Below, piece after piece: positions 1-64,000 of a stretch of 64,000 nt of DNA. The notes below the pieces were generated by a model. It was given only the letters and a program-made list of their open reading frames with translations. It searched no databases and had not been told where the DNA came from. This stretch comes from Cyanidium caldarium (Eukaryota > Rhodophyta > Bangiophyceae > Cyanidiales > Cyanidiaceae), in assembly GCA_026184775.1 (NCBI GenBank), contig JANCYW010000006.1, positions 310,001 to 374,000 of the forward strand. The letters are read 5' to 3'. The number at the start of each line of letters is the position of its first letter. Within the stretch, counting starts at the first letter, position 1. The translations under genes were made by a program, and so were the position numbers.

Positions 1-1
1 G

Positions 2-1738
2 TGCTACTTGTGGCATCACCACGGTTTCACCCTGCTCGATCGTCTGGAGGGCGTGCTCGATCGTCCTGGCACTTTGCGTGCCGTCCTCTTCATGATCGGC
101 ATATCGATCGTGCGCTCGGCGCTCTTCTTCGGCGCCGTCACTCGTCCCTTGCAACTAGTCTACATCGCCGTCGGCCTGTGCCTGTGCTATTTAGGCATGC
201 GACGGGTGGCTTACGTCGCCTGGCTGAACGAGCGCCTGGCGGCCTGGCGCAACCGCCTCGTCCACATCCGTCCGTACCTGCTCACCGCATCCGGTTGTGA
301 ACGCGCCGCCGAGGGCTTTCAGAAAGAGTGGCGCAAGATGTTCCGCTCCGGGGTGGCCTACTGCTGGTCGGTGGCGCAATTCCTGCGCACCGCCAACTGG
401 TGGAGCTGGGCCGACGTGTCCACCGCCGTGGCGTGCCGCGATTTCCGCTTTCGATTGAAGTTCATTCACGACGTGTTGGAGCCGCTGACGCTGCAGCGGG
501 TATTCGGACGGCGGGCGGCCAGCGGTGACGATACGCCACGCCAGCCGCTCATTCTGCAGGTGAACAGTTTGGTGGGGCTGCGGGCTATGGCCGAAATCCG
601 CACTGCCAAGGACAGCACATTCGTGGTGCAGCAGGGCAGCATGCCGTGGTGTGAGCGGCTGTTGGAGGCGGCCGGCGCCACGGTGCGTTACGGACGCCGG
701 GTGCGCCGCATCGAGGCGGTGCCGGCGGAATCGTCCACCGATGATGCCGGGGCGGAGCGGAAATGGCGGCTGGTGCTGGACAAACGCGCTCGAGACCATC
801 ATCACCACGACGGCGACGGCGACGGCAACGACATGCAAGATCTGTTGTTCGACGCGGTGATCATCGCCTGCTCGGATCCGCCGCCGCTGTCGCGGGTGGA
901 TTACTCGCAGTTGCAGACGCCGCGCAACGACCGGCCCGACGAGCGGCAATCAGCGCCCGAAGCGGCCGTAGTGTCGGCGGCCTTGGGAGACGCCGAGGAC
1001 GCGCCCTCCCACACCTCCACGACCACCGGTTCCTCCTCGCGCACCCCGCTGATGCCAGCGCTGCACATCGTGGTGTTGGTGAGCGGCGTGCTACATCCAC
1101 CAGCGCTGCCCGGATTGGGCGCACGCACCACCGGCGGCCTGCCGGATCTGTTGGTGTTCCGCGAGCCGGTCCTCTGGTCGGATGGCTGGCGAGGGGCCGA
1201 CGACTGCCAACCCGGCTTGGCGTCGATCGAAAGGGTGGCGCGCGTGTCGGCCGCCGAAGCCCATGGCGCGCCAGACGCCTCCCGCTACCTGTACAAGTTG
1301 GTGGTGCTCACCGCGCCCATGCCCTACCCGCCGGCATTCCGGTCGATGGTGTCCGGCGCGCCCTCCGCGGCGCAACTGCAATCCATTGCCGAGACGTTGA
1401 TACCGCCGTCGATGCTGCCGCACCTGTTCGGCGCCGATCAGACCACCTGGCAGCTGCACGGGGTGTACGCCTCGCGACATCACCGCTTCGCCTGTCGCCC
1501 GCTGGTGTCGCACGAAGAGTCCGATCGCGAGCTGGCCAACGTGCTCGGGGTGCGCGCGCTCTACCCCTCCATCATCAAACGGCTAGCACCCGGCATGGAG
1601 ATGAACGCGCTGGGTGCGCGCATGGCCTGCACGCTGCTCAACAAACGCATCCGCTGGATCGTGCCGCGCCCCGACGAGGTGCCCGCGTACGAAGCCATGC
1701 TCAAGTCGCCGCTGAACCGCATCGGCTGGCGAGAATAG
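2..1738 (+). CDS. Prenylcysteine oxidase-like protein (5' partial)
   Basis: The frame is open to the left window edge, so the N-terminus and the FAD-binding Rossmann region of this family lie outside the window. The visible part resembles the prenylcysteine lyase/oxidase C-terminal domain. It has a stretch starting PYLLTASGCERAAEGF, a VNSLVGLRAMA segment where the family has INxMVGxVSLA, a following segment like the family's EGGNKLVCERLL, and GMEMNALGARMA near the end where the family has AMEMSAIAxxNA. Family members use FAD to oxidise the thioether of prenylcysteine released when prenylated proteins are degraded, usually in lysosomal or vacuolar compartments. A hydrophobic stretch near the left edge (around positions 85-200) could be a membrane segment. 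A His/Asp-rich loop (positions 790-840) is low complexity. The gene is convergent with VPS13, about 94 bp away. The family call rests on motif memory, not a search. Confidence 0.6.
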   Translation, partial: CYLWHHHGFTLLDRLEGVLDRPGTLRAVLFMIGISIVRSALFFGAVTRPLQLVYIAVGLCLCYLGMRRVAYVAWLNERLAAWRNRLVHIRPYLLTASGCERAAEGFQKEWRKMFRSGVAYCWSVAQFLRTANWWSWADVSTAVACRDFRFRLKFIHDVLEPLTLQRVFGRRAASGDDTPRQPLILQVNSLVGLRAMAEIRTAKDSTFVVQQGSMPWCERLLEAAGATVRYGRRVRRIEAVPAESSTDDAGAERKWRLVLDKRARDHHHHDGDGDGNDMQDLLFDAVIIACSDPPPLSRVDYSQLQTPRNDRPDERQSAPEAAVVSAALGDAEDAPSHTSTTTGSSSRTPLMPALHIVVLVSGVLHPPALPGLGARTTGGLPDLLVFREPVLWSDGWRGADDCQPGLASIERVARVSAAEAHGAPDASRYLYKLVVLTAPMPYPPAFRSMVSGAPSAAQLQSIAETLIPPSMLPHLFGADQTTWQLHGVYASRHHRFACRPLVSHEESDRELANVLGVRALYPSIIKRLAPGMEMNALGARMACTLLNKRIRWIVPRPDEVPAYEAMLKSPLNRIGWRE

Positions 1739-1785
1739 GGAGCGGGGATGAAAGGAGCGACATGCGTCTTTATCCACGCTGCACC

Positions 1786-1806
1786 CACACACACACACAC
1801 ACACAC
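1786..1806. repeat. (CA)n microsatellite
   Basis: A run of about ten CA units lies in the short spacer between the two convergent genes. Similar CA/TG tracts occur at 22521-22534, 22856-22872 and 34057-34075. Confidence 0.9.
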
Positions 1807-1832
1807 GCTTTCCGTTCCATTTCTTCTTCTGT

Positions 1833-4800
1833 TCAGCTTCTGGTCGAGTCGTGATCCGACGCCGCGACGTCCGCGTCCGACGAGGCCGGCGTCGTGCCGC
1901 CCACAAGCCTACCCGCCCCGCCCAGTCGCGCACGCGCTTCCCATTGCGTTGCTGTGGGGCACGCCGACTCGGTGACGCCCAACAGCGCCGAGCGCAGACT
2001 GGGACGCTTGTTCAGCTCGTCCTTGTTGTTATCATCGTCAACGCCGCTGCGTTCCGGCGTCCTCGCCTCCTGTTTCTGCGCGGCTCCCGCGCCCGGCCTA
2101 CTGCTGCTTCCCAACACCCCCGCCGACAGCGCCGCCGTGGGTGTGGTCGGCGGCGAGGCCCCTGAATCGCCCGACGGCGACGGCGCCCCACTGCGATACC
2201 GCGCCGTGCTGCGGGCCCCGCGCGCCGACCCGCCCCCGGAACTGCCAGCGCCACCGCTACTGCTGGCCGCCATCGGCCGCGACAACGCCTTCCACACCCG
2301 ATTGCGGGTGGCCTTGGCGTACGCCATGCCGCTCACCGCGGTGACCGCGCCCGCAAACGATTGTCCCACGTCCAGTGCCGTACCGCCCAACCCGGTGACG
2401 ATGCCCTTGCCGGCCGACGCCAAATGCAGCTCCCGCAGCTGCTTGCCGACGTGCTTGGCGCGCTCGCTCGCCGTGCCCCACACGTTCATCGGCGCGCCCA
2501 GCATATCCAACGATCCGACCAGCATGTGCCAGTTGCGCAGTGCCGCCCATGTGTAGTGCTGCACCACTTGCCGCTGCAGCTGTCGCATCGTGCTGAAGTG
2601 TTCGTGCAGCGCGATCGACGGCAGGCTCACCACCGCGTTGGTCACCCGCGGCACGTACGCCAGCGCGAACCGCAGCCGCTGCATCAGCGCCTCGTTGGCG
2701 CGGTGCTCCAGCGCGCCCAGTTCATGGCGATGCGGCAGCGAGGCCGGCCGCCAGGTGAACACACAATCCACATCGTCAACGGCACCGGCGTTGACGTACA
2801 CCGCCACCACGCGGTCCTCGGCGAACATACCCGCGATCGACCGCCGCGACCGACTCGAGGCACTCCCGACTCCATCCGCCGCCTCTGCATCGGGCGGCGC
2901 CGTCGTCCGCTGCAACAACACCACGTCGGTGCCCATCATCGACTGCAACTCGTCCAGCACCTGCACTGCCACGGCCGCCACCCGCCACACGATCTGCGTG
3001 TCCAGCACCAGCGACACCCGCTCGACGGCCGTCTGCAGTGACCGCACGTAAAGCAGGCGCTCGCGAGTGCACGACCCGAAGGTCAATTGGGCGAACGGAG
3101 TCGACGGGGTTGTCGGGCGCACGGCGCCCACTGAAGTCGTCGCCGAGGAGGAGGAGGAGGAGGGCGGGGGCGGAGGTTGCGGCGATGACGTCGACGACGA
3201 TACGTTGCCGCGCTTGCGCGGTGCACCCGCCAACATCACATCCACCCCGCTCTCCGGCACCCGATTGTTCACCGCCACATCCGCCACCAGCAGCGCGCAC
3301 TCCACCTCGCCGCGCACACCCACCTCTACGCCCGCCTGCAACCCCTGCAGCTGCAGCTGGAGCACGCCCCAGGCTTGCCGATCGCGCAGCAGCAGGGAGA
3401 GGCGCGGCAGGGCCACGTACAGCCGCAGCCGGCTCATGTTGATCGGCTGCAGGTAATCGAAACGTGCACGCTCCACCTCCACGGGTGTCGTCGTGGGCGA
3501 ATCGCTCGATTGCACCTCCTCCACCAACAGATACCGCTGCGGGCCGTCGGCGCCCATCCGCAGCAGCATCTCCCGCCCGGCCAGCCGTGCTCGCAGCGGT
3601 TGCATGCTGAGTTTGCGCGTGTCCACCGTAACGTGCTTGGCATCGGAGGCAGGTTCTGCATCGCCATCGACGGCGGCAGCAGCAGCGGCAACCATTGCCT
3701 CCACGGCCTGTTTGCCGGCGCTGACGTGCACGCGCGCCGACCCCAACGGCTCCGGCCAGGTGAACACACTCTGCGAGCGCGGCATCACCGCCAGCGCCAG
3801 ACTGCGCGTCGGACTGCCACTGGCCATTCGACGCACCCGCCGCAACACGTCCAGCGGCACCTCCGACAAGCCGCCCGGCGACTCGGTGTCCGAGCTGCGC
3901 GGTGATACCGCCTCTTCGACCGGCACGCCGTGCTGATGTCGTCGCTTCTGACACACCACCAACCGCACGCCCGTCCGGTTCACCACCAGTATGGTGGTGC
4001 CAGGCAGCGGCGTGCCCAGAAAACGACAAAAGATGCGCTTGCCCGACGTCTGCGCGTCGAAATACATGGAGCGATATGCACTGGCCACCTGCAGCGACGA
4101 CGATGCCGTATTGGCCGTGGAGCGGCGCGGCGGCAACATCGCCGACGTCGGCGCCAATGAGGTGGCGTCGATCAACCCCGACCAACCGGTGTTACCAAAG
4201 CGCAATCGCAACTGGCGGTGGCGGTTGCCGACGTGGAAGGTGAACGGCTGGCCGCGGCCGCGCGACGGCGGCAAAAACACGCCCACCGGTAGGCGATCCC
4301 CCGGGCATGGCGCCGTCGTCGCCGCGTCGCCTCGCTCACCCTCTATCGCTGTGTCCTCGCCGCCCTTGCGCTGCAGTTCGTAGTCCAACGCATCGATCAG
4401 CCAGATGTCTTCCTCGGTCAGATTCACCATCTCGAAGCGCAAACACAGGTGCACGGTGTGCACCAGCGGTAGCAGCGTGCGCGGTATGCCCTCAGCGCTG
4501 AGTCGATCGTCCACGCCCATCTCGGTGACCAGCTCCAACTGGTGATGCCGCCGCTCCGCCGGGATGGCGAAGCCGGGGTTGCCCTGCGGCAGTGGCGCCA
4601 GCCGCACCAGCTGACCGCCTTTGCGGCAGCGCGCCGTCGACAACACCGCATACTCCGAACGCCACATCAGCAGCGGCGCCCGTGCGGAGTTGGCAGTCGG
4701 CGTCAACGCGCCGCTCGCCCGCGTGGCCGCCGGCAACAGGTATTTGGCGGCGGTTTGGGAGGCAGATTTGGTGCTTGCGGCCGCCACCAGCGACAGCTGC

Positions 4801-7800
4801 GCACTGGAGGCCGGCGTGAGCGTGCTCGGCGTGCCGCCCGGGGACGCGGTCGTCGTCGCCTCCGCATCGCTGCCGGAGGCCATCTCTATCGCCTCGGCGC
4901 CGTCGGCCTCGTCGCTGGATGACCGGCCGCTGGCCACCGACAGCGTGTCGGGCGTCTCGCTGGCCAGTGCCTCGCCATCGCGCGGCTCCTCGCCGGACGC
5001 CTTGTCCTCGTCGTCGACGTCGTCCCCGGTTGGCCGACGGCGGCCGCCGAAGACGCGACCGATCGCTCGGGCCGCACGGCGCATCACGCCCTTGGTGGCC
5101 GAGCGCATCGACTTGGCGCCGCGATGCATCATCCACCGCTGCCGTCGATCCGCATACTCCACCTGCACATCCACCCCCCTCACCGCGTTGTACAGCAGAT
5201 ACGGTGCGTACACGTAGAGCAGCGCGCCCCGTAGCGGCACGTGCAGCCGCTTCACCCGGAAACAGCCGTCGGGGCTAATCAGCGTCTGTTTGGCGGCCAG
5301 GTGCAACGCCATGTCCACCGCGTTGCGGTCACTGCGGTCGGGCGCGAACGACACCGTGGCCAGCACCAGCCACGACTGGCCGTCGTCCAGCGATAGCGAA
5401 ACGGTGTGCGGCCGGCCGCGCACGTCAAACTCGAACAGTTCCACCCACTGACCCGATGTGAACGGGCACTCCAGCAGCAACGGCGGCGGCGATGGGGATG
5501 CTGATGGAGCCGCTGTTGCGCTGGTCGCCAGACGTACCTGCAATCGCGCGGTGCACGGCAGCGCCGACACCAGCGTCAGAGGCGGCCCGACGGTGTATTC
5601 GGTCACGAATCGCTCACCGGGCGCATACCGCACGTTCAGCACCGTGGCCGGCGTTGCGGCGGTCGCTCCGCGCGCCACCAGATACGACTTGCCGCTCTTG
5701 CCGGGGCGACTGAGCGCGGCAAAGCTGACGCACTGTTCCGCGCCGCTGCATTGCAAACGCACCCGTTTCGGGCAGAACACCGTGCCAAAGTAGGCCGAAT
5801 CTCCGGGTGCCAGATGTCCGACGGTGCCTCGCGCCACATCCCCGCACGGTAGAGGTATCCACAATTCACCGTCGCCGCTCGGCGTCGACGGCGACGGCGA
5901 TGACGGTCGCGCTGTTTTGCTGTCGCGGCCGTCCGTATCGCGGTGCGGTCGGCGTCCGAACCACGGGAACGTACGGTGTCGCGCCGCAGTCGTGGTGGTC
6001 GTGATTGGCGGGGTCGACTCCGCCGTCTTCAATGTCCTCGCGCCCGTCCCGCTGCCGTGTTGGCAGTGTGCATGCCGCAGACGATCCAACGACAGCATCG
6101 TCGTCGACGTCGACGACGGAATATCCAGGAGCCCTAGCGCGTCCAACGCGACGGTGCGGCTGGTGTTGGTCAGTTTCACCTTGCTGTACAGGTAAAAGTG
6201 GTGCCGGAAGCCGTCGCTCTGTCGCAGCCACGACAACGCCCGGCCGCGGCTGGCAGCTCGCTCTGGCGTCTTTGTCGTCGCCGCGCCGCTGAACGCGCCG
6301 GAGGGGATGCGGCGGGTGAGCGTCGGTTCGCTGGTCGCCGAGACGGCCGCGGTGCTGCTGGGCGAGCGTTCCGCCGCAGACATCGTCGTCGTCGTCGTCG
6401 TCATTTCCCTGGCGGAGTCGGTCGCGGTGGATACCGCTGCGCTGCCGGCGGCGCCCGTCGGCAGCCCCAATCGCACCACATCCTCCGCATCCACCGGAAA
6501 CGTCGGCAGCGCGCCGTACCCGCCTACCTCCATCACCACATTGGCGATCTGGTTGCGCCGCACGCCCGTCAGCGTCTGCTTGCCGGGTCGGCCGGCCACA
6601 TCCCGCCACCGCACCAGCGACGACTGCCGTTGGAGCATCGGCGGCCGCAACGCCACCACCTGGCCCGCGTGCGCCGACTGCGGTGCGCCGGCCTCGTCGT
6701 CGTAGCGCAATGCCACACAGAATTCGCTCTCGTTGTGCAGCGCGAAGGCGCCATACAGACCGCGCTTGCGCGACACCGGCAGGGCGATCTCGGCGCCCAC
6801 CGCACTGAGACGCCCCAGCTCGGCCGGCCCCACGTTCAAGTTCATGCCGCGCCCGCGACCGCCCACCTGCAAATCCGCCAACAACGTGCGGTGGCGTCCG
6901 CGGCTGGCCACGCTCACCGTCAGCGGTAACGGCTCCAGAATCGGATACCATAGACACTGCAGCACCTGGTACGTGTCGATGGCCACCTGCGCTTGCACGC
7001 TGAGGTCCACGTCGAGCTCGTCGGTGCGGCTGCGTTGTCGCATCCACGCGTCCAGCGTCACCGGCGCCGCAGTGAACGCCAACAACGGGTTCTCGGCGCG
7101 GACGGGCGGCTCGCCGATATCGGTGAGGCGCAGCATGGCGCCTTCGAGGTGGAATCGCACGCCTACCTGCGTGCGCAACCGCGACCGGGAGACGGCACGC
7201 GCTCGACGCTCGGTCATCAAGCGCAGCGCGCAGGCGCTCACCACCGACGACACCGCCTCCAACGGTTGGCGTTCGTTCTCCTCGCCGGCCGCCACCGCCT
7301 CCCACGTCGCACAGCCGCCGATCAGCCGGCCGGTCTGACAGTTGCGCAACAGCACACCAGCCGAGACGGTGGCCGGCCGGAGCACCTCCCAGAAAATGGC
7401 ACCGGAGGGAGGGGTCTGCTGAGCAGAGGGCGTCCGCATCGCCATCGAGTCGGTTGTGGTGCCCGAGTCGCCGTGCGTCAGTTGATCTGGGTGGAGTGGT
7501 GCGCTCACCAGCCGCAGTGCCGACGACGACGACGACGACGACGACGTCGTCGTCGTCGTCGCTGAGCGCCGCTCATTACCATCCGTCGTCGCCGCATCGC
7601 CCACATCGGCCACCAAGCGCCCGTTCACCGCCGCATCCTCCGCCTCCGCTTGCAACGCGAAGCGGCCAGTCTCGCGGATGTCGCGCGCGTGCAACACCCG
7701 AAAACGCACCGCCTGCTCCAGTGGGCACGGCGCCTGCATCGTTCCGTCGACGACATCGACGCCCACGAAAGCGCCACAGCTCGGCCCGCCCATATGCAGC

Positions 7801-10800
7801 AGCACGAGCGCTCCGTGCCGCGGCGTGACCATTTCGTATCGATTCTCGTCGATGGACGCGGCCGCGGTATCCTCGTGGGAGGACTCGATGCTCTCGGCGC
7901 TGGTGTCGGCCGGCAGATCCGCCTTGGACGATGGCGGCAACGACACCGTCGACGTGCTTCCGCCGGCCGCCGCCTCCTGTCTCTGCAACTCGGTCTGGGC
8001 CCGCCGGGCAAACGCCAGCAGACGGTCGCGCACCTCGGTCACCACGCCCAGCGGCAGGATCACATCGATCGGCTCGCACTCCATATCCGCCGCGATGTGT
8101 CGGCGATTCGTTGTCGCGTTCGACGGCGACACAAACACGTTGCCCACGGCAGCGAACGGCGCCAACAGCAGCCGCTCCTCCGCATCCGCGGACGCTTCAC
8201 CCACACGGCTGGAGATGCCGCCGACCGCCACATCGACCATCATCGCCTGGTTGTTCAGCACCGCCAGGTCGCACTGCGCCATCAACCGCGCCGACACACA
8301 CGGCTGGCCGTACAAATTGCCGCGGCACGTCTCGTCGGCCACATCCAGCACCAATGCTGCCTGAATGCCGCCGACCACGGCCACACTGAGGCCCAGGCGC
8401 AGCGCCAGCGGATGCTCCACGAAACGCGAGCTGCCAGCGCGTATCGCCGAACGCTTCTGCGCCAACGACGTGTCGCGCACCTGTCGAATGTACGCCAACA
8501 GATCGGGTACTGCGCCGCTCTCGGCCGCCGCCGCCGCTAACGATTTGGAGGGCGAGCGCGTGCTCATCAGACCCTGTCCACCACCAACCGCATCCACAGC
8601 CGCCAACACCGGCATCAACGTCGAGGCCTCGGTTTCAGAGGTATCCGACGTGGGCGTGGCCACCGATCCCAGCAGGATGGACTGCACCTCCCGTCCCAAC
8701 GAGGCGTACGACAACACAATGCGCGCCAGCTTGAGGATGTCCGACGCCGCCACCGAGGCGATGACGTGACCGACGCGAATGCTGAGGTTGGCGCGGGCGG
8801 ACGCCACCGCATCCAAATGACCGCCACGACCCAGCTCGGACGCCACGCCCAGCACCACCGAGTCCAACCGCACAATGTCGCGATGCCGCGACGGTCTGTC
8901 CAGTGTCGCGGTGCAGCAGCTGCCCACTTGCACGCCGCTGAATCGGATGAGCACCACACTGCGCGTATGAAAGTGCAACGACGCGTACGGATCCTCAAAG
9001 TTATCGTCGGTCGCCGCATCGCGGCCTTTGGTCACGCGGTCGTCATCATCATCACCGCCAGCGAGCGCCCGTTCGGCTTCATACGCGCGTGCCGCCCGTT
9101 CGCGGATCTCCCCAAACGCCGCGCCACTCACCAGCGCGTCGTGGTCGGTGCGCTCGCGCAGTGGCGCCAGCGTGATCGCGTCGCCGGCGTAGATGTGCAG
9201 CTCGCCCACTTCGGCCACCAGGTGTTCGCCGGCGGCCATCGCGGCGGGCGATTCAACGCGGACGACGCTGTCGGCCTCGCCTCCACCGCCCGCATAGTCC
9301 TCCAGGTGCACCTGCAGTGCGCCAAAGTGTAGCGATACCATCGTCGGCGGCGGGTTCAGCCACAGTCCCGAGTCCACCACCTCGCCCAACTGCATCTGTA
9401 CCTGATTCAACATCTCGGCGGTGTACTCCCGGCCGACCTCGGCGTACCGCAGCAGCGTCTCCGGTATCCAGAAACGCAACAGGCCGAGGATGCGTCCGCG
9501 GGTGGCGTACACCGACAGCGGCCAGAAACCCAGGTACAGCTCCAGCGGGCCGTTGACGGGCAACTGCAGCCGAAACTGCAGTTGCGAGTCGGCGGCCGAC
9601 GACTCGCTTATCGTGCGGTTCTCCACCATCACCTGCTGCTCCGCATCCACGACGCGGATCGTCTCGCCGCAGGCACTCATTTTGAGGGTGTTGTCCGGCA
9701 GCACCGCCAGGTCGAAGGCGAGGCGCTGCAACCGCGCGGCCATGACCAGAGACGTTGGCGCCGCCAGCGCTCGCAACGTCACCGCCGGCAGGCGCACGCG
9801 CAACTGCAGCAGCGCACCGGCGGTGTGTGTGGCACCGCTGGCCACCGTTGGCGCCGCTCCGAAATGGCGTGCGTACGTCGTGAAATCCGACGCGACTGTC
9901 GAGGCCACCTGACGATACAAGGCCCGCATGGCAGCGGTGGGTTCGCGGACGCGCTGATGCGACGAGGTCGCTGCATCGCCGTCGGCACCGCCCCGCGGCG
10001 GGCGTAGGCGATGTCGATGCGCGTCGATAAAGCGGGTCAGGCGCTGCACCGCTCGCCCCGAGGTCAACCCAGAGGCGACGTGCAGCAACCGCACCAACAC
10101 TCCGATCAGCGTCCGCAACACCCAGTGCACGGCCAGCATGGCCCAGCGTTGTTGACGCACCGCCATCGGCAACACCGTCGGTACCAGCAACCGCTCCAGG
10201 GCCACGACCACGTCGCCAGAATCGGTCAGCACGCGCTCGGCGTGCGCGCGCATCGTCAGCACCTCCTCCAGCGGCATCGACGCCTCCATCTGACGCAGCC
10301 GTTTCTGGGCGCGCAGGTCATCCGCGAAATGCGCCAAGATATATGTCCGAGCGTACACCCGGCGCTGCCGAATGTGCTCCAGCACCCGCTGCATAGAGCG
10401 CTGCTGTAGCGCTCGGCGGGCCACATCCCGCGCACACCGCAGCGCAAACCGCAACCGCCGCTGGGCGGGCGGCTCCCCGGTGTGGGCGTGCAACAGCGGA
10501 CGGTGTCGCGCGGCCAACTCTTGCAGCTGCGCCTCGTGGGACATGAACACCAGCGCGCCGATGAGCGTGTCGCCGCCCTTACCCAGGCCCGCCCGAAACG
10601 CCGCACTGAGCATATCCGAGTACTGCCGTTTGGATATCTGCAGCGCGATGTCTCGCAGGTGCACCTCCAGGGTGGTCTGGAACGCCGACTGGAAACCGGC
10701 GACGCCCACCGCCAGTTCTAGGGCACTCGGGCCCAGCACCGTTCCGCCGCCCTGTTGCACGCACGCCTGCAGATGCGCAAAGTCGGGCGACGGCCGCTTC

Positions 10801-11648
10801 CAGGCCGACGTGTCGTCAGCCTGACGGGTGGCATCGAACGGCTCCCAGAACAGACGCACGCCGTGCAACAGCAGCTTGCGAGCCACAATGGCCTGCACCG
10901 GGCGCGTCGGCGCCTCGTCCGCTGGGACATCCGTGGTGTTGGCTTCCCAATCGGCGGTGTGAAGCGACTCCAGCAGCACGCCGGTGCGCCACGCGTAACC
11001 TGGCTCGCCGGCCTCCGCCTCTCGACGCGACTTGGGCAACGCATCCTCCAACGCGATGACCACGTTGCGCACCCGAATATGCAGCCGATCGGTCACATAA
11101 CCGATCATGCGTTCGACATACCCCGAGCCGAAAAACGACCAGTCGCGGGTCGTGCCCCCCGGCGAGCCGCTCCAGGCGTTGGCCAGCGAGCCGATGCCCT
11201 GCCACGATGGCGGCGACGACTCCGTCGCCGACTTTACCTCTTCCTGGTCGTCGCGACGCGCTAGCGCCGCCCGCATTCGCTCCAAACGCTGCTTGTTGTC
11301 CCAGAGCAACACCGTGCGCTGGTAGCGCTTCAGGCCGCTCTCGGTCCACTTGTCCGTATCCACCTCTTGCAACGCCAACACCACCTGCAAATCCGCCACG
11401 TCAACCTTCACTTGTCCCTGCACGTTCACATCGACGCGCAAATGCCCCAAACTCGCGCTGCGCACAGAGAACGGTGCGCCCAGCTGGCGCAGCAGGTCGC
11501 GCACCCGCTCGGCATCCAGACGCACCGACCGCAGCTCCAGCGCGTTGCTCCGACCGAACGCCAGCCCCAAATTCTGTCGTTCCAGCCCGCCTTCCACAAA
11601 CTGTCCAACATACTGGGCTACCAGCGATACTACCGCGCGCTCCAACAT
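1833..11648 (-). CDS. VPS13: VPS13-family bridge-like lipid transfer protein
   Basis: An intronless gene of about 3,270 residues. I place the start at the ATG at 11648 because it begins MLERAVVSLVAQYVGQFVE, the canonical start of the chorein_N domain. The frame continues upstream without an ATG that looks better. VPS13 proteins form a long hydrophobic groove that moves phospholipids between membranes at contact sites. The chorein N-terminus (residues 1 to about 110) is clear. The middle is long and mostly beta-rich, with low-complexity Ser/Thr/Pro inserts. The C-terminus has an ATG_C-like segment with a GKGIVTGLGGTALDVGQS motif and alternating hydrophobic residues, followed by a disordered tail. 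The length matches VPS13 (3,000-4,000 residues). It diverges from a DHHC enzyme across about 360 bp. A Thr/Ser tract at 7521-7561 is encoded by a palindromic (GAC)n(GTC)n repeat. Confidence 0.9.
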   Translation of the reverse strand: MLERAVVSLVAQYVGQFVEGGLERQNLGLAFGRSNALELRSVRLDAERVRDLLRQLGAPFSVRSASLGHLRVDVNVQGQVKVDVADLQVVLALQEVDTDKWTESGLKRYQRTVLLWDNKQRLERMRAALARRDDQEEVKSATESSPPSWQGIGSLANAWSGSPGGTTRDWSFFGSGYVERMIGYVTDRLHIRVRNVVIALEDALPKSRREAEAGEPGYAWRTGVLLESLHTADWEANTTDVPADEAPTRPVQAIVARKLLLHGVRLFWEPFDATRQADDTSAWKRPSPDFAHLQACVQQGGGTVLGPSALELAVGVAGFQSAFQTTLEVHLRDIALQISKRQYSDMLSAAFRAGLGKGGDTLIGALVFMSHEAQLQELAARHRPLLHAHTGEPPAQRRLRFALRCARDVARRALQQRSMQRVLEHIRQRRVYARTYILAHFADDLRAQKRLRQMEASMPLEEVLTMRAHAERVLTDSGDVVVALERLLVPTVLPMAVRQQRWAMLAVHWVLRTLIGVLVRLLHVASGLTSGRAVQRLTRFIDAHRHRLRPPRGGADGDAATSSHQRVREPTAAMRALYRQVASTVASDFTTYARHFGAAPTVASGATHTAGALLQLRVRLPAVTLRALAAPTSLVMAARLQRLAFDLAVLPDNTLKMSACGETIRVVDAEQQVMVENRTISESSAADSQLQFRLQLPVNGPLELYLGFWPLSVYATRGRILGLLRFWIPETLLRYAEVGREYTAEMLNQVQMQLGEVVDSGLWLNPPPTMVSLHFGALQVHLEDYAGGGGEADSVVRVESPAAMAAGEHLVAEVGELHIYAGDAITLAPLRERTDHDALVSGAAFGEIRERAARAYEAERALAGGDDDDDRVTKGRDAATDDNFEDPYASLHFHTRSVVLIRFSGVQVGSCCTATLDRPSRHRDIVRLDSVVLGVASELGRGGHLDAVASARANLSIRVGHVIASVAASDILKLARIVLSYASLGREVQSILLGSVATPTSDTSETEASTLMPVLAAVDAVGGGQGLMSTRSPSKSLAAAAAESGAVPDLLAYIRQVRDTSLAQKRSAIRAGSSRFVEHPLALRLGLSVAVVGGIQAALVLDVADETCRGNLYGQPCVSARLMAQCDLAVLNNQAMMVDVAVGGISSRVGEASADAEERLLLAPFAAVGNVFVSPSNATTNRRHIAADMECEPIDVILPLGVVTEVRDRLLAFARRAQTELQRQEAAAGGSTSTVSLPPSSKADLPADTSAESIESSHEDTAAASIDENRYEMVTPRHGALVLLHMGGPSCGAFVGVDVVDGTMQAPCPLEQAVRFRVLHARDIRETGRFALQAEAEDAAVNGRLVADVGDAATTDGNERRSATTTTTSSSSSSSSALRLVSAPLHPDQLTHGDSGTTTDSMAMRTPSAQQTPPSGAIFWEVLRPATVSAGVLLRNCQTGRLIGGCATWEAVAAGEENERQPLEAVSSVVSACALRLMTERRARAVSRSRLRTQVGVRFHLEGAMLRLTDIGEPPVRAENPLLAFTAAPVTLDAWMRQRSRTDELDVDLSVQAQVAIDTYQVLQCLWYPILEPLPLTVSVASRGRHRTLLADLQVGGRGRGMNLNVGPAELGRLSAVGAEIALPVSRKRGLYGAFALHNESEFCVALRYDDEAGAPQSAHAGQVVALRPPMLQRQSSLVRWRDVAGRPGKQTLTGVRRNQIANVVMEVGGYGALPTFPVDAEDVVRLGLPTGAAGSAAVSTATDSAREMTTTTTTMSAAERSPSSTAAVSATSEPTLTRRIPSGAFSGAATTKTPERAASRGRALSWLRQSDGFRHHFYLYSKVKLTNTSRTVALDALGLLDIPSSTSTTMLSLDRLRHAHCQHGSGTGARTLKTAESTPPITTTTTAARHRTFPWFGRRPHRDTDGRDSKTARPSSPSPSTPSGDGELWIPLPCGDVARGTVGHLAPGDSAYFGTVFCPKRVRLQCSGAEQCVSFAALSRPGKSGKSYLVARGATAATPATVLNVRYAPGERFVTEYTVGPPLTLVSALPCTARLQVRLATSATAAPSASPSPPPLLLECPFTSGQWVELFEFDVRGRPHTVSLSLDDGQSWLVLATVSFAPDRSDRNAVDMALHLAAKQTLISPDGCFRVKRLHVPLRGALLYVYAPYLLYNAVRGVDVQVEYADRRQRWMMHRGAKSMRSATKGVMRRAARAIGRVFGGRRRPTGDDVDDEDKASGEEPRDGEALASETPDTLSVASGRSSSDEADGAEAIEMASGSDAEATTTASPGGTPSTLTPASSAQLSLVAAASTKSASQTAAKYLLPAATRASGALTPTANSARAPLLMWRSEYAVLSTARCRKGGQLVRLAPLPQGNPGFAIPAERRHHQLELVTEMGVDDRLSAEGIPRTLLPLVHTVHLCLRFEMVNLTEEDIWLIDALDYELQRKGGEDTAIEGERGDAATTAPCPGDRLPVGVFLPPSRGRGQPFTFHVGNRHRQLRLRFGNTGWSGLIDATSLAPTSAMLPPRRSTANTASSSLQVASAYRSMYFDAQTSGKRIFCRFLGTPLPGTTILVVNRTGVRLVVCQKRRHQHGVPVEEAVSPRSSDTESPGGLSEVPLDVLRRVRRMASGSPTRSLALAVMPRSQSVFTWPEPLGSARVHVSAGKQAVEAMVAAAAAAVDGDAEPASDAKHVTVDTRKLSMQPLRARLAGREMLLRMGADGPQRYLLVEEVQSSDSPTTTPVEVERARFDYLQPINMSRLRLYVALPRLSLLLRDRQAWGVLQLQLQGLQAGVEVGVRGEVECALLVADVAVNNRVPESGVDVMLAGAPRKRGNVSSSTSSPQPPPPPSSSSSSATTSVGAVRPTTPSTPFAQLTFGSCTRERLLYVRSLQTAVERVSLVLDTQIVWRVAAVAVQVLDELQSMMGTDVVLLQRTTAPPDAEAADGVGSASSRSRRSIAGMFAEDRVVAVYVNAGAVDDVDCVFTWRPASLPHRHELGALEHRANEALMQRLRFALAYVPRVTNAVVSLPSIALHEHFSTMRQLQRQVVQHYTWAALRNWHMLVGSLDMLGAPMNVWGTASERAKHVGKQLRELHLASAGKGIVTGLGGTALDVGQSFAGAVTAVSGMAYAKATRNRVWKALSRPMAASSSGGAGSSGGGSARGARSTARYRSGAPSPSGDSGASPPTTPTAALSAGVLGSSSRPGAGAAQKQEARTPERSGVDDDNNKDELNKRPSLRSALLGVTESACPTATQWEARARLGGAGRLVGGTTPASSDADVAASDHDSTRS
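7521..7561. repeat. Palindromic (GAC)n/(GTC)n trinucleotide tract inside VPS13
   Basis: About eight GAC units run directly into about five GTC units. The result is a perfect palindrome centred between 7545 and 7546 with arms of about 16 bp. In the VPS13 frame it encodes a run of Thr followed by a run of Ser. Confidence 0.9.
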
Positions 11649-12010
11649 TTTTGGTGATGGGCACCGAAATGGTGTACAAGAGGAATCTCGGCGCCCCAGG
11701 CCTGCGCGGCCACCCGAGAATGCTCGGCCCGATGCCTGCGCGGTCGCAGCGAACGGCGATCGCGACTGGACACCGATCGCTCGCCTGGCGATCGGTCGGT
11801 TCTCTGTGACGAAATATCGTTGTAACATATGGGTGGCGCGGAGCATGGTGCAGCGGTCCCCTCGCGGATGCAACAATGGGGGCTCGCTCGCGTGGCGTGA
11901 TGGAATGTTGCAGTGGAGCAGATAAGGGATGGTAATGACCCCACCGAGTCCATTGGTGACAATCGCAGTGGGGAGGTAGTGGGCGGAATTCCTCTACTGA
12001 TTTCACTCCC
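11649..12010. other. Shared promoter region of VPS13 and the DHHC gene
   Basis: A 362 bp spacer between divergent genes. I see no convincing gene, RNA or clear TATA element. The VPS13 frame stays open through part of it using non-ATG codons, but nothing there looks conserved. Confidence 0.5.
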
Positions 12011-13117
12011 ATGATGCGCTGGCGACGGGTGCTGCGCCCGCTCGCGCGACCCCTACGGTGGAGTCGGCGCTGGGTGGCGCGCCACTGGCACACCGCGATA
12101 ACGGTAGTGACACGAGTCGCTGGGCCGTTCTTCTGTATGCTGGCGGTGGTGCTCATCCTGCTGGTGGTGTTGGCTTACTTTTGGGACGTGTTGCCGGTTA
12201 TGCGCACCACCGGGACGTACGACGTGACTCGGTGGTCGTACCGCGGTCTGTTGGCGCTCCACCTTGGCATATCGGTGCATCTGTTGTTGCAAGTGCTGTA
12301 CAACTACGCGGCCACGGTGCTGGTGCGGCCCGGATGGCCTCCCGACGCCCAGTCGCTGCCTCTCCGCGGGGCGCCGCACGAGCCCACGCTCCTATCCGAC
12401 ACCCGCGACTCCGCTCGCAGACGTTGGTGTCGCTGGTGCAACTGCTGGAAACCGCCGCGGGCACACCACTGCTCGGTGTGTCGTCGCTGCGTGCTCAAAA
12501 TGGATCACCACTGTATTTGGATGAACACGTGTGTCGGTTACCGCAATTATCGATACTTTTTGCTGACGCTGTGGTTTCTGGTGCTGGGCTGTGTGCACAC
12601 GGCGGTTACCGCCGGCTTTCTCCTGTTTCGCTATGAGGAGCGTCGCACACTGCAAGCCAACGTCCGAGTGCTGTACTGTTTCGTGGTGACGGTGGCCGTG
12701 GGGGTGGCGCTGCTGGTGCTGCTCCTGTTTCACATGTATCTCGTGCTGCGGGGCCAGACGACCATCGAGTTTTTCGCCGATCACGATCGAACGCGGGCCG
12801 GTCGGCCATCAGCGGGCAAGGCAAGCGCCGCTGCTTCCAACATCACCGGTCAGCATCGGTGGAGTTTGGGTGTGCGGAACAACCTGCAAGCGGTGTTCGG
12901 TGCGCGACACTCGCTCGGGCGATACCTGCTGTGGCCGGTGGGCCCGGCGAACCGCATCGAGAGCGCATGGGGCGACGGGTACGCGTGGGCCGTGCGACAC
13001 GGGGTGACGGGAGATGACGGCAATGGGGGATGTGGGGCAGAGGCGTGGCCGGACGACTCGGAGGTGAGCAGCGAGGGCTATCTGTCCGAGACGGATTCCG
13101 ACCCCGGCTGGCCGTGA
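12011..13117 (+). CDS. DHHC-type protein S-palmitoyltransferase
   Basis: A 368-residue membrane enzyme that attaches palmitate to cysteines of proteins on Golgi or other endomembranes. Two hydrophobic segments (about residues 38-60 and 78-103) precede the cytosolic Cys-rich domain (about 139-190). That domain contains the zinc ligands and the intact DHHC motif (165-168, in KMDHHCIWMNTCVGYRNYRYF). Two more membrane segments follow (about 183-206 and 220-245). The TTxE motif (TTIE, 250-253) comes right after the last membrane segment, as the family requires. The C-terminal tail is acidic and Ser-rich. The start is the first ATG of the frame, a tandem Met-Met. The paralogue and its substrates cannot be told from sequence. 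It converges with the FKBP fusion gene across about 110 bp. Confidence 0.93.
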   Translation: MMRWRRVLRPLARPLRWSRRWVARHWHTAITVVTRVAGPFFCMLAVVLILLVVLAYFWDVLPVMRTTGTYDVTRWSYRGLLALHLGISVHLLLQVLYNYAATVLVRPGWPPDAQSLPLRGAPHEPTLLSDTRDSARRRWCRWCNCWKPPRAHHCSVCRRCVLKMDHHCIWMNTCVGYRNYRYFLLTLWFLVLGCVHTAVTAGFLLFRYEERRTLQANVRVLYCFVVTVAVGVALLVLLLFHMYLVLRGQTTIEFFADHDRTRAGRPSAGKASAAASNITGQHRWSLGVRNNLQAVFGARHSLGRYLLWPVGPANRIESAWGDGYAWAVRHGVTGDDGNGGCGAEAWPDDSEVSSEGYLSETDSDPGWP

Positions 13118-13227
13118 CTACCAGGGGGCGGCGTGGATGGCGCGATTCTGTCCCCGTCTGGCGGCGGCAGCGATGACAGTGTCAGAGCGTCATATCCTCC
13201 CATCTTTTATCACCGCCGTCGGCTGCA

Positions 13228-13642
13228 TCAGGCGTTGGTAGTCTCGGGCGGCACGTCGGTCTGTACCATCTCGATGTCAAAGATGAGGAGCGCGTTCTTC
13301 GGCAGCATCTGGCCGAACATGTCCGACATACCATCACACGCGTCCGGATGCACATAAACCGTGCGCGTCTCGCCCTCGGACATGTCCAGAATGGCACGAC
13401 GCAGCGCCGATGGGGCGTCGCCCACTTTCAGCGTTAGCGGCGTCACCATCTCGCCGTCGTCCTCCGCGGGGCAGGTGAAGAAGAAACGACCGTCCAGGAG
13501 GCGCCCTTGCAAGATCAAGGTCACATACGACGCATCGCCGCTGCACTTCTTGCCCGTGCCACCTCGCTGCGCACCGCGTCTGCGTGCGGCCGCCGCGCCG
13601 CGCTCACCCTGTCCGCCGTCTCTCTCGCCGTCGTCGTCGTCG

Positions 13643-13674
<32 letters not shown>

Positions 13675-14994
13675 CTCCACCTGCATCTCCTCCCACAGAA
13701 TGCGCCCCTCCTCCAGCGGTTTGAACATGTCCGGCATCGACTTGGCGGTCTCGAAAAATGCCCGCGCCTCCTCCAGGTTGGCTTCGCCCAGCACGTCGTT
13801 GGCCAGGCTCTGCAACTGGCCCATCTGGCGTTCGTACTCGGACACGTCCATGGGAAAGTCTTTGCCGGCCAGGGCATCGCGCAGGCCGCGAATCACCAGG
13901 TCGTGATCGAGACCGAACGCCGAGTTCAGCAACGCTTGGCCCAGCGCGAAACCGTACCCCTCGGACAACTTGTTGGTATCGAGGCTCTTTTCGCGCGCCA
14001 GCTGTCGCGTGCGCTCGTCGCGCAACCGAGCGCTCTCACGCGCCGCCTGTGCCGCGTCCTCGGTGATGTCCGGTTCGTCGTCAGCGTCAGCCACGCCGCC
14101 GGTCATCGGACTCCGGCGCCCAGCAGTCGCGGCGGCGGCCATCGCATCACCGCCGCCACCCTCTACTCCCGTGCGACCCTGCTGCGCGAACAGCTCGCGC
14201 GCCGCTTGCATCGACTCGGCCCACTTGTCGGGATCGTCCACCACCTCCCGGAAATGCGGGTCGGCGTCCATCCACTGACGCAGGAACGGATTATTCAGTA
14301 GCGCCTGCCGCGATTCCTCCTGCTTCTCCGGCGAACTGAAGTATTCTTGCAGTGCTGGCGAGTCCCACAAACCGCTCATCATCTGCGCCATCTGCGACAT
14401 CATCTGCATCGTGTCGGCAGAGGAGGCGCCGCCAGCACCGCCACCACCACCACCACCACCGCTCATCATCGCCTCCAGCAACCGCGTCGGGTCGGCTGCA
14501 GCACTGCCGCTGGCGCCGCGGTTGCCGCCTCGCGATCCCGCCGACGCGGCGCTCATATTCTGCAGCTGCCGCATCAGCGCGTCCACGTCGGGTGCACCGC
14601 CGCCGCCGCCGCCCACTGTCGAACGCCCACGAGCGCCGGCAGCTGCCGCCCGGGCACCGCCACCCTCTTTGCCGCCGCTGCCGGAGCGCGCCCTCGTCGC
14701 GGCGCCCGTGGCACTCGCCGTCGACACTGCACCGCCTGTCGCCGCACCGTTGCCCACGTTGCGCACCACGCTCATGGTCGCCTCAGACACATCGTCACCG
14801 ATTCCATACTGCGCCAACGACCCCGAAACATCATCCAGCACCTTGCCCTTGTACATGATGAGCTGATTCGCCGGCGGTATGCCGGCCTTGCGCTCCACAG
14901 CCGCCTGCAGCTCGGTCACCGTCGTCTGATTGCCGCGCTCGGCGGCAATTTCCACCTTTTTGCCGTTGAAACAGCGCACGTGAAGCGTCAACAT
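13228..14994 (-). CDS. Ubiquitin-like / STI1 / FKBP fusion protein (588 aa)
   Basis: Four recognisable parts in one uninterrupted frame. Residues 1-78 are a ubiquitin-like domain (MLTLHVRCFNGKKVEI, then a GIPPANQLIMYKGKVLDD core). Residues about 205-268 look like an STI1/ubiquilin repeat, with a Met-rich amphipathic lead, ALLNNPFLRQWMDADPHF and a DPDKW motif. Residues about 342-415 match the FKBP_N dimerisation region of MIP/FkpA-type isomerases (YGFALGQALLNSAFGLD, IRGLRDALAGK). After an Asp-only tract (about 440-456), residues about 486-582 are an FKBP-type domain ending MLPKNALLIFDIEMV. The FKBP pocket looks degenerate: FDSS, the pocket Trp and the AYG tyrosine are absent. The protein is probably a chaperone or a proteasome-linked adaptor rather than an active isomerase, which is inference. 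Gly/Ala-rich linkers separate the parts. I know no described protein with this order. Confidence 0.8.
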
Positions 14995-15180
14995 GATGAT
15001 GACAAGCCGGTGGTCAGCTCGATGTCTGGGAAGATCCGTTGCGGGACGGCAGCGCTTCCCTGATCAGGTCGCGCAGGTGTGGTGGGGCGTCTTGCAGGGT
15101 GAGCGGCCGAACGTCGCCGCGATGATCGGACGGCGTTCCGTTCCTCTGCGGCAGGTCGGTGGAACGGAAGCGGTTGAGAC

Positions 15181-15198
15181 AGAGAGAGAGAGAGAGAG
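15181..15198. repeat. (GA)n microsatellite in GlnRS 5' flank
   Basis: Nine AG units lie about 110 bp upstream of the first GlnRS ATG, in the 5' leader or promoter. Confidence 0.85.
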
Positions 15199-15310
15199 CG
15201 CGGCGAGCACAAGCACATCGGGTTGCGCACCTCCGTGAGGGAGAAGGGCAGTGAGTCAACGCCAAAAAGAGAATCCCGGTGAAGCACTGCTGCAGCGGCC
15301 GGTTTCCGAG

Positions 15311-17860
15311 ATGGATAACTGTCACAATGTCCCGACGGAAGCGCCGGGCAACGGTTCCGAGTGGCGGGATCGGGTGCGGCACCGCCTGCAGGCTCTCGGT
15401 TTGAGCGAGCGAGCACTCCGTGCCGCCTCCAAATCGGATCGGACGCTGAAAGCCCTGGAAGAGGCGTTTGACCTGGCCTGCTTTTCGGAGCGGGACGGGC
15501 TGCCAGACGCGTCTGCTGTGTCCGACCGGGCATCGCTCCTGTACACCGCGGTGATGAAGTTGGCGCCGGCGGCGGCGCCGTATCGAGCGCAGCTGTTCGT
15601 GGCCGTCGGCGACGGGCGCGTCGACAACAACGCCAAATTGGACGCGGCGTGCGAGTATTTGACGGCGCTGGGCAAAGCCGGGACGGCCACGCCCGAGTCG
15701 TTGGACGTCGCTGCCTTCAACGACGCGTGCGGCGCTGGCGTCCATTACGACGACGAGGCGTTGCGGGCGGCTGTAGAGGCCGAGCTGCAAGCGGTAAGGT
15801 CGGAATTGCTGGAGCGGCGATACGCCTTTCCGGTGGGCGTGTTGATGGCGGCGGTCAACAAGCGTTTGCGCTTCGCCGACGGGAAGCGCGTCAAGGCCGC
15901 CATCGATCGAGGCCTTGAACAGGTGCTGGGGCCGCGGCAGCCCGCGGATGACCAGCCGGCCAAAGGCGCCAGCAACAGCAATAGCAGCACCGTCAAGAAG
16001 ACGCGCGATGCGCCCCAGAAACTGCCGCGACCGCAACCGGTGACGGACGCCGCCCGCGAGGAGGACGAGCGTCTGGCGCACGACCCGCTGTCGGCGCTGC
16101 CGGAGACGTTTGAGGCGCGTGACCTGGCCTCCATGCGAAACACGCCCGAACTGCTCGAAGCGCAGCGCCGCCATTCGGGCGGGTGCGCAGTGATCACCCG
16201 CTTCCCGCCCGAGCCCAACGCGCACCTGCACTGCGGGCACACCAAGGCGATGCTGCTGGACTTTGGGTACGCCATGCGCCACGGCGGCCGCTGCATTCTG
16301 CGCTTCGACGACACGAACCCCGAAGCCGAGGACATCGAGTACATTCGCTCGATCATCGAGGCGGTGCACTGGATGGGATACCGCCCGCACGCCATCACCC
16401 ACTCCTCGGACTATTTCGACCAGCTGTACGAGCTGGCGTTGGAGCTGATTCGCCGCGGCAAGGCGTACGTGTGCCACCAGAGCGCCGACCAGATGGCCGC
16501 CTACCGCGAGAGCAAACGCCATTCGCCGTGGCGCGACCGGCCCGTGGAGGAGAATTTGCACCTGTTCAACCGGATGCGCCAGGGGGTGTTCGAGGAGGGC
16601 GCGGCCACATTGCGCATGAAGATCGACATGCAGCACCCGAACCCGTCTATGCGCGACCCGGTCGCCTATCGCATCAAGTACGTGCCGCACCCGCACGTGG
16701 GCGACCGCTGGTGCATCTACCCATCGTACGACTTTACGCACTGTCTGGTGGACTCGCTGGAGTGGGTCACGCACTCGCTGTGCACGCTGGAGTTTGAGGT
16801 CCGCCGCGACTCGTATTACTGGCTGTTGGAGGCGCTCGACATGTATCGCCCGTATGTGTTCGAGTTTAGTCGGCTGAACTTGTCGCACACGGTGTTGAGC
16901 AAACGGCGTCTGACGCAGATCGTGGAACGCGGTCTGGTGCGCGGCTGGGACGACCCGCGCATGCCCACGCTGGTGGGTATGCGCCGGCGCGGATATCGCC
17001 CGCAGGCGATCAACCACTTCGTGGCCAGCGTGGGGTTTTCGCGCGCGGAGAACAACGTCAGCGTCCAAAAGTTGGAGGCGTGCGTGCGCCGTTACATGGA
17101 CGAGCACGCGCCGCGGCGCATGGTGGTGCTGGATCCGTTGCGAGTGGTGATCGAGAACTGGGACGCGTTGCTGCCGGCGGATGACACCGCCGGGCTGGCG
17201 CTGCAGGTGCCCAACCACCCGAAGCGGCCGGAGATGGGCACCTACGCGCTGCGCCTCACCCGCGTCATCTACGTGGATCGGTCGGATTTCCGCCTGCAGG
17301 ATGAGAAGGACTATTACGGGCTGGCGCCTGGTAAGGGCGTGCTGTTGCGACACAGCGGACAGGCCATCCGCGTGGTCGGCTACGAACCGCCCGATGCGGC
17401 GGATGTGGCTCGGGTGCATACCTTGCGCGCGCAACTGGTGTTGCCGACGTCACCCTCAGCACCGGGGGCGAATGCCCGCCCGCCCAAATTCAAGGGCGTG
17501 CTGCACTGGACCAGTGCGGCCAGCGCGGTATGCGAGTGCCGCCTCTACTCGCACATGTTCCGACACGAGAACCCGCTCGAGGCGATAGAGGATGTCAACG
17601 GCGAAGCCGCGGCGCCGAGCGACTGGCTCCACGACTTTGATCCGCACAGCGAGGTGGTGCTGTCGCAAGCGCGATGCGAACCGTCGCCGACCGATTGGCA
17701 AGCGGGCAACATCTTCCAATTTGAGCGGGTGGGCTTTTTCTGTGTCGACCCCGACAGCCGACCACTGCGCCCAGCCGCTACCGGCGGCGACACCGCGACG
17801 TGGCACTGGGTCTTCAACCGCACCGTGACCCTCCGGGAATCGTATAAAAAGTTCGCCTGA
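15311..17860 (+). CDS. QARS1: Glutaminyl-tRNA synthetase, eukaryotic type
   Basis: Charges tRNA-Gln with glutamine. The first ATG (15311) gives 849 residues; the frame extends upstream only from a GTG. The N-terminal 250 residues are the two-part GlnRS-specific appended domain, which is related to GatB/YqeY tails. After a Ser/Lys-rich linker comes the class I catalytic core with TRFPPEPNAHLHCGHTKAM (the HIGH motif as HLHCGH) and FDDTNPE. The KMSKS region reads VLSKR in NLSHTVLSKRRL. The C-terminal beta-barrels for anticodon binding follow (DFRLQDEKDYYGL and a final WVFNRTVTLRESYKK). Length and motif order are those of eukaryotic GlnRS. An 806-residue open frame on the opposite strand is a by-product of codon bias. 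Confidence 0.97.
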   Translation: MDNCHNVPTEAPGNGSEWRDRVRHRLQALGLSERALRAASKSDRTLKALEEAFDLACFSERDGLPDASAVSDRASLLYTAVMKLAPAAAPYRAQLFVAVGDGRVDNNAKLDAACEYLTALGKAGTATPESLDVAAFNDACGAGVHYDDEALRAAVEAELQAVRSELLERRYAFPVGVLMAAVNKRLRFADGKRVKAAIDRGLEQVLGPRQPADDQPAKGASNSNSSTVKKTRDAPQKLPRPQPVTDAAREEDERLAHDPLSALPETFEARDLASMRNTPELLEAQRRHSGGCAVITRFPPEPNAHLHCGHTKAMLLDFGYAMRHGGRCILRFDDTNPEAEDIEYIRSIIEAVHWMGYRPHAITHSSDYFDQLYELALELIRRGKAYVCHQSADQMAAYRESKRHSPWRDRPVEENLHLFNRMRQGVFEEGAATLRMKIDMQHPNPSMRDPVAYRIKYVPHPHVGDRWCIYPSYDFTHCLVDSLEWVTHSLCTLEFEVRRDSYYWLLEALDMYRPYVFEFSRLNLSHTVLSKRRLTQIVERGLVRGWDDPRMPTLVGMRRRGYRPQAINHFVASVGFSRAENNVSVQKLEACVRRYMDEHAPRRMVVLDPLRVVIENWDALLPADDTAGLALQVPNHPKRPEMGTYALRLTRVIYVDRSDFRLQDEKDYYGLAPGKGVLLRHSGQAIRVVGYEPPDAADVARVHTLRAQLVLPTSPSAPGANARPPKFKGVLHWTSAASAVCECRLYSHMFRHENPLEAIEDVNGEAAAPSDWLHDFDPHSEVVLSQARCEPSPTDWQAGNIFQFERVGFFCVDPDSRPLRPAATGGDTATWHWVFNRTVTLRESYKKFA

Positions 17861-17994
17861 GACGAATAGAGAGTACGGAATGCTCTCGATAAGAGGAAGA
17901 CTGGTTGATGCATTCGACGCGACACGTTCCGCAGCGTGCAAGTCTCGGCCGAACCGCGCGGTGGGCAGTTTGTCGAAATTCGCCGCCCGCCCGC

Positions 17995-18023
17995 TCGATC
18001 GATCGATCGATCGATCGATCGAT
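17995..18023. repeat. (ATCG)n tetranucleotide repeat
   Basis: Seven uninterrupted units. Every unit contains GATC and ATCGAT. Confidence 0.95.
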
Positions 18024-18114
18024 GGCCGGGGCGCGATGCGCTGCGCGACCGCGGGCGTGCGCGCTCCGCTTCCACCCGCTGCCAGGGCGCGCGCGTGCGC
18101 ACAGACGAATGACC

Positions 18115-18124
18115 CTTATATGGG
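18115..18124 (+). promoter_or_regulatory. Possible TATA-like element
   Basis: CTTATATGGG lies about 32 bp before the chosen ATG of the lipid transfer gene. It is one of the few AT-rich words in this flank. Whether it positions transcription is unknown, and the leader would be short. Confidence 0.3.
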
Positions 18125-18155
18125 AGTCGACGCCAATAGTACCGGGCAACACACG

Positions 18156-18839
18156 ATGGCGGGCGAGCACGACCATGCGGAGGCGCAAAAACCGTTCCGT
18201 TTCGAGCAGCTTCTGAACGCTTTTGAGCGCATCCGCTACGATGAACCCGGAGGGGGCGCTGACGGCTTTCCACAGCCGCTGCCGTACCTGCACGATTTCG
18301 TGCAGGCGCTGACGGCGGTGTCGCACATGTTCGAGCACCTCGGATCGGCGTTCTTGTTTGTCAAACGGGACGTTCTGGAGAAGCGCGACACGCTGCACGC
18401 GGTGTTTGCGGCCGACCCGGCCGGACACGAGACGGTGCGGCAGATGGTGGAGGAGGAGCTGCGCCTGGGCACGGCAGACACGCGTTCCGGACAGGTGGGT
18501 GGCACTCGCAATCTGTTGCGCATGATGTGGTGTGTTCGGTTTCTGTACGTGTTGATGCGGGATGTGGCAAGGACGCACGACGGCACGCGACGCAACCTGC
18601 GCGATTGCGTGTGGAATGCCTACTGCGACGCGTTGCGCGAGCATCACGGCACCGTCATCGTGACCGCAGTCCGGGCGGCGCTGTGGTTTCTGCCCTCCGA
18701 GGAGACGTTCCTGCAGTCTATGGGTGTGGAGGCGGCGCGTCGTGGCGAGTATTTGACGCGCATTGAACAGTGTTTCGCACCGCTGGTGCACCGGCTGTAC
18801 GCCTACTACGAGGCGCGAGACTTGTTGCGTTTACCCTAA
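18156..18839 (+). CDS. GLTP-fold lipid transfer protein, ceramide-1-phosphate-transfer-like
   Basis: A 227-residue protein that fits the all-alpha GLTP family, which carries sphingolipids between membranes in the cytosol. Matching blocks are LHDFVQALTAVSHMFEHLG, FVKRDVLEKRDTLH, the LLRMMWCVRFLYVLM helix, AYCDALREHHGTVI with the conserved His, and LPSEETFLQSMGV. The head-group site reads D-V-L-E-K, an Asp then Lys four residues on. That is the pattern of CPTP/ACD11 proteins that bind ceramide-1-phosphate, rather than the Asp/Asn pattern of glycolipid carriers. LLR in the next helix also fits CPTP, although one of the expected Arg positions is Trp. I chose the ATG at 18156 because upstream codons are low complexity and the resulting length is typical. 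Ligand preference is inference. Confidence 0.82.
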   Translation: MAGEHDHAEAQKPFRFEQLLNAFERIRYDEPGGGADGFPQPLPYLHDFVQALTAVSHMFEHLGSAFLFVKRDVLEKRDTLHAVFAADPAGHETVRQMVEEELRLGTADTRSGQVGGTRNLLRMMWCVRFLYVLMRDVARTHDGTRRNLRDCVWNAYCDALREHHGTVIVTAVRAALWFLPSEETFLQSMGVEAARRGEYLTRIEQCFAPLVHRLYAYYEARDLLRLP

Positions 18840-18925
18840 CAGCGCCCGAGGGGAGTGGCCGACCAGAGCATACCGTCTGCCACCGCAATGCACCGAGCCG
18901 GCACCGGTCGAGCATCCGCTCCCGC

Positions 18926-19837
18926 TCAAAACTTAAAGACAGCTTCTTCAGGGTACCCCAACTGCTCCAGATGCGCTCGCATCGCCTTCATCATCGGCGG
19001 CGGGCCGCACATGAGGATGTGCTTGCCGTCGGCCGGCTCGCCGATGAAGCCGCGAATGTGATCCGCGCTGACAAACCCGACGCCCATGCTCCAGCTGGGC
19101 GACGGCGGCTCGTTCAGCACGTAAAAGTATTGAAACTGGTGCGGGTGCTGCACGGCCAGTCGCTCGATCTCCTCCCGCATCAGAATGTCCTCCTCGCGCA
19201 CGTTGGCGAACACGAGGCGGATACGGGTGCGATCGTGCGGTTCGGTGACCGCGTGCTCGATAATCTGCCACATGGGCGTGATGCCGGTGCCGCCGGCTAT
19301 CATGCCCAGTTCGCGATATCGATTCGGTTGATAGGTGAAGTGGCCGGTCGGGCCGCGCACCTCCACCTGCGCCTCACCGGGCACCAGCGCATCGAGATGG
19401 CGCCCCATGACGCCGTGCGGCTCGGGGTAGATTTTGATCAGCAACTCAAAGTAACCGGGCTCGCCGTCAGCACCGCGCGCCACGCTGCGTGTGGGCGTGT
19501 ACGGCCGTTTCACCTCGCGCCCGTCGGCGGTGTGCACCCGCAGCACCACGTGCCGCCCGACGGGCAGTCCCAGGTCGGTGGCTGTCGGCGGCAAGCGGAA
19601 ACGGAACATCCGCGTATTATGCGTCAGCACCCGCTTGGACTGCAGCGGAAACTTGCGATACGCTTGCGGATCCAACGCCGCGCAGTGCTGCGCACCGCTC
19701 CAGCGGCGGCGTCTCCCCCGCCACCACCAACCGGCGCTCAGAACGACCAACAGCAGTGCCGTGAAAAGGGGTGCCGACCAGCGACCAGGCTGCATCATTG
19801 CTGAAAGCCACGCTCCTCCTATTGTCATCGAATTCAT
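18926..19837 (-). CDS. CYB5R: NADH-cytochrome b5 reductase
   Basis: A membrane-anchored flavoprotein that passes electrons from NADH to cytochrome b5 for lipid desaturation, elongation or sterol synthesis. From the ATG at 19837 the protein has 303 residues. An N-terminal hydrophobic anchor (APLFTALLLVVLSAGWWW) is followed by a basic stop-transfer stretch. The FAD domain has VGRHVVLR and KRPYTPT (the RxYS/T motif), then a GVMGRHLDAL loop. The NADH domain has GMIAGGTGITPMWQII, VFANVREEDILMREE, a CGPPPMMKAM motif and the terminal Phe (VFKF) typical of the family. The frame is open further upstream, but that part looks non-coding. It converges with the GLTP-like gene and diverges from MED10. Confidence 0.93.
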   Translation of the reverse strand: MNSMTIGGAWLSAMMQPGRWSAPLFTALLLVVLSAGWWWRGRRRRWSGAQHCAALDPQAYRKFPLQSKRVLTHNTRMFRFRLPPTATDLGLPVGRHVVLRVHTADGREVKRPYTPTRSVARGADGEPGYFELLIKIYPEPHGVMGRHLDALVPGEAQVEVRGPTGHFTYQPNRYRELGMIAGGTGITPMWQIIEHAVTEPHDRTRIRLVFANVREEDILMREEIERLAVQHPHQFQYFYVLNEPPSPSWSMGVGFVSADHIRGFIGEPADGKHILMCGPPPMMKAMRAHLEQLGYPEEAVFKF

Positions 19838-20040
19838 CTTCTCCCGGAGCATCGGAACGACCAGGAGGACGGTGCGACCCGCATCGCTCACGGCGGCCAC
19901 CACGCCCGAACGCCTCGTGTCGCGTGCGGGCGGCTGGCGGTCGCACGTCGTGCCAGTGTTGGAGCGTGGACGCTGGCGCTGACCTCTTCGAGGCGCGCAC
20001 GACCACCCGAAAGGAGGCAACGACTGAGGAGGGCGGTGTG

Positions 20041-20493
20041 ATGGAGAGCGAGTTGCATGTGCTGACGGCGGACGCCGATATATCGCAGTTGGAGAGGGAG
20101 TTGTTGGCCGGTGTGGAGGCGCTGCAACGGTTATACCAGTTGGCGAAGCGGTTGCAGGCCGACGCCGACCCCTCGGCGGTGCGCGATAGTGTGGCGGAGC
20201 TGGTGCAGCGGTACCGGGCGATGCGCGTCATCGGCCGGCAGCTGCGACAACGAGAGGCGGGTGGTGATGGCGAGCGGACGCAGCGAGTGCCGCTCGAGCT
20301 GCTCCAGTGGCTGGACCGCGGGGAGAACCCCGACGGGCTGTTGCTGCGGTATATGCACGACGCTGCCGACTTGGAGCGTATTGCGGAGCGCAAGCGGAGG
20401 ATACTGCGGGCGTTGGCCCAAACTCGAATGCCCGAAGCCGCTAAAGACGGTGGGGCGGGGGAGGTGACGGGGGCGCCGATGGAATCGACCTAG
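20041..20493 (+). CDS. MED10: Mediator complex subunit 10
   Basis: A small (150 aa) nuclear protein that resembles MED10/Nut2, a subunit of the Mediator middle module linking activators to RNA polymerase II. It is predicted to be almost entirely helical. LERELLAGVEALQRLYQLAKRLQ and SVAELVQRYRAMRVIGRQL fit the N-terminal helices. VPLELLQWLDRGENPDGLLLRYM matches the family signature (VPxEVxxYLDxGxNPDxYT), followed by a helix like the MED10 end. The start at 20041 gives the usual family length. The frame is open upstream, but that part is Arg-rich and lies in the divergent promoter shared with cytochrome b5 reductase. Confidence 0.78.
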   Translation: MESELHVLTADADISQLERELLAGVEALQRLYQLAKRLQADADPSAVRDSVAELVQRYRAMRVIGRQLRQREAGGDGERTQRVPLELLQWLDRGENPDGLLLRYMHDAADLERIAERKRRILRALAQTRMPEAAKDGGAGEVTGAPMEST

Positions 20494-20553
20494 GCGGGAG
20501 AGCGGAATCCGTGGCAAGCAGACGACCAGGGCTATGGAGCCTGATGGCGGCCA

Positions 20554-21012
20554 CTACCCGCTCTCTCCTCCTGTATCCACCGCGACCCCGTCCGCTGCCT
20601 GCATCACCTCCTTTTTCTCCGCGTCTCCCTTTCTTTTCACGCGGGGCACTTGCAGCGTTCGCCGGATGTGTTCACGTCGCCGGCGATACTGGTAGCGGCA
20701 CGTGATCCACGCCGCGCCGGCAAACACCAGCGACGACTTGACGCCCAGGTCGAGCGCCCGCCAGCCGGCCGTGCGTAACGGCGCCCGCCAACCGGTCGAA
20801 ACGTCCACGCCAGCCTGCGCGCGCACCCGCTGCCACTGTCGGTAGCCCTGTAGGCCGGCCAACACCGTGCCGGCCAGCACGCCGTACCCGGCGGACGACC
20901 GGAAGCACGGCGCGTTGATGACGTCATTCCAGTACGAGAAGCCCGGTTCGTCTGCGGGTGTGTCGAGCGTGGAGGAGTTTGCGCTCGCCTCGGTACGCTG
21001 ATCGCCCGACAT
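20554..21012 (-). CDS. COX20: COX20-like cytochrome c oxidase assembly factor
   Basis: A 152-residue protein from the ATG at 21012 (MSGDQRTEAS); the frame upstream has only a TTG. The central part fits COX20/FAM36A, an inner mitochondrial membrane chaperone for newly made COX2. Evidence is NAPCFRSSAGYGVLAGTVLAGLQG (family: IPCARxSxLYG followed by a Gly-rich membrane segment) and a second membrane segment, SSLVFAGAAWITCRYQYRRRR, ending in the diagnostic CRYxY plus basic residues. The spacing between the two membrane segments is longer than usual (about 35 residues). No cleavable presequence is obvious, as expected for the family. The match is short, so this is a good but not certain call. Confidence 0.72.
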   Translation of the reverse strand: MSGDQRTEASANSSTLDTPADEPGFSYWNDVINAPCFRSSAGYGVLAGTVLAGLQGYRQWQRVRAQAGVDVSTGWRAPLRTAGWRALDLGVKSSLVFAGAAWITCRYQYRRRREHIRRTLQVPRVKRKGDAEKKEVMQAADGVAVDTGGESG

Positions 21013-21345
21013 GGGAGTGAAACATTCGGGCAAGTGGGGCAGCTGTCTAGGCGCCGAGGCTGAAAGTACAGGCGCTTCCTCAGATCGCTATACGTATGTC
21101 TTGAGACTGCTCTAGTGTCAATTCGGTGGGATGGCCGGTGCCGTCGCGGCTCGATCTGCTCGTGTTGATGCACGGAGGGCAACGACAAGTCTCGCGGCCT
21201 CCTCCCGAACCGCGTCGGTCGCGGTGGTAGTCGGGTTGGAAATGCACGCTGCGGCTTTATCCAGTTGGATCGCGATGCCGACGACACTCCCGTGTCCATG
21301 GCGCGAGCGTGGGCCACGGGCTTCATGGACTCTCTATACCGCCCC
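21013..21345. other. Intergenic spacer, nothing recognised
   Basis: 333 bp between two genes on the minus strand (the promoter of COX20 and the 3' end of the LOG-like gene). Short open frames here have no family resemblance. I see no RNA gene or repeat. Confidence 0.5.
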
Positions 21346-22266
21346 TCAATCCAGATAGAGCAGCGTGACCACCTTGTTGAGCGCTTTGGCCTCACGCGCC
21401 GCCTCCAACACCACGTCGCTGTCGTGAAAGGCAAACGTGATAAAGCGGTCCGCGCGACTGATGATATCCGAGTTGCAGAGGCGGCTGGCCACGTCCAGCG
21501 GCAGCTCGTCGTTTTGTTTCATCTCGATGATCTGCGTCACCTTGCTGAGCTGCTCCTGCACCTCCAGCGGCTGTCGCTCCATACTCTGCGGCAACACCAC
21601 CGTGAGCAGTTCGGGCTTTTCGGCACGCAGCGCCCCGCGAATCACCGCCATGTTGCTGCCGCCGCCGCCCGAGGTGATGACGTGATTCCCGATGAGCACG
21701 TTGGCGAACGTGAGCAGTTCGACAATTTGCTGATGCAGATACGAGCAGTGCCGCGTGCCGATAATGGCCACATTGCGCGGAGCGTCGCTCTGGATGGCCG
21801 CCAGCTCTTGGAGCACGGTGTCGAAAGAGCGCTCCACCTCGCGAGCGATGGCGCCCGCAGTAGCCGGTGGTGGTGTCGCGGTCGCCGACGGCGGCGGCGG
21901 CGTTGTCCCCGATCCGCCGATACCACCCATGCGCACCATTCGGGCACCACCGGTTGCTGCTGTTCTGACCCGGGAGCGGACGCGGCCGATGCATCGCCCA
22001 GTCGTTCGGGTCACGCTGGACTCGACACCGGCGGGCAGTTTCCTAGCCGAGAACAGCCGATCATTCCCACCATGACCTTCGTCGCCCTGCCGCTGACACG
22101 CCAAGATGGCGCGTGCGGTCCGCGAGGCGCCATCCCGCCACGCCCGCGCACCGAGCACCGCCACGAAGGCGCTCGACCAACCGGCGCTTTCGGCTCGATT
22201 CACCCGCGGCGATTCACCGCGAGCCGCCATGAAGAGTGATGAGCACCGCGTCGCCCCCGACGCCAT
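21346..22266 (-). CDS. Plastid LOG/DprA-like Rossmann protein of unknown function
   Basis: The C-terminal about 170 residues match a family conserved in cyanobacteria and plastid-bearing eukaryotes. It is often labelled 'DNA recombination-mediator protein A' because of its DprA/LOG-like Rossmann fold. Recognisable parts are RNVAIIGTRHCSYLHQQIVE, the nucleotide-loop region ITSGGGGSNMAVIRGAL, LLTVVLPQSMERQPLEVQEQ, and the ending FAFHDSDVVLEAA...KVVTLLYLD. Cyanobacterial members have SGATGTNxAVIRG at the loop. The N-terminal region from the ATG at 22266 (or 22230) is rich in Ser, Ala and Arg and poor in acidic residues, like a plastid transit peptide. The frame remains open to 22458. No molecular function is established. 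The 'DprA' label should not be read as proof of a recombination role. Confidence 0.72.
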   Translation of the reverse strand: MASGATRCSSLFMAARGESPRVNRAESAGWSSAFVAVLGARAWRDGASRTARAILACQRQGDEGHGGNDRLFSARKLPAGVESSVTRTTGRCIGRVRSRVRTAATGGARMVRMGGIGGSGTTPPPPSATATPPPATAGAIAREVERSFDTVLQELAAIQSDAPRNVAIIGTRHCSYLHQQIVELLTFANVLIGNHVITSGGGGSNMAVIRGALRAEKPELLTVVLPQSMERQPLEVQEQLSKVTQIIEMKQNDELPLDVASRLCNSDIISRADRFITFAFHDSDVVLEAAREAKALNKVVTLLYLD

Positions 22267-22627
22267 CCACCACCTCGACCGCTGCCCCGTCCGCGTCTGG
22301 ATCACCGTGGCGGCAGGCGCGTCCGATGGCCGCCGTGCAAAGGGGAACGGTGCGCACGGCCTGGCGCGCCATGCTGCGGGCGACCGGAGCACCGGGTGAA
22401 GGGAAACGAAATCAGGGACGGTCGTCGAGGGAAATCGTCGATCGGCAACGAAATCCATGCGTCACCCGCATCGAGTCCCTTAAAGTGGGCGCGGCGCGGC
22501 CCGGCGCCGTCCGGCGCCCTCACACACACACACATACACCGTTCGCCCTCGTCCCCGGTCGTTGACGCTGTGGGGGACCATCTCGTGGCGCCGTCTGCCA
22601 TCCCGACACACTTTTGCATTCTCCAAG
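22267..22627. other. Divergent promoter of the LOG-like gene and RPL12
   Basis: About 360 bp. It contains a (CA)n tract at 22521-22534, about 100 bp before the RPL12 ATG, and GC-rich inverted words around 22490-22520. No gene or RNA was recognised. If the LOG-like gene starts further upstream, part of this region is coding. Confidence 0.5.
22521..22534. repeat. (CA)n tract upstream of RPL12
   Basis: Seven CA units, followed by TACACC, in the 5' flank of RPL12. Confidence 0.85.
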
Positions 22628-23289
22628 ATGCCGCCCAAGTTCGATCCCGGAGCGACTACCATCGTATATGTGCGGGTGGTGGGTGGCGAGGCGGCGGCCG
22701 CGTCGAGTTTGGCGCCGAAGATCGGTCCGCTAGGGGCAAGCACCGTCGATGCGAGGGCGGTCGTTCGATGGCGACGCGGGCGGGCGATGCCGTCGCTCAC
22801 CGCGCGCCTCTGTGCGCGTGTGCTTCATGAACCGACAAAACTAACCTTCTCGGGCTGTGTGTGTGTGTGTGTACCCAACGCATCGCCCTGTTCGTCTAGT
22901 TATCGCCGAAGAAAGTGGGCGATGATATCGCCAAATCCACCAAGGACTGGAAGGGCCTGCGGATTATGGTGAAACTGATCGTGCAGAATCGGCAGGCACA
23001 GGTGGAGGTGGTGCCCAGTGCAGCCGCCCTGGTCATCCGCGCCCTGAAAGAGCCGCCGCGAGATCGCAAGAAAGTGAAAAACGTCAAGCACGACGGCAAC
23101 CTGAGCCTGGACGACGTCAAGGAGATCGCCCGCACCATGCGGGACCGCTCCTGTGCCAAAGAGCTCAGCGGCACGGTGCGAGAGATCCTCGGCACTTGCC
23201 ACAGTGTCGGCTGCACCGTGGACGGACGGCATCCGCACGAGGTCATCGAGCAGATCCGTTCCGGAGAGCTGCTGATCGAAGGTGCGTAA
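22628..23289 (+). CDS. RPL12: 60S ribosomal protein L12 (uL11), two exons
   Basis: Cytosolic uL11, which forms the base of the ribosomal GTPase stalk. Exons are 22628-22735 and 22900-23289. Splicing joins ...LAPKIGPLG to [12 protein letters not shown] in phase 0, restoring the family motif and giving 165 residues, exactly the usual length. Exon 1 begins [17 protein letters not shown]. Exon 2 carries [33 protein letters not shown] and [14 protein letters not shown]. The intron is a GC-AG intron (see separate entry). The gene diverges from the LOG-like gene, and a CA microsatellite precedes it. Confidence 0.97.
22736..22899 (+). other. RPL12 intron, GC-AG type
   Basis: 164 nt. The donor is GCAAGC instead of GTAAGT, and the acceptor is TCTAG. 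The branch point ACTAAC is at 22840-22845 in the context AAAACTAACCT. Between the branch point and the acceptor lies a (TG)n tract (22856-22872). No nearby GT would keep the conserved GPLGLSPKK junction, so the GC donor is the only reading that fits the protein. Confidence 0.92.
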
Positions 23290-23492
23290 AAGCGTTAGCC
23301 AATGGTATATGCAGGGGAGATAGGAAGTCTATGCCGCGCATGCTCCGTCGCCGTACGGTTATCTGTACCGGCAGGGTCGACGCGCTGCACCCAACCGGCT
23401 CGCCCGTTCCAGTTGTCACCGCTCACGGCACCGCCCGCTGTGCCCGTCACTCGGGTGTTTACGCCCCGTCCGCTCCTCCTCCTTTCTCCCTG

Positions 23493-24179
23493 ATGCTGCG
23501 CGGCCTGTTCATCCTCTCGTACAAGACACACGGACTGCTCTACTCGCGGCTGTTCCGCAAGGGTGCCGCCTGGACGCGCAGCGGCGGACGTGCCGATGCG
23601 GCGCGGGTGTCGCCCGACGCTGCGGTGGCGTCGCCTGCCAAGCCGTCGTCCGCAACGGCCGGCGGCGCAGACACCGACGTGACAACCACAGCTGCGGCAG
23701 CGGCGTCGGTCGGAGACACCCAACAGCTGCACGAACGCATGTTGCGCACGCTGGAGCAGCTGCTGCCGCCCTTGTGGTACGCGCTGGGCACGAGTGACGC
23801 GCTGGCCGATCGCGAGCAAGTCGGCCGGCTGGAGGAGATGACCCTGGTGGCGCGACGCGTGGGCGATGTGGTAACGGTGCTGATGGGTGAGCGCGAGCAC
23901 GAAGCACTGCTGCTCCTGGAGTGGGGGCGCTGCCTGGAGAACAGCCTGCGGCGGGTGCTGACGCTGCCGTCGTCGGGCATGGGCATGGCGCCCGAGGCGT
24001 CGGGCGACTGGCTCGTCGCCACCTCCGATGCTGTCTCCGTCGAGCGCGTGCTGGTGGAGCGATACGATGAGCTGTGCATCCTGATCGATGAGATGGTGAG
24101 CGACACCGGCGTGGCCCACCAGCTCGAGCCCGACGGCGTCTCGCAGTTGGTGTGGGCGCAAATGCTCGGCACCCGATGA
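23493..24179 (+). CDS. Longin-domain coat small subunit (zeta-COP or adaptin small/medium chain-like)
   Basis: A 228-residue protein from the ATG at 23493. It starts MLRGLFILSYKTHGLLYSRLF, the first two strands of a longin/SNARE-like coat subunit fold. After an Ala/Thr/Asp-rich insert (about residues 35-75) the fold resumes with LEEMTLVARRVGDVVTVLMG, a helix EHEALLLLEWGRCLENSLRRVL, and VERYDELCILIDEMVSDTGVAHQLEPDGV. The last part resembles the zeta-COP LDEICDGGIILETDP element, while the start is closer to adaptin mu chains. Such subunits hold together the COPI or AP coat cores in vesicle traffic. The frame is open upstream of 23493, but I prefer this Met because it begins the fold. The exact coat is undecided. 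Confidence 0.6.
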   Translation: MLRGLFILSYKTHGLLYSRLFRKGAAWTRSGGRADAARVSPDAAVASPAKPSSATAGGADTDVTTTAAAAASVGDTQQLHERMLRTLEQLLPPLWYALGTSDALADREQVGRLEEMTLVARRVGDVVTVLMGEREHEALLLLEWGRCLENSLRRVLTLPSSGMGMAPEASGDWLVATSDAVSVERVLVERYDELCILIDEMVSDTGVAHQLEPDGVSQLVWAQMLGTR

Positions 24180-24321
24180 GAGGCACGGCAGACGCGGACG
24201 CTCTGTGCCGAGTGGAACGCGCTGCTCCAATGAATAGAAGGTGTTTACGCGAACCGCATCGGGCGTGATCACCAATGACCGGGAGACGCTCCCCGCGGCG
24301 CCCGCCCTCCGTGGCACCGGG

Positions 24322-27300
24322 TCATTGCGGGCTGGTCGCTGTGCTCGCCAGCCGCAGTTGCGGCAACCGCAATCGGGGCGCCGGCGGCCGTCGTGATGGC
24401 GCGTCGGTGGCCGCCTCCGCGCCGGCCGCCATCACCGCCTCCTGCCAGTGGTGCAACACCGCATCGCGCAGCCGATTGTAGAAAGCGTACAGCGGTGTGG
24501 CCAGGTGCGCCTGCGCATCGATACCCGCTTGCACGCGCGCATGCACCAGTCGCAGCAGACGGGAGAGCGTGGCCCATTGGCGTCGCTGACACAACATCTC
24601 GAGCACGCCGCCGAGCTGTGCCTCGGTGTCGGCCAGCAGCGACGAGCAGCAGCGACACGCCTCATCGCCGCTTGCCGTTGCCGCCGTCTCGCGCACGCGC
24701 CGCAATAGCGTATCGATGGCCAGCGAGCATTCCGCCATGGACGGCAGGTGGTCGCGGTTATCGCCCCCGTCATGACCATCGTCGATGCACTCGACGGCAT
24801 CGTTCTGGTCTGCCGGAGAGCGCCTCCGTCGCGCTGTTTTTGGCCGCTTCACCACGCGCCAGGCGGCATCCGCCGCGGTGGACGCCCTCTTGGCCACCAG
24901 CAACACCGCACCGTTGTGTTCGGTACGCCCGCGTCGCATCTCCTCCCACAGCAGCAGCGTCGGTTGGAAGGCGTTGCCGCTGCGCCTGCGCCTCTTCCGC
25001 CACTCCTGCAACTGCCGCCAAGCGCAGCGCTCGCGATACACTTGTGCGGCGACCGAGCGCGGCAGGGCGTGCCACGTCTCGCGGTCTACACCCGGTGGCG
25101 TCGGTGGTCGTGACGGCTCGAGCGCATGCGGTGGGTGCGGTGCGCAGGTGTTACAGTTGCCGACGCTCAGCGGTGGATGCGAAGGTGCCGACGACGCACC
25201 GGATTTTCCCGACAAAGCCGCGCTGGCCGCCTCGACCGGTTCTTTCGCGACGGTAGCGGTAGTGCTGGTTGCCGCGGCCGTCCAGTACTCGCCGATGCGC
25301 CGCTGTCGCGCCGTCGTCCACTTCCTCGGACGCCACGCACCGTCGCTCCTCCGCACACCCGACGGGGCGACGGCCGCCGCGGCGCTCGCGGTCTCATGCA
25401 GTTTGCGCGCATGTACGCCGACGCCGCGCAACTCTTCGCTCGGTATGCACAGCGCGATAAACATATCCCACACCTGCGCCACAAACGCCTCGTCGGCGGC
25501 AGTCACCTCGCCCTTATCGGGCGTCTCCCCCGCGTGCCAATCGACGCGACGGGTGACCGAGGTCTCCAGACACTCGCCACACCCGAGCGGTTTGTACGGC
25601 GGACCGGCACCCGGCCGACGACGCAATGCCGACACCGTCACACTGCCACAACGCTGCACTTGCGCCTCGTGTATGCGTTCCAACACCACTCGCGCCAGAT
25701 CGCCCACAAACTGTCGCAGTTTCGGTCGATCCGCCTCCGACGCGTCGAATCGCACGCCCCAGGCGATCTGCGCGCTGACCGACTGGCGCGGTCGCATCGT
25801 CTCCACCGGGCGCCGGTCGATGCCGTGCGCGTACTCGTGCACGCGGGTGCCCAACGCACCGCCCAGTAGTTGTTGCAGGTCGTCGCGGCTGAAACAGGCG
25901 CGCAACTGACCCACCGTCAGCGGTGAGGGGGCGGCTGCGGCTGCCGGTCGTCGCCGCCGATATTCCGCGAGCAGGCGCTGACGGGTGCTCCAGCCCACGC
26001 ACGGCAGTTCGTGTATGGAAAGCGCATCCAGCTGCGCCTGTTGCGACGGTGACAATTCCAGTGCCGCTGCACCGTCGTCTCCGCCGAAAACGTACTGCTC
26101 ACCGCGGCCGAGATGTTCCTTGGCGTGGCGGGTGGCCAGCCGCGCCAACAGCCGGTTCACGCCGATACCGATCGAGGCGGTGCAGCCGTCGATCTCGGTG
26201 CGGATGCGCTGGCGGATGCGGGTGGCGCGAGCGGTGGCCGCCGCCACGGTCGCACACTCTTGCACCAATAAATAGGCCTCGTCGATGCTCACGCCCTGTA
26301 CCAGGTCGGCTTCGTCGAAGAATATGGTGTACAACTTTTCGCACGCGTCCCGATACAGGCCAAACTCGTACGGCACCATCACCAGTTGCGGGCAGCGCTT
26401 GCGCGCCTCGCCAAAGAACAGGTTGGCGTGCACGCCATGGGCTCGCGCCTCGTACGACGCGGAGGATATCTCGGCGCGGCTGCGCTCGTCGTGTCCCGAG
26501 TGGCACACCGCCACCGGTTGCCCGCGCAGATGCGGCCGTTTGGAGAGCGACACCGACACGAAGAACGCATCCATGTCCACGTGCAACACGTAACAGCCCG
26601 GGGAGGGCAGGGCGTGCGGTGTGCTGTTCGGGGTGCGGGAGGCCGCCGCCGCGGCCGCGGCGGCGGTGGCGGCAAAGCGTCGCTGTTGCAGTCGCCGCAC
26701 GATCGACTCGTAGGTGTTGCGGAACGACCCGATAAAGTGCAGCCGAGACTGGGCGAAAAACTCGCGCACAAAGTTCGCATTCTCCCGACTGCTGCGCAAC
26801 GAAGTGTAGTCGATGTCGGGTGCCGGGGCCAGTCCGCCAGCGCCGCCGCCGCCGCCGAAAGGCGTGTCCCCCGGGTCGGGCAATGTCGCGTCGTCCTCCT
26901 CGTCCTCCTCCTCCCACACGGGCTCGTCGGGGGTGAGCTGCAGCGAACCGATGCCGATCTCGCCGCCAGATTCGGTATCCGAAGCGGTGCTCTCGTTGTC
27001 CACCTCCGATTCCACCGCCTCGGCCGCGATGGTACCCGGCCGTCGACACCATCGCTCAAGTGCTCCCGGCACGTGGTGCTCGCTCTCCAACAACACGGCA
27101 TACTTCCACTCTGGCAACCGTGCCCCCGCTTGCACGCTATCCACCACCCACTCCGGTCGCACCACGTGCAGCCGCGGCACGGTGCCATGCTCGCCGCTGC
27201 GCACCATACGCCGCAACTCGACCACCTTGTTGCGCGGAAAGTGCGTGCCGACCACGTGCGTCACCAGTCCCCGATGAAAGTAGGTCTCAAAGCGACCGCC

Positions 27301-27528
27301 CGCACGCGCCACCATCAACTTGAGCGCCTCTCGCGACGGCTCGGTGCGCCCATCCACCCAGATGCACACATTCTGTAACGGTCGGGCGGGTGGTGGGTCG
27401 GTCGGCCGCGGCGCATCCCACACCGCCACCTCCTCCTGCAATTGTTGCCGCATCTTCACCTCCTTGATCGCCATATACTCCCCGAAAGAGGAGAATGCCG
27501 CCCTCCGATCCCATTCCGGGTCCGCCAT
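24322..27528 (-). CDS. REV1: REV1 translesion DNA polymerase
   Basis: A Y-family deoxycytidyl transferase (1,068 aa) and scaffold for lesion bypass in the nucleus. The order of parts is that of REV1. A BRCT domain (about residues 50-150) contains VCIWVDGRTEPSREALK and LHVVRPEWVVDSVQAG. An acidic linker follows, then a REV1-type lead-in (FVREFFAQSRLHFIGSFRN). The polymerase core has CYVLHVDMDAFFVSVSLS (metal-binding Asp) and GVSIDEAYL (metal-binding Asp/Glu), with the little-finger region after that. The C-terminal part is basic and disordered. The last about 120 residues are helical and could be the domain that recruits other polymerases, but the match is weak. The start ATG is at 27528. It shares a 426 bp divergent promoter with the NAXE-like gene. 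Confidence 0.95.
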   Translation of the reverse strand: MADPEWDRRAAFSSFGEYMAIKEVKMRQQLQEEVAVWDAPRPTDPPPARPLQNVCIWVDGRTEPSREALKLMVARAGGRFETYFHRGLVTHVVGTHFPRNKVVELRRMVRSGEHGTVPRLHVVRPEWVVDSVQAGARLPEWKYAVLLESEHHVPGALERWCRRPGTIAAEAVESEVDNESTASDTESGGEIGIGSLQLTPDEPVWEEEDEEDDATLPDPGDTPFGGGGGAGGLAPAPDIDYTSLRSSRENANFVREFFAQSRLHFIGSFRNTYESIVRRLQQRRFAATAAAAAAAASRTPNSTPHALPSPGCYVLHVDMDAFFVSVSLSKRPHLRGQPVAVCHSGHDERSRAEISSASYEARAHGVHANLFFGEARKRCPQLVMVPYEFGLYRDACEKLYTIFFDEADLVQGVSIDEAYLLVQECATVAAATARATRIRQRIRTEIDGCTASIGIGVNRLLARLATRHAKEHLGRGEQYVFGGDDGAAALELSPSQQAQLDALSIHELPCVGWSTRQRLLAEYRRRRPAAAAAPSPLTVGQLRACFSRDDLQQLLGGALGTRVHEYAHGIDRRPVETMRPRQSVSAQIAWGVRFDASEADRPKLRQFVGDLARVVLERIHEAQVQRCGSVTVSALRRRPGAGPPYKPLGCGECLETSVTRRVDWHAGETPDKGEVTAADEAFVAQVWDMFIALCIPSEELRGVGVHARKLHETASAAAAVAPSGVRRSDGAWRPRKWTTARQRRIGEYWTAAATSTTATVAKEPVEAASAALSGKSGASSAPSHPPLSVGNCNTCAPHPPHALEPSRPPTPPGVDRETWHALPRSVAAQVYRERCAWRQLQEWRKRRRRSGNAFQPTLLLWEEMRRGRTEHNGAVLLVAKRASTAADAAWRVVKRPKTARRRRSPADQNDAVECIDDGHDGGDNRDHLPSMAECSLAIDTLLRRVRETAATASGDEACRCCSSLLADTEAQLGGVLEMLCQRRQWATLSRLLRLVHARVQAGIDAQAHLATPLYAFYNRLRDAVLHHWQEAVMAAGAEAATDAPSRRPPAPRLRLPQLRLASTATSPQ

Positions 27529-27954
27529 GAGGTGTGGGAGCGGGGCGAGAACCCGAGCGCCCGCGCCACCTACGCGCGGGCGGGCATCGATGACGCGCGC
27601 TCATCGAATTCGCAGCCGTGAACGCGTCGGTCGCGACGGGAGCGGGTGCGGGGAGAGGCGGTCGCTGCTGCCGAGGACACGAGGAGCGAGTGGAAGCGCC
27701 GATCCGACTCTATGTGTCACCGAATGGGCTCGCTCATGTTCGTGGCTATTGTTGGCAGCGGTGAATGGAGGCGGTCCTCTAAAGAAAGAAAGGGGCAACC
27801 GGACGCCTTGCTTCGACCTGCCGCGCTGTCGGCGTTCGCAGGTACGCCTCACCGGAATTCATCTTCATGCATCGGCCTTTCATCGCCAGGGCAGCATCTC
27901 CGGATAGAGCGCCGTGCCGCGCGCACTGTCATCCCTTCGCTCTTCACCGTTTCC
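27529..27954. other. Divergent promoter of REV1 and the NAXE-like gene
   Basis: 426 bp. The NAXE-like frame is open through most of it, but the translation is Arg/Ser-rich and unlike the family. No RNA gene or repeat was recognised. Confidence 0.45.
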
Positions 27955-29094
27955 ATGTCGGAGACTCCTGACGCGACGAGGGAGGATTCGTTTCGACCGG
28001 GGTACACCAAGGACGACATGACGCCGCGAAACATTTTCTACCGAGAGTCGGCGCTGGCGCGGCTACCGCGACTGCTGACGCGCACGGAGCACTTTCTGAT
28101 GGTGGAGGAGGTGGTGAATCAGAGCGGCTCGCTGGCCAGAGTGGTCGCGGCGCTGGCGCACGGCGTCGCCCAAGTGTACCAGGAGGCGTTTTCCGTCAGC
28201 GCGTATCGTCGCGTGGCCGTCTTCATCGGACCCGGTTGGACTGGTTGCCTCGGCTGGGCAGTGGCAGCGGAACTGGCCCGTCGAGAGGCATCCGTGACGG
28301 CGGTGGCATTGCTGTCGGAGCCGGTGGATATGAAGGGCACGCTGCCGCCGCGCGCCGGCCTCCGTCGCTGCTGGTGTGAGCAACACGAAGAGGCGGCACG
28401 CGCCGGCGTGGTCGAAACCGACTTCGTGCCCAGCACCCTCGACTACTACTACGATGCCCTCATCGATGCCATCATCGGGATCGACCTGGACGTGCAGGGC
28501 GTATCGCAGCAGATGGTTGCGGCTGGCCAGATACCCGCGGAGGCGCCCCCGATGGCGCTGCTGGGCACACCGTACGATGAGACCATCGATCGGCTGGCGC
28601 AATCGTATCTGCCGCTGCTCAGTTTGGACGTGCCGTCAGGGTGGGATACAACGCGCGGCCCGCTGCTGGGCGATTTGCGCATCGGTCGCGCGCTGAAACC
28701 CGAAGTGTTGGTGAGCGTGCTGGCGCCCAAACGATGCTTGCGCTCGTTCGGCGGCAACTACTGGTATTTGGCGGGCAATGTGGTGCCCGAGCTGGTGGGA
28801 AAACGGCTCGATCTGCGGCTGCCGGCGTTTCCCACCAGCAAGGATTGCGTGCTGATGGGCAGCAACCCGTTTTTGAATATGATCAAACGACGACGCCGTG
28901 AGACCGACCCGCTCACCGACGAGCACACTCCGGGCCCACCGCGGATGCCGCTCTGCTGGGGCCGCGGCGCTCCCGGCGAGGTGTATGGCCGCCCGGGCGA
29001 GTTCCTCGCCACCGTGTTCAATTCCAATCCGCGCCGCGTCTGGGTCGACCCCGAGCGAGACGATGCGGGAGATCTGTGGGATGAGCTGGAGTGA
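27955..29094 (+). CDS. NAXE: NAD(P)HX epimerase-like protein (YjeF_N domain)
   Basis: A 379-residue protein of the YjeF_N fold. NAXE enzymes epimerise damaged, hydrated NAD(P)H so that a partner dehydratase can repair it. Family blocks are LIDAIIGIDLDVQG (family VVDAIFGFSFKG, keeping the Asp), SLDVPSGWD followed by RALKPEVLVSVLAPKRC, and the run GNYWYLAGNVVPELVGKRLDLRLPAFPTSKDCV. The nucleotide-loop motif, normally GPGNNGGDG, reads GPGWTGCLG (about residues 92-100). Both Asn, two Gly and the Asp are replaced. About 80 extra residues follow the fold, ending in a conserved-looking GRPGEFLATVFNSNPRRVWV. The start at 27955 is the first ATG giving a sensible N-terminus. It may be a divergent or inactive paralogue; the fold assignment is firm, the activity is not. 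Confidence 0.75.
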   Translation: MSETPDATREDSFRPGYTKDDMTPRNIFYRESALARLPRLLTRTEHFLMVEEVVNQSGSLARVVAALAHGVAQVYQEAFSVSAYRRVAVFIGPGWTGCLGWAVAAELARREASVTAVALLSEPVDMKGTLPPRAGLRRCWCEQHEEAARAGVVETDFVPSTLDYYYDALIDAIIGIDLDVQGVSQQMVAAGQIPAEAPPMALLGTPYDETIDRLAQSYLPLLSLDVPSGWDTTRGPLLGDLRIGRALKPEVLVSVLAPKRCLRSFGGNYWYLAGNVVPELVGKRLDLRLPAFPTSKDCVLMGSNPFLNMIKRRRRETDPLTDEHTPGPPRMPLCWGRGAPGEVYGRPGEFLATVFNSNPRRVWVDPERDDAGDLWDELE

Positions 29095-29163
29095 AAACGC
29101 GGATGGACAGGGATAAAGTAGCGACGGCAACCGGTGGCAGAGTGTGCTCTCGGTTAGCGTCTG

Positions 29164-29171
29164 TATATAAG
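29164..29171 (+). promoter_or_regulatory. TATA box candidate upstream of GDT1
   Basis: TATATAAG about 125 bp before the GDT1 ATG. It is the best TATA match I noticed in the window. Confidence 0.5.
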
Positions 29172-29293
29172 GATGACGTTGTGGTCTGTGGCATGTCGAG
29201 AGGCGGCGACGGTGAGTGATGTGCTTGAGGAAGAAGTGCGGAAGATGCCGTTTCTGCTTCAAGGCACCAAATTGAGGGCGCCTTTACAATGGG

Positions 29294-30733
29294 ATGCGCG
29301 CATCGGATTCGGCTGCGCAGGAGAATCCGACCACGCAGCGTCGGTTCCGGGTGTCCGTGCGACGCCCGCTGTCAAAGCGCCGCCGTCTGTTTCTACGCCG
29401 CCCGACCACCGTCATCTCGAGGCCGCGTGCACTTCCGTGGAAGGGAGCGTTCTGTCGGCATCCTGTAGCAACGAACGAGCGTCGAATGAGCGTCGCGCCA
29501 TTAGCCGTTGGACGGCGACGGTCAGATGGCCGGTCGACGCCCGGACGCGTGAGCACCGGCAGTGCCCGCCTCGTGGAGGCGACGGCGGGACGGCCGGCGG
29601 TCAACACGCGATGGTTTGACTGGCAACGCTGGCAAAAGGGGACAGTTTCTTTTTGGTTGTTGCTGTTGCTTCTCGGGCTGGCGCCGGTGGCGACGGTGTG
29701 GGCGGCGCCCCTGTCCGGCGCGTCCACCGCCTCCGACGCGCTGCGGGAGCAGGCACCGCCGACTCTCCCAGTCGCCACCACCACCGCCACCACCGTCACT
29801 GCGGCGTCTGCAACGTTGACGGCGACGCCCGGTGGACTGCCGGCCGACCATCGGGCGCTGCTGATGTCGCTGGAACGGCTGCGGCAGCGCAAATTCTCCG
29901 TGGCCAGCTACCAGTCGCTGGGCATGATCCTGGTGACCGAACTGGGCGACAAGACCTTCTTTTTGGCGGCAGTACTGGCGGCGCGCCACTCGCGGCTGCT
30001 GGTGCTGCAGGGTGCTCTGAGTGCGCTGGTGATCATGACGGTGTTGTCGGCGGTGCTCGGCCGCGCATTCCCCAGCCTCTTCTCCGCCCACTACACCAGC
30101 ATCGCCGGCGCGGTCTTGTTCCTCTATTTTGGGGTGCAGATGCTGCGTGACTTTTGGCGGCTGCACCTGAAGCGGCGCCCCAGCGCTGGCGGTGGCAACG
30201 ACGCCGGCACCGACGGGCTGCCGCACCCGGTCCCGGGCGCCGCTGGCGACGCGCACGATGAACTGCGCGAGGTGGAAGAGAAACTGGATCGCTCCAAGTG
30301 GTCCGATGCATCCGCTCGCGGCAACCACAGCGCCAGCGCTCTGGCAAATGGCGGCATGCCCCTGCCCGCCGCCTGCGAGGGCGGACTGGCGCGCGAGCCC
30401 AACGAACCGACCGCCATCACCGCCAAAGCGCAACAGGCGCTGTGGACCGTCCTACAGGCGCTCTTCTCCCCGCTGTTTATGCGCTCCTTTTCCCTGACGT
30501 TTCTGGCCGAATGGGGCGACCGCAGCCAGATCGCCACCATCGCGCTGGCCGCGCATCGGAACATGGGCGGCGTCATCTTCGGGGCCATCGTCGGGCACAC
30601 CATCTGCACCAGTCTCGCCGTGGCCGGCGGTCGTCTGGTGGCCGCCAAAATACCGGAGCGCTTCATCGCACTCTCTGGCGGTGTGCTGTTTCTCGTCTTC
30701 GGTATTCTGTCTGTCACGGTGGCGGAGACGTAA
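29294..30733 (+). CDS. GDT1: GDT1/TMEM165-family cation transporter (UPF0016)
   Basis: A 479-residue membrane protein with the two signature motifs of the family. ELGDKT (about residue 217, in ILVTELGDKTFFLA) and EWGDRS (about residue 406, in TFLAEWGDRSQIATI) form the cation path. Family members exchange Mn2+ or Ca2+ for protons in the Golgi, or in plants in chloroplast membranes. Hydrophobic segments surround each motif in two related halves of three. A hydrophilic loop of about 100 residues (roughly 295-385) separates the halves. The N-terminus is long: about 110 Arg-rich residues, then a hydrophobic segment like a signal anchor (FWLLLLLLGLAPVATVWA). An Arg/Ser-rich start could be a plastid transit peptide, so Golgi or plastid location is open. 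A later ATG at about 29486 is an alternative start. Confidence 0.9.
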   Translation: MRASDSAAQENPTTQRRFRVSVRRPLSKRRRLFLRRPTTVISRPRALPWKGAFCRHPVATNERRMSVAPLAVGRRRSDGRSTPGRVSTGSARLVEATAGRPAVNTRWFDWQRWQKGTVSFWLLLLLLGLAPVATVWAAPLSGASTASDALREQAPPTLPVATTTATTVTAASATLTATPGGLPADHRALLMSLERLRQRKFSVASYQSLGMILVTELGDKTFFLAAVLAARHSRLLVLQGALSALVIMTVLSAVLGRAFPSLFSAHYTSIAGAVLFLYFGVQMLRDFWRLHLKRRPSAGGGNDAGTDGLPHPVPGAAGDAHDELREVEEKLDRSKWSDASARGNHSASALANGGMPLPAACEGGLAREPNEPTAITAKAQQALWTVLQALFSPLFMRSFSLTFLAEWGDRSQIATIALAAHRNMGGVIFGAIVGHTICTSLAVAGGRLVAAKIPERFIALSGGVLFLVFGILSVTVAET

Positions 30734-30994
30734 AGCGTTGCGTGTGCTGATGTCCAAGCCCGAGCTCACCGCGCAGCGCCTCCCTGGAGTCGACCCAGCT
30801 GCGACCTCCGTCAGCCCACTCGCTTCTCCGGGCTGCCCAGAAGACCTGGTCGCCAAGAGGGAGTCTGAATAGGCCTGACCGCGAAGAGACCTCGTTCGCA
30901 GTGTGTGATCGGCCGCTCGGGCTCTGCAGTGCCCGATGATGACAAAGTCAAAAGTGTTACGCTCTATTGTGCGCTTGCGCCCACACGCTGCGCG
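30734..30994. other. Short spacer before the Fanzor remnant
   Basis: About 260 bp with no recognised gene. It is slightly more AT-rich than the flanks and could include non-coding remains of the adjacent mobile sequence, but I see no terminal repeats. Confidence 0.4.
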
Positions 30995-31453
30995 TTACGC
31001 TGAAGCAGATGCAGAATTCTTCATCTTCGAATCACCGCCTCGAAGACGCAACAGATAGTTCAGGCGCGGAAGGCCGTGCAGAACGGCCAACGCGGCCCGC
31101 AGCAGGTTGACGATAGCATTCCCATTCCTGTTGCGCATCCGCTCACACTCCGTATTCTGACAGTGCACCAAACGCCACACTGCGCGCTCCTGCTTCTCCC
31201 TCCCCTTTCGCGTATCGGTGCGCTGCGTCAACGTCTTTGTCTCCCCACACCAACACACCGACCACCGCTTGCTGGCGTACGCCTCATTGATGAGGCGTAC
31301 ATCATCACCGCGTTCCCCAAACAACTTCCGCACATCTTTGCCCTCAGTCGGCGGACTGACTTTCAGGTGGTGGTGGTTGCGCGTATCCCAGTCCCCGAAC
31401 AGCACCAGCACCTCACCCAGCTTGCCGCACAGTGCCGGGAAACGATTCCGCAT
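30995..31453 (-). pseudogene. C-terminal remnant of a Fanzor-type (TnpB-like) RNA-guided nuclease
   Basis: A 152-residue open frame that matches only the end of Fanzor proteins, the eukaryotic relatives of transposon TnpB. In order: VLVLFGDWD, then SPPTEGKDVRKLF, then DVRLINEAYASKRWSVCWC, where the Glu sits at the alternative catalytic position used by Fanzors. Then comes the second half of a zinc ribbon (CQNTEC), then RNRNGNAIVNLL in place of the RuvC-III motif RDxNAAxN, and a tail like GxxRPxYLR (HGLPRLNYLLR). The RuvC-I part, the guide-RNA-binding region and more than half the protein are absent. An in-frame stop lies just upstream and the PPR gene begins about 30 bp away. One zinc Cys is Trp and the RuvC-III Asp is Asn, so even this part looks inactive. 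No terminal repeats were seen. Confidence 0.72.
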
Positions 31454-31482
31454 CCCGTCATTTCAAGCGCGCGACCTCTCTT

Positions 31483-33777
31483 TCACTCGAACACGTCACT
31501 CGCCGGCTGCCCGGTCTGCGAAACGTCCATGCGCCTCAACATGTCCAGCCAGCGGTGCGCATCCGCATCCAAACTCGATAGCAGTTGCGATTGAGGCTGG
31601 CTCGCCAGGTACTCGCGCATCTCCCGCAGCGCGGTGCTGGGCAGCGGCACGCCACTCTCCACCAGCGCGCCGAACACTCGCAGCATGCCGTGGCGATCGC
31701 CGGTGCGTCCGAAAGCCGTCACCAAGCGCGTGCAGGCATCGGCGCTGAGTGGCACCTTGCGCGACCGCATATGGCGCACCACCTCGCCGATCGCGTGGAC
31801 GTTGCGCGTCCGGCTCAGCGCGTTCAACAGAGCGTCGTACAACGCGGCGTCGACCGATTGGCCGTCTACCCGCGCCCGCTCCAACGTGGCAAAGGCACGC
31901 TCGAGGTCCGCCACCGCCGCACAACCGCACACCAGCGCAATCCATAATCGGAGCGGCGTGTCCATTTGCTCGTTCTGCATGTAATTCAGCACCTGAAACG
32001 CACTGTCCAGCAGCGTCTGCCGGGCGCGTCCATCGAGGCTACTGGTATTCGAAGACGCCGTCTCACCGTCCGACGCGGCGGGCGACGTCCTCTCCACGCC
32101 TCTGCAGGCCGCCTCGCTCAACCGTTCCGCCAACGTCTGCAGCACCCGCGGATGCGGCGTCAGTTGCCTCTGTCGCAATGACCGTATCGCCGCAAACGCC
32201 TCCGGGAAACGGTCTGCGCGAACATAAGCGGCCAGCAGTGCGTTGTGCGCCCGCGACGATGGCGTGCATTGGTAGGGCTGCATTTCCTGAAACACCCGCT
32301 CCGCTTCGTCGGCCAGTCCGAGGCGGCTGCACGCGCGCAGCGCATTCACAAACAGCTCCGCCGGAAACGGGCGCTGTTGCATGCGCCGGCCTCGGTTACC
32401 GACCGCCGCAGCGCCATCGGAAGCCGTTGCACTGCCATTGCCCGCTGCTGTTGCTGCTGTTGCGCGGTTACGGTCCACATCACCGTCATCGGTGCTGGCG
32501 GCCGCGGCCGCACCGTCGACCACGGTCTGCAACTGCGGACGCACATGCTCCTTGTACAACGCCCAGGCGGCCTGCACCTGGCCGGCGTGCAACGCACAGC
32601 CGATCAGTGCGTGCACCGCGTGCGCGCTCATCGGCACGCCGCGCTCCGCCATCTCCGCCCGCAACTCCATACACTGTTCCAGCATGCCCCGTTCACAATA
32701 CAACCCCAGCAGCGTGCCGTACGTCACCTCATCGGGATGCAGCAGCGCGTCACGCCGCTCCATGTACTTTTTGATGGCAGCTGCGCCCTTCAACATGGCC
32801 GCCACCCGACACGCTTGCATCGCGATATTGCAGGTGACCCGGTTGGCCACACCGTGTCGCAGCATGGTACCGAAGAGGCGCAGCGCCACGGCCACCCCGC
32901 GTTGGTAAATGCTGGCGTGCAGCATGGCGTTGAGCAGCGCCAAGCTGCAGTAGCCGTCGTTGCCGCTGTCGCCCCCATCGAGCATCGCCTCTAGCCATTG
33001 CGACGCACTAGCAAGATCGCCGCGCGCCACGCACTCATCCATCAGGTAGTTGTAGATGATCGGATGCGCTTTGCGTCGTTGCCGATGCAGCGCGTCCAGC
33101 AGCGCCAGCGCCTCACCGCGTTGACCGCTGCGGAACAGCGCGTCCAGCAGCGCACTATACAGAATGATGCCGGTCGGGCGCGTCCGCCAGAGTTGCAACA
33201 CCTCCTCCGTCGGCACGATGCGCAACACGCGCCGCATCGCCTGGGACATTTCCATGAAGAGGTCGCGCTGCTCGCCGTACACGTCGCCCTCGGTGAAACA
33301 GCATTGCACGCGCGGCAGCATCCAGAGCACCTCCTCGATCAGGTCCGCCTGGCGCAGGCGCATCAGCAGGCGCGCTGCTCGCCGCGTCCGGATCTGCTCC
33401 GGTGACCAGTCCACCTGCTTCAGCAGCATACGCACACGCCGGCGCATGTCGTTCCACTGCGCCTCCGGCAAGCGCTGACCGATGCACAGGCGTACGGCTG
33501 TGTCGAGTTGGAAAAGCACGTTCTGCCCCCTCGTCCAGTCCGGCAGTTCGGAGCCCAGTGGCGCCGCATCCGCCTGGGCTCCGGTGTGGGCGCGAGCGAG
33601 CATACGCCACGGAGCGGTAGGCGTGTGGCGTGTCGGGGAGAGGCGTGCTGGTGTAGGTGGCCCGATGAAGCGACACGACACCACCGCCCTGCTTTTCCTA
33701 TTGAAGCGTGATCCTAATGCACCCCATTCGGGCAGGAACGCCGTCCGGGACGGTTGTGTGGTGCCCATGAACATCAT
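31483..33777 (-). CDS. Pentatricopeptide repeat (PPR) protein
   Basis: A protein of about 764 residues from the ATG at 33777, built mainly of degenerate 35-residue helix pairs. Clear PPR units include GIILYSALLDALFRSGQRGE, PIIYNYLMDECVARGDLASA, RVTCNIAMQACRVAAMLKG, VTYGTLLGLYCERGMLEQC and AHNALLAAYVRADRFPEA. PPR proteins bind specific organellar transcripts and guide their processing, stability or translation. The N-terminus after MMFMGTTQPSRTAF is rich in Arg and Ser and lacks acidic residues until about residue 60, which suits a mitochondrial or plastid presequence. The frame is open further upstream, with another ATG at 34011, but that part contains acidic stretches and less suits a presequence. 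An Ala/Asp-rich insert interrupts the repeats near 32380-32530. No DYW or SMR domain is visible. Confidence 0.88.
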   Translation of the reverse strand: MMFMGTTQPSRTAFLPEWGALGSRFNRKSRAVVSCRFIGPPTPARLSPTRHTPTAPWRMLARAHTGAQADAAPLGSELPDWTRGQNVLFQLDTAVRLCIGQRLPEAQWNDMRRRVRMLLKQVDWSPEQIRTRRAARLLMRLRQADLIEEVLWMLPRVQCCFTEGDVYGEQRDLFMEMSQAMRRVLRIVPTEEVLQLWRTRPTGIILYSALLDALFRSGQRGEALALLDALHRQRRKAHPIIYNYLMDECVARGDLASASQWLEAMLDGGDSGNDGYCSLALLNAMLHASIYQRGVAVALRLFGTMLRHGVANRVTCNIAMQACRVAAMLKGAAAIKKYMERRDALLHPDEVTYGTLLGLYCERGMLEQCMELRAEMAERGVPMSAHAVHALIGCALHAGQVQAAWALYKEHVRPQLQTVVDGAAAAASTDDGDVDRNRATAATAAGNGSATASDGAAAVGNRGRRMQQRPFPAELFVNALRACSRLGLADEAERVFQEMQPYQCTPSSRAHNALLAAYVRADRFPEAFAAIRSLRQRQLTPHPRVLQTLAERLSEAACRGVERTSPAASDGETASSNTSSLDGRARQTLLDSAFQVLNYMQNEQMDTPLRLWIALVCGCAAVADLERAFATLERARVDGQSVDAALYDALLNALSRTRNVHAIGEVVRHMRSRKVPLSADACTRLVTAFGRTGDRHGMLRVFGALVESGVPLPSTALREMREYLASQPQSQLLSSLDADAHRWLDMLRRMDVSQTGQPASDVFE

Positions 33778-34100
33778 CAGAAGAGGCGGTGGCCGCTGAG
33801 GCCACGCCTCGACGAGACGCGGCGCGAGGCGGTCGTTTCGTGGCGCATTCGTCGGGAATGCGGGCAGAGCGTGACGGAGCAGCGCATAGGAACCACAGCC
33901 GACACCGTATTGACGACCAGTTGCCTCGGGCGAATCTCCGCAAGATGACCGTCTCGCACTGGAAACGAAGTGGACTGCCTTGGACTCGATCCCGTCGCGC
34001 CCCACGGCCATTGCCAGCGCCTTGACCCCTGATAGCCCTTCGCTCGGCGACAAGTTCACACACACACACACACACGATATCCCATGCCAGCAGATTCTGT
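33778..34100. other. Spacer between exportin-1 3' end and PPR gene
   Basis: 323 bp including a (CA)n run at 34057-34075. The PPR frame is open through most of it from a non-ATG codon. Nothing else was recognised. Confidence 0.45.
34057..34075. repeat. (CA)n microsatellite upstream of the PPR gene
   Basis: About nine CA units (TG on the coding strand of the PPR gene). Confidence 0.9.
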
Positions 34101-37100
34101 TTACCTTCCGTCGGGCACCAGCGCGGTTGCCGCACCCGGCGCCGTTCGGGCCGCCGTGCGAGACGTCGGCTCGGCCGTCGAGTCCGCGCGCGCATTCACC
34201 GGCGCCATGCCGGGCACCGCGTACAATCGCTGTCGCTCGATCGCCTCTCGGGCGCGCTTCTCGTCCTCATACAACTCGGCGTTATCGCTCGCCGAAAACT
34301 CTTTGGTCTGCACCAGAAAGTCACGCAGGTGCTGCTTGAAGGCGCGTTCGTCCTCGGCGAGCGCGAACATGCCCTCGACCACCTGGTGCACGGCGGCGGT
34401 GCCCATGTTGGGAAAGGCGCCGCGCAACAGCGCGATCAGGTGTTGGCGCACATACGCCTCGGCGGGCGCGTTGGTATCGCCCGCGCGCTTCTGCTCCTCC
34501 AACTGCACCAGGCCGCTTTTGACGGCGTGAAACAGGTGCATGAGGATCTCGGCGTGCCACGCAAAGCCCGGCTTGTGCAGCGTGTCGGTGAGCACCGCCA
34601 GGATGTCGTTCAGAATCAGCAAAAAGTAGCGCTGATAAAAGTAGCCCGAGTGCCCGCTCTCGTCCACGTTGCGCAGCAGCTCCAACATGGTCTGCAGTCC
34701 GGTCTCGGCCACGTTGCGCTCGGTGTGTTTCAGTGCCCACACCACCGCGTTGATCACCAGCCGGAAAGACTGCTCCGCCGCGGCCGGCTCCGGCTCCAGC
34801 GCGAACAAGCACGAAAAGCACGACGCATTCATCGCCCGCAATAGCTGGAACAGATGGATGCGGTGGTCCGGGTAGTCCTCGAAGTTGCTCTTGATCATCT
34901 CCAGGGTGGCGCTGAAGCTGGAACGGAACACGGTGGGGATCAGCGCCGACAGCACCTGCGGATAACCACGCAGCTGCTCCACCATCACCGCGTACAGCGA
35001 CAGCACCTCGGCGTCGCGCGCGTCCGCCACCGCTTGCGCGTAATCGCCCAGCAGCGGCTCGGTGAGCGGCTCCACCAGGTGTTCGACGGCGAGCGCCAGC
35101 ACCGCCGCATCGCGCGACACCGTCTCGAAGAACGCCTCGATCACCCGCAGCACCTCCTTCTTCACCGCGCGCATGTTGCGCACGTCGGCGCTCTTGGTGG
35201 CAATGGCGCCGCCGGCCTGCACCGCCGCCGAGATCATCCGCGAGTAGTGCTGATACAATGCCAACATGTCGATGTACAGCGTGGCCAGCTGCGGGTAGAA
35301 CAGCGGTCCGAGCGCTTGGGCACCGCGCGTGTTCAACCGCAACACATGCACAAACTCTTTCATGCGGGCGCGATCTCGCAGACCCGCCTCGTCAGCGTTC
35401 GCCTCCACCAGCATCGCCTGCCAGCGCGTGTTGGGCGTCTCGTACAGACGCTGCAGCCACGCCTCGCGCTGCGCCGCGTCCGACTCGGCGCTGATCATCG
35501 TAGCGGCCGACTCGTAAAACGAGTGCACCTGATGCGGCTCCAGGTCGCGCACCGTCTCCTCCAGCGACTCGAGCATCTCCTGCGCGAACGACTCGCGCTC
35601 GCCGGGGTGCACCAGCACAAACTGCCGGCGGCACTTTTGCGCGATCTTCAGAAACGTGTCGCAAGCCATGTCCTGCACGCCCGGATGCAGCTCGTGCATA
35701 AACTCGAACAGCTTGTTCACCACCGTCTTCAAAAAGCGCCAGTGCGCCCGCAGAAACCGTGGATACTGCCCAACCACGTACATGATGTTGGCGGCCACCA
35801 CCGCCTTGTTGTCCTTGCCGCGCTTCTCCTCGCACAGCTTCAGCAGGTCCTTGATCACCTGGATGAGGAACTTTTTCTCCATCTCCTCATTCATCGCGCC
35901 CGAGATGGAACCGATGGCCCAGCACAGCGTGTTCAGGTTCTGCCAACTCCACTCGGTGCCGTCCAGTTGGCGGTCCAGTTTCTCGATCATGATGTTCTCG
36001 ATGTCCAGCGGGTCGATGTGCGTCAGGTAGATGAGCGTCTCTCGCATGGTCTTGTACGTGGCCAGCGCGTCGGTGTCCTTGGTGGTCTCGCGCACCAATT
36101 CGCCGTTCTCGTCCTCGACGATCAGCACCTCCTCCGGTTTGGCCATGCGCTGGATCATCACCAGGGCGATCTGGTACAGCACATTGGCGTACAGCTGTCG
36201 TCGCGCCTGTTGCTCGTCGAGGCTCAGCACCGAAGGTCGATCCACGTCCACCGCGAGTGGAGTACGCTCGCCGACAGCATAGTCCAGCACCGAGCACAGC
36301 GACTGGTACAGGTCTTCGGCCAGCGTGCGCCACCATTCCAGGCAGGTTTTGAACACCTCGACGTCGTTAACGCGGGCAATCTTCACCAGATACAGATTGC
36401 CGGCCACCAGCGCTTGTCTTTGCGCCGCATCCGTTGACTGCTCCAGCAGACGCGCGTGCGCCGCAAAAAAGCCGTTGAAGAAGAGCGCCAGATCCATGAC
36501 AAACGCCTGCGTCGCCTCGTCCGCCCGGTCGTGCTGCGCGGCAATGTCCACCTCGATGGGCACCACTTGCGCTAGCTTGCCCATAAAGGCGGCGTACAGA
36601 TAAAAGAAGCGGGCGTCGTACTCGGCGCTCACCGATAGGGCGCCGATCTCCACCAGACACCGCATCACGGCGTTGCGCAGCGGCGCCGAGTAGTCGAACA
36701 TCTCGATCAGCGTCTCCAACAGGTCGGTCTCGAAGATGTAGCCCAGCGGAATCCACGACAGAAACTTTTCCAGCGTGCGCACAGTGGTCACCAGCAGCGA
36801 CGGTCGGTGCTGTTGCAGCACCTGCCGCTGGGCGAACACGTACTGGCACAGCTCGTACACTTCCCGAAAGTCCTGGTTGAACGAGGTCTTCAACTCGTCG
36901 ATCTTGTCCTGGGTCATCTCGCCGGCCGAGAAATCGAACACCTCCTCGCTGAGCAGTCGCAAAATGTTGAGGTTGTTCTCGCAAAGCGTCGGTGACGTCT
37001 TGCTGGCGTTGACGATGTCGCTCATGAAGGTGCGCCATCGCGCCGGCCACTCTTGCGCCACCACGAGCACCAGAATGAGGTTGAGTTTGGAGACGAACAC

Positions 37101-37502
37101 GCGCTGCGACTCGAGCGTCGCATCCGACGATGACAATGCGATCACCTTGTTCTGAATGTAGAGTTTGATCGCCTCGCGCGTCTCCACCGGCAGCGCCTTC
37201 CATCGATACTTGATGAGCGATTCGAGGATCTGCAGCGCGTAAAACTTGCACGCCTGACTGGTGGTGTCGGCGTCGAGGATCTTGTCCGCCCGCATCCACG
37301 CTTGCGGATGCGTCTGCAACGCGGTCAGCTCGGCCTGCGCCGCTTTGCGCTCCGCCTCCGTGCGCGCCGAGTAGACCGTCCCCACCTTGGTCTCCAATAG
37401 TCGCAGGAACTCGGCATCGGGCAGCTCAAAATCCAGCAGCGTGCCGCGTGCGGATAGGCCCGATCCGCCGTCGCCGCCGCCGCTCAGCACCGCGTTGGTC
37501 AT
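34101..37502 (-). CDS. XPO1: Exportin-1 (CRM1)
   Basis: The nuclear export receptor for leucine-rich export signals and several RNP cargoes. From the ATG at 37502 it has 1,133 residues, slightly longer than the usual 1,070-1,080. An importin-beta N-terminal region is visible (AELTALQTHPQAWMRADKIL, CKFYALQILESLIKYRW), followed by the exportin-1 specific region. The NES-groove segment is nearly identical to animal CRM1 (KDLLKLCEEKRGKDNKAVVAANIMYVVGQYPRFLRAHW...) and keeps the cysteine that leptomycin B modifies in sensitive species (human Cys528; about residue 555 here). The C-terminal HEAT repeats end with an Ala/Thr-rich tail. The frame is open to 37766, but the extra residues are Pro/Ala-rich and probably non-coding. 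Confidence 0.97.
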   Translation of the reverse strand: MTNAVLSGGGDGGSGLSARGTLLDFELPDAEFLRLLETKVGTVYSARTEAERKAAQAELTALQTHPQAWMRADKILDADTTSQACKFYALQILESLIKYRWKALPVETREAIKLYIQNKVIALSSSDATLESQRVFVSKLNLILVLVVAQEWPARWRTFMSDIVNASKTSPTLCENNLNILRLLSEEVFDFSAGEMTQDKIDELKTSFNQDFREVYELCQYVFAQRQVLQQHRPSLLVTTVRTLEKFLSWIPLGYIFETDLLETLIEMFDYSAPLRNAVMRCLVEIGALSVSAEYDARFFYLYAAFMGKLAQVVPIEVDIAAQHDRADEATQAFVMDLALFFNGFFAAHARLLEQSTDAAQRQALVAGNLYLVKIARVNDVEVFKTCLEWWRTLAEDLYQSLCSVLDYAVGERTPLAVDVDRPSVLSLDEQQARRQLYANVLYQIALVMIQRMAKPEEVLIVEDENGELVRETTKDTDALATYKTMRETLIYLTHIDPLDIENIMIEKLDRQLDGTEWSWQNLNTLCWAIGSISGAMNEEMEKKFLIQVIKDLLKLCEEKRGKDNKAVVAANIMYVVGQYPRFLRAHWRFLKTVVNKLFEFMHELHPGVQDMACDTFLKIAQKCRRQFVLVHPGERESFAQEMLESLEETVRDLEPHQVHSFYESAATMISAESDAAQREAWLQRLYETPNTRWQAMLVEANADEAGLRDRARMKEFVHVLRLNTRGAQALGPLFYPQLATLYIDMLALYQHYSRMISAAVQAGGAIATKSADVRNMRAVKKEVLRVIEAFFETVSRDAAVLALAVEHLVEPLTEPLLGDYAQAVADARDAEVLSLYAVMVEQLRGYPQVLSALIPTVFRSSFSATLEMIKSNFEDYPDHRIHLFQLLRAMNASCFSCLFALEPEPAAAEQSFRLVINAVVWALKHTERNVAETGLQTMLELLRNVDESGHSGYFYQRYFLLILNDILAVLTDTLHKPGFAWHAEILMHLFHAVKSGLVQLEEQKRAGDTNAPAEAYVRQHLIALLRGAFPNMGTAAVHQVVEGMFALAEDERAFKQHLRDFLVQTKEFSASDNAELYEDEKRAREAIERQRLYAVPGMAPVNARADSTAEPTSRTAARTAPGAATALVPDGR

Positions 37503-38700
37503 ATCGAGGTGCAAGTTTGGTGGCTGGGCAAGCGCCGCTGGCGGGCGATTTTGGTCAGGATGCAAGTTCAACAACGCTGACGCTGCGTGACGCGTCGACG
37601 GCGTCGGCGGTGAATCGGTGGGAGGAGCGACGGCTGCCGGTGGCGCGCCCAAACTATCGCCGACGGCAGCTGCTCCCCAGTTCCCTGCACCAAATCCGTT
37701 CGCCCAGGTGCGGCACCCGACGGGAGCCGTGGCACCGCGCCTCTCAACGCAAGTCGCCGGGGTCACCGCACGCGAAACACCGTGCGTCCGCGTGGAGGTC
37801 CCCCTGCGAAATCGCCACCGCCGATTGCAGGTCCTCGCTCAGCGTCTCGGCACCAGATGCGCACACCTCGCCGTCAGACCGCTTGTTCGAACGCACACGT
37901 GCACCCTCCGTTGCCCCTTCAACGGCACCCTATGCCTGCGTCGCCCTCTAACGCGCTTCGGCCTCGCCCAGGTACGTTGTACCGACCCCGCGCCTATCCC
38001 TTATAGAGAGACGCAGCGCGCGCGCTTCCGTTGCCTTCGCCGCGTGTCGCAGCCGACAGGTGCATTCCCCAAGCGACGGGCGATTCGCCAAGTGCACTTC
38101 ACGCATCGGTAGCGGTGGCACCCTCAAAGAGTTTTCTCAACGCAGTCCTTGAAGGGAAATCACCAGCGGTTTTCTTACGCGGGATCTTCCTGCGGAATCC
38201 ATCGCCGAGAAATCCCTTTTCCGATCAGCGGCGATTTCCCGCACTCTCCAGGTGCCATCGCTCACGCGCCATGGGGATCGTGTGCCGTCGCGCGCACCTG
38301 ACACGACACGACGCGACACCGCCGAATTTGCCTTGAGACAAACGGCCGCGGGCGCGCGCGCATACGGCTCCCTCGCGGGATCGTCTGAGTCGGCGGGCGC
38401 AGGCGTTCAGACTTTCGCCTCGTCCGTTCAAAAGGTCTTTCAGGCGCTGGCGCTGTGAGCGACGTTTTCAGCGGTAGCGCTGGTGGCCTGCAGTGGCAGC
38501 GGTTTTCGTGGATCGCTCTGTGGCTTGCGGTGGTGGCGGCGAGCGGGCTCTGGCGTGTCGAACGCCGAGGCGCGCGGCTGGCGGCGGCTGGAGCGCGAGC
38601 GTAGCAGCCGCCGACGGCCTCGGAGGCGTGCCTGTTGGCGTGCCGCATGCTAGTTGGTGTGGTGCGCTAAGGCGGGCGCGTTGTTTTCGGGCTGGTTTTT
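37503..38700. other. Large divergent intergenic region between XPO1 and the PHD gene
   Basis: About 1.2 kb, the longest non-coding stretch here, or 1.6 kb if the PHD gene starts at 39103. I see no tRNA, snRNA or conserved protein. Near 38147-38250 there are two words in opposite orientation, GGGAAATCACC (about 38154) and GGCGATTTCCCGC (about 38229), which resemble E2F sites (TTTCCCGC). Words built on AGCGGT and GCGGTAGCG repeat loosely around 38108-38120, 38460-38510 and 38525-38560. A hydrophobic open frame around 38654-39061 lacks an ATG near its start. Confidence 0.4.
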
Positions 38701-41700
38701 ATGGCTGTGGCTGGTGAACGCGGCCGGAGAGGCGACGCGACTACCATCGAAGCTGCGCAGGGCGGTCAACCGGGCCGTTCCGGTTGCCCTGGCCGCAGCC
38801 GAGACGCGCTCGGAAATCGCCATGAGCGCAGCAAACGCAAGCGGCGTGCCACTGGCTTGGAGCCGTTGGTACCCAAAGCGCCACGGACAGGTGAGCGGCC
38901 GCATTCACCTGCGCCAGACCGTCTCCGACGGAGCATCGGCGGCTCGCTGGTGCGCACCCTGCAGCGGCGCGACAGGCCCGAGCGGCAGCACTGCAGCGCT
39001 GGCGACCATAACGCTGGTGATCGCAGCGGCGGCGCAGTGGACACCGCTGTCTGCGTGCTAGAGACGCAAGCTCCGCTGGGCGCCATCCGTCTGGGCAACA
39101 CCATGGTATTGTCGCCGCGGGCTTCTCTCCGCATGCCGCGGCGTGGACGCGAGCGCGCCTCCAAGCAAGACAGTGGCCGCAAGCGAGGTCGTCTGGAGGG
39201 CACCCCAGAGCTCAGCAACTGGCGTGAGCCCGTGCGCACGGACACGCCGCCGGCGCCGACGGACGCCGCGACAATACCGCCCGTGCCGGTCGACAAGCTC
39301 TCCTTCGACGCGCTGATGGAGATGTATCAGCGATTGTTCCGCAACAGCGCTATCGTGAGTCGCGAGCTGCAGGCGATCCTGTCGGAATCGCGCTGGCCCG
39401 CCAATTGCGAAGAGTTCTGGTCGTGGCCACCCGTGGTGCGCTGTTTCCAGGAGCTGGGCACGGCCGAGATGGAAATCCTGCGTCTGCCGGGCTTTCACGT
39501 TGTGACCGACATGCCGCTGGAGGTGCCCAGCAAAGTGCAACCGTACCGGTTGCGATGGCTGCAGGAAGATGCCCGCGCGCTGCTGACCGAGGGCGACGAC
39601 CGGGCTGGCGCAATGGACGCCGCGAATTCGCGGCCGTATCATAGCGGTGGTAGTGCGATGGACGGGGAGCTGAAGCACAATCATCGTCGCGGCACACCAT
39701 GCCCGGCATGCGCAGCGCGCACTCTGGCGCGACGCACCGCCAACAAAACGCCCGACAAGGCCGACGCTGCCGTGCCCTCCGAGCCGGCGCGCGCTCTGAC
39801 CATCCCCGAGCGCATCTTTCAGTTTACGGCCGAGCGGTACGCGTTGGCGCCTGTCGATGGCGATGCCGAGACGGAGGATGGCCCATGGGCCGCAGCCAGT
39901 GGCATGTCGGAGGAGATGCTGTGGCGGCGGCTACCGTGCTTGGCGGCGGTGGCCGCGCGATCCGGCGGGCTGCAGATGAACGGCTCGGACGACCTGCTAT
40001 CGCTATTAGGGTGGGTCTTTTATCGTGCCGGGGGCGGCGCGACCACCGCTCAGCGGTGCGAGGTGTGCTGGTCGGCAGAGTCGACCCATGCCGACCGTAT
40101 CGTAGTGTGCGCGACTTGCGGTACGAGTGTGCATTTGTCGTGTTATGGAGGGAAACGCTTGCGGGATCACGCCGCCAACAACACCAACGGCGGCCACGAC
40201 ACATGGCGCTGTCGGGCGTGCCAGCAGGAGACACGTGCCCAGCGCCCGACCAAGGAGGCAGCGGCGACGGTCAACACCACTCCGCCTTGCGTTCTGTGCG
40301 GCCAAAGCGGCGGAGCGGTGAAACCCACCGACACGGGCGAGTGGGCGCATCTGGCATGCGCGCTGTGGATACCGTCGGCATATGTGGCCGACGCGGCACT
40401 GATGGAGCCAGTGTGCGGCGTTGGCGACTCTGCCGCCCATCAACACGGTACGGCGTGCGGCGTCTGTGGCCACGCCACCGCCCTGCCGGGCACCGTCTCA
40501 TGTGGCTGGCGCGGCTGCCGAGAGGCGGCTCATGTCATGTGCGGTCGCCGTGCCGGCTTCGCCTATCTGCTGGCCGACGCGCGAGCATTTCATGAATGGG
40601 TCGACCGGACGCAGCTGACGGCAATGCTTGGTGGCGAGCGGTCACGCGGGCCGCACGGCATTGTCCGCTGTTGTCTATGCGTTCGCCATGCCGCCGCGGT
40701 GGCGCTGGCGGTGGCCGGCCACATTCGCGAGGGGGACGTGGCCACGGCCACCCGGCGCGTGCTACGGCCCTCAGCGGCGGAACGGACCGACCTGATCGCC
40801 AAAGCGTTGTCAGTGACCGCGCCGCAACCGGCAATGCGGTCGCCGACCAACGGCGAGATGGTCCTGTCGCGCCTCTCCAAGACGTATTCGGCGGCGGACG
40901 TGAGCAAGATCGAAAAGTCGGGCCAGCTCAAGCCGCTGGTAGAGGCCATCCGCCAACACATCATGCGACACCGGGAGGCGGCGCTGCAGGCAGCAGGACG
41001 GCGGGGTCGCGGCCGTCCACCGCGGCAACGACAGCGCGGTTCCGGTCGCATTGCGCCGTCCAGCGACCGCTTGCTGCTGAGCTCGTGGGAGCGCTGTCTG
41101 AAACAGTTGACGCGGCTAGAGGTGTTGGAGAAACAGGGAGCGATGCGCGGGAGCCGGCGATTGGCGTCGCCTTCGGAGCGGCGGCGGCAGGTGGCCTCCA
41201 TTCTCAGCGATGTGGTGCGCCAGCTGCCATCGCTCGACTCGCCAGCGTATGGGGATACGGGTGAGAGGGCAGTGCTCACTGTTGGCCGTTCCTCCGCGCC
41301 GTGGTGGCCGTCATCGGATCGCGCCGCCGACGGCCACATCGAGTTGCCGTTGGACGCGTCGGCTTGTGTGCCATTGCGCACGGCGGCGGCCGCACCGCAT
41401 GACATTGACTGGTTGGTGCATGCGATGCACGACCAGCGGTGGCAGTTGCTGCGGCCGACGGAGGCGGCCTCGGTACCTTGTGCTTGTCGGCGGCGGACGG
41501 TGGCGTTTGAGAGCGTCATCGACGCCAGTGGTCTGGTGTTCGAAGGCACCTACAGCGTGCCCGAGTGTCAGCTGGCGCCGCCGCACATCGAGCCGTCGAA
41601 GAGGCACGGTGCGGATGGACGGGAATGGGCGCGTTGTTGTCGAGCACAGCAGTGCCCGCTGCGTCTGATCCAGTTTCAGCTACGCGAGCGAGCCGATCAG

Positions 41701-42549
41701 CACCGCAGCGACGACGAGAGGGCGTCGGATGTTGCAGCCCCGTCGTCGGTGCCGTTGGCATCGACCATGGTGCCGTGGATATGGCACGCGGGCAGTGCGC
41801 TGGCCGTCCCAGCAGACGCATCAGCGGCTTGCAAAGACGACGGCTCGATGGCGGCCGCCACCACCCCAACTCCCACGGACGCGTCGTTGCCGTCGGCGCT
41901 GCACGGCGAGATGCGCGCACTGCAGCGCCTGGCACGGACGACCAACCGTCGGCGCTGCGAGCTGCTCTCCGCCGCCCAAACGGACCTGCAACACCGTCGC
42001 GCGCTGGAGCAATCCCAACGCCAGTTCGATGCCCATCGGGCGCGCCTGGCGCAGTTGCAAGCCGTGCGGTGGCCGCCGGGCCGGGAATTGCCGCCGCTCC
42101 ACAGCAACTGGGCGGAGGACGGCAACGCGGCGCCCAGCAGCACGCTGCGCGCCGCCGCACCGCATCGCCACGGAGGTTTGGCGTGTCTAGAGTCGTGTGT
42201 GCCGATGTCGATGGCGGAAGTGCAGGCCGAGGCGGCCATGCGTCATGCCGCCTGGTGGAAACCGCCCTCCAAGGCGCGATCGCCGCCCGCCGCCGCCGCT
42301 GCGGCGACCGACAACAACCCGCTCCCGCTGGAGGACGCCCGCCTCCAACCGGCGTACGACGCCTGCTGTCATGTGTGTGGCGGTGGCGACTGCGACCAAC
42401 CCGACAACGACATCATTCTATGCGATCAGTGCGGGGTGGCAGTGCACCAACAGTGTTACGGAGTGGCGGCAGTCCCGGCGGGCGATTGGTACTGCGATGC
42501 GTGTCGGGTAGCGCGCACGACCGCCGTGCTGCCGCATCGCATGCCGTAA
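38701..42549 (+). CDS. PHD finger protein with a PZP module and a C-terminal PHD finger
   Basis: Up to 1,282 residues. The ATG at 38701 gives about 134 basic, low-complexity residues before a second good ATG at 39103, so the true start is uncertain. A helical region (SFDALMEMYQRLFRNSAIVS) comes first. Then follows a complete PHD-knuckle-extended-PHD (PZP) module of the BRPF/JADE/AF10 kind, which reads unmodified histone H3 tails and DNA: CEVCWSAESTHADRIVVCATC...CYGG, then PCVLCGQSGGAVKPTDTGEWAHLACALWIP, then CGVCGHATALPG...HVMCGRRAG. An AT-hook-like GRRGRGRPPRQRQRG follows. Near the end is one more PHD finger (CHVCGGGDCDQPDNDIILCDQCGVAVHQQCYG ... DWYCDAC), which is also of the type that normally precedes an extended PHD, yet the protein stops 14 residues later. 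See the split-module finding. Confidence 0.85.
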   Translation: MAVAGERGRRGDATTIEAAQGGQPGRSGCPGRSRDALGNRHERSKRKRRATGLEPLVPKAPRTGERPHSPAPDRLRRSIGGSLVRTLQRRDRPERQHCSAGDHNAGDRSGGAVDTAVCVLETQAPLGAIRLGNTMVLSPRASLRMPRRGRERASKQDSGRKRGRLEGTPELSNWREPVRTDTPPAPTDAATIPPVPVDKLSFDALMEMYQRLFRNSAIVSRELQAILSESRWPANCEEFWSWPPVVRCFQELGTAEMEILRLPGFHVVTDMPLEVPSKVQPYRLRWLQEDARALLTEGDDRAGAMDAANSRPYHSGGSAMDGELKHNHRRGTPCPACAARTLARRTANKTPDKADAAVPSEPARALTIPERIFQFTAERYALAPVDGDAETEDGPWAAASGMSEEMLWRRLPCLAAVAARSGGLQMNGSDDLLSLLGWVFYRAGGGATTAQRCEVCWSAESTHADRIVVCATCGTSVHLSCYGGKRLRDHAANNTNGGHDTWRCRACQQETRAQRPTKEAAATVNTTPPCVLCGQSGGAVKPTDTGEWAHLACALWIPSAYVADAALMEPVCGVGDSAAHQHGTACGVCGHATALPGTVSCGWRGCREAAHVMCGRRAGFAYLLADARAFHEWVDRTQLTAMLGGERSRGPHGIVRCCLCVRHAAAVALAVAGHIREGDVATATRRVLRPSAAERTDLIAKALSVTAPQPAMRSPTNGEMVLSRLSKTYSAADVSKIEKSGQLKPLVEAIRQHIMRHREAALQAAGRRGRGRPPRQRQRGSGRIAPSSDRLLLSSWERCLKQLTRLEVLEKQGAMRGSRRLASPSERRRQVASILSDVVRQLPSLDSPAYGDTGERAVLTVGRSSAPWWPSSDRAADGHIELPLDASACVPLRTAAAAPHDIDWLVHAMHDQRWQLLRPTEAASVPCACRRRTVAFESVIDASGLVFEGTYSVPECQLAPPHIEPSKRHGADGREWARCCRAQQCPLRLIQFQLRERADQHRSDDERASDVAAPSSVPLASTMVPWIWHAGSALAVPADASAACKDDGSMAAATTPTPTDASLPSALHGEMRALQRLARTTNRRRCELLSAAQTDLQHRRALEQSQRQFDAHRARLAQLQAVRWPPGRELPPLHSNWAEDGNAAPSSTLRAAAPHRHGGLACLESCVPMSMAEVQAEAAMRHAAWWKPPSKARSPPAAAAAATDNNPLPLEDARLQPAYDACCHVCGGGDCDQPDNDIILCDQCGVAVHQQCYGVAAVPAGDWYCDACRVARTTAVLPHRMP

Positions 42550-42623
42550 CCGCTGTGCATCACGGGTGGGACAACGGAGTGCGCGCGTAAACTGCGGACG
42601 ATGATCGCTGGGACACACCCTCC

Positions 42624-44144
42624 TCATTCTCCACGTTGATCGCTGTCGCCGGGGTACATGTCGCGGCGGAAGCGGAACGCGGCACCGGCGGCGCGCAGTG
42701 CCGACCCCACGAAACCGGTAAAGCGGGAGGAGGACGGTGATGATAACGGTGGCGGCGGTGGTGGCGACGGCGGTGGCGAGGCGCATTCCGCAGAGGTGAT
42801 GCTGGTGGTGGAGGGCGATGACGGTGGCGATGATGCAGAGAGCGATCTTCGCCGTGGCCGTCCACGTCGTCCGCTTCGAGGCGTGTTCGCCACCGGTTGT
42901 GCCGGGCTCGACGCGGAGTGGTGCGGGCCGGTTCGTGCTCTGGATCGTCCAGCAGCGCGCGCGTCGGGCGACATCTCCTCTGCTGCATGTCGCCGCCGCA
43001 ACGATCGCGTATCGCTGTCGATATTCGACGAGGATGCGCTCGACTCGACCGCCGATGACGACAGGTCGGAACGGCCGTCAACGGTCAGCCGGCATCGACG
43101 CAACGTCCGCGAATGGCCGGTTGCCGACGTCTCCGTCCTGCGGACCCGTTTGCCGTCCGGGATTTGTCGGGAAACGGATTCATCGTCTGCGACGGCATCC
43201 ACTTCGGCGCGTTTCAGGCACTTGAACAAAATCTCCGTGTACCCGCGTTTCATCATCTCACGACGACACGCCCATTCGGCCAGCGTGCGCACCATCTCCA
43301 GGTCGCTGCGAATGTCGTGCAAGTGCGCGACCGTTGCCGCCAGGGATGTCGCAACGGTCGCCGGCTCCTCGGGTGGTCCACTGGCGTCGGGCGGCCCGGC
43401 GCTGGAGACGCCGACCCGTGGGATGCGATGAAAAGTGGTCATGTTCCCGGGACGCGCTGCCTGCCCTTCTGTCGCCGCAACTGCCGAGCGCGGCGGGCGG
43501 CCTCGTGGGCGCCGCTGCGGTGCAGCCGAGGCAGCTGCGGCGCCGATGACATGGCGCACTTTCGCGCTTGCGCCATGGACCACTGTGTCTTGCTCCCCAT
43601 CATGGTCCAATCGCCCGTTGCTTCCGGCGCCAGCAGCAGTGGTGCTGCTCCACGGCATCGCCGGCAATCCGCGCAGCGACAGACGCAAGGGCGGCGCGTC
43701 GGCAGCGTCGGCGCCCCGGCTGTGCCGCGGGCAGAACGTGCGGCGCCGAGATGCCCCGCTCTTGTCGTCCTCCATGCGCATACCCCACTCCATAGCGCAG
43801 GTCACGTGATAGGAAACGTCACAATCGGGCGCCGCACACTGCAAACACGCGCCTACGCCGCGCTTCCTGCACACGATGCACTTGCGCCCAAAGCGCTCCG
43901 GCGGGATGGCCGCCAAGCCGTCAATCAACACCGGCGACGGCGGCAGCTGCAGGGCACGTCCGGTCAACCAGTACGCGCAAGACACGTGCACCATGCGGAT
44001 GTTGCGGCAGTCCATCGCGTCTAGGTGGTCCTCGGCGTTCATCACGCAGGCGCCGTTGCGCACCAGTTTCAGGGCACCGTCGCTGCGCCCACACAAGTTG
44101 CACGCGCGCCATCCCTCCGCTCGGTGGTCTCGCGCCACCGCCAT
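42624..44144 (-). CDS. Protein with a lone extended PHD (ePHD) and AT-hooks
   Basis: 506 residues beginning at the ATG at 44144. Residues about 15-140 form a full extended [62 protein letters not shown] and CPRH. In BRPF, JADE and MLLT10-type proteins this unit always follows a PHD1 and a zinc knuckle. Here it starts the protein and PHD1 is missing. Two AT-hook cores follow (RPRGRPPRS and RRGRPRRR), and the C-terminal half is disordered, Ser-rich and acidic (Ser-Pro, Asp/Glu patches). It is likely a nuclear chromatin protein. It faces the PHD protein tail-to-tail across only 74 bp, and that protein ends in an unpartnered PHD1. It diverges from CCT4. Confidence 0.82.
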
Positions 44145-44474
44145 GGAGGAGGAGAAGAAGAAGAGGCGTGGCGCGTCGTTGCCAACGCGTTCTCAGACGT
44201 GCTTGATGCGGCCGTGTCAGCTCGCCTAAGGCGCGCACAGCATGACTCGGGACGCGCATTGCCCGCAAGACCCGATCGCCCGCCTCCTGAACTTCGATAC
44301 TCTTCCATATCCTTCGTTTCGCTTCACATTCTCTACAATTCCTTTCACCTCCCTACGGTTCCATTTCCGACAGCGCCCGTCACCGACCGCGCGGCGCCCG
44401 GTTGCTACGTGCCCGGGCGCCCCCTACCCGAGAAGGGCACTCCGTGCAATCGCCAACACACTTTCCCACACACC
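44145..44474. other. Divergent promoter of the ePHD gene and CCT4
   Basis: 330 bp. A local AT-richer block lies at 44290-44375 (CTTCCATATCCTTCG..., TTCTCTACAATTCC). No TATA box, RNA gene or extra coding region was recognised. The CCT4 exon 1 frame is open across it. Confidence 0.45.
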
Positions 44475-46590
44475 ATGGCACAGGCTTCGATGGGAAACGG
44501 CACTGGAGGTGCATCATCCAATCGCCCCGGAGGGGCCGGTCAGATCGGAGCGGTGAGGAGCGCGTCGGCCAAGTCCAAGGACGTGCGCCTGGCCAACGTG
44601 TCCGCCGCCAAGGCGGTGGCGGATGCCATCCGCACGTCGTTGGGACCGCGTGGTATGGACAAGATGATTCAAGGTGCGCGAGGCGATGTACTCATCACCA
44701 ATGATGGCGCGACTATCTTGGAGAAGATGCGCGTGGAGCACCCCGCGGCCAAAATGGTAAGTGAGCGCGTCGAGCACCCGACGGACGGCAATGGATATCT
44801 ACAGCGATGCGGCGCGGAGCACTGGGCACGCCCAGAGTCTACCGTCTACGCGTCTCTGTTAAACGTCGTTGCTAGATGAAGCAGGGCAGGTGGCGCGGCA
44901 AAGTCGGCGGCGGGCAACGAGAACGCGCCGACATTTTGGCCACCGATGCCCACACCGGTGGAGGCAGAGTCGTGATGCGGTGAACGAAACTAACCTCGGA
45001 CGCGATCATCCTACCGATGAGCGTCTTCGTGTCCAGTTGGTGAATTTGGCACAAGCGCAGGATGTGGAGGCGGGCGACGGCACCACCACCGTGGTGGTGC
45101 TGTGCGGGGCGCTGCTGGCCGCCAGTCAGCGTCTGTTGTCCATGGGCATTCATGCCACCACCATATCCGATGCGTTCCAGCGCGCCAGCGACAAGGCGTT
45201 GGAAGTGATCGAGTCCATGGCGGTGCCGGTGAATTTGATGGACCGCGCGGCGCTCATCAAGGCGGCCACCACGGCGCTCTCCTCCAAGGTGGTGTCGCAG
45301 TATGCGTCGCTGCTGGCGCCCATCGCCGTCGATGCGGTGCTACGAGTGGCGCCGCCTGCGGCTCTGGCGACTGCGGCCGACGCTGCCGCGCAGACCGCCA
45401 CTGCCGGCGCGGACAGCCGTGCAGCATCGAGCGTGGACCTGTCCAACGTTCGCATCATCAAGAAACTGGGCGGCACGCTGGAGGACACTCAGCTGCTGCC
45501 CGGCTTGGCGCTCACCCAGCGCCCGGTGCAGACGGCCGGCGGACCGACCCGCATGACGCACGCGCGCGTGGCGCTGATCCAGTTCTGTCTGTCGGCACCG
45601 AAGACCGACATCGACAACACCGTCGTGGTGCAGGACTACGCCTCGATCGACCGGGTGCTGCGCGAGGAGCGCCAATACACCATGCAGATGTGCAAGCGTA
45701 TCAAGGCCACCGGCTGCAACGTGTTGCTCGTGCAGAAATCAATCCTGCGCGATGCCACCAACGACTTGAGCCTACACTTTCTGGCCAAGATGAAGATCAT
45801 GGTGATACGAGATGTGGAGCGCGACGAGGTGGCGTTCATCTGCAAGACGCTCGGTTGTGTGCCCATCGCGGGGCTGGACACTTTTACGGCCGACAAGATG
45901 GCCAAAGTGGAGGTGGTGGAGGAGGTGCCGCTGGGCGGTGGCGACGACAAGGTGGTGGTGTTTCACAGCGGCACCGGGGCACCGCTGCGGACCAACTCGG
46001 GCGACGTGACGGCGAGTGCGACCGGGGTGGACGGCGGGGCAGAAAGCGGTGCGACGACCCCGACGGCGACGGCCGGGCCGGCCGCACCATCACTTCCCAA
46101 CCATGCTGCTCGCGGCGACACCGTGACGGTGTTGGTGCGTGGTTCCAATGTGCTCGTACTGGACGAGGCCGAGCGCTCGCTCCACGACGCGCTGTGCGTG
46201 GCGCGCTCGCTGGTGCGCAAACGCAGCATCGTGCCCGGCGGCGGCGCGGTGGAGATCGAAGTGAGCGTGCGTCTGGGCGAGTACGCCGCCTCCCTGCCGG
46301 GCACCGCCGCGTACTGCGTGCGCGCCTACGCCGAGGCCCTGGAGACCGTCCCGTACACCCTGGCGGAGAACGCCGGCCTCGGCCCGATCCAGATCGTCAC
46401 CGAACTGCGCCGCCGACACGTCCAGGGCGAGCGCAACACCGGCATCAGCGCCAAACGCAGCGGCGCCGTGGCGGATATGCTGGCCGAGCACGTGTTGCAA
46501 CCGACGCTGGTCAGCACGAGCGCCTTTTCGCTGGCCACCGAGGCCGCTCGGATGATCCTCAAGATCGACGACATCGTCATGACCCGGTAA
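44475..46590 (+). CDS. CCT4: T-complex protein 1 subunit delta (CCT4), two exons
   Basis: A subunit of the cytosolic TRiC/CCT chaperonin that folds actin, tubulin and WD-repeat proteins. Exons are 44475-44756 and 45037-46590. The join restores [28 protein letters not shown] in phase 0 and gives 611 residues. Chaperonin motifs are [22 protein letters not shown] and GDGTTTVVV. The subunit is identified as delta by [62 protein letters not shown] and [18 protein letters not shown]. It exceeds the usual about 540 residues because of two Ala/Thr/Ser-rich inserts (around 45350-45430 and 46000-46110) in surface loops. It converges with arsS, 81 bp away. Confidence 0.97.
44757..45036 (+). other. CCT4 intron
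   Basis: 280 nt, phase 0. The donor is GTAAGT, the branch point ACTAAC is at 44989-44994 (context GAAACTAACCT), and the acceptor is GTCCAG. An open frame runs through its 3' part but is unrelated to chaperonins. Confidence 0.95.
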
Positions 46591-46671
46591 AAGGAGGCGA
46601 GGAGTGAGGGCGAATGGGGTAGGGTGAGAACGTCCAACGCGCGCCTCTTTCTCTCTCTCTCCAGGTGTTCT

Positions 46672-47748
46672 TCACTCGTCTCCATTGGCCTCGAGGGCAC
46701 CGCCGCAGCTGGATCCGTGTCCGGCGGTGCAACCGTAGCAGTGCAGTGCGGTGGCGATGCGGCCGCCGGTCAGTTCCGCGAAGCTGTTGCCCAGATCGAA
46801 CACGGTGCGCAGCGGCCGCCGACGGCCGGCGCCATCTTCAGACGATTGTGCGCGCGTGGGAATGCCCAGGGCGTAATGAAAGTCGCAGTCATACAGCGAG
46901 CCGTCGTACGCCACATGCACCTCATCCAAACACATCACCTGATCGGCGGTGCTGGCGTTGTAAGCCGACACCAACAGCTGCATATAACGTTCCAGTTCGC
47001 CGGCACGCCACAGGTCGTCGGCGAAGCGCTGGATAGGCATGTTGTTCAGACACAACAGTCGATGAAAGGCGATGCCAAAGTGCTCATTCAGTTCGCGTCG
47101 GTATTGGCGCTCCAGCTCGGCCTGCGGAGGCGCCAGGTACGCCCCGCCGGGATTATACACCAGATCGAGTCGCAACGCGTCCGCACCCGGCCGGCCATAT
47201 CCCAGTGCATTCAGCCGTTGCAGCGCTATCACGCTGCCGTCGAACGCGCGCTGGCCCCGTTGTCGGTCCACGTTCTCCAGCGAGTAACAAGGTAGCGAGG
47301 CGACCACGTCCACCCGATGCGTCGCCAGAAACTCGCCCAGATCCTCCTCTCCCGGCAACAGCAACACCGTCAGGTTACAGCGGTCGATAATGCGGTGCAC
47401 GTGCGGCACGGTGGCACGCACCGCCCGCACCAGCCACCGGAACACCGCGTGCAGCTCGGGCGCGCCGCCAGTGATATCCAGCGTGTGGATGGAGGGCGTC
47501 CGCCGCAGCAGTTGCACGACGCGCTCCGCCACCTCCGGCGACATGGTCTCGGTGCGCGCCGGCGATGACGCCACGTGACAGTGCGTGCAGGCCATGTTAC
47601 AGGTGAGTCCGATATTCACCTGCAGCGTGGTGGGCGGGCGGCGGTGCAGCGCCCCGCCGACCGTCTGCTCAAACGCCGGGAGCTGACGGGTGAGGTCGTG
47701 CCAGGCGCGGGCCATATCTGCATGCTTCTTCTCAGACGCCCTGGTCAT
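46672..47748 (-). CDS. arsS: Arsenosugar biosynthesis radical SAM protein ArsS
   Basis: 358 residues from the ATG at 47748 (MTRASEKK). The radical-SAM 4Fe-4S motif CxxxCxxC is present as CNMACTHC in LQVNIGLTCNMACTHCHVASSP, followed by ITGGAPEL. The C-terminal half keeps the family-specific CLDEVHVAYDGSLYDCDFHYALG and the closing Cys-rich ATALHCYGCTAGHGSSCGG, which probably bind further clusters. ArsS transfers an adenosyl-derived unit to dimethylarsenite, building dimethylarsinoyl ribosides, a step in turning inorganic arsenic into arsenosugars. The family is mainly bacterial and cyanobacterial, so a bacterial or plastid-ancestor origin is likely. No arsM or other arsenic gene is visible nearby. 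A further in-frame Met at 47715 is an alternative start. Confidence 0.93.
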   Translation of the reverse strand: MTRASEKKHADMARAWHDLTRQLPAFEQTVGGALHRRPPTTLQVNIGLTCNMACTHCHVASSPARTETMSPEVAERVVQLLRRTPSIHTLDITGGAPELHAVFRWLVRAVRATVPHVHRIIDRCNLTVLLLPGEEDLGEFLATHRVDVVASLPCYSLENVDRQRGQRAFDGSVIALQRLNALGYGRPGADALRLDLVYNPGGAYLAPPQAELERQYRRELNEHFGIAFHRLLCLNNMPIQRFADDLWRAGELERYMQLLVSAYNASTADQVMCLDEVHVAYDGSLYDCDFHYALGIPTRAQSSEDGAGRRRPLRTVFDLGNSFAELTGGRIATALHCYGCTAGHGSSCGGALEANGDE

Positions 47749-48135
47749 GCAGCACTCGGAACGGGAGACGAAGCGGGCGGTCGTCACCTGTCCTCGCGGT
47801 GGGGGACGGTGTGCCGAGTGCCTTCGAGACCGCGCTGACCCGTCTCTCCCCGAGACACGCCATGAACTCGTCCCGACAGACACAAAGCACGCCATTTTCT
47901 CATTCACTAGCGGTACGTCTGTGTTAGGCGCACACTCCCTATTCAATCCGCACCGTTCCGTTCACCCCGTTCGGCCCGAGGCGCGTCGACCGGTGCGTCT
48001 CCCGCTCCGCGCAGCTCCAGACATCCCCCGACGCCCTCTACCGGTCGCATGCCAATCACACTCCCGCCTGCTCACACCCTACCGCCCCTTCACGCCCTCC
48101 ACGTTCTCACCACGCTTTCGTGTCCGTGTCTCGGT
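47749..48135. other. Spacer between arsS and PI4K-beta
   Basis: 387 bp between two minus-strand genes. Most of it continues the arsS frame from non-conserved codons. Pyrimidine-rich stretches occur at 48040-48115. No RNA gene or repeat was recognised. Confidence 0.45.
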
Positions 48136-51100
48136 TTACAAAATACCTGTGCAGCAGCGCTGATATCGGTCGTACATGCGGGTGGTCCAGTTGTAGGTGC
48201 TGCGGTCGACCAGCGCGTTCATGTGGGCGATGCGGTGGGCGCGCGACTGCCGTGGCATAAAGCGCTCGCGCAGCTGCTCCAGCACCATATCGGGTCCGCC
48301 GCGGAAGCACGGCAGGCTCTCGTTGCCCATCATCATGAACTCGACCATCAGCATCAGCTTGTTGCGATGTTTGCAGGCCGCCGCGTACGCTTGTCCGCAG
48401 AGGCGGCGGTAGAGGCGGAACATCGGCGAGCCGACGCCGCCCATCACCCCCACCAGCTCGCGCGTCAGCTTGAAGGGCGCCTTCTCAAACTCCAGATTGT
48501 GGCCGGGCGAATTGGTGAAGTAGAATCCGAAATCGATGTGCACGATGTGGCCGTCGCCGTCCAGCAACAGGTTGCCGTTGTGACGGTCCTTGATGTTCAG
48601 CAGGTAGGTGACCACCGAGTAACCGGCCATGCTCATCACAAAGTTCTGCACGGCGCGACGGTATTCCGGTGAGCCGGCACCGCCGAAGCGGCGCTGATAA
48701 AAGTCGGCCAGCGTGGTGAAATGCGGCGTGTGCCGCTTGATAGAGTCGATGGAGCGCGCGTCTTTCACCACCTCCAAAAAGCCGCAATCCGGCCCGGTGG
48801 CCACGATGGCGTAGGTGGATAGCCATACCGGCAGTCTGGCGCGTTCGAATACGCGCGCCAACTCGGCGATGAGGATCCAGGCGAACATCTCCTGGCGCAG
48901 CTGGTCGCGGCCCTTGACGATCACCGAGGTGAGGCGCCAGCCGCGCAGCGAGCCGTGCGGCGATTGGCGTTGCAGGCGGGCTACCTTGTCGCACCACGAC
49001 TCGCCCAGAGCGCTGACCCATTCGCGGTCGGTGGGGTGCGACGGCGGTTGCGCGGATGCAGTGGCGGCTGCGTGCGGCGATGCGCGGTGCTCATTCACCT
49101 CCGCACTCGCTCGCGGATCCTCATCGCTCCGCGTTTCGGCGATGTCATCCGTAGCATCGGGGACGCGCAGCGACGCCGTCGTCTGCGTGGGCGTGGTGCG
49201 CCCGCTCGAGCCATACGACACCTGCGACTGCGCCCGAAAGAGAAACGGCGCCTCCTGGCGGTTCGGCTCCTGCATGCTCCAGGGAAAGTCAGTGCGGCCG
49301 GCGCGACTAGACGCCCTGACCGGGGATGTTGGCGCCGCTGCGGCGGTTGATGGCCCTGACGACGTCTTGGGGAGCCGGGTGCCCCGCCGGCCAGCACTCG
49401 CCAGCGTCGCCATATCGTGTTGCTCGGTCGGGTCGCGTCTCCGTTCCGTCCGGCGATCTTCCGGTGAGGTCGGCGCCGACACCCGATGGTGCAGACCGCG
49501 CCCGAACAACTCCGACCGCAGCCCGCTCTCGTGCCGATGCCACCAGTCCTCCAGCGTGCGGGTGAACTTGCTGCGACGGTCAGCGGGTGCTGCCTCTGCC
49601 GGCTCCAGATCCTGCACCTCCACCACCACCAGGTACGGCGCGTGCTCCTTGGTGGAAAACACCACCGCTTCGTCTGTCAGAATGCGCAGCACCCGGTGGT
49701 GGTGCAGTTCGGTGGGCAAGAACACCGACCGCTGCTCCGATTCCAGCAGGGCGTTGAGGCGGCGCAGCTCGTGGCACACGAAGCGCTTGCGGCGATCCCG
49801 ACCCATGCCTAGCGCCTGCTCCGAGATAGACACCAAAGACCTGGTAAAGTCCAGCTCGGCATGAAACAGATTGCTGCGCGTTTTGCGAACGCGCAGCCAC
49901 TCGCGCAGATGCGCCCGCTGCGACGCGCTCATCTCGCGCAGCACGATGTTGTTGGGGTCGTGCGGCGTGGCCGGGTCCGCCTCCAAGCGCACGGCGGGCA
50001 TGGCATCCGCCACATCATCGGACACCGAGTCATCGGCAGGGGCCGTCGCCTCCGCAGCAGCATACTGCTCGCTGTGCTCTGCGTCCGAGTCGCTCATCGA
50101 AACGGTCGCCGCTTCGGCGCCTTGCGAGTCTTCCCGCAACGCATTGATCTGCACGGTGGGCATCCGCGCCAACATACCGCGCACATCGTCCGGCAAGTCG
50201 TGCTCGTACTGCAGCACCGCCGTGTGTCCAAACAGACCGGCACCCGCCCGCGCCGGGTGCGTCATCAGCTCCTCGATCTCCAGCAGAATGCGCACGCCCT
50301 CTTTGAAGTCTTCGCGCGGCCCGATGCGCAAACAACCCTCCACGTGCCAGTAGAGCAGCAGCGCGAAACGCACCGATCGCGCACACAAGCTCAGCAGAAA
50401 GCGCTCGAGGGCGGCTACGGCGGCTTGCCGACGACGGATCGCGTCCAACTTGGGAGTCGTCGTCGTCGCCCTCGTCGCCGTCGCCGCGGCGCCCGTCCGC
50501 GGAGCGTCCGGCTCCAACGGCGACTGCACCCGCGAATGCAACAGGTAATTGACGTACAGCGGTAAATGCATGACCAACAAACCGCCGCGCGTTCGGGCAA
50601 ACTGCTGCAACTCCTCGTGCACCTCCTTGCTCTGGTGCAGCCGCGCCAGCAGCCAAAACTCCCGGTCGAGTTTTTGGCCAGAGCGCGCGTGCTGCAAGTT
50701 GCTCAACTGCGTCGAGGTGAAATCGATAAACTTGCGCATCTCTTTCTCGAGGCGCCGTCGCGCCCACTTCAGCCGCGCGCGCTTGCGCAGCGACTTGCGC
50801 GACAGGTCCTCGCCCTCGTCCGATGCCGGCTCGTCGGACGATGGCGTGTCCAGCGAGGCCTCGGCGCGCTCGTCGGCGCCGTCGTGCGGTGAGCCCACGT
50901 ATGCATAGCGTGCATCGCCGTAAAAGTGGCCTTCACACGAGTTGGATGGGTTGGAAAAGTATGGCGCGCTCGACGGGCTCACAGCGGCATCGCCGTCGCG
51001 GCGGCGCCCAGCGCCAAAGCACGCCAGCAAATCACAGAGTGGTGCAGCGGTCCTCCTGGCCGAACTGCCAGTCGCCGACGTCGCCGCGCTTCTGGCCGCC

Positions 51101-51366
51101 CTCGGCTCCCGTGTCGTGGCCCCGCTGTCAGCGGCGGGCGCCTCGCCAGCGGCACTACCCTCGGGACGAGCCGTGGCCCGCGCTCGGAAACACGACGCCA
51201 GAGACGGCCGACTGCCGCCCACCGTGTCAATGTCGTTCGCTCCGTAAGCCACCGCTATGTCCTCCGCCACGTCGCTCACCGGAATTTGCAGGGGCGCCGC
51301 AGCACCAGCCGTTGGCGGCGCCGCACCCTCGCCGCCGTTCATAGCCGCGCTGCCGGCATCTCCCAT
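48136..51366 (-). CDS. PI4KB: Phosphatidylinositol 4-kinase, type III beta
   Basis: Makes PI4P at the Golgi. 1,076 residues, start ATG at 51366. The N-terminal third is disordered, with acidic and Ser-rich patches. A helical region (about residues 200-370) corresponds to the lipid kinase unique domain (FWLLARLHQSKEV, LLYWHVEGCLRIGPREDFKEG). A second conserved block includes FLPTELHHHRVLRILTDEAVVFSTKEHAPYLVVVEV. The PI3/4-kinase catalytic domain fills the last 300 residues, with VIVKGRDQLRQEMFAW (ATP Lys lies in this region), LLNIKDRHNGNLLLD (catalytic loop DRHNGN) and IVHIDFGFYF (DFG). The Pik1/PI4KB-type ending is NWTTRMYDRYQRCCTGIL. Two long low-complexity linkers (49000-49480 and 49980-50150) make it longer than animal PI4KB. 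Confidence 0.95.
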   Translation of the reverse strand: MGDAGSAAMNGGEGAAPPTAGAAAPLQIPVSDVAEDIAVAYGANDIDTVGGSRPSLASCFRARATARPEGSAAGEAPAADSGATTREPRAARSAATSATGSSARRTAAPLCDLLACFGAGRRRDGDAAVSPSSAPYFSNPSNSCEGHFYGDARYAYVGSPHDGADERAEASLDTPSSDEPASDEGEDLSRKSLRKRARLKWARRRLEKEMRKFIDFTSTQLSNLQHARSGQKLDREFWLLARLHQSKEVHEELQQFARTRGGLLVMHLPLYVNYLLHSRVQSPLEPDAPRTGAAATATRATTTTPKLDAIRRRQAAVAALERFLLSLCARSVRFALLLYWHVEGCLRIGPREDFKEGVRILLEIEELMTHPARAGAGLFGHTAVLQYEHDLPDDVRGMLARMPTVQINALREDSQGAEAATVSMSDSDAEHSEQYAAAEATAPADDSVSDDVADAMPAVRLEADPATPHDPNNIVLREMSASQRAHLREWLRVRKTRSNLFHAELDFTRSLVSISEQALGMGRDRRKRFVCHELRRLNALLESEQRSVFLPTELHHHRVLRILTDEAVVFSTKEHAPYLVVVEVQDLEPAEAAPADRRSKFTRTLEDWWHRHESGLRSELFGRGLHHRVSAPTSPEDRRTERRRDPTEQHDMATLASAGRRGTRLPKTSSGPSTAAAAPTSPVRASSRAGRTDFPWSMQEPNRQEAPFLFRAQSQVSYGSSGRTTPTQTTASLRVPDATDDIAETRSDEDPRASAEVNEHRASPHAAATASAQPPSHPTDREWVSALGESWCDKVARLQRQSPHGSLRGWRLTSVIVKGRDQLRQEMFAWILIAELARVFERARLPVWLSTYAIVATGPDCGFLEVVKDARSIDSIKRHTPHFTTLADFYQRRFGGAGSPEYRRAVQNFVMSMAGYSVVTYLLNIKDRHNGNLLLDGDGHIVHIDFGFYFTNSPGHNLEFEKAPFKLTRELVGVMGGVGSPMFRLYRRLCGQAYAAACKHRNKLMLMVEFMMMGNESLPCFRGGPDMVLEQLRERFMPRQSRAHRIAHMNALVDRSTYNWTTRMYDRYQRCCTGIL

Positions 51367-51867
51367 CCCGCCATGCCGCTAAGGATCGCCACCACGCAAA
51401 GAAGCGTCTCGGCGAATGATTCACCGACTGGCCGTCCCAGCACTGCAGTGAGTCGCACGCCTCCACGATGCACACGGCGTCTCAAGCGGTCGTCCGTGAC
51501 GGCCACCCCGTTCAGCACAGTGCCGCGCTACGTCCACCCGTCGTTCGTTGTGTCTGGACTGGCCAGCCGCAAGGGAATCTGACGCAAGCGGCGCTGAGCG
51601 CGGAGGGAAGGTGTGCCGATGAACAGCAGCGATGAGATTGCGGATGCCATTTTCGGCCACGTTCGCGTAAGGGATCCGATAAGGGAATCGAAGAGGACGG
51701 GACGCGGAGCGCAGGCGTGCCCGAACTCTCGGCGCCTCTCGCCTGATGGATCGGCACGTTCAGCGACACTGGCTCTTGTCTGCAGCTTGTGCGTGTCCCC
51801 ATCGACAGGGGAGACGGTCTGCGTGTTGGACACGCTTCCTCTATTGCCCTTCTCTCTCACTGTGCTT
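51367..51867. other. Divergent promoter of PI4K-beta and KDSR
   Basis: 501 bp. The KDSR frame is open from 51613 with a Met, but I start that gene at 51868. No RNA gene, TATA element or repeat was recognised. Confidence 0.45.
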
Positions 51868-53112
51868 ATGTTTCGCGTGAACGTTTTGGCCAGTCTGGCG
51901 CCGCGATGGCGCCGTGAGCTGTGGGAGACGGTTCGCTCGACGGGCACGTCCGCCATGCATCGCCTGGGCGTCGCAGCGTTGTTACTCACGTTTTTGCTGG
52001 GCGTGGCGACGTTCTTAGCGATGATTAGCTATTGGAGACAAGAGGCGGGCGGCAATTGGTCGGATGCGCGCAACGTTTCGGTGCGCGATAGGGTGCGGCG
52101 GTTGCGACGTCAGCGACGCATCGACTGGTCAGCGTGCCACGTGTTGCTGACTGGCGGCAGCCGTGGCATCGGCCTGGAGGTGGCCAAGTTGCTGGTCAGT
52201 GGCGCGCGCGAAGCTGGCGGCATGGCCCCGGCACGGCTGACCATCGTGGGCCGCAACATGCAGCGCCTGGAAGAGGCCAAAACCACCCTGGAGTTGCTGG
52301 CGCAAGACCGCTGCCAGTCGGGTGGCACCGTCGTGCACGCAGCGGCGGCGGATGTGTCGCAGCCGGCCGAGGTGGAGCGGCTGTTCCGCGAAGCCCCGCG
52401 GCCGTTCGATGTGGTCATCTGCTGTGCCGGCGGCGCCCGGCCGGGACACTTCGAGGCGTTCACCGCGCAGGATTTCTCGGATCAGATGGCGCAGAATTTC
52501 TATTCGGCTGCCTTGGTGGCGCAGGCGGTTTTCCGGCAGTGGAAGCAGGACACGCTGGAGCAATGGCAGCGGGAACGACGACCGAAACCCGACGCCAGTG
52601 GACGCGCAACCGACGGGCAACCGCCCGCCCGGCATGTGGTGCTGCTGTCGTCCATGGCGGCCATGGCTGCCATCTACGGCTATGCGGCGTACGCGCCGGC
52701 CAAGTACGCGGTGCGCGCCCTCGGCGAGTGCCTGGTGTACGAAGGCCGGCCATACGGTATCACGGTCTCAGTGGCCTACCCGCCGGACACCGACACGCCC
52801 GGGTTGGCCGAGGAGAACGTCGGCAAGCCGCTCATCACCAGACGGTGCTCGGAGGCGTCGGCCGGTCCGCCGTTTTCGGCCGCGCGGGTGGCGCGGGCGC
52901 TGCTGCGCGGCGTGACCCGCAAGCAGTTCTGGATTGTGTTCGGACTGGACGGTTACCTGCTGGGCGCGCTGAACGAGGGTTTTGCACCACGCGGCTTTTC
53001 GCTGTGTAAGGCATTGCTGATGCCGATTCTGCGGTGCTCGGTCCCGTTTTATATGTACCTGTACAATCGTATCATTGATCAGGAGACCGAACATCTCTTC
53101 GGCGAGCGATAA
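51868..53112 (+). CDS. KDSR: 3-ketodihydrosphingosine reductase (KDSR/TSC10)
   Basis: An ER-bound short-chain dehydrogenase that reduces 3-ketosphinganine to sphinganine, the second step of sphingolipid synthesis. 414 residues from the ATG at 51868. An N-terminal membrane anchor (GVAALLLTFLLGVATFLAMI) precedes the Rossmann fold. LLTGGSRGIGLEVAK carries the NADPH-binding TGxxxGIG motif (about residue 95), then VICCAGG, then LLSSMAAMAAIYGYAAYAPAKYAVR with the catalytic Ser, Tyr and Lys (YAPAK). VSVAYPPDTDTPGLAEEN is the stretch that separates KDSR from other SDR families. A final hydrophobic hairpin (ALLMPILRCSVPFYMYLYN) would be the second membrane anchor. An upstream in-frame ATG at 51613 exists, but the translation before 51868 looks like leader sequence. 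Confidence 0.93.
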   Translation: MFRVNVLASLAPRWRRELWETVRSTGTSAMHRLGVAALLLTFLLGVATFLAMISYWRQEAGGNWSDARNVSVRDRVRRLRRQRRIDWSACHVLLTGGSRGIGLEVAKLLVSGAREAGGMAPARLTIVGRNMQRLEEAKTTLELLAQDRCQSGGTVVHAAAADVSQPAEVERLFREAPRPFDVVICCAGGARPGHFEAFTAQDFSDQMAQNFYSAALVAQAVFRQWKQDTLEQWQRERRPKPDASGRATDGQPPARHVVLLSSMAAMAAIYGYAAYAPAKYAVRALGECLVYEGRPYGITVSVAYPPDTDTPGLAEENVGKPLITRRCSEASAGPPFSAARVARALLRGVTRKQFWIVFGLDGYLLGALNEGFAPRGFSLCKALLMPILRCSVPFYMYLYNRIIDQETEHLFGER

Positions 53113-53191
53113 CTTGCAGAGGGTGAAAAGCACTGGGCCGCTCTTTCCAGAGAAGCATTCCAAGATCCCCTCCTCGTGCGCCTCCTCCTGG

Positions 53192-54307
53192 CTATCGCTG
53201 GGATGGCGCCGTAGCGGCGGAACCGGCACCCGTCGGCAACAACGCTTCCGGCAAGTCGCGCCACGTGGGCAGCGCGCTGCGGGCGCCCCAACCGGTGAGT
53301 TTGCGCGCGGCCAGGAATGATGCCAGCGCCATCAACTTTTCGGGCGCGTACCCGTGCAGCAACCCGAAGATGGCGCCGCCGATGTAGGCATCGCCAGCGC
53401 CGGTCGTATCCACAATGCGCTCGGATGCCGACAGCGGCCACGCCGGACACTGCAACATGTCGTATCGCGGGTCACACTGCAGACAGTCGCTCGATGACGG
53501 TGCGGTGCCGTGCGTCACCATCACCGGCACACCATTTACCGCAGTGTGCTGCGCTTCGGCCGGATGCACGTTGCGCACCATCACCGAACCGTTCTTGCCT
53601 TGTGTGCTGATCACCCATCGCGCCGGACCCGCCTCCAACATGGCCATCATTCCGTTGGTGGCGAACAGCCGTCTGGCGCCTGGCTGCCCGGGCGACGAAC
53701 CAAACTGCAGCGGATACGTCGCATTGGTGACGATATAGTCCGCCAACGGCAACAACGCTTCCGCGTGTGGTCGCGGCTTTTCGACGTCCAATACGATGGG
53801 TATGCCGCGCGCTTTGGCCCGTCGTGCCAGGGCGATGGCCGCCAGCGTGGACCGCGAATCCAAATGCAGCAGATCCACCCCCTGCAGCAGCGCCTCGCCC
53901 TGGTCGTCGCCAAGCACTTCCTCCGCCAGCACCTCCTCCGATGCTGGCGTGTGAATACAGGTGCGCGTGGCGCTCTGCGAGTCCACGATGACGTACGTGA
54001 AGGGTGATACCATGCCGCGTCGCACCTGCACATACCGCGTGTCGATACCCTCGGCCTGCAGCTCGGCCAGCGTGCTCGAACCGATCAGGTCCTCCCCCAG
54101 TTTGGCCACCAAGCGCGTCTGCACGCCCAGTCGTTGCAGCGCGGTGAGCGTGTTGGCCGCATTGCCGCCGCCGCTGACCGCGAACTCGGTAGTGCGGATC
54201 TTGGCGTCCGGCTGCGGAAAGGCATCCACGGTGGCCAGATAATCGAGGGACGCAGCACCCAGGCCGAGCACCGTCTTGCACGCAAATGGCGGTTGGGGCG
54301 TCTTCAT
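53192..54307 (-). CDS. PfkB-family sugar/nucleoside kinase, plant type
   Basis: 371 residues from the ATG at 54307. Two PfkB signatures are present: KIRTTEFAVSGGGNAANTLTAL (substrate-binding Gly motif) and DTTGAGDAYIGG (anion hole and catalytic Asp). SPFTYVIVDSQSATRTCIHTP and VLDVEKPRP place it with an uncharacterised plant and algal group close to ketohexokinase, whose substrate I cannot name. An upstream in-frame ATG at 54478 would add a Ser/Arg/Pro-rich stretch (RLDSSSRPLAFVSC..., SSRTCSPGRCASPC) that looks like a plastid transit peptide, so the real start may be there. The gene converges with KDSR (79 bp) and diverges from RPL23. Confidence 0.85.
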   Translation of the reverse strand: MKTPQPPFACKTVLGLGAASLDYLATVDAFPQPDAKIRTTEFAVSGGGNAANTLTALQRLGVQTRLVAKLGEDLIGSSTLAELQAEGIDTRYVQVRRGMVSPFTYVIVDSQSATRTCIHTPASEEVLAEEVLGDDQGEALLQGVDLLHLDSRSTLAAIALARRAKARGIPIVLDVEKPRPHAEALLPLADYIVTNATYPLQFGSSPGQPGARRLFATNGMMAMLEAGPARWVISTQGKNGSVMVRNVHPAEAQHTAVNGVPVMVTHGTAPSSSDCLQCDPRYDMLQCPAWPLSASERIVDTTGAGDAYIGGAIFGLLHGYAPEKLMALASFLAARKLTGWGARSALPTWRDLPEALLPTGAGSAATAPSQR

Positions 54308-54744
54308 AAAGAGCGGGGAAGCGGACGAGAGAGGCTGGCAGGGTGATGCACACCTGCCAGGAGAGCAAGTACGACTCGAAACAACCGCACAAGACCAGGG
54401 TGTGAAACGACCGCGGTCATTCCGGGGGACGCACGACACAAAAGCGAGTGGTCGGCTTGATGAATCGAGGCGGCTCATGAGGGCCGACGCCTCGAGGTCG
54501 TGTGTTCGGACAGGCGTCTCGCGCACGAAACGGACCACGCCGAGCGGGTGGATGCGACATCGACCGCGCGAGCCATCTCGTCGACCGCTCCTCTGACCAC
54601 ATTTGTCGCAGATCACTCTTTCCCCATGGCGCCGCCCGCTCCCTCGGCGCGTCGCCGCGGGCAAGGCCGGGGGGGCGTGTACTCGCGGCCCCCCCCTCAG
54701 CACCACCTACTGTCTCGCGTCTGCCGCGCATCCCTCTCCATATC
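54308..54744. other. Divergent promoter of the PfkB gene and RPL23, with a G/C hairpin
   Basis: 437 bp. The left part may encode a transit peptide for the PfkB kinase (to 54478). The right part holds a G7 run (54669-54675) that can pair with a C8 run (54689-54696), and a pyrimidine-rich leader just before RPL23. A short frame ending at 54748 overlaps the RPL23 start as ATGA. Confidence 0.5.
54669..54696 (+). repeat. G7/C8 inverted repeat in RPL23 5' flank
   Basis: Seven G then 13 nt then eight C, able to form a very stable short hairpin in DNA or in the RPL23 leader, about 50 nt before the ATG. It may lie upstream of the transcription start; its role is unknown. Confidence 0.6.
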
Positions 54745-55439
<695 letters not shown>

Positions 55440-55482
55440 AAGTTTGGGAAATCGGGAGCGGGGCAGCTGGGGCCATTGCCGC

Positions 55483-57735
55483 TCACCACAACATCATCTC
55501 CTCCACGTCCACGTCGAGCGCCTCCTCGGGTGTCACTCGCTGAGCGCCGCTGCGCAGCCCACCGGGCGGCGGGCCGTTCGACGCGGTGACCGAACGAGCC
55601 GCGTTCACCGGCCCGCGACGGAAGCGACTGCCGGGCAGGTGCTCGGGTGCGCTCGGCGACGACTCAGTGCCCGTGCTCCACGAGCGACCTATTCCACCGA
55701 CACCGTCGAGCCTTCCAGCTCGAGCCACAGGTGCGTGCGGTTCCGAATAGCGCATCATCTCGGGCGCCGCCTCGTTCCAAGCGCTGGGTCGTGGCATGCG
55801 CATACGGGCGCGTTCATTGGCCTCGCGCATTAGTCGCAGTGCCTGCCGGCCGCGCTGCATCTCCTCCCAATCGAGTTCGTCGCGCGTCTTCGGCCGCGGT
55901 CGCCGCGAGAACGCCTCGTGTCGCAGCACGTTGGGCGTGCGCGGGACGGTGATGCGGGGTGCCCAGGCGGGACGTCGCCATGCCGGTGGATGCAGATCAG
56001 GTGGCTGGCGAGCGGCGGATGAGGTGGCCGCGCGAGCCCGGGATGCGGCAACGGCAGCTGCGGCAGCTGCGGCTCGCGCTTGCGCCCGGCGGGCGGTCTC
56101 CAGCTGCGGCGTTACCGGGATGGTCGGCGGACGGCGGTGGCCGTGAGACCCGTTGCAGGTCGCCGATACGCCACGAGCCGTCGCCGCCGCCATCGGCGGC
56201 CGACTCGACGGTGGGCGTGGCGGGCGGTTCTTGTGGGTATGCGGATCCTCCGCCATCCATCCACCGGCTGGCGCGAGATGGAGTGATGGTGGAAGTTGCA
56301 GCGGTGCGCGCGATGGCCTTGGCGCCGGCGGCAAGGCCGCCGCCGAGAATCGCACGTGCGGCTCGGCACCGGATGACGATTTCTCTGCAGCTGCAGCGTT
56401 GCCGCGGGCCACTGCCGGCGACCGCTCTGCGGCTACATCCATCCCGTCCACGTCGGGTATATCCAGCGAGGCGTCAAAATCTGCCCGCTCGTCAGATTGT
56501 TCGCTAGGGTCCTGGACAGGCAGCAGCAGCAGCCGCGGGCGCTGGACGCGTTCCTTCGTTTCACTCACGGACGCTGCCGTTCCCCGTGCGTCCAGTGCCC
56601 TACGGGCCCGAGCGGCTTGCAGCCGCGCCCGACGTTGGGCACTCCACTGTGAAAAGCAGCGCTGACCCGACGCCCGCAACGCGGCTGCATCCCGTGGTGT
56701 CGCTGGCGCGTCAGGTCGGGCATCCGTGGTGCGCGTTGCGGCTGGCTCCAGAGTGCCTGCTTGAGGCTCGGGCGCCGGCAGCGCGGCGGCGGTGGCGGCA
56801 TAACGCCGAGTCAAGCGCATGGCCGAGCCGAGAACGTCGCGCCCGGCAGAATACTTGCAGGCGATTTCCGCGTTGGCGTGGATGAACGCCGATAGATCAA
56901 AGTGGGATGTCTCGCGCGCATCCACTCCAGAAGTGTGCAACGGCGCGGTATCCGTTGCCGGTGGCGGCGGCCGCCCATCGCTGCCGGACCCGCTGCCCGG
57001 CTCGATGGCCGAAGTGGACGGAAGCACCGAGTCACCAAACAGAACGGACATGCTGCCTGGCGACGTGTCGCTAGCAACTGACACTTCCACGGATGACGTC
57101 TGCCGACGTGTGCCGCCGGCCGCGGTGGCGTTGCTTTTGGCGGCGGGCGCCGCTCGTGGCGCTCGCGGCGAAGCGACCTCCTCGCGCCGCCCGCGTCGCT
57201 TCTTGGTCGACATCATCACGGTGGTCTGTGTGTACGACTCGGTGCGCCACAGGATATTGCTCTCCGTCAGCGAATTGTCCCCGTCCAGCGCTTCCTCGCC
57301 AAACTCCTCCTCGGGTGGCGGCGAGGGCGGTTCCTCCCCTCGCGCCGGCCGTTGGGACAACAGCGGCGCTGACCGCGCGTCCTTGCCGGCACCCGCTGCT
57401 TCGCGGTGCTCTTCGCGCATCAACTTCTCGGCCCGCTCAAGCGTCTCCTGGGTGGCCGGGCTGAGGAACACCTCCGCATCCCACAGGCCGGCGTACTCAG
57501 CGGCGCCCGAGTGGCGAGCCCGCGGCGGTGGTAGACAATTCTCCAACGCGCTAGTGCGCAGTGCTCCCCGAACCGGCCTGCCAGCGCCACCCGACGGCGG
57601 CAAGCGTCGATCGCCCTTGCGGGACACGGCCCGGGCGTTTGGCGCTCTGTGCGCGATCGACGACGACCCTATCTCAGTCGCACCCCTGCCGCTGCCCCAC
57701 ACCTCGCGAAACCGATTCCCTTCCGGATACTGCAT
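55483..57735 (-). CDS. Large disordered protein, unknown (weak TPX2-like motif)
   Basis: 750 residues from the first ATG (57735); the frame upstream has only TTG. Most of the protein is disordered, rich in Ala, Pro, Ser and Arg. Ordered-looking islands are HFDLSAFIHANAEIACKYSAGRDVLGSAMRLTRRY (about residue 300) and, near the end, ITVPRTPNVLRHEAFSRRPRPKTRDELDWEEMQRGRQ. The second resembles the TxPKxPxF...RARP...ELE pattern of TPX2-like microtubule proteins, though one short motif is not enough for a call. A long Ala/Arg helix (ARRAQARAAAAAAAVAASRARA) and acidic Ser clusters are present. The frame persists for 2.2 kb against the background of stops and has its own promoter opposite PITHD1, so I take it as a real gene. 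Confidence 0.6.
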   Translation of the reverse strand: MQYPEGNRFREVWGSGRGATEIGSSSIAHRAPNARAVSRKGDRRLPPSGGAGRPVRGALRTSALENCLPPPRARHSGAAEYAGLWDAEVFLSPATQETLERAEKLMREEHREAAGAGKDARSAPLLSQRPARGEEPPSPPPEEEFGEEALDGDNSLTESNILWRTESYTQTTVMMSTKKRRGRREEVASPRAPRAAPAAKSNATAAGGTRRQTSSVEVSVASDTSPGSMSVLFGDSVLPSTSAIEPGSGSGSDGRPPPPATDTAPLHTSGVDARETSHFDLSAFIHANAEIACKYSAGRDVLGSAMRLTRRYAATAAALPAPEPQAGTLEPAATRTTDARPDAPATPRDAAALRASGQRCFSQWSAQRRARLQAARARRALDARGTAASVSETKERVQRPRLLLLPVQDPSEQSDERADFDASLDIPDVDGMDVAAERSPAVARGNAAAAEKSSSGAEPHVRFSAAALPPAPRPSRAPLQLPPSLHLAPAGGWMAEDPHTHKNRPPRPPSSRPPMAAATARGVSATCNGSHGHRRPPTIPVTPQLETARRAQARAAAAAAAVAASRARAATSSAARQPPDLHPPAWRRPAWAPRITVPRTPNVLRHEAFSRRPRPKTRDELDWEEMQRGRQALRLMREANERARMRMPRPSAWNEAAPEMMRYSEPHAPVARAGRLDGVGGIGRSWSTGTESSPSAPEHLPGSRFRRGPVNAARSVTASNGPPPGGLRSGAQRVTPEEALDVDVEEMMLW

Positions 57736-58076
57736 ACCGCTCACACGGCTGTGCTCTGCGGTCTGAAGCGGCCCCGCCGAACGCGACAGGCGGAGAGGCA
57801 CTCGGTCCGAAGAGCGTACGCCCGGCCCGCACCCCCGCCGCAACCGCCGAACCGATTCAAAATTTCGAAACCGCTCTCTCTTGCGTGCGCGCGCCCCGAT
57901 TCCCTTGTGTTCGCATGGACGCGGTGCACCGCTTGGGGAATGGAGGTTCCCTCTCGCGTCAAATGGGTCACGATGCGCAGTTGCGTTCGTTCGCCTCGTT
58001 CCACGGCGAAACGGGTCGCGCCTCTCGCTCCTTCACCTGCCGCTCGCTACTGCCTCAAACGACTGGAATCTCCCTA
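57736..58076. other. Divergent promoter of the disordered-protein gene and PITHD1-like gene
   Basis: 341 bp with no recognised gene, RNA or repeat. Both flanking frames are open across parts of it. Confidence 0.4.
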
Positions 58077-58772
58077 ATGCGTCCGCACTCGGATGAGTGT
58101 CCCTGCTGCCACGGCCGTAACGACGATTTGCGCAATTCGGAACCTGGAAACGCAGCCAGCGCCCCGCAGGTGGTGGACCTGTATCCGTGGATCGATCTCG
58201 ATCGCCTGCTCGGTTACAACGAGAACGGCAGCGCCCGTTGTGCCGTTCGCGCACCCGAACGACGACATGACGATTCGGTTGGTTGCTGTGTGAGCGACGC
58301 TGACGCTCAATGCATCGTGCACGTGCCCTTCACGGTCACCGTCAAGCTCAAGTCGATCGTGGTGGCGGGCGGCGGCGACGACCGCCGCTGCTGGCCGTCG
58401 CATATGCGCGCCTACATCAACCGCGACGACATCGATTTTAGCAACGTGGACGAGGTGCCCTGTGTGCAGGAATGGAATCTGTCGCCGGGCGATGATAGCA
58501 GCGGCGGCGACGAGCGGCGTGATCTGGCCTACGAGACCAAGTTGGCCAAATTCCAGACGGTGCACTCGCTCACGCTCTTCTTCAGCGACAACTTCGGCAC
58601 CGAGACCGGTCGCGAGCCGGACGCCCGCACTTGCATCGAGTATCTGGGTTTTCGCGGCATGGTCACCGGGTACAAGCGGCAAGCGGTTCGGGCAGTGTAC
58701 GAGGCGCGACCGCTGGCGACCGACTCGCGGTCCCAGGTAGAGCGTGGCGCCTTTCATCCCATCGACCGATGA
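58077..58772 (+). CDS. PITHD1: PITH domain protein (PITHD1-like)
   Basis: 231 residues from the ATG at 58077. It begins with a Cys/His-rich stretch (HSDECPCCHGRN), then the PITH domain: VDLYPWIDLDRLLGYNENG, ESDADEE-like VSDADAQCIVHVPFTVTVKLKSIVVAGG, PSHMRAYINRDDIDFSNVDEVPCVQEW, and AYETKLAKFQTVHSLTLFFSDNFGTET, ending FRGMVTGYKRQAVRAVYEARP. The domain is a beta-sandwich first seen at the C-terminus of thioredoxin-like TXNL1, which docks on the proteasome. Human PITHD1 is a stand-alone version and is likewise a proteasome-binding protein. No thioredoxin domain is present here. The frame is open well upstream, but the first part lacks family similarity. Confidence 0.92.
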   Translation: MRPHSDECPCCHGRNDDLRNSEPGNAASAPQVVDLYPWIDLDRLLGYNENGSARCAVRAPERRHDDSVGCCVSDADAQCIVHVPFTVTVKLKSIVVAGGGDDRRCWPSHMRAYINRDDIDFSNVDEVPCVQEWNLSPGDDSSGGDERRDLAYETKLAKFQTVHSLTLFFSDNFGTETGREPDARTCIEYLGFRGMVTGYKRQAVRAVYEARPLATDSRSQVERGAFHPIDR

Positions 58773-58829
58773 ACGCGGACGATGTTTCCAGCCGGCGCTG
58801 CCACGGCCGCGCGAAGGACGTAACACGCT

Positions 58830-60617
58830 TCAGTTGGCGCGCGGGCGTTGACGGCGTGGCGCTGCCTCAGCAGACGCGGCAGCGGGGCGGCGGCCCGGCG
58901 GGCGACCACGTGGACGCGATTTCTGCTCCACATTGGCATCGAATTGCTGGCGCGGCCGCCCGATGCCGCTGCGAGGCTCTGTTGCCACGACCGCCTCTTG
59001 CTCTGTATCACCACCTGGGCGCCGACCGACGCCTCCTTTGCGCCTGCGCGGTCGGCCTGGCATGCCCGCGGCTGCCGTCGACGACGACGACGTCGTCGTA
59101 CTTGGCGCCTCCGCCTCCGCCTCCGCCATCATTCGTTGTAGGTGCACCCGCAAGTGTTTGGCGGCTCGCGAGATGGCACTTTTCGGTCGGTTGTACAGGT
59201 CGGCATTGATCCAGATGCGCTCGGCGTCGTGGGCAAAGTCGGCCGGCTGCGCATATCTCCCTGCCACCAGGTTGTCGCGCAGGGTGGACAAGTCCATCGG
59301 TCGCCGGACGGTTTTGCGGTAGCCGGGCGCCTCCTTCTCGGTCACCGGCATCCAAAACGCCTCCCATTGGCGGTCAGCCAGCAGCTGTTCCAATCGGTCT
59401 CGCAGCAGCGACGGCCACCAAGCGGGCCGTTGTTGCTCGGCACGCTCGGGGACGATATCCGCCTCGGCTTGGCGGTGCGGCGCCGGGTCTGTTGGCGCAA
59501 GGGAGGGCGGCGATCCACCAGCCGTTGGCGTACCGCTGGCGTCTGGCGCTGTCGCCGCCGCTGCCTCCGTCAACCGCTGGGCGTCTTGCCGCAGAGTGCG
59601 TCGCTCGTGGCCGGGCTCGTCTGCAGCGCCAGCCGTCTGTCCGTTGGAGGACAATCGGTCCACGCGGCGCGGTCGCCCTACTTTGCGCCGGACCGCGGCA
59701 GCGCCAAAGAGGCTTGCATCTGTTGCAGAAACACTCGGGCCTGCGGTAGCGCCCGCGGCCGCAGCCGTGGGGATATCGCCGCCGTCTCTCGCTCCCGTCG
59801 CCGCACCTGCAGTCATTTGCACCATTTCCATCGGCGTGGCCGCCAACTGAATGTGGGCATCCAAAGGAGCGGCATCCGCGTGGGGCCACTCAGGCGGCCA
59901 CCGCGACAGGCGCACTTGCAACGTGCCCAGCGGCAGCTGCAACTGTAAATACGCCGTCGCGACGCTGGCCTCACCGGCATCGCCCGGTGACGCGCTCGTC
60001 TCAACGGCTTGCAGTATCCATCGAACCACACGACGCAACAGACACGCCCGACCGGCCTCCATGTCCGCCACGTCGACCAGCTCGGTCAGCGCCGGGTCGT
60101 CGCGGTGCACAGTCGAAGCCTCAGCGCCCAGCACCCCCAGCGCGAAACTCAGCGGAGGCTTCTCGCGCGCCTCCAACGTCGACAACACCGCCAGAATCAG
60201 CGATGCTGCCCGCAACAGCAGCACCGGCTGGTGTGCCGCTTGCGGACGCGCATCCGGCGGCAGCACCCGCGCCGCCAACGCCACCCCGTCCACCGGCTCC
60301 ACCGCCGTGAACGCGCCGCCGACTGTCTCCCCCTCCTCCTCCTCCTCCGTGGATCGCCACAGCGTCACCGCCATTCCGTCCTCACCACCGGCGCTCTCCT
60401 CAGCGCTGCCCAGTGCCTCGTGAGCCCGGCCCTTAGCCCGCAAGAACTGCTTGGCGATCAAGTCCATGCCCTCCGCCAGCCGGACGTGCCGCCGATACGC
60501 CGCTGCGGTAGCCTCATCTCCCAGCTTCTCCACCTGAACATCCCACGCGCCACTCGTCGCCGCAGGTGGCACGTCTTCCACCTCCCCTACCCCTCCCACC
60601 TCGTCCTCACTGGCCAT
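58830..60617 (-). CDS. Bromodomain protein with AT-hooks
   Basis: 595 residues from the ATG at 60617 (MASEDEVGG). A bromodomain lies at about residues 400-495: RQWEAFWMPVTEKEAPGYRKTVRRPMDLSTLRDNLVAGRYAQPADFAHDAERIWINADLYNRPKS. It includes the PMDL turn and the Asn of ADLYN that contacts acetyl-lysine. AT-hook cores flank it (VGRPRRVDR before; MPGRPRRRKGG and SRPRGRPPGRRP after). The N-terminal half has a folded-looking part (ARVLPPDARPQAAHQPVLLLRAASLILAVL and LQLQLPLGTLQVRLSRWP) that I cannot assign. A nuclear reader of acetylated histones is likely. Which complex it belongs to is not shown. It converges with PITHD1 (57 bp) and diverges from the ankyrin gene. Confidence 0.88.
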   Translation of the reverse strand: MASEDEVGGVGEVEDVPPAATSGAWDVQVEKLGDEATAAAYRRHVRLAEGMDLIAKQFLRAKGRAHEALGSAEESAGGEDGMAVTLWRSTEEEEEGETVGGAFTAVEPVDGVALAARVLPPDARPQAAHQPVLLLRAASLILAVLSTLEAREKPPLSFALGVLGAEASTVHRDDPALTELVDVADMEAGRACLLRRVVRWILQAVETSASPGDAGEASVATAYLQLQLPLGTLQVRLSRWPPEWPHADAAPLDAHIQLAATPMEMVQMTAGAATGARDGGDIPTAAAAGATAGPSVSATDASLFGAAAVRRKVGRPRRVDRLSSNGQTAGAADEPGHERRTLRQDAQRLTEAAAATAPDASGTPTAGGSPPSLAPTDPAPHRQAEADIVPERAEQQRPAWWPSLLRDRLEQLLADRQWEAFWMPVTEKEAPGYRKTVRRPMDLSTLRDNLVAGRYAQPADFAHDAERIWINADLYNRPKSAISRAAKHLRVHLQRMMAEAEAEAPSTTTSSSSTAAAGMPGRPRRRKGGVGRRPGGDTEQEAVVATEPRSGIGRPRQQFDANVEQKSRPRGRPPGRRPAAASAEAAPRRQRPRAN

Positions 60618-60806
60618 CTTGTCGAGCCACAGCAGGTCCAAGGGAGACGACCGTCAGACGATCATCGCGTGGCGGGCGCGTTGCTCTGCGCTGCCGTCGC
60701 GTCGCGGTTTGCATCCGTTCCCGGCGGCGCTCATGCCGTGCTCGTGCTCAGAGCGTGTCGTGCAACGTGCTCCAAACCAACGTACACGATAATCTTTTTC
60801 GCCGTC

Positions 60807-61574
60807 ATGCGTGCGGACAAGATATGGGCTAGCACGCAGGGACTGCCTGAGTGCTTCGATGCGCTGGAGCGCGACGACGAGGCGGAACTGGAGCGGCTGC
60901 TCAGCGACGACGCCGAACAAGTGCGACGCGTCGATGCGGAACGACGCACGGCACTGCACTGGGCGTGCAGTATGCGGCCGAAGCTGGTGTCGGTGTTGTT
61001 GCGGCACGGTGCCGATCCCGCGGCGGTGGACGAGGCCGGCATGAACTGTGTGCACCTCGCCTCGTGTGCGAGCGCGGACAGCACCGCCTTGTGCGCGTTG
61101 CTAGAGCACTTGCGCCACCAACCGCCGGAACTGTTGCACCAGGTGCTGACTGCCGTGACGCGCTCCGGAGCCACCCCGCTGATTCTGGCGGCCTCCAAGG
61201 GCAACGCCGTCAACGTGAAGCAGTTGCTGGATGCGGATGCCGCGTCGGACCTGAACGCGGCCGACCGCCACGGCAACACCGCGTTGATGCGAGCCACCAG
61301 TGCCGGTCATGCCGACGTGGTGCGACTGTTGCTGCAGCGCGGCGCCGCGGTGAACACGGCGCATCCGCGCACCGGGCAGACCGCCGTGCATATCGCGTGT
61401 GCGGAGCAGCGCGCCGACCTGGTGGCATGTTTGGTACAGCGAGGCGGCCGCGAGTGTTTATTGGTGTCGGATGCCGATCAGCGTACCCCGTTGGATTGGG
61501 CATCGCCTGCCATCCGTCGACAATATGCATTGGGGGAGAGCGACCACGCCTCTGCCATGAGAGAGGATGCGTAG
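60807..61574 (+). CDS. Ankyrin repeat protein
   Basis: 255 residues from the ATG at 60807. About six ankyrin repeats fill it: RRTALHWACSMRPKLVSVLLRHGAD, GMNCVHLASCASADSTALCALLEHL, GATPLILAASKGNAVNVKQLL, GNTALMRATSAGHADVVRLLLQRGA, GQTAVHIACAEQRADLVACLVQRGG, and RTPLDWAS. Its compact size and all-ankyrin make-up resemble gankyrin/Nas6, the 26S proteasome assembly chaperone (about 230 residues), but ankyrin proteins are too similar to each other to decide. The insert in the third repeat (PPELLHQVLTAVTRSG) is unusual for gankyrin. It shares a 190 bp divergent promoter with the bromodomain gene. Confidence 0.85.
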   Translation: MRADKIWASTQGLPECFDALERDDEAELERLLSDDAEQVRRVDAERRTALHWACSMRPKLVSVLLRHGADPAAVDEAGMNCVHLASCASADSTALCALLEHLRHQPPELLHQVLTAVTRSGATPLILAASKGNAVNVKQLLDADAASDLNAADRHGNTALMRATSAGHADVVRLLLQRGAAVNTAHPRTGQTAVHIACAEQRADLVACLVQRGGRECLLVSDADQRTPLDWASPAIRRQYALGESDHASAMREDA

Positions 61575-61626
61575 AGAGGGTGACGGCGTCGGGAGGCAAT
61601 CCCTTGTGGTGGCGTCGATAGATAAC

Positions 61627-64000
61627 CTACACCGCCGAGTCGCTGCTGGGAGCCGACTCTTCCGAAGTGACTCTCACCCGCTGCAGGTTTTCCCTTTCCG
61701 CCTCCACCTGCTCGTACAACGTCTCCGCAGTCGCTGGCGCCGACCGACCGTTTTGTGGCGGCAGTTCCCAAAACTGCGGCCGCCAGGACGTGCCGAGCCG
61801 CCGCGCCCACTCCTCAATGTTGGCGCGATAGGTCGAGCGCTTGTGCGGCTCCACCGAGGTGCTGATACCGTACTTCCAGCGCACCTCGATGAGCGACGGA
61901 TCGATCACCATCGTGCCGTGACGGTTCAGCAGCACCTGCACGCCGGCGTGCGCGTATGGCAGGCGGTTATACAGACAGCCACAGCCGAGGCGCGCCACCG
62001 GCAGCCGCGGCACGAAATCGCCCGAGTTGGTCACCCGGAAATGCACCGGCACCAGAAAGTCCAACAGCTGGGCAAACGCCGCATCGCCCGCTTTGGGTGC
62101 CCCGAACGTGGTCAGCAGCAGCGACGTGCGTCCCAGTCGCAGACGCGCCGCCAGATGCAGCGCCGCCAGGTTGGCCAGCGCGCCGCCCAGCGAATGGCCG
62201 GTGAGGAAGATCGGCCGCGGTGACTCCATCACCAGCTGCATCACTTGTAGCTCCAGTCGCTTGTACACCCGTCGATACATCTGGAAAAAGCCGGCATGCA
62301 CCCGCGGACCTCCGCCCGGCAAGCGCCACTGCTGCACGCTCTGCGCACCGGCCGACACCAGTCCGATCACTCGGTTGACGGTGTGCTGCGCTCGCCATTC
62401 CTGATAATCGCGCACGCTGGCGGCGATCTCTGCGTCGAGCGCATCGTCGTCGAAGCGCATCGGCACCATGGTGGCTCTCAGGTCGGCGCGCAGGTTCTTG
62501 CGTGAGCGCGTGCCCCGAAACGCCACCACAATGCGGTCGGCAGCGGACGCCACCAGCCCGAAGGTGTCGCTGTCGGCGTCGTATAGCATGGTGACCGCGC
62601 TGACGGTGAGGCGTGCATCGGCGATGTGACATGGAAACGGCTCGCCGGGATGAAAGGCGTACGTGGCCCCCGCCAAGTTCAACTGCTGCACCATGGTGTC
62701 CACACAGAACACATAGCGACGCAGGCGGGGCACTTGCTCGGGCGGGATGTAGTCGGCTTGATACACCCGCAGATTCACCTCACCGGGCGCGGCGGCGTGG
62801 GTGGTCACCTGTGCATCCAGCGTCCGCGGGATGCGACGCAGCTCGTCGACAGGCTCGGGTTGTTGCACTGGCGGCGGCGGCGGCGGCGGCACTGTGGCCA
62901 GGCCCGACAGCGGCTGCAGCAGGCGGTCGATGACCTGGCGCGGATGGAGCACCCCGGTGCCCAGCCCCTGCAGCGGGTGCAGAAACGCCATCGGCGATTC
63001 TGTCTCGGCCGCTGTCGCCGTCGACCGGTGCGCCACTTCGCGGTCGCGCGGCATCAGAATGTACAGCGGCGCCGGCTCGGTGCAACAGTAGCGCATAAAG
63101 GTGAGCTCGAAATCCTCCTCCCGGGTGGCCAGACAACAGAGTAAGCGTTGCAGCACCCGCGGCGTCAACGGCGGCAAAAACAGCAGCACCATGGTGACGA
63201 TGGCCGCCAGCAGCATGCCGTTCTGCACGAAGATGTAGTTGGAGGTGTAGATGGGCTCGAAAGCGACGCCGCCGATAAAGTACACGGCGTTGCCAAAGTT
63301 GTATGCGCTCTCCGCTCCGGCGGCGTGCAAGCGGTTCAGCACGTACAGCACGGATGCGATGTTGTTGGGCAACAGAATGGACAGCAGCAGCGAGTTCACC
63401 GTGACCACCACCACGCTCAGCACCATCACATACAGGAATATGCGGAAGCCGAGCTGTCGTCGCCGGCTGGTCACGTAATTCTCTCGGAAGAGGTGTCGCC
63501 GAGTGCGCCGCAGCTCGTACACGATGAACACGATCACCAGCAGCTCGAAGAGGGTCAGCAGCGCGGTGCACACCCACACCTCGGCGTTGTCGATGGTGGT
63601 AGCGCGGTTGATGCGGATCACGCTCACCAGCGTCGCAAAGGCGATGCGGCTGGGGCTGGCGCGACACACCGCCGAGAACACGATATACATCGCGCTGAGG
63701 CTGCCGATCAGACACAGCTTGGGCGTCACCACACGCCACCAGGGGATGCGCTGGGTGTCGCGGAAGCGAAACAGATGCCCGAGCATCCACAGCGAGCCGT
63801 ACACGCCCCAGTAGTAGGCGACGCTGGCGGCGGCATCGAAGTAGTAGGCCAGATCGGGCATGACCAGTCGGGTGCGTCTCGGGTTGGCCAACTTTTGGAT
63901 CCACAACACCGGCTGGAACATCCACAGGAAGCACCAGGTGCTGGCCGCCACCGTGTACTGCACGCGGGTGCGCTGTGCGGCCGGTCGGGCGAACAGGCGC
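61627..64000 (-). CDS. Class 3 (DAG-lipase-like) membrane lipase, 5' partial
   Basis: The frame is open to the right window edge, so the true N-terminus is missing; at least 790 residues are visible. The first about 280 residues hold five or so hydrophobic segments (such as LCLIGSLSAMYIVFSAVC, ALLTLFELLVIVFIVYEL, FLYVMVLSVVVVTVNSLLLSILL and LAAIVTMVLLFLPPL). A Pro-rich loop (PPPPPPPVQQPEP) follows, then the alpha/beta-hydrolase domain. RIVVAFRGTRSRKN is the oxyanion region, PIFLTGHSLGGALANLAAL carries the nucleophile Ser, and VTNSGDFVPRLP probably carries the acid Asp. This layout (several membrane segments then a class 3 lipase) fits sn1-specific diacylglycerol lipases, which release monoacylglycerol and fatty acid. 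The exact substrate is inferred. A His for the triad is probably in YAHAGVQVL. Confidence 0.82.
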   Translation of the reverse strand, partial: RLFARPAAQRTRVQYTVAASTWCFLWMFQPVLWIQKLANPRRTRLVMPDLAYYFDAAASVAYYWGVYGSLWMLGHLFRFRDTQRIPWWRVVTPKLCLIGSLSAMYIVFSAVCRASPSRIAFATLVSVIRINRATTIDNAEVWVCTALLTLFELLVIVFIVYELRRTRRHLFRENYVTSRRRQLGFRIFLYVMVLSVVVVTVNSLLLSILLPNNIASVLYVLNRLHAAGAESAYNFGNAVYFIGGVAFEPIYTSNYIFVQNGMLLAAIVTMVLLFLPPLTPRVLQRLLCCLATREEDFELTFMRYCCTEPAPLYILMPRDREVAHRSTATAAETESPMAFLHPLQGLGTGVLHPRQVIDRLLQPLSGLATVPPPPPPPVQQPEPVDELRRIPRTLDAQVTTHAAAPGEVNLRVYQADYIPPEQVPRLRRYVFCVDTMVQQLNLAGATYAFHPGEPFPCHIADARLTVSAVTMLYDADSDTFGLVASAADRIVVAFRGTRSRKNLRADLRATMVPMRFDDDALDAEIAASVRDYQEWRAQHTVNRVIGLVSAGAQSVQQWRLPGGGPRVHAGFFQMYRRVYKRLELQVMQLVMESPRPIFLTGHSLGGALANLAALHLAARLRLGRTSLLLTTFGAPKAGDAAFAQLLDFLVPVHFRVTNSGDFVPRLPVARLGCGCLYNRLPYAHAGVQVLLNRHGTMVIDPSLIEVRWKYGISTSVEPHKRSTYRANIEEWARRLGTSWRPQFWELPPQNGRSAPATAETLYEQVEAERENLQRVRVTSEESAPSSDSAV

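Follow-up and report, generated by a model that had tools for sequence, protein, structure and literature searches.

The bacterial isomerases MIP and FkpA form dimers, and FKBP8/FKBP38, a co-chaperone tied to degradation, departs from the standard FKBP type and has a link to the proteasome; it has TPRs and a membrane anchor and is not known to carry UBL, STI1 or FKBP_N domains. Ubiquilins, as described in excerpts of two studies, unite a UBL that docks on the proteasome, STI1 repeats that bind clients and a UBA domain that binds ubiquitin, and self-association of STI1 drives the formation of dimers and condensates (PMC13083928; PMC13083955). A study of the ubiquilin family characterises these proteins by a UBL, a UBA and STI1 repeats that vary in number; the terms FKBP, red alga and Rhodophyta are absent from the part available to us (PMC4230246). 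Two other UBL proteins, each described in part of a published study, are relevant here: Ddi2, a UBL protein without a UBA that is described as a shuttling factor (PMC9062259), and BAG1, a degradation-tied co-chaperone with a UBL domain (PMC3820307).

In a window of 64,000 nucleotides from the red alga Cyanidium caldarium, we analysed a gene whose product appears to be a chimera, in which a ubiquilin/Dsk2-type front (UBL, flexible linker and one STI1) would be joined in frame to a complete MIP/FkpA-type back in the place of the UBA. It shares with ubiquilin and Dsk2 the N-terminal UBL and a flexible linker with short predicted helices, followed by one probable STI1 domain (a borderline match), but has no C-terminal UBA and carries an FKBP_N-FKBP_C unit instead. 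With MIP, FkpA and FklB it shares the collinear dimerisation arm, the long helix and the FKBP fold, and it differs from them in the UBL at its extreme N-terminus, in an Asp-tract insert and in the loss of the pocket Trp and both Tyr. Ddi2 has a retroviral-protease-like domain where the algal protein has STI1 and FKBP, and BAG1 carries a BAG domain and is not known to contain an FKBP domain. From its sequence, we regard this unusual and apparently intact domain combination as real, with its novelty at the level of architecture.

Reading frame and genomic neighbourhood

The original prediction of a single uninterrupted frame was borne out, and the strand, which it had not given, is the minus strand: the open reading frame runs without interruption from an ATG at 14994 to a TGA ending at 13228 and encodes 588 aa, while the plus-strand reading of 13228-14994 is interrupted by stops. 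The protein starts with the UBL, because the ATG is preceded, at a distance of 72 nt, by an in-frame TGA and no ATG, GTG, TTG or CTG codon occurs between them. The features of the gene are collected in Table 1.

Table 1. Features of the UBL-STI1-FKBP gene, with positions in the window
Feature	Residues	Position	Strand	Basis or remark
Whole gene		13228..14994	minus	588 aa + TGA, apparently intronless
In-frame stop (TGA)		15064..15066	minus	72 nt upstream of ATG
UBL domain	aa 1-78	14761..14994	minus	Pfam match aa 4-68; fold matches of N-terminal half model
Gly/Ala/Ser-rich linker	aa 79-189	14428..14760	minus	sequence and predicted short helices
STI1/ubiquilin-like block (probable)	aa 190-278	14161..14427	minus	Pfam match aa 205-268; six predicted helices
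FKBP_N (MIP-type dimerisation arm)	aa 341-422	13729..13974	minus	Pfam; long predicted helix aa 384-418
15-Asp tract	aa 441-455	13630..13674	minus	between first strands and remainder of FKBP fold
FKBP_C fold, degenerate pocket	aa 488-577	13264..13533	minus	Pfam, alignment, model

Coding potential was scored by comparing the six frames in overlapping 60-codon windows, with a codon model for which nine in-frame coding stretches from the neighbourhood served as training set. In 13 of 14 windows the frame of the gene scored positive, at 0.11 to 0.74 bits per codon, and higher than the other five frames; the sole non-positive window, aa 81-140 (-0.06), lies inside the Gly/Ala linker. Scores were also weak at aa 121-180 (0.11) and aa 161-220 (0.14), so that around the linker continuity rests mainly on the open frame.

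A spliceosomal-type intron of 280 bp was located in the window at 44757-45036 on the plus strand, in a gene identified by eye as that of a CCT-type chaperonin; the intron carries the signals GTAAGT, ACTAAC and CAG, and the exons join into a continuous protein. Counting both strands of the window, there is a single GTAAGT, where about 5.3 occurrences would be expected from dinucleotides, and it is that of the chaperonin intron. Neither GTAAGT nor ACTAAC is present in the UBL-STI1-FKBP gene, which is suggestive, without being proof, of an intronless gene, given that one intron is known in the window and the gene is short.

The gene is flanked by a convergent DHHC palmitoyltransferase gene (12011-13117) and a divergent glutaminyl-tRNA synthetase gene (15251-17860). 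Elsewhere in the window, a 3347-codon open frame at 1833-11876 on the minus strand resembles, judging by eye, a VPS13-type lipid-transfer protein, and 46672-47946 (minus) encodes a radical SAM and DUF3641 protein, of a family linked to arsenosugar synthesis that would suit a hot-spring alga. Two further frames had no Pfam match at 1e-5: a 370-aa frame at 21346-22458 (minus), whose C-terminal part looks DprA/Rossmann-like by eye, and a frame at the window edge, 11-1735 (plus). The 64-kb window gave no matches when scanned for tRNAs and, at gathering thresholds, against Rfam. The GC content of the window is 0.63-0.69 in 2-kb steps. In Table 1 of PMC13353863, a source available in part, Cyanidium caldarium is listed with 65.7% GC, 8.73-8.79 Mb and 44-46 introns within ORFs; the same table gives a GC content of 37.6% for Galdieria partita and of 54.6-55.0% for Cyanidiococcus and Cyanidioschyzon. 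In GC content and intron style the window agrees with Cyanidium caldarium.

Domain order and the N-terminal half

Searched as a whole protein against Pfam, the sequence matched three families above their cut-offs: PF00240 for the UBL at aa 4-68 (36.8 bits, cut-off 25.4, 3.4e-9; 1.3e-10 for the piece alone), PF01346 for FKBP_N at aa 341-422 (27.5 bits, cut-off 22, 5.8e-6; 4.5e-6 alone) and PF00254 for FKBP_C at aa 488-577 (32.1 bits, cut-off 21.1, 1.5e-7; 1.9e-8 alone). The UBL, the MIP-type arm, which is collinear with FKBP_C, and the FKBP fold had all been proposed in the original prediction, as had the Asp-only tract, which comprises 15 residues (aa 441-455), and the missing UBA: a whole-protein search with E up to 1 returned no UBA family, and the FKBP_C match extends as far as aa 577 in the 588-aa protein. 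The predicted STI1 block was reproduced as a borderline call, the weakest of the four domains. PF23195 (UBQLN1) matched aa 205-268 of the whole protein with 21.1 bits (2.5e-4), below the cut-off of 27; the score rose to 24.8 bits for aa 81-290 and to 27.1 bits (E 3.4e-6, cut-off 27.0) for aa 190-290, and none of nine shuffled versions of aa 190-290 matched the family. The six NCBIfam matches were all far under their cut-offs, the best being Rad23 on the UBL (8.2e-5). Both the whole protein and the UBL piece had ubiquitin polymers, in which repeats sum, as their best PDB matches, and the E-values of these were set aside.

An AlphaFold2 model of aa 1-290 made from the single sequence was weak (mean pLDDT 52, pTM 0.30), but averaged in steps of ten residues over aa 221-270 the pLDDT reached 81, 75, 78, 86 and 70. 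Six helices are predicted over aa 192-278, the first (pLDDT about 46-51) and the last with low confidence; in this weak model their number is the same as the six in the crystal structure of the Dsk2 STI1, which is described, in the part of the study available, as having a Met-rich groove and two domains stacked around transmembrane segments (PMC13083928). Eight Met residues lie within aa 190-275. With the N-terminal half as query, Foldseek matched the UBL to ubiquitins, at a best E of 3.1e-3 and a TM by target of 0.66. No match had an E of 1e-3 or less, and the best 50 of 503 matches included no STI1 structure; by sequence, aa 190-290 gave four weak matches in the PDB, none of them a ubiquilin chain. 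We think that the block at aa 190-278 is an STI1 domain.

When the UBL was aligned to ubiquitin structures, Leu8, Ile44 and Val70 of ubiquitin corresponded to the hydrophobic residues F9, M47 and V77. Such an Ile44-type patch fits proteasome docking, although it is not proof of it. Unlike a ubiquitin-type modifier, the UBL has no Gly-Gly, needed at the C-terminus for conjugation, at the aligned end of ubiquitin, which fits an integral docking UBL. The linker contains short, low-confidence predicted helices at aa 137-150 and 169-177. In UBQLN2 and Dsk2, excerpts of two studies describe placeholder or transient helices that bind STI1 (PMC13083928; PMC13083955); as an idea only, the linker helices could act by analogy as internal STI1 placeholders.

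The MIP-type C-terminal half and its FKBP pocket

In a phmmer search of aa 339-588 against the PDB, the top match was wheat FKBP73, whose 3.8e-11 is a sum over three FKBP domains. Among the other matches were bacterial proteins with FKBP_N and FKBP_C, for example 7dek (5.1e-5), matched by both domains in order, each weak alone. Among 591 pattern stretches in genome contigs, at least 29 bacterial FKBP loci were confirmed, all 29 bacterial by title. Fifteen of them, chosen on visual inspection of their N-terminal sequences, were aligned with the query in 16 rows, the N-termini of L003 and L012 being trimmed, and 14 were left out (L005, L007, L008, L009, L013, L014, L016, L017, L019, L020, L022, L023, L024 and L029). 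The query is 20-26% identical to the 15 bacterial rows, and Pfam finds FKBP_N and FKBP_C in all 16. By phmmer alone, the query arm matches seven of the 15 bacterial rows at a domain E below 0.01. A profile of the 15 bacterial proteins, with the query excluded, matched the C-terminal half with 57.6 bits (3e-19, four targets) in two pieces, and no match was reported for the reversed protein used as a control. With aa 441-484 removed, a single uninterrupted alignment covered positions 23-221 of the 224 in this profile, which indicates that the Asp tract, together with its flank, is inserted into one MIP unit.

The AlphaFold2 model of the C-terminal half, a monomer built from the 16-row alignment, had a mean pLDDT of 77.8 and a pTM of 0.67, with helices at model residues 10-26, 34-45 and 54-88 followed by the FKBP sheet, and pLDDT below 50 at 126-143. 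The ten best PDB matches in Foldseek all combine an arm with an FKBP domain and are structures of Legionella MIP, E. coli FkpA (in one case truncated) and Pseudomonas FkbA (E 7.3e-12 to 1.2e-9, 18-20% identity). A MIP-like model is partly expected because it was built on MIP sequences. Over the whole length the fit of the top ten was loose (rmsd 5.0-7.2 Å, TM by query 0.47-0.55), as expected if the two domains of the model stand at a different angle. Taking sequence and model together, we describe the C-terminal half as one collinear unit of the MIP/FkpA type with an Asp-tract insert.

The pocket was read from the columns of the 16-row alignment that we take to be the FKBP12 pocket positions, comparing the bacterial consensus (n=15) with the query. 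At the aromatic positions, Tyr (15/15) is replaced by L495 and Phe (14/15) by L522, and two Phe (15/15 each) are kept as F505 and F572. Trp (14/15) is replaced by L531 and a second Tyr (14/15) by D554; at the aliphatic positions, A527 stands for Val (13/15), P528 for Ile (15/15) and L564 for Ile (15/15). The pocket Asp, present in 15 of 15 bacterial rows, aligns with E511 after a five-residue insert in both alignments, and with F506 if aligned without gaps. The original prediction of a pocket without Asp, Trp and Tyr therefore stands for the Trp (L531) and both Tyr (L495, D554), with the Asp depending on the alignment (E511 or F506). Because the query differs at most of the positions on which isomerase function of an FKBP depends, the domain probably has little or no isomerase activity.

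Relatives were also sought in other collections. In viral contigs, no locus was confirmed for the whole protein (three pattern matches), the STI1 piece (three) or the UBL piece (15), and with the alignment of the C-terminal half as query one of 80 was confirmed, for the FKBP part only. This viral match is an FKBP domain with 30% identity on an IMG/VR contig (L032:2501-2746). A tblastn search of plasmids with the C-terminal half at E up to 0.01 gave no match. UBQLN1 was not found in the one bacterial genome searched for it, that of locus L015; 14 control genomes likewise gave no match, so this result is uninformative. These collections are meant for non-eukaryotic DNA, and absence from them says nothing about red algae. 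The protein was not found in the open-licence literature as covered by titles and abstract starts, and the domain order may sit unremarked in InterPro or UniProt. From the parts available, PMC5745459 (the CRIM domain of SIN1) and PMC3820307 (the BAG1 UBL) have no bearing on the order UBL-STI1-FKBP. A prolyl isomerase orthogroup, OG0001938, is among the Cyanidiales candidates for bacterial transfer; in the excerpts available, one passage calls it common to all Cyanidiales and another Galdieria-specific, with the Cyanidioschyzon genes nested in eukaryotes (Rossoni 2019, PMC6629376). We make no link between this orthogroup and the UBL-STI1-FKBP protein and claim no origin for its MIP half.

Possible function and alternative readings

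Our best reading is a UBA-less, probably dimeric UBL-STI1 chaperone that would dock clients on the proteasome, its FKBP part serving as a holdase rather than an isomerase. The FKBP_N arms would pair two copies into a V-shaped dimer. Hydrophobic or unfolded segments would be held jointly by the STI1 grooves of the pair and by the cleft that separates its FKBP domains, and the UBL would dock the loaded dimer on the proteasome. We infer dimerisation, the holding and delivery of clients and proteasome docking from the domain families, and we adopt such a chimeric proteostasis factor, acting as a dimeric, proteasome-docking client holder, tentatively, at slightly less than even confidence. The dimerisation of UBQLN2 depends on its STI1-II, according to the part of PMC13083928 available; with one detected STI1 and a bacterial dimer arm in the algal protein, the arm may by analogy take over this dimerising job. 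In the absence of a UBA, ubiquitinated clients would need another recognition route. The prolyl-rich clients of the original prediction become less likely, since most FKBP isomerase residues are changed, and its proposal of a new class of shuttle factor goes too far for one sequence from one genome, with Ddi2 as a precedent for a UBA-less shuttle in the part of PMC9062259 available.

The protein might instead be a cytosolic holdase for membrane or organelle precursors, and not mainly a degradation shuttle, with the STI1 groove and the FKBP cleft keeping transmembrane segments soluble and the UBL binding another partner. BAG6, SGTA-linked or FKBP8-like factors are precedents for such a role. 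We regard this as possible but rather doubtful: the lack of a UBA for ubiquitinated clients agrees with it, as does the Dsk2 STI1 crystallised with a transmembrane helix, described in an excerpt (PMC13083928), whereas the UBL keeps its Ile44-type patch. It is improbable that the protein has remained active as a prolyl isomerase and, recruited to the proteasome or a chaperone, assists in the unfolding of proline-rich clients; the model shows an intact FKBP fold and F505 and F572 are kept, but L495, L522, L531 and D554 replace near-invariant bacterial Tyr, Phe, Trp and Tyr.

The degenerate pocket, the long Gly/Ala linker and the Asp tract would fit a decaying ubiquilin/FKBP paralogue with little function, which we judge unlikely in the face of an open frame and a coding bias in 13 of 14 windows, in an apparently very compact genome. 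Two genes joined by an assembly error or by an unusual deletion in the isolate seem very improbable. The protein is known from one genome, and no relative with the same order was found among the viral, bacterial and plasmid collections; against this, there is no stop or frame break, the windows over the STI1-FKBP_N junction (aa 241-300 and 281-340) both score 0.26 bits per codon, and joining would have needed a stop to be removed and the frame to be kept.

For the dimeric, proteasome-docking client holder, it is conceivable, though we would not favour it, that a red-alga lineage swapped the ubiquitin-binding end of a ubiquilin for a bacterial-type dimeric FKBP clamp, giving an obligate dimer whose delivery of clients to the proteasome would rely on chaperone recognition and not on a ubiquitin-binding UBA. 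Excerpts of PMC13353863 describe transformation constructs for Cyanidium caldarium, so the protein could be tested in the alga. The layout suggests a new design of chaperone that may hand proteins to the proteasome; keeping UBL and STI1 while a ready-made FKBP dimer unit takes the place of the UBA would separate the roles of STI1 and dimerisation from ubiquitin binding.
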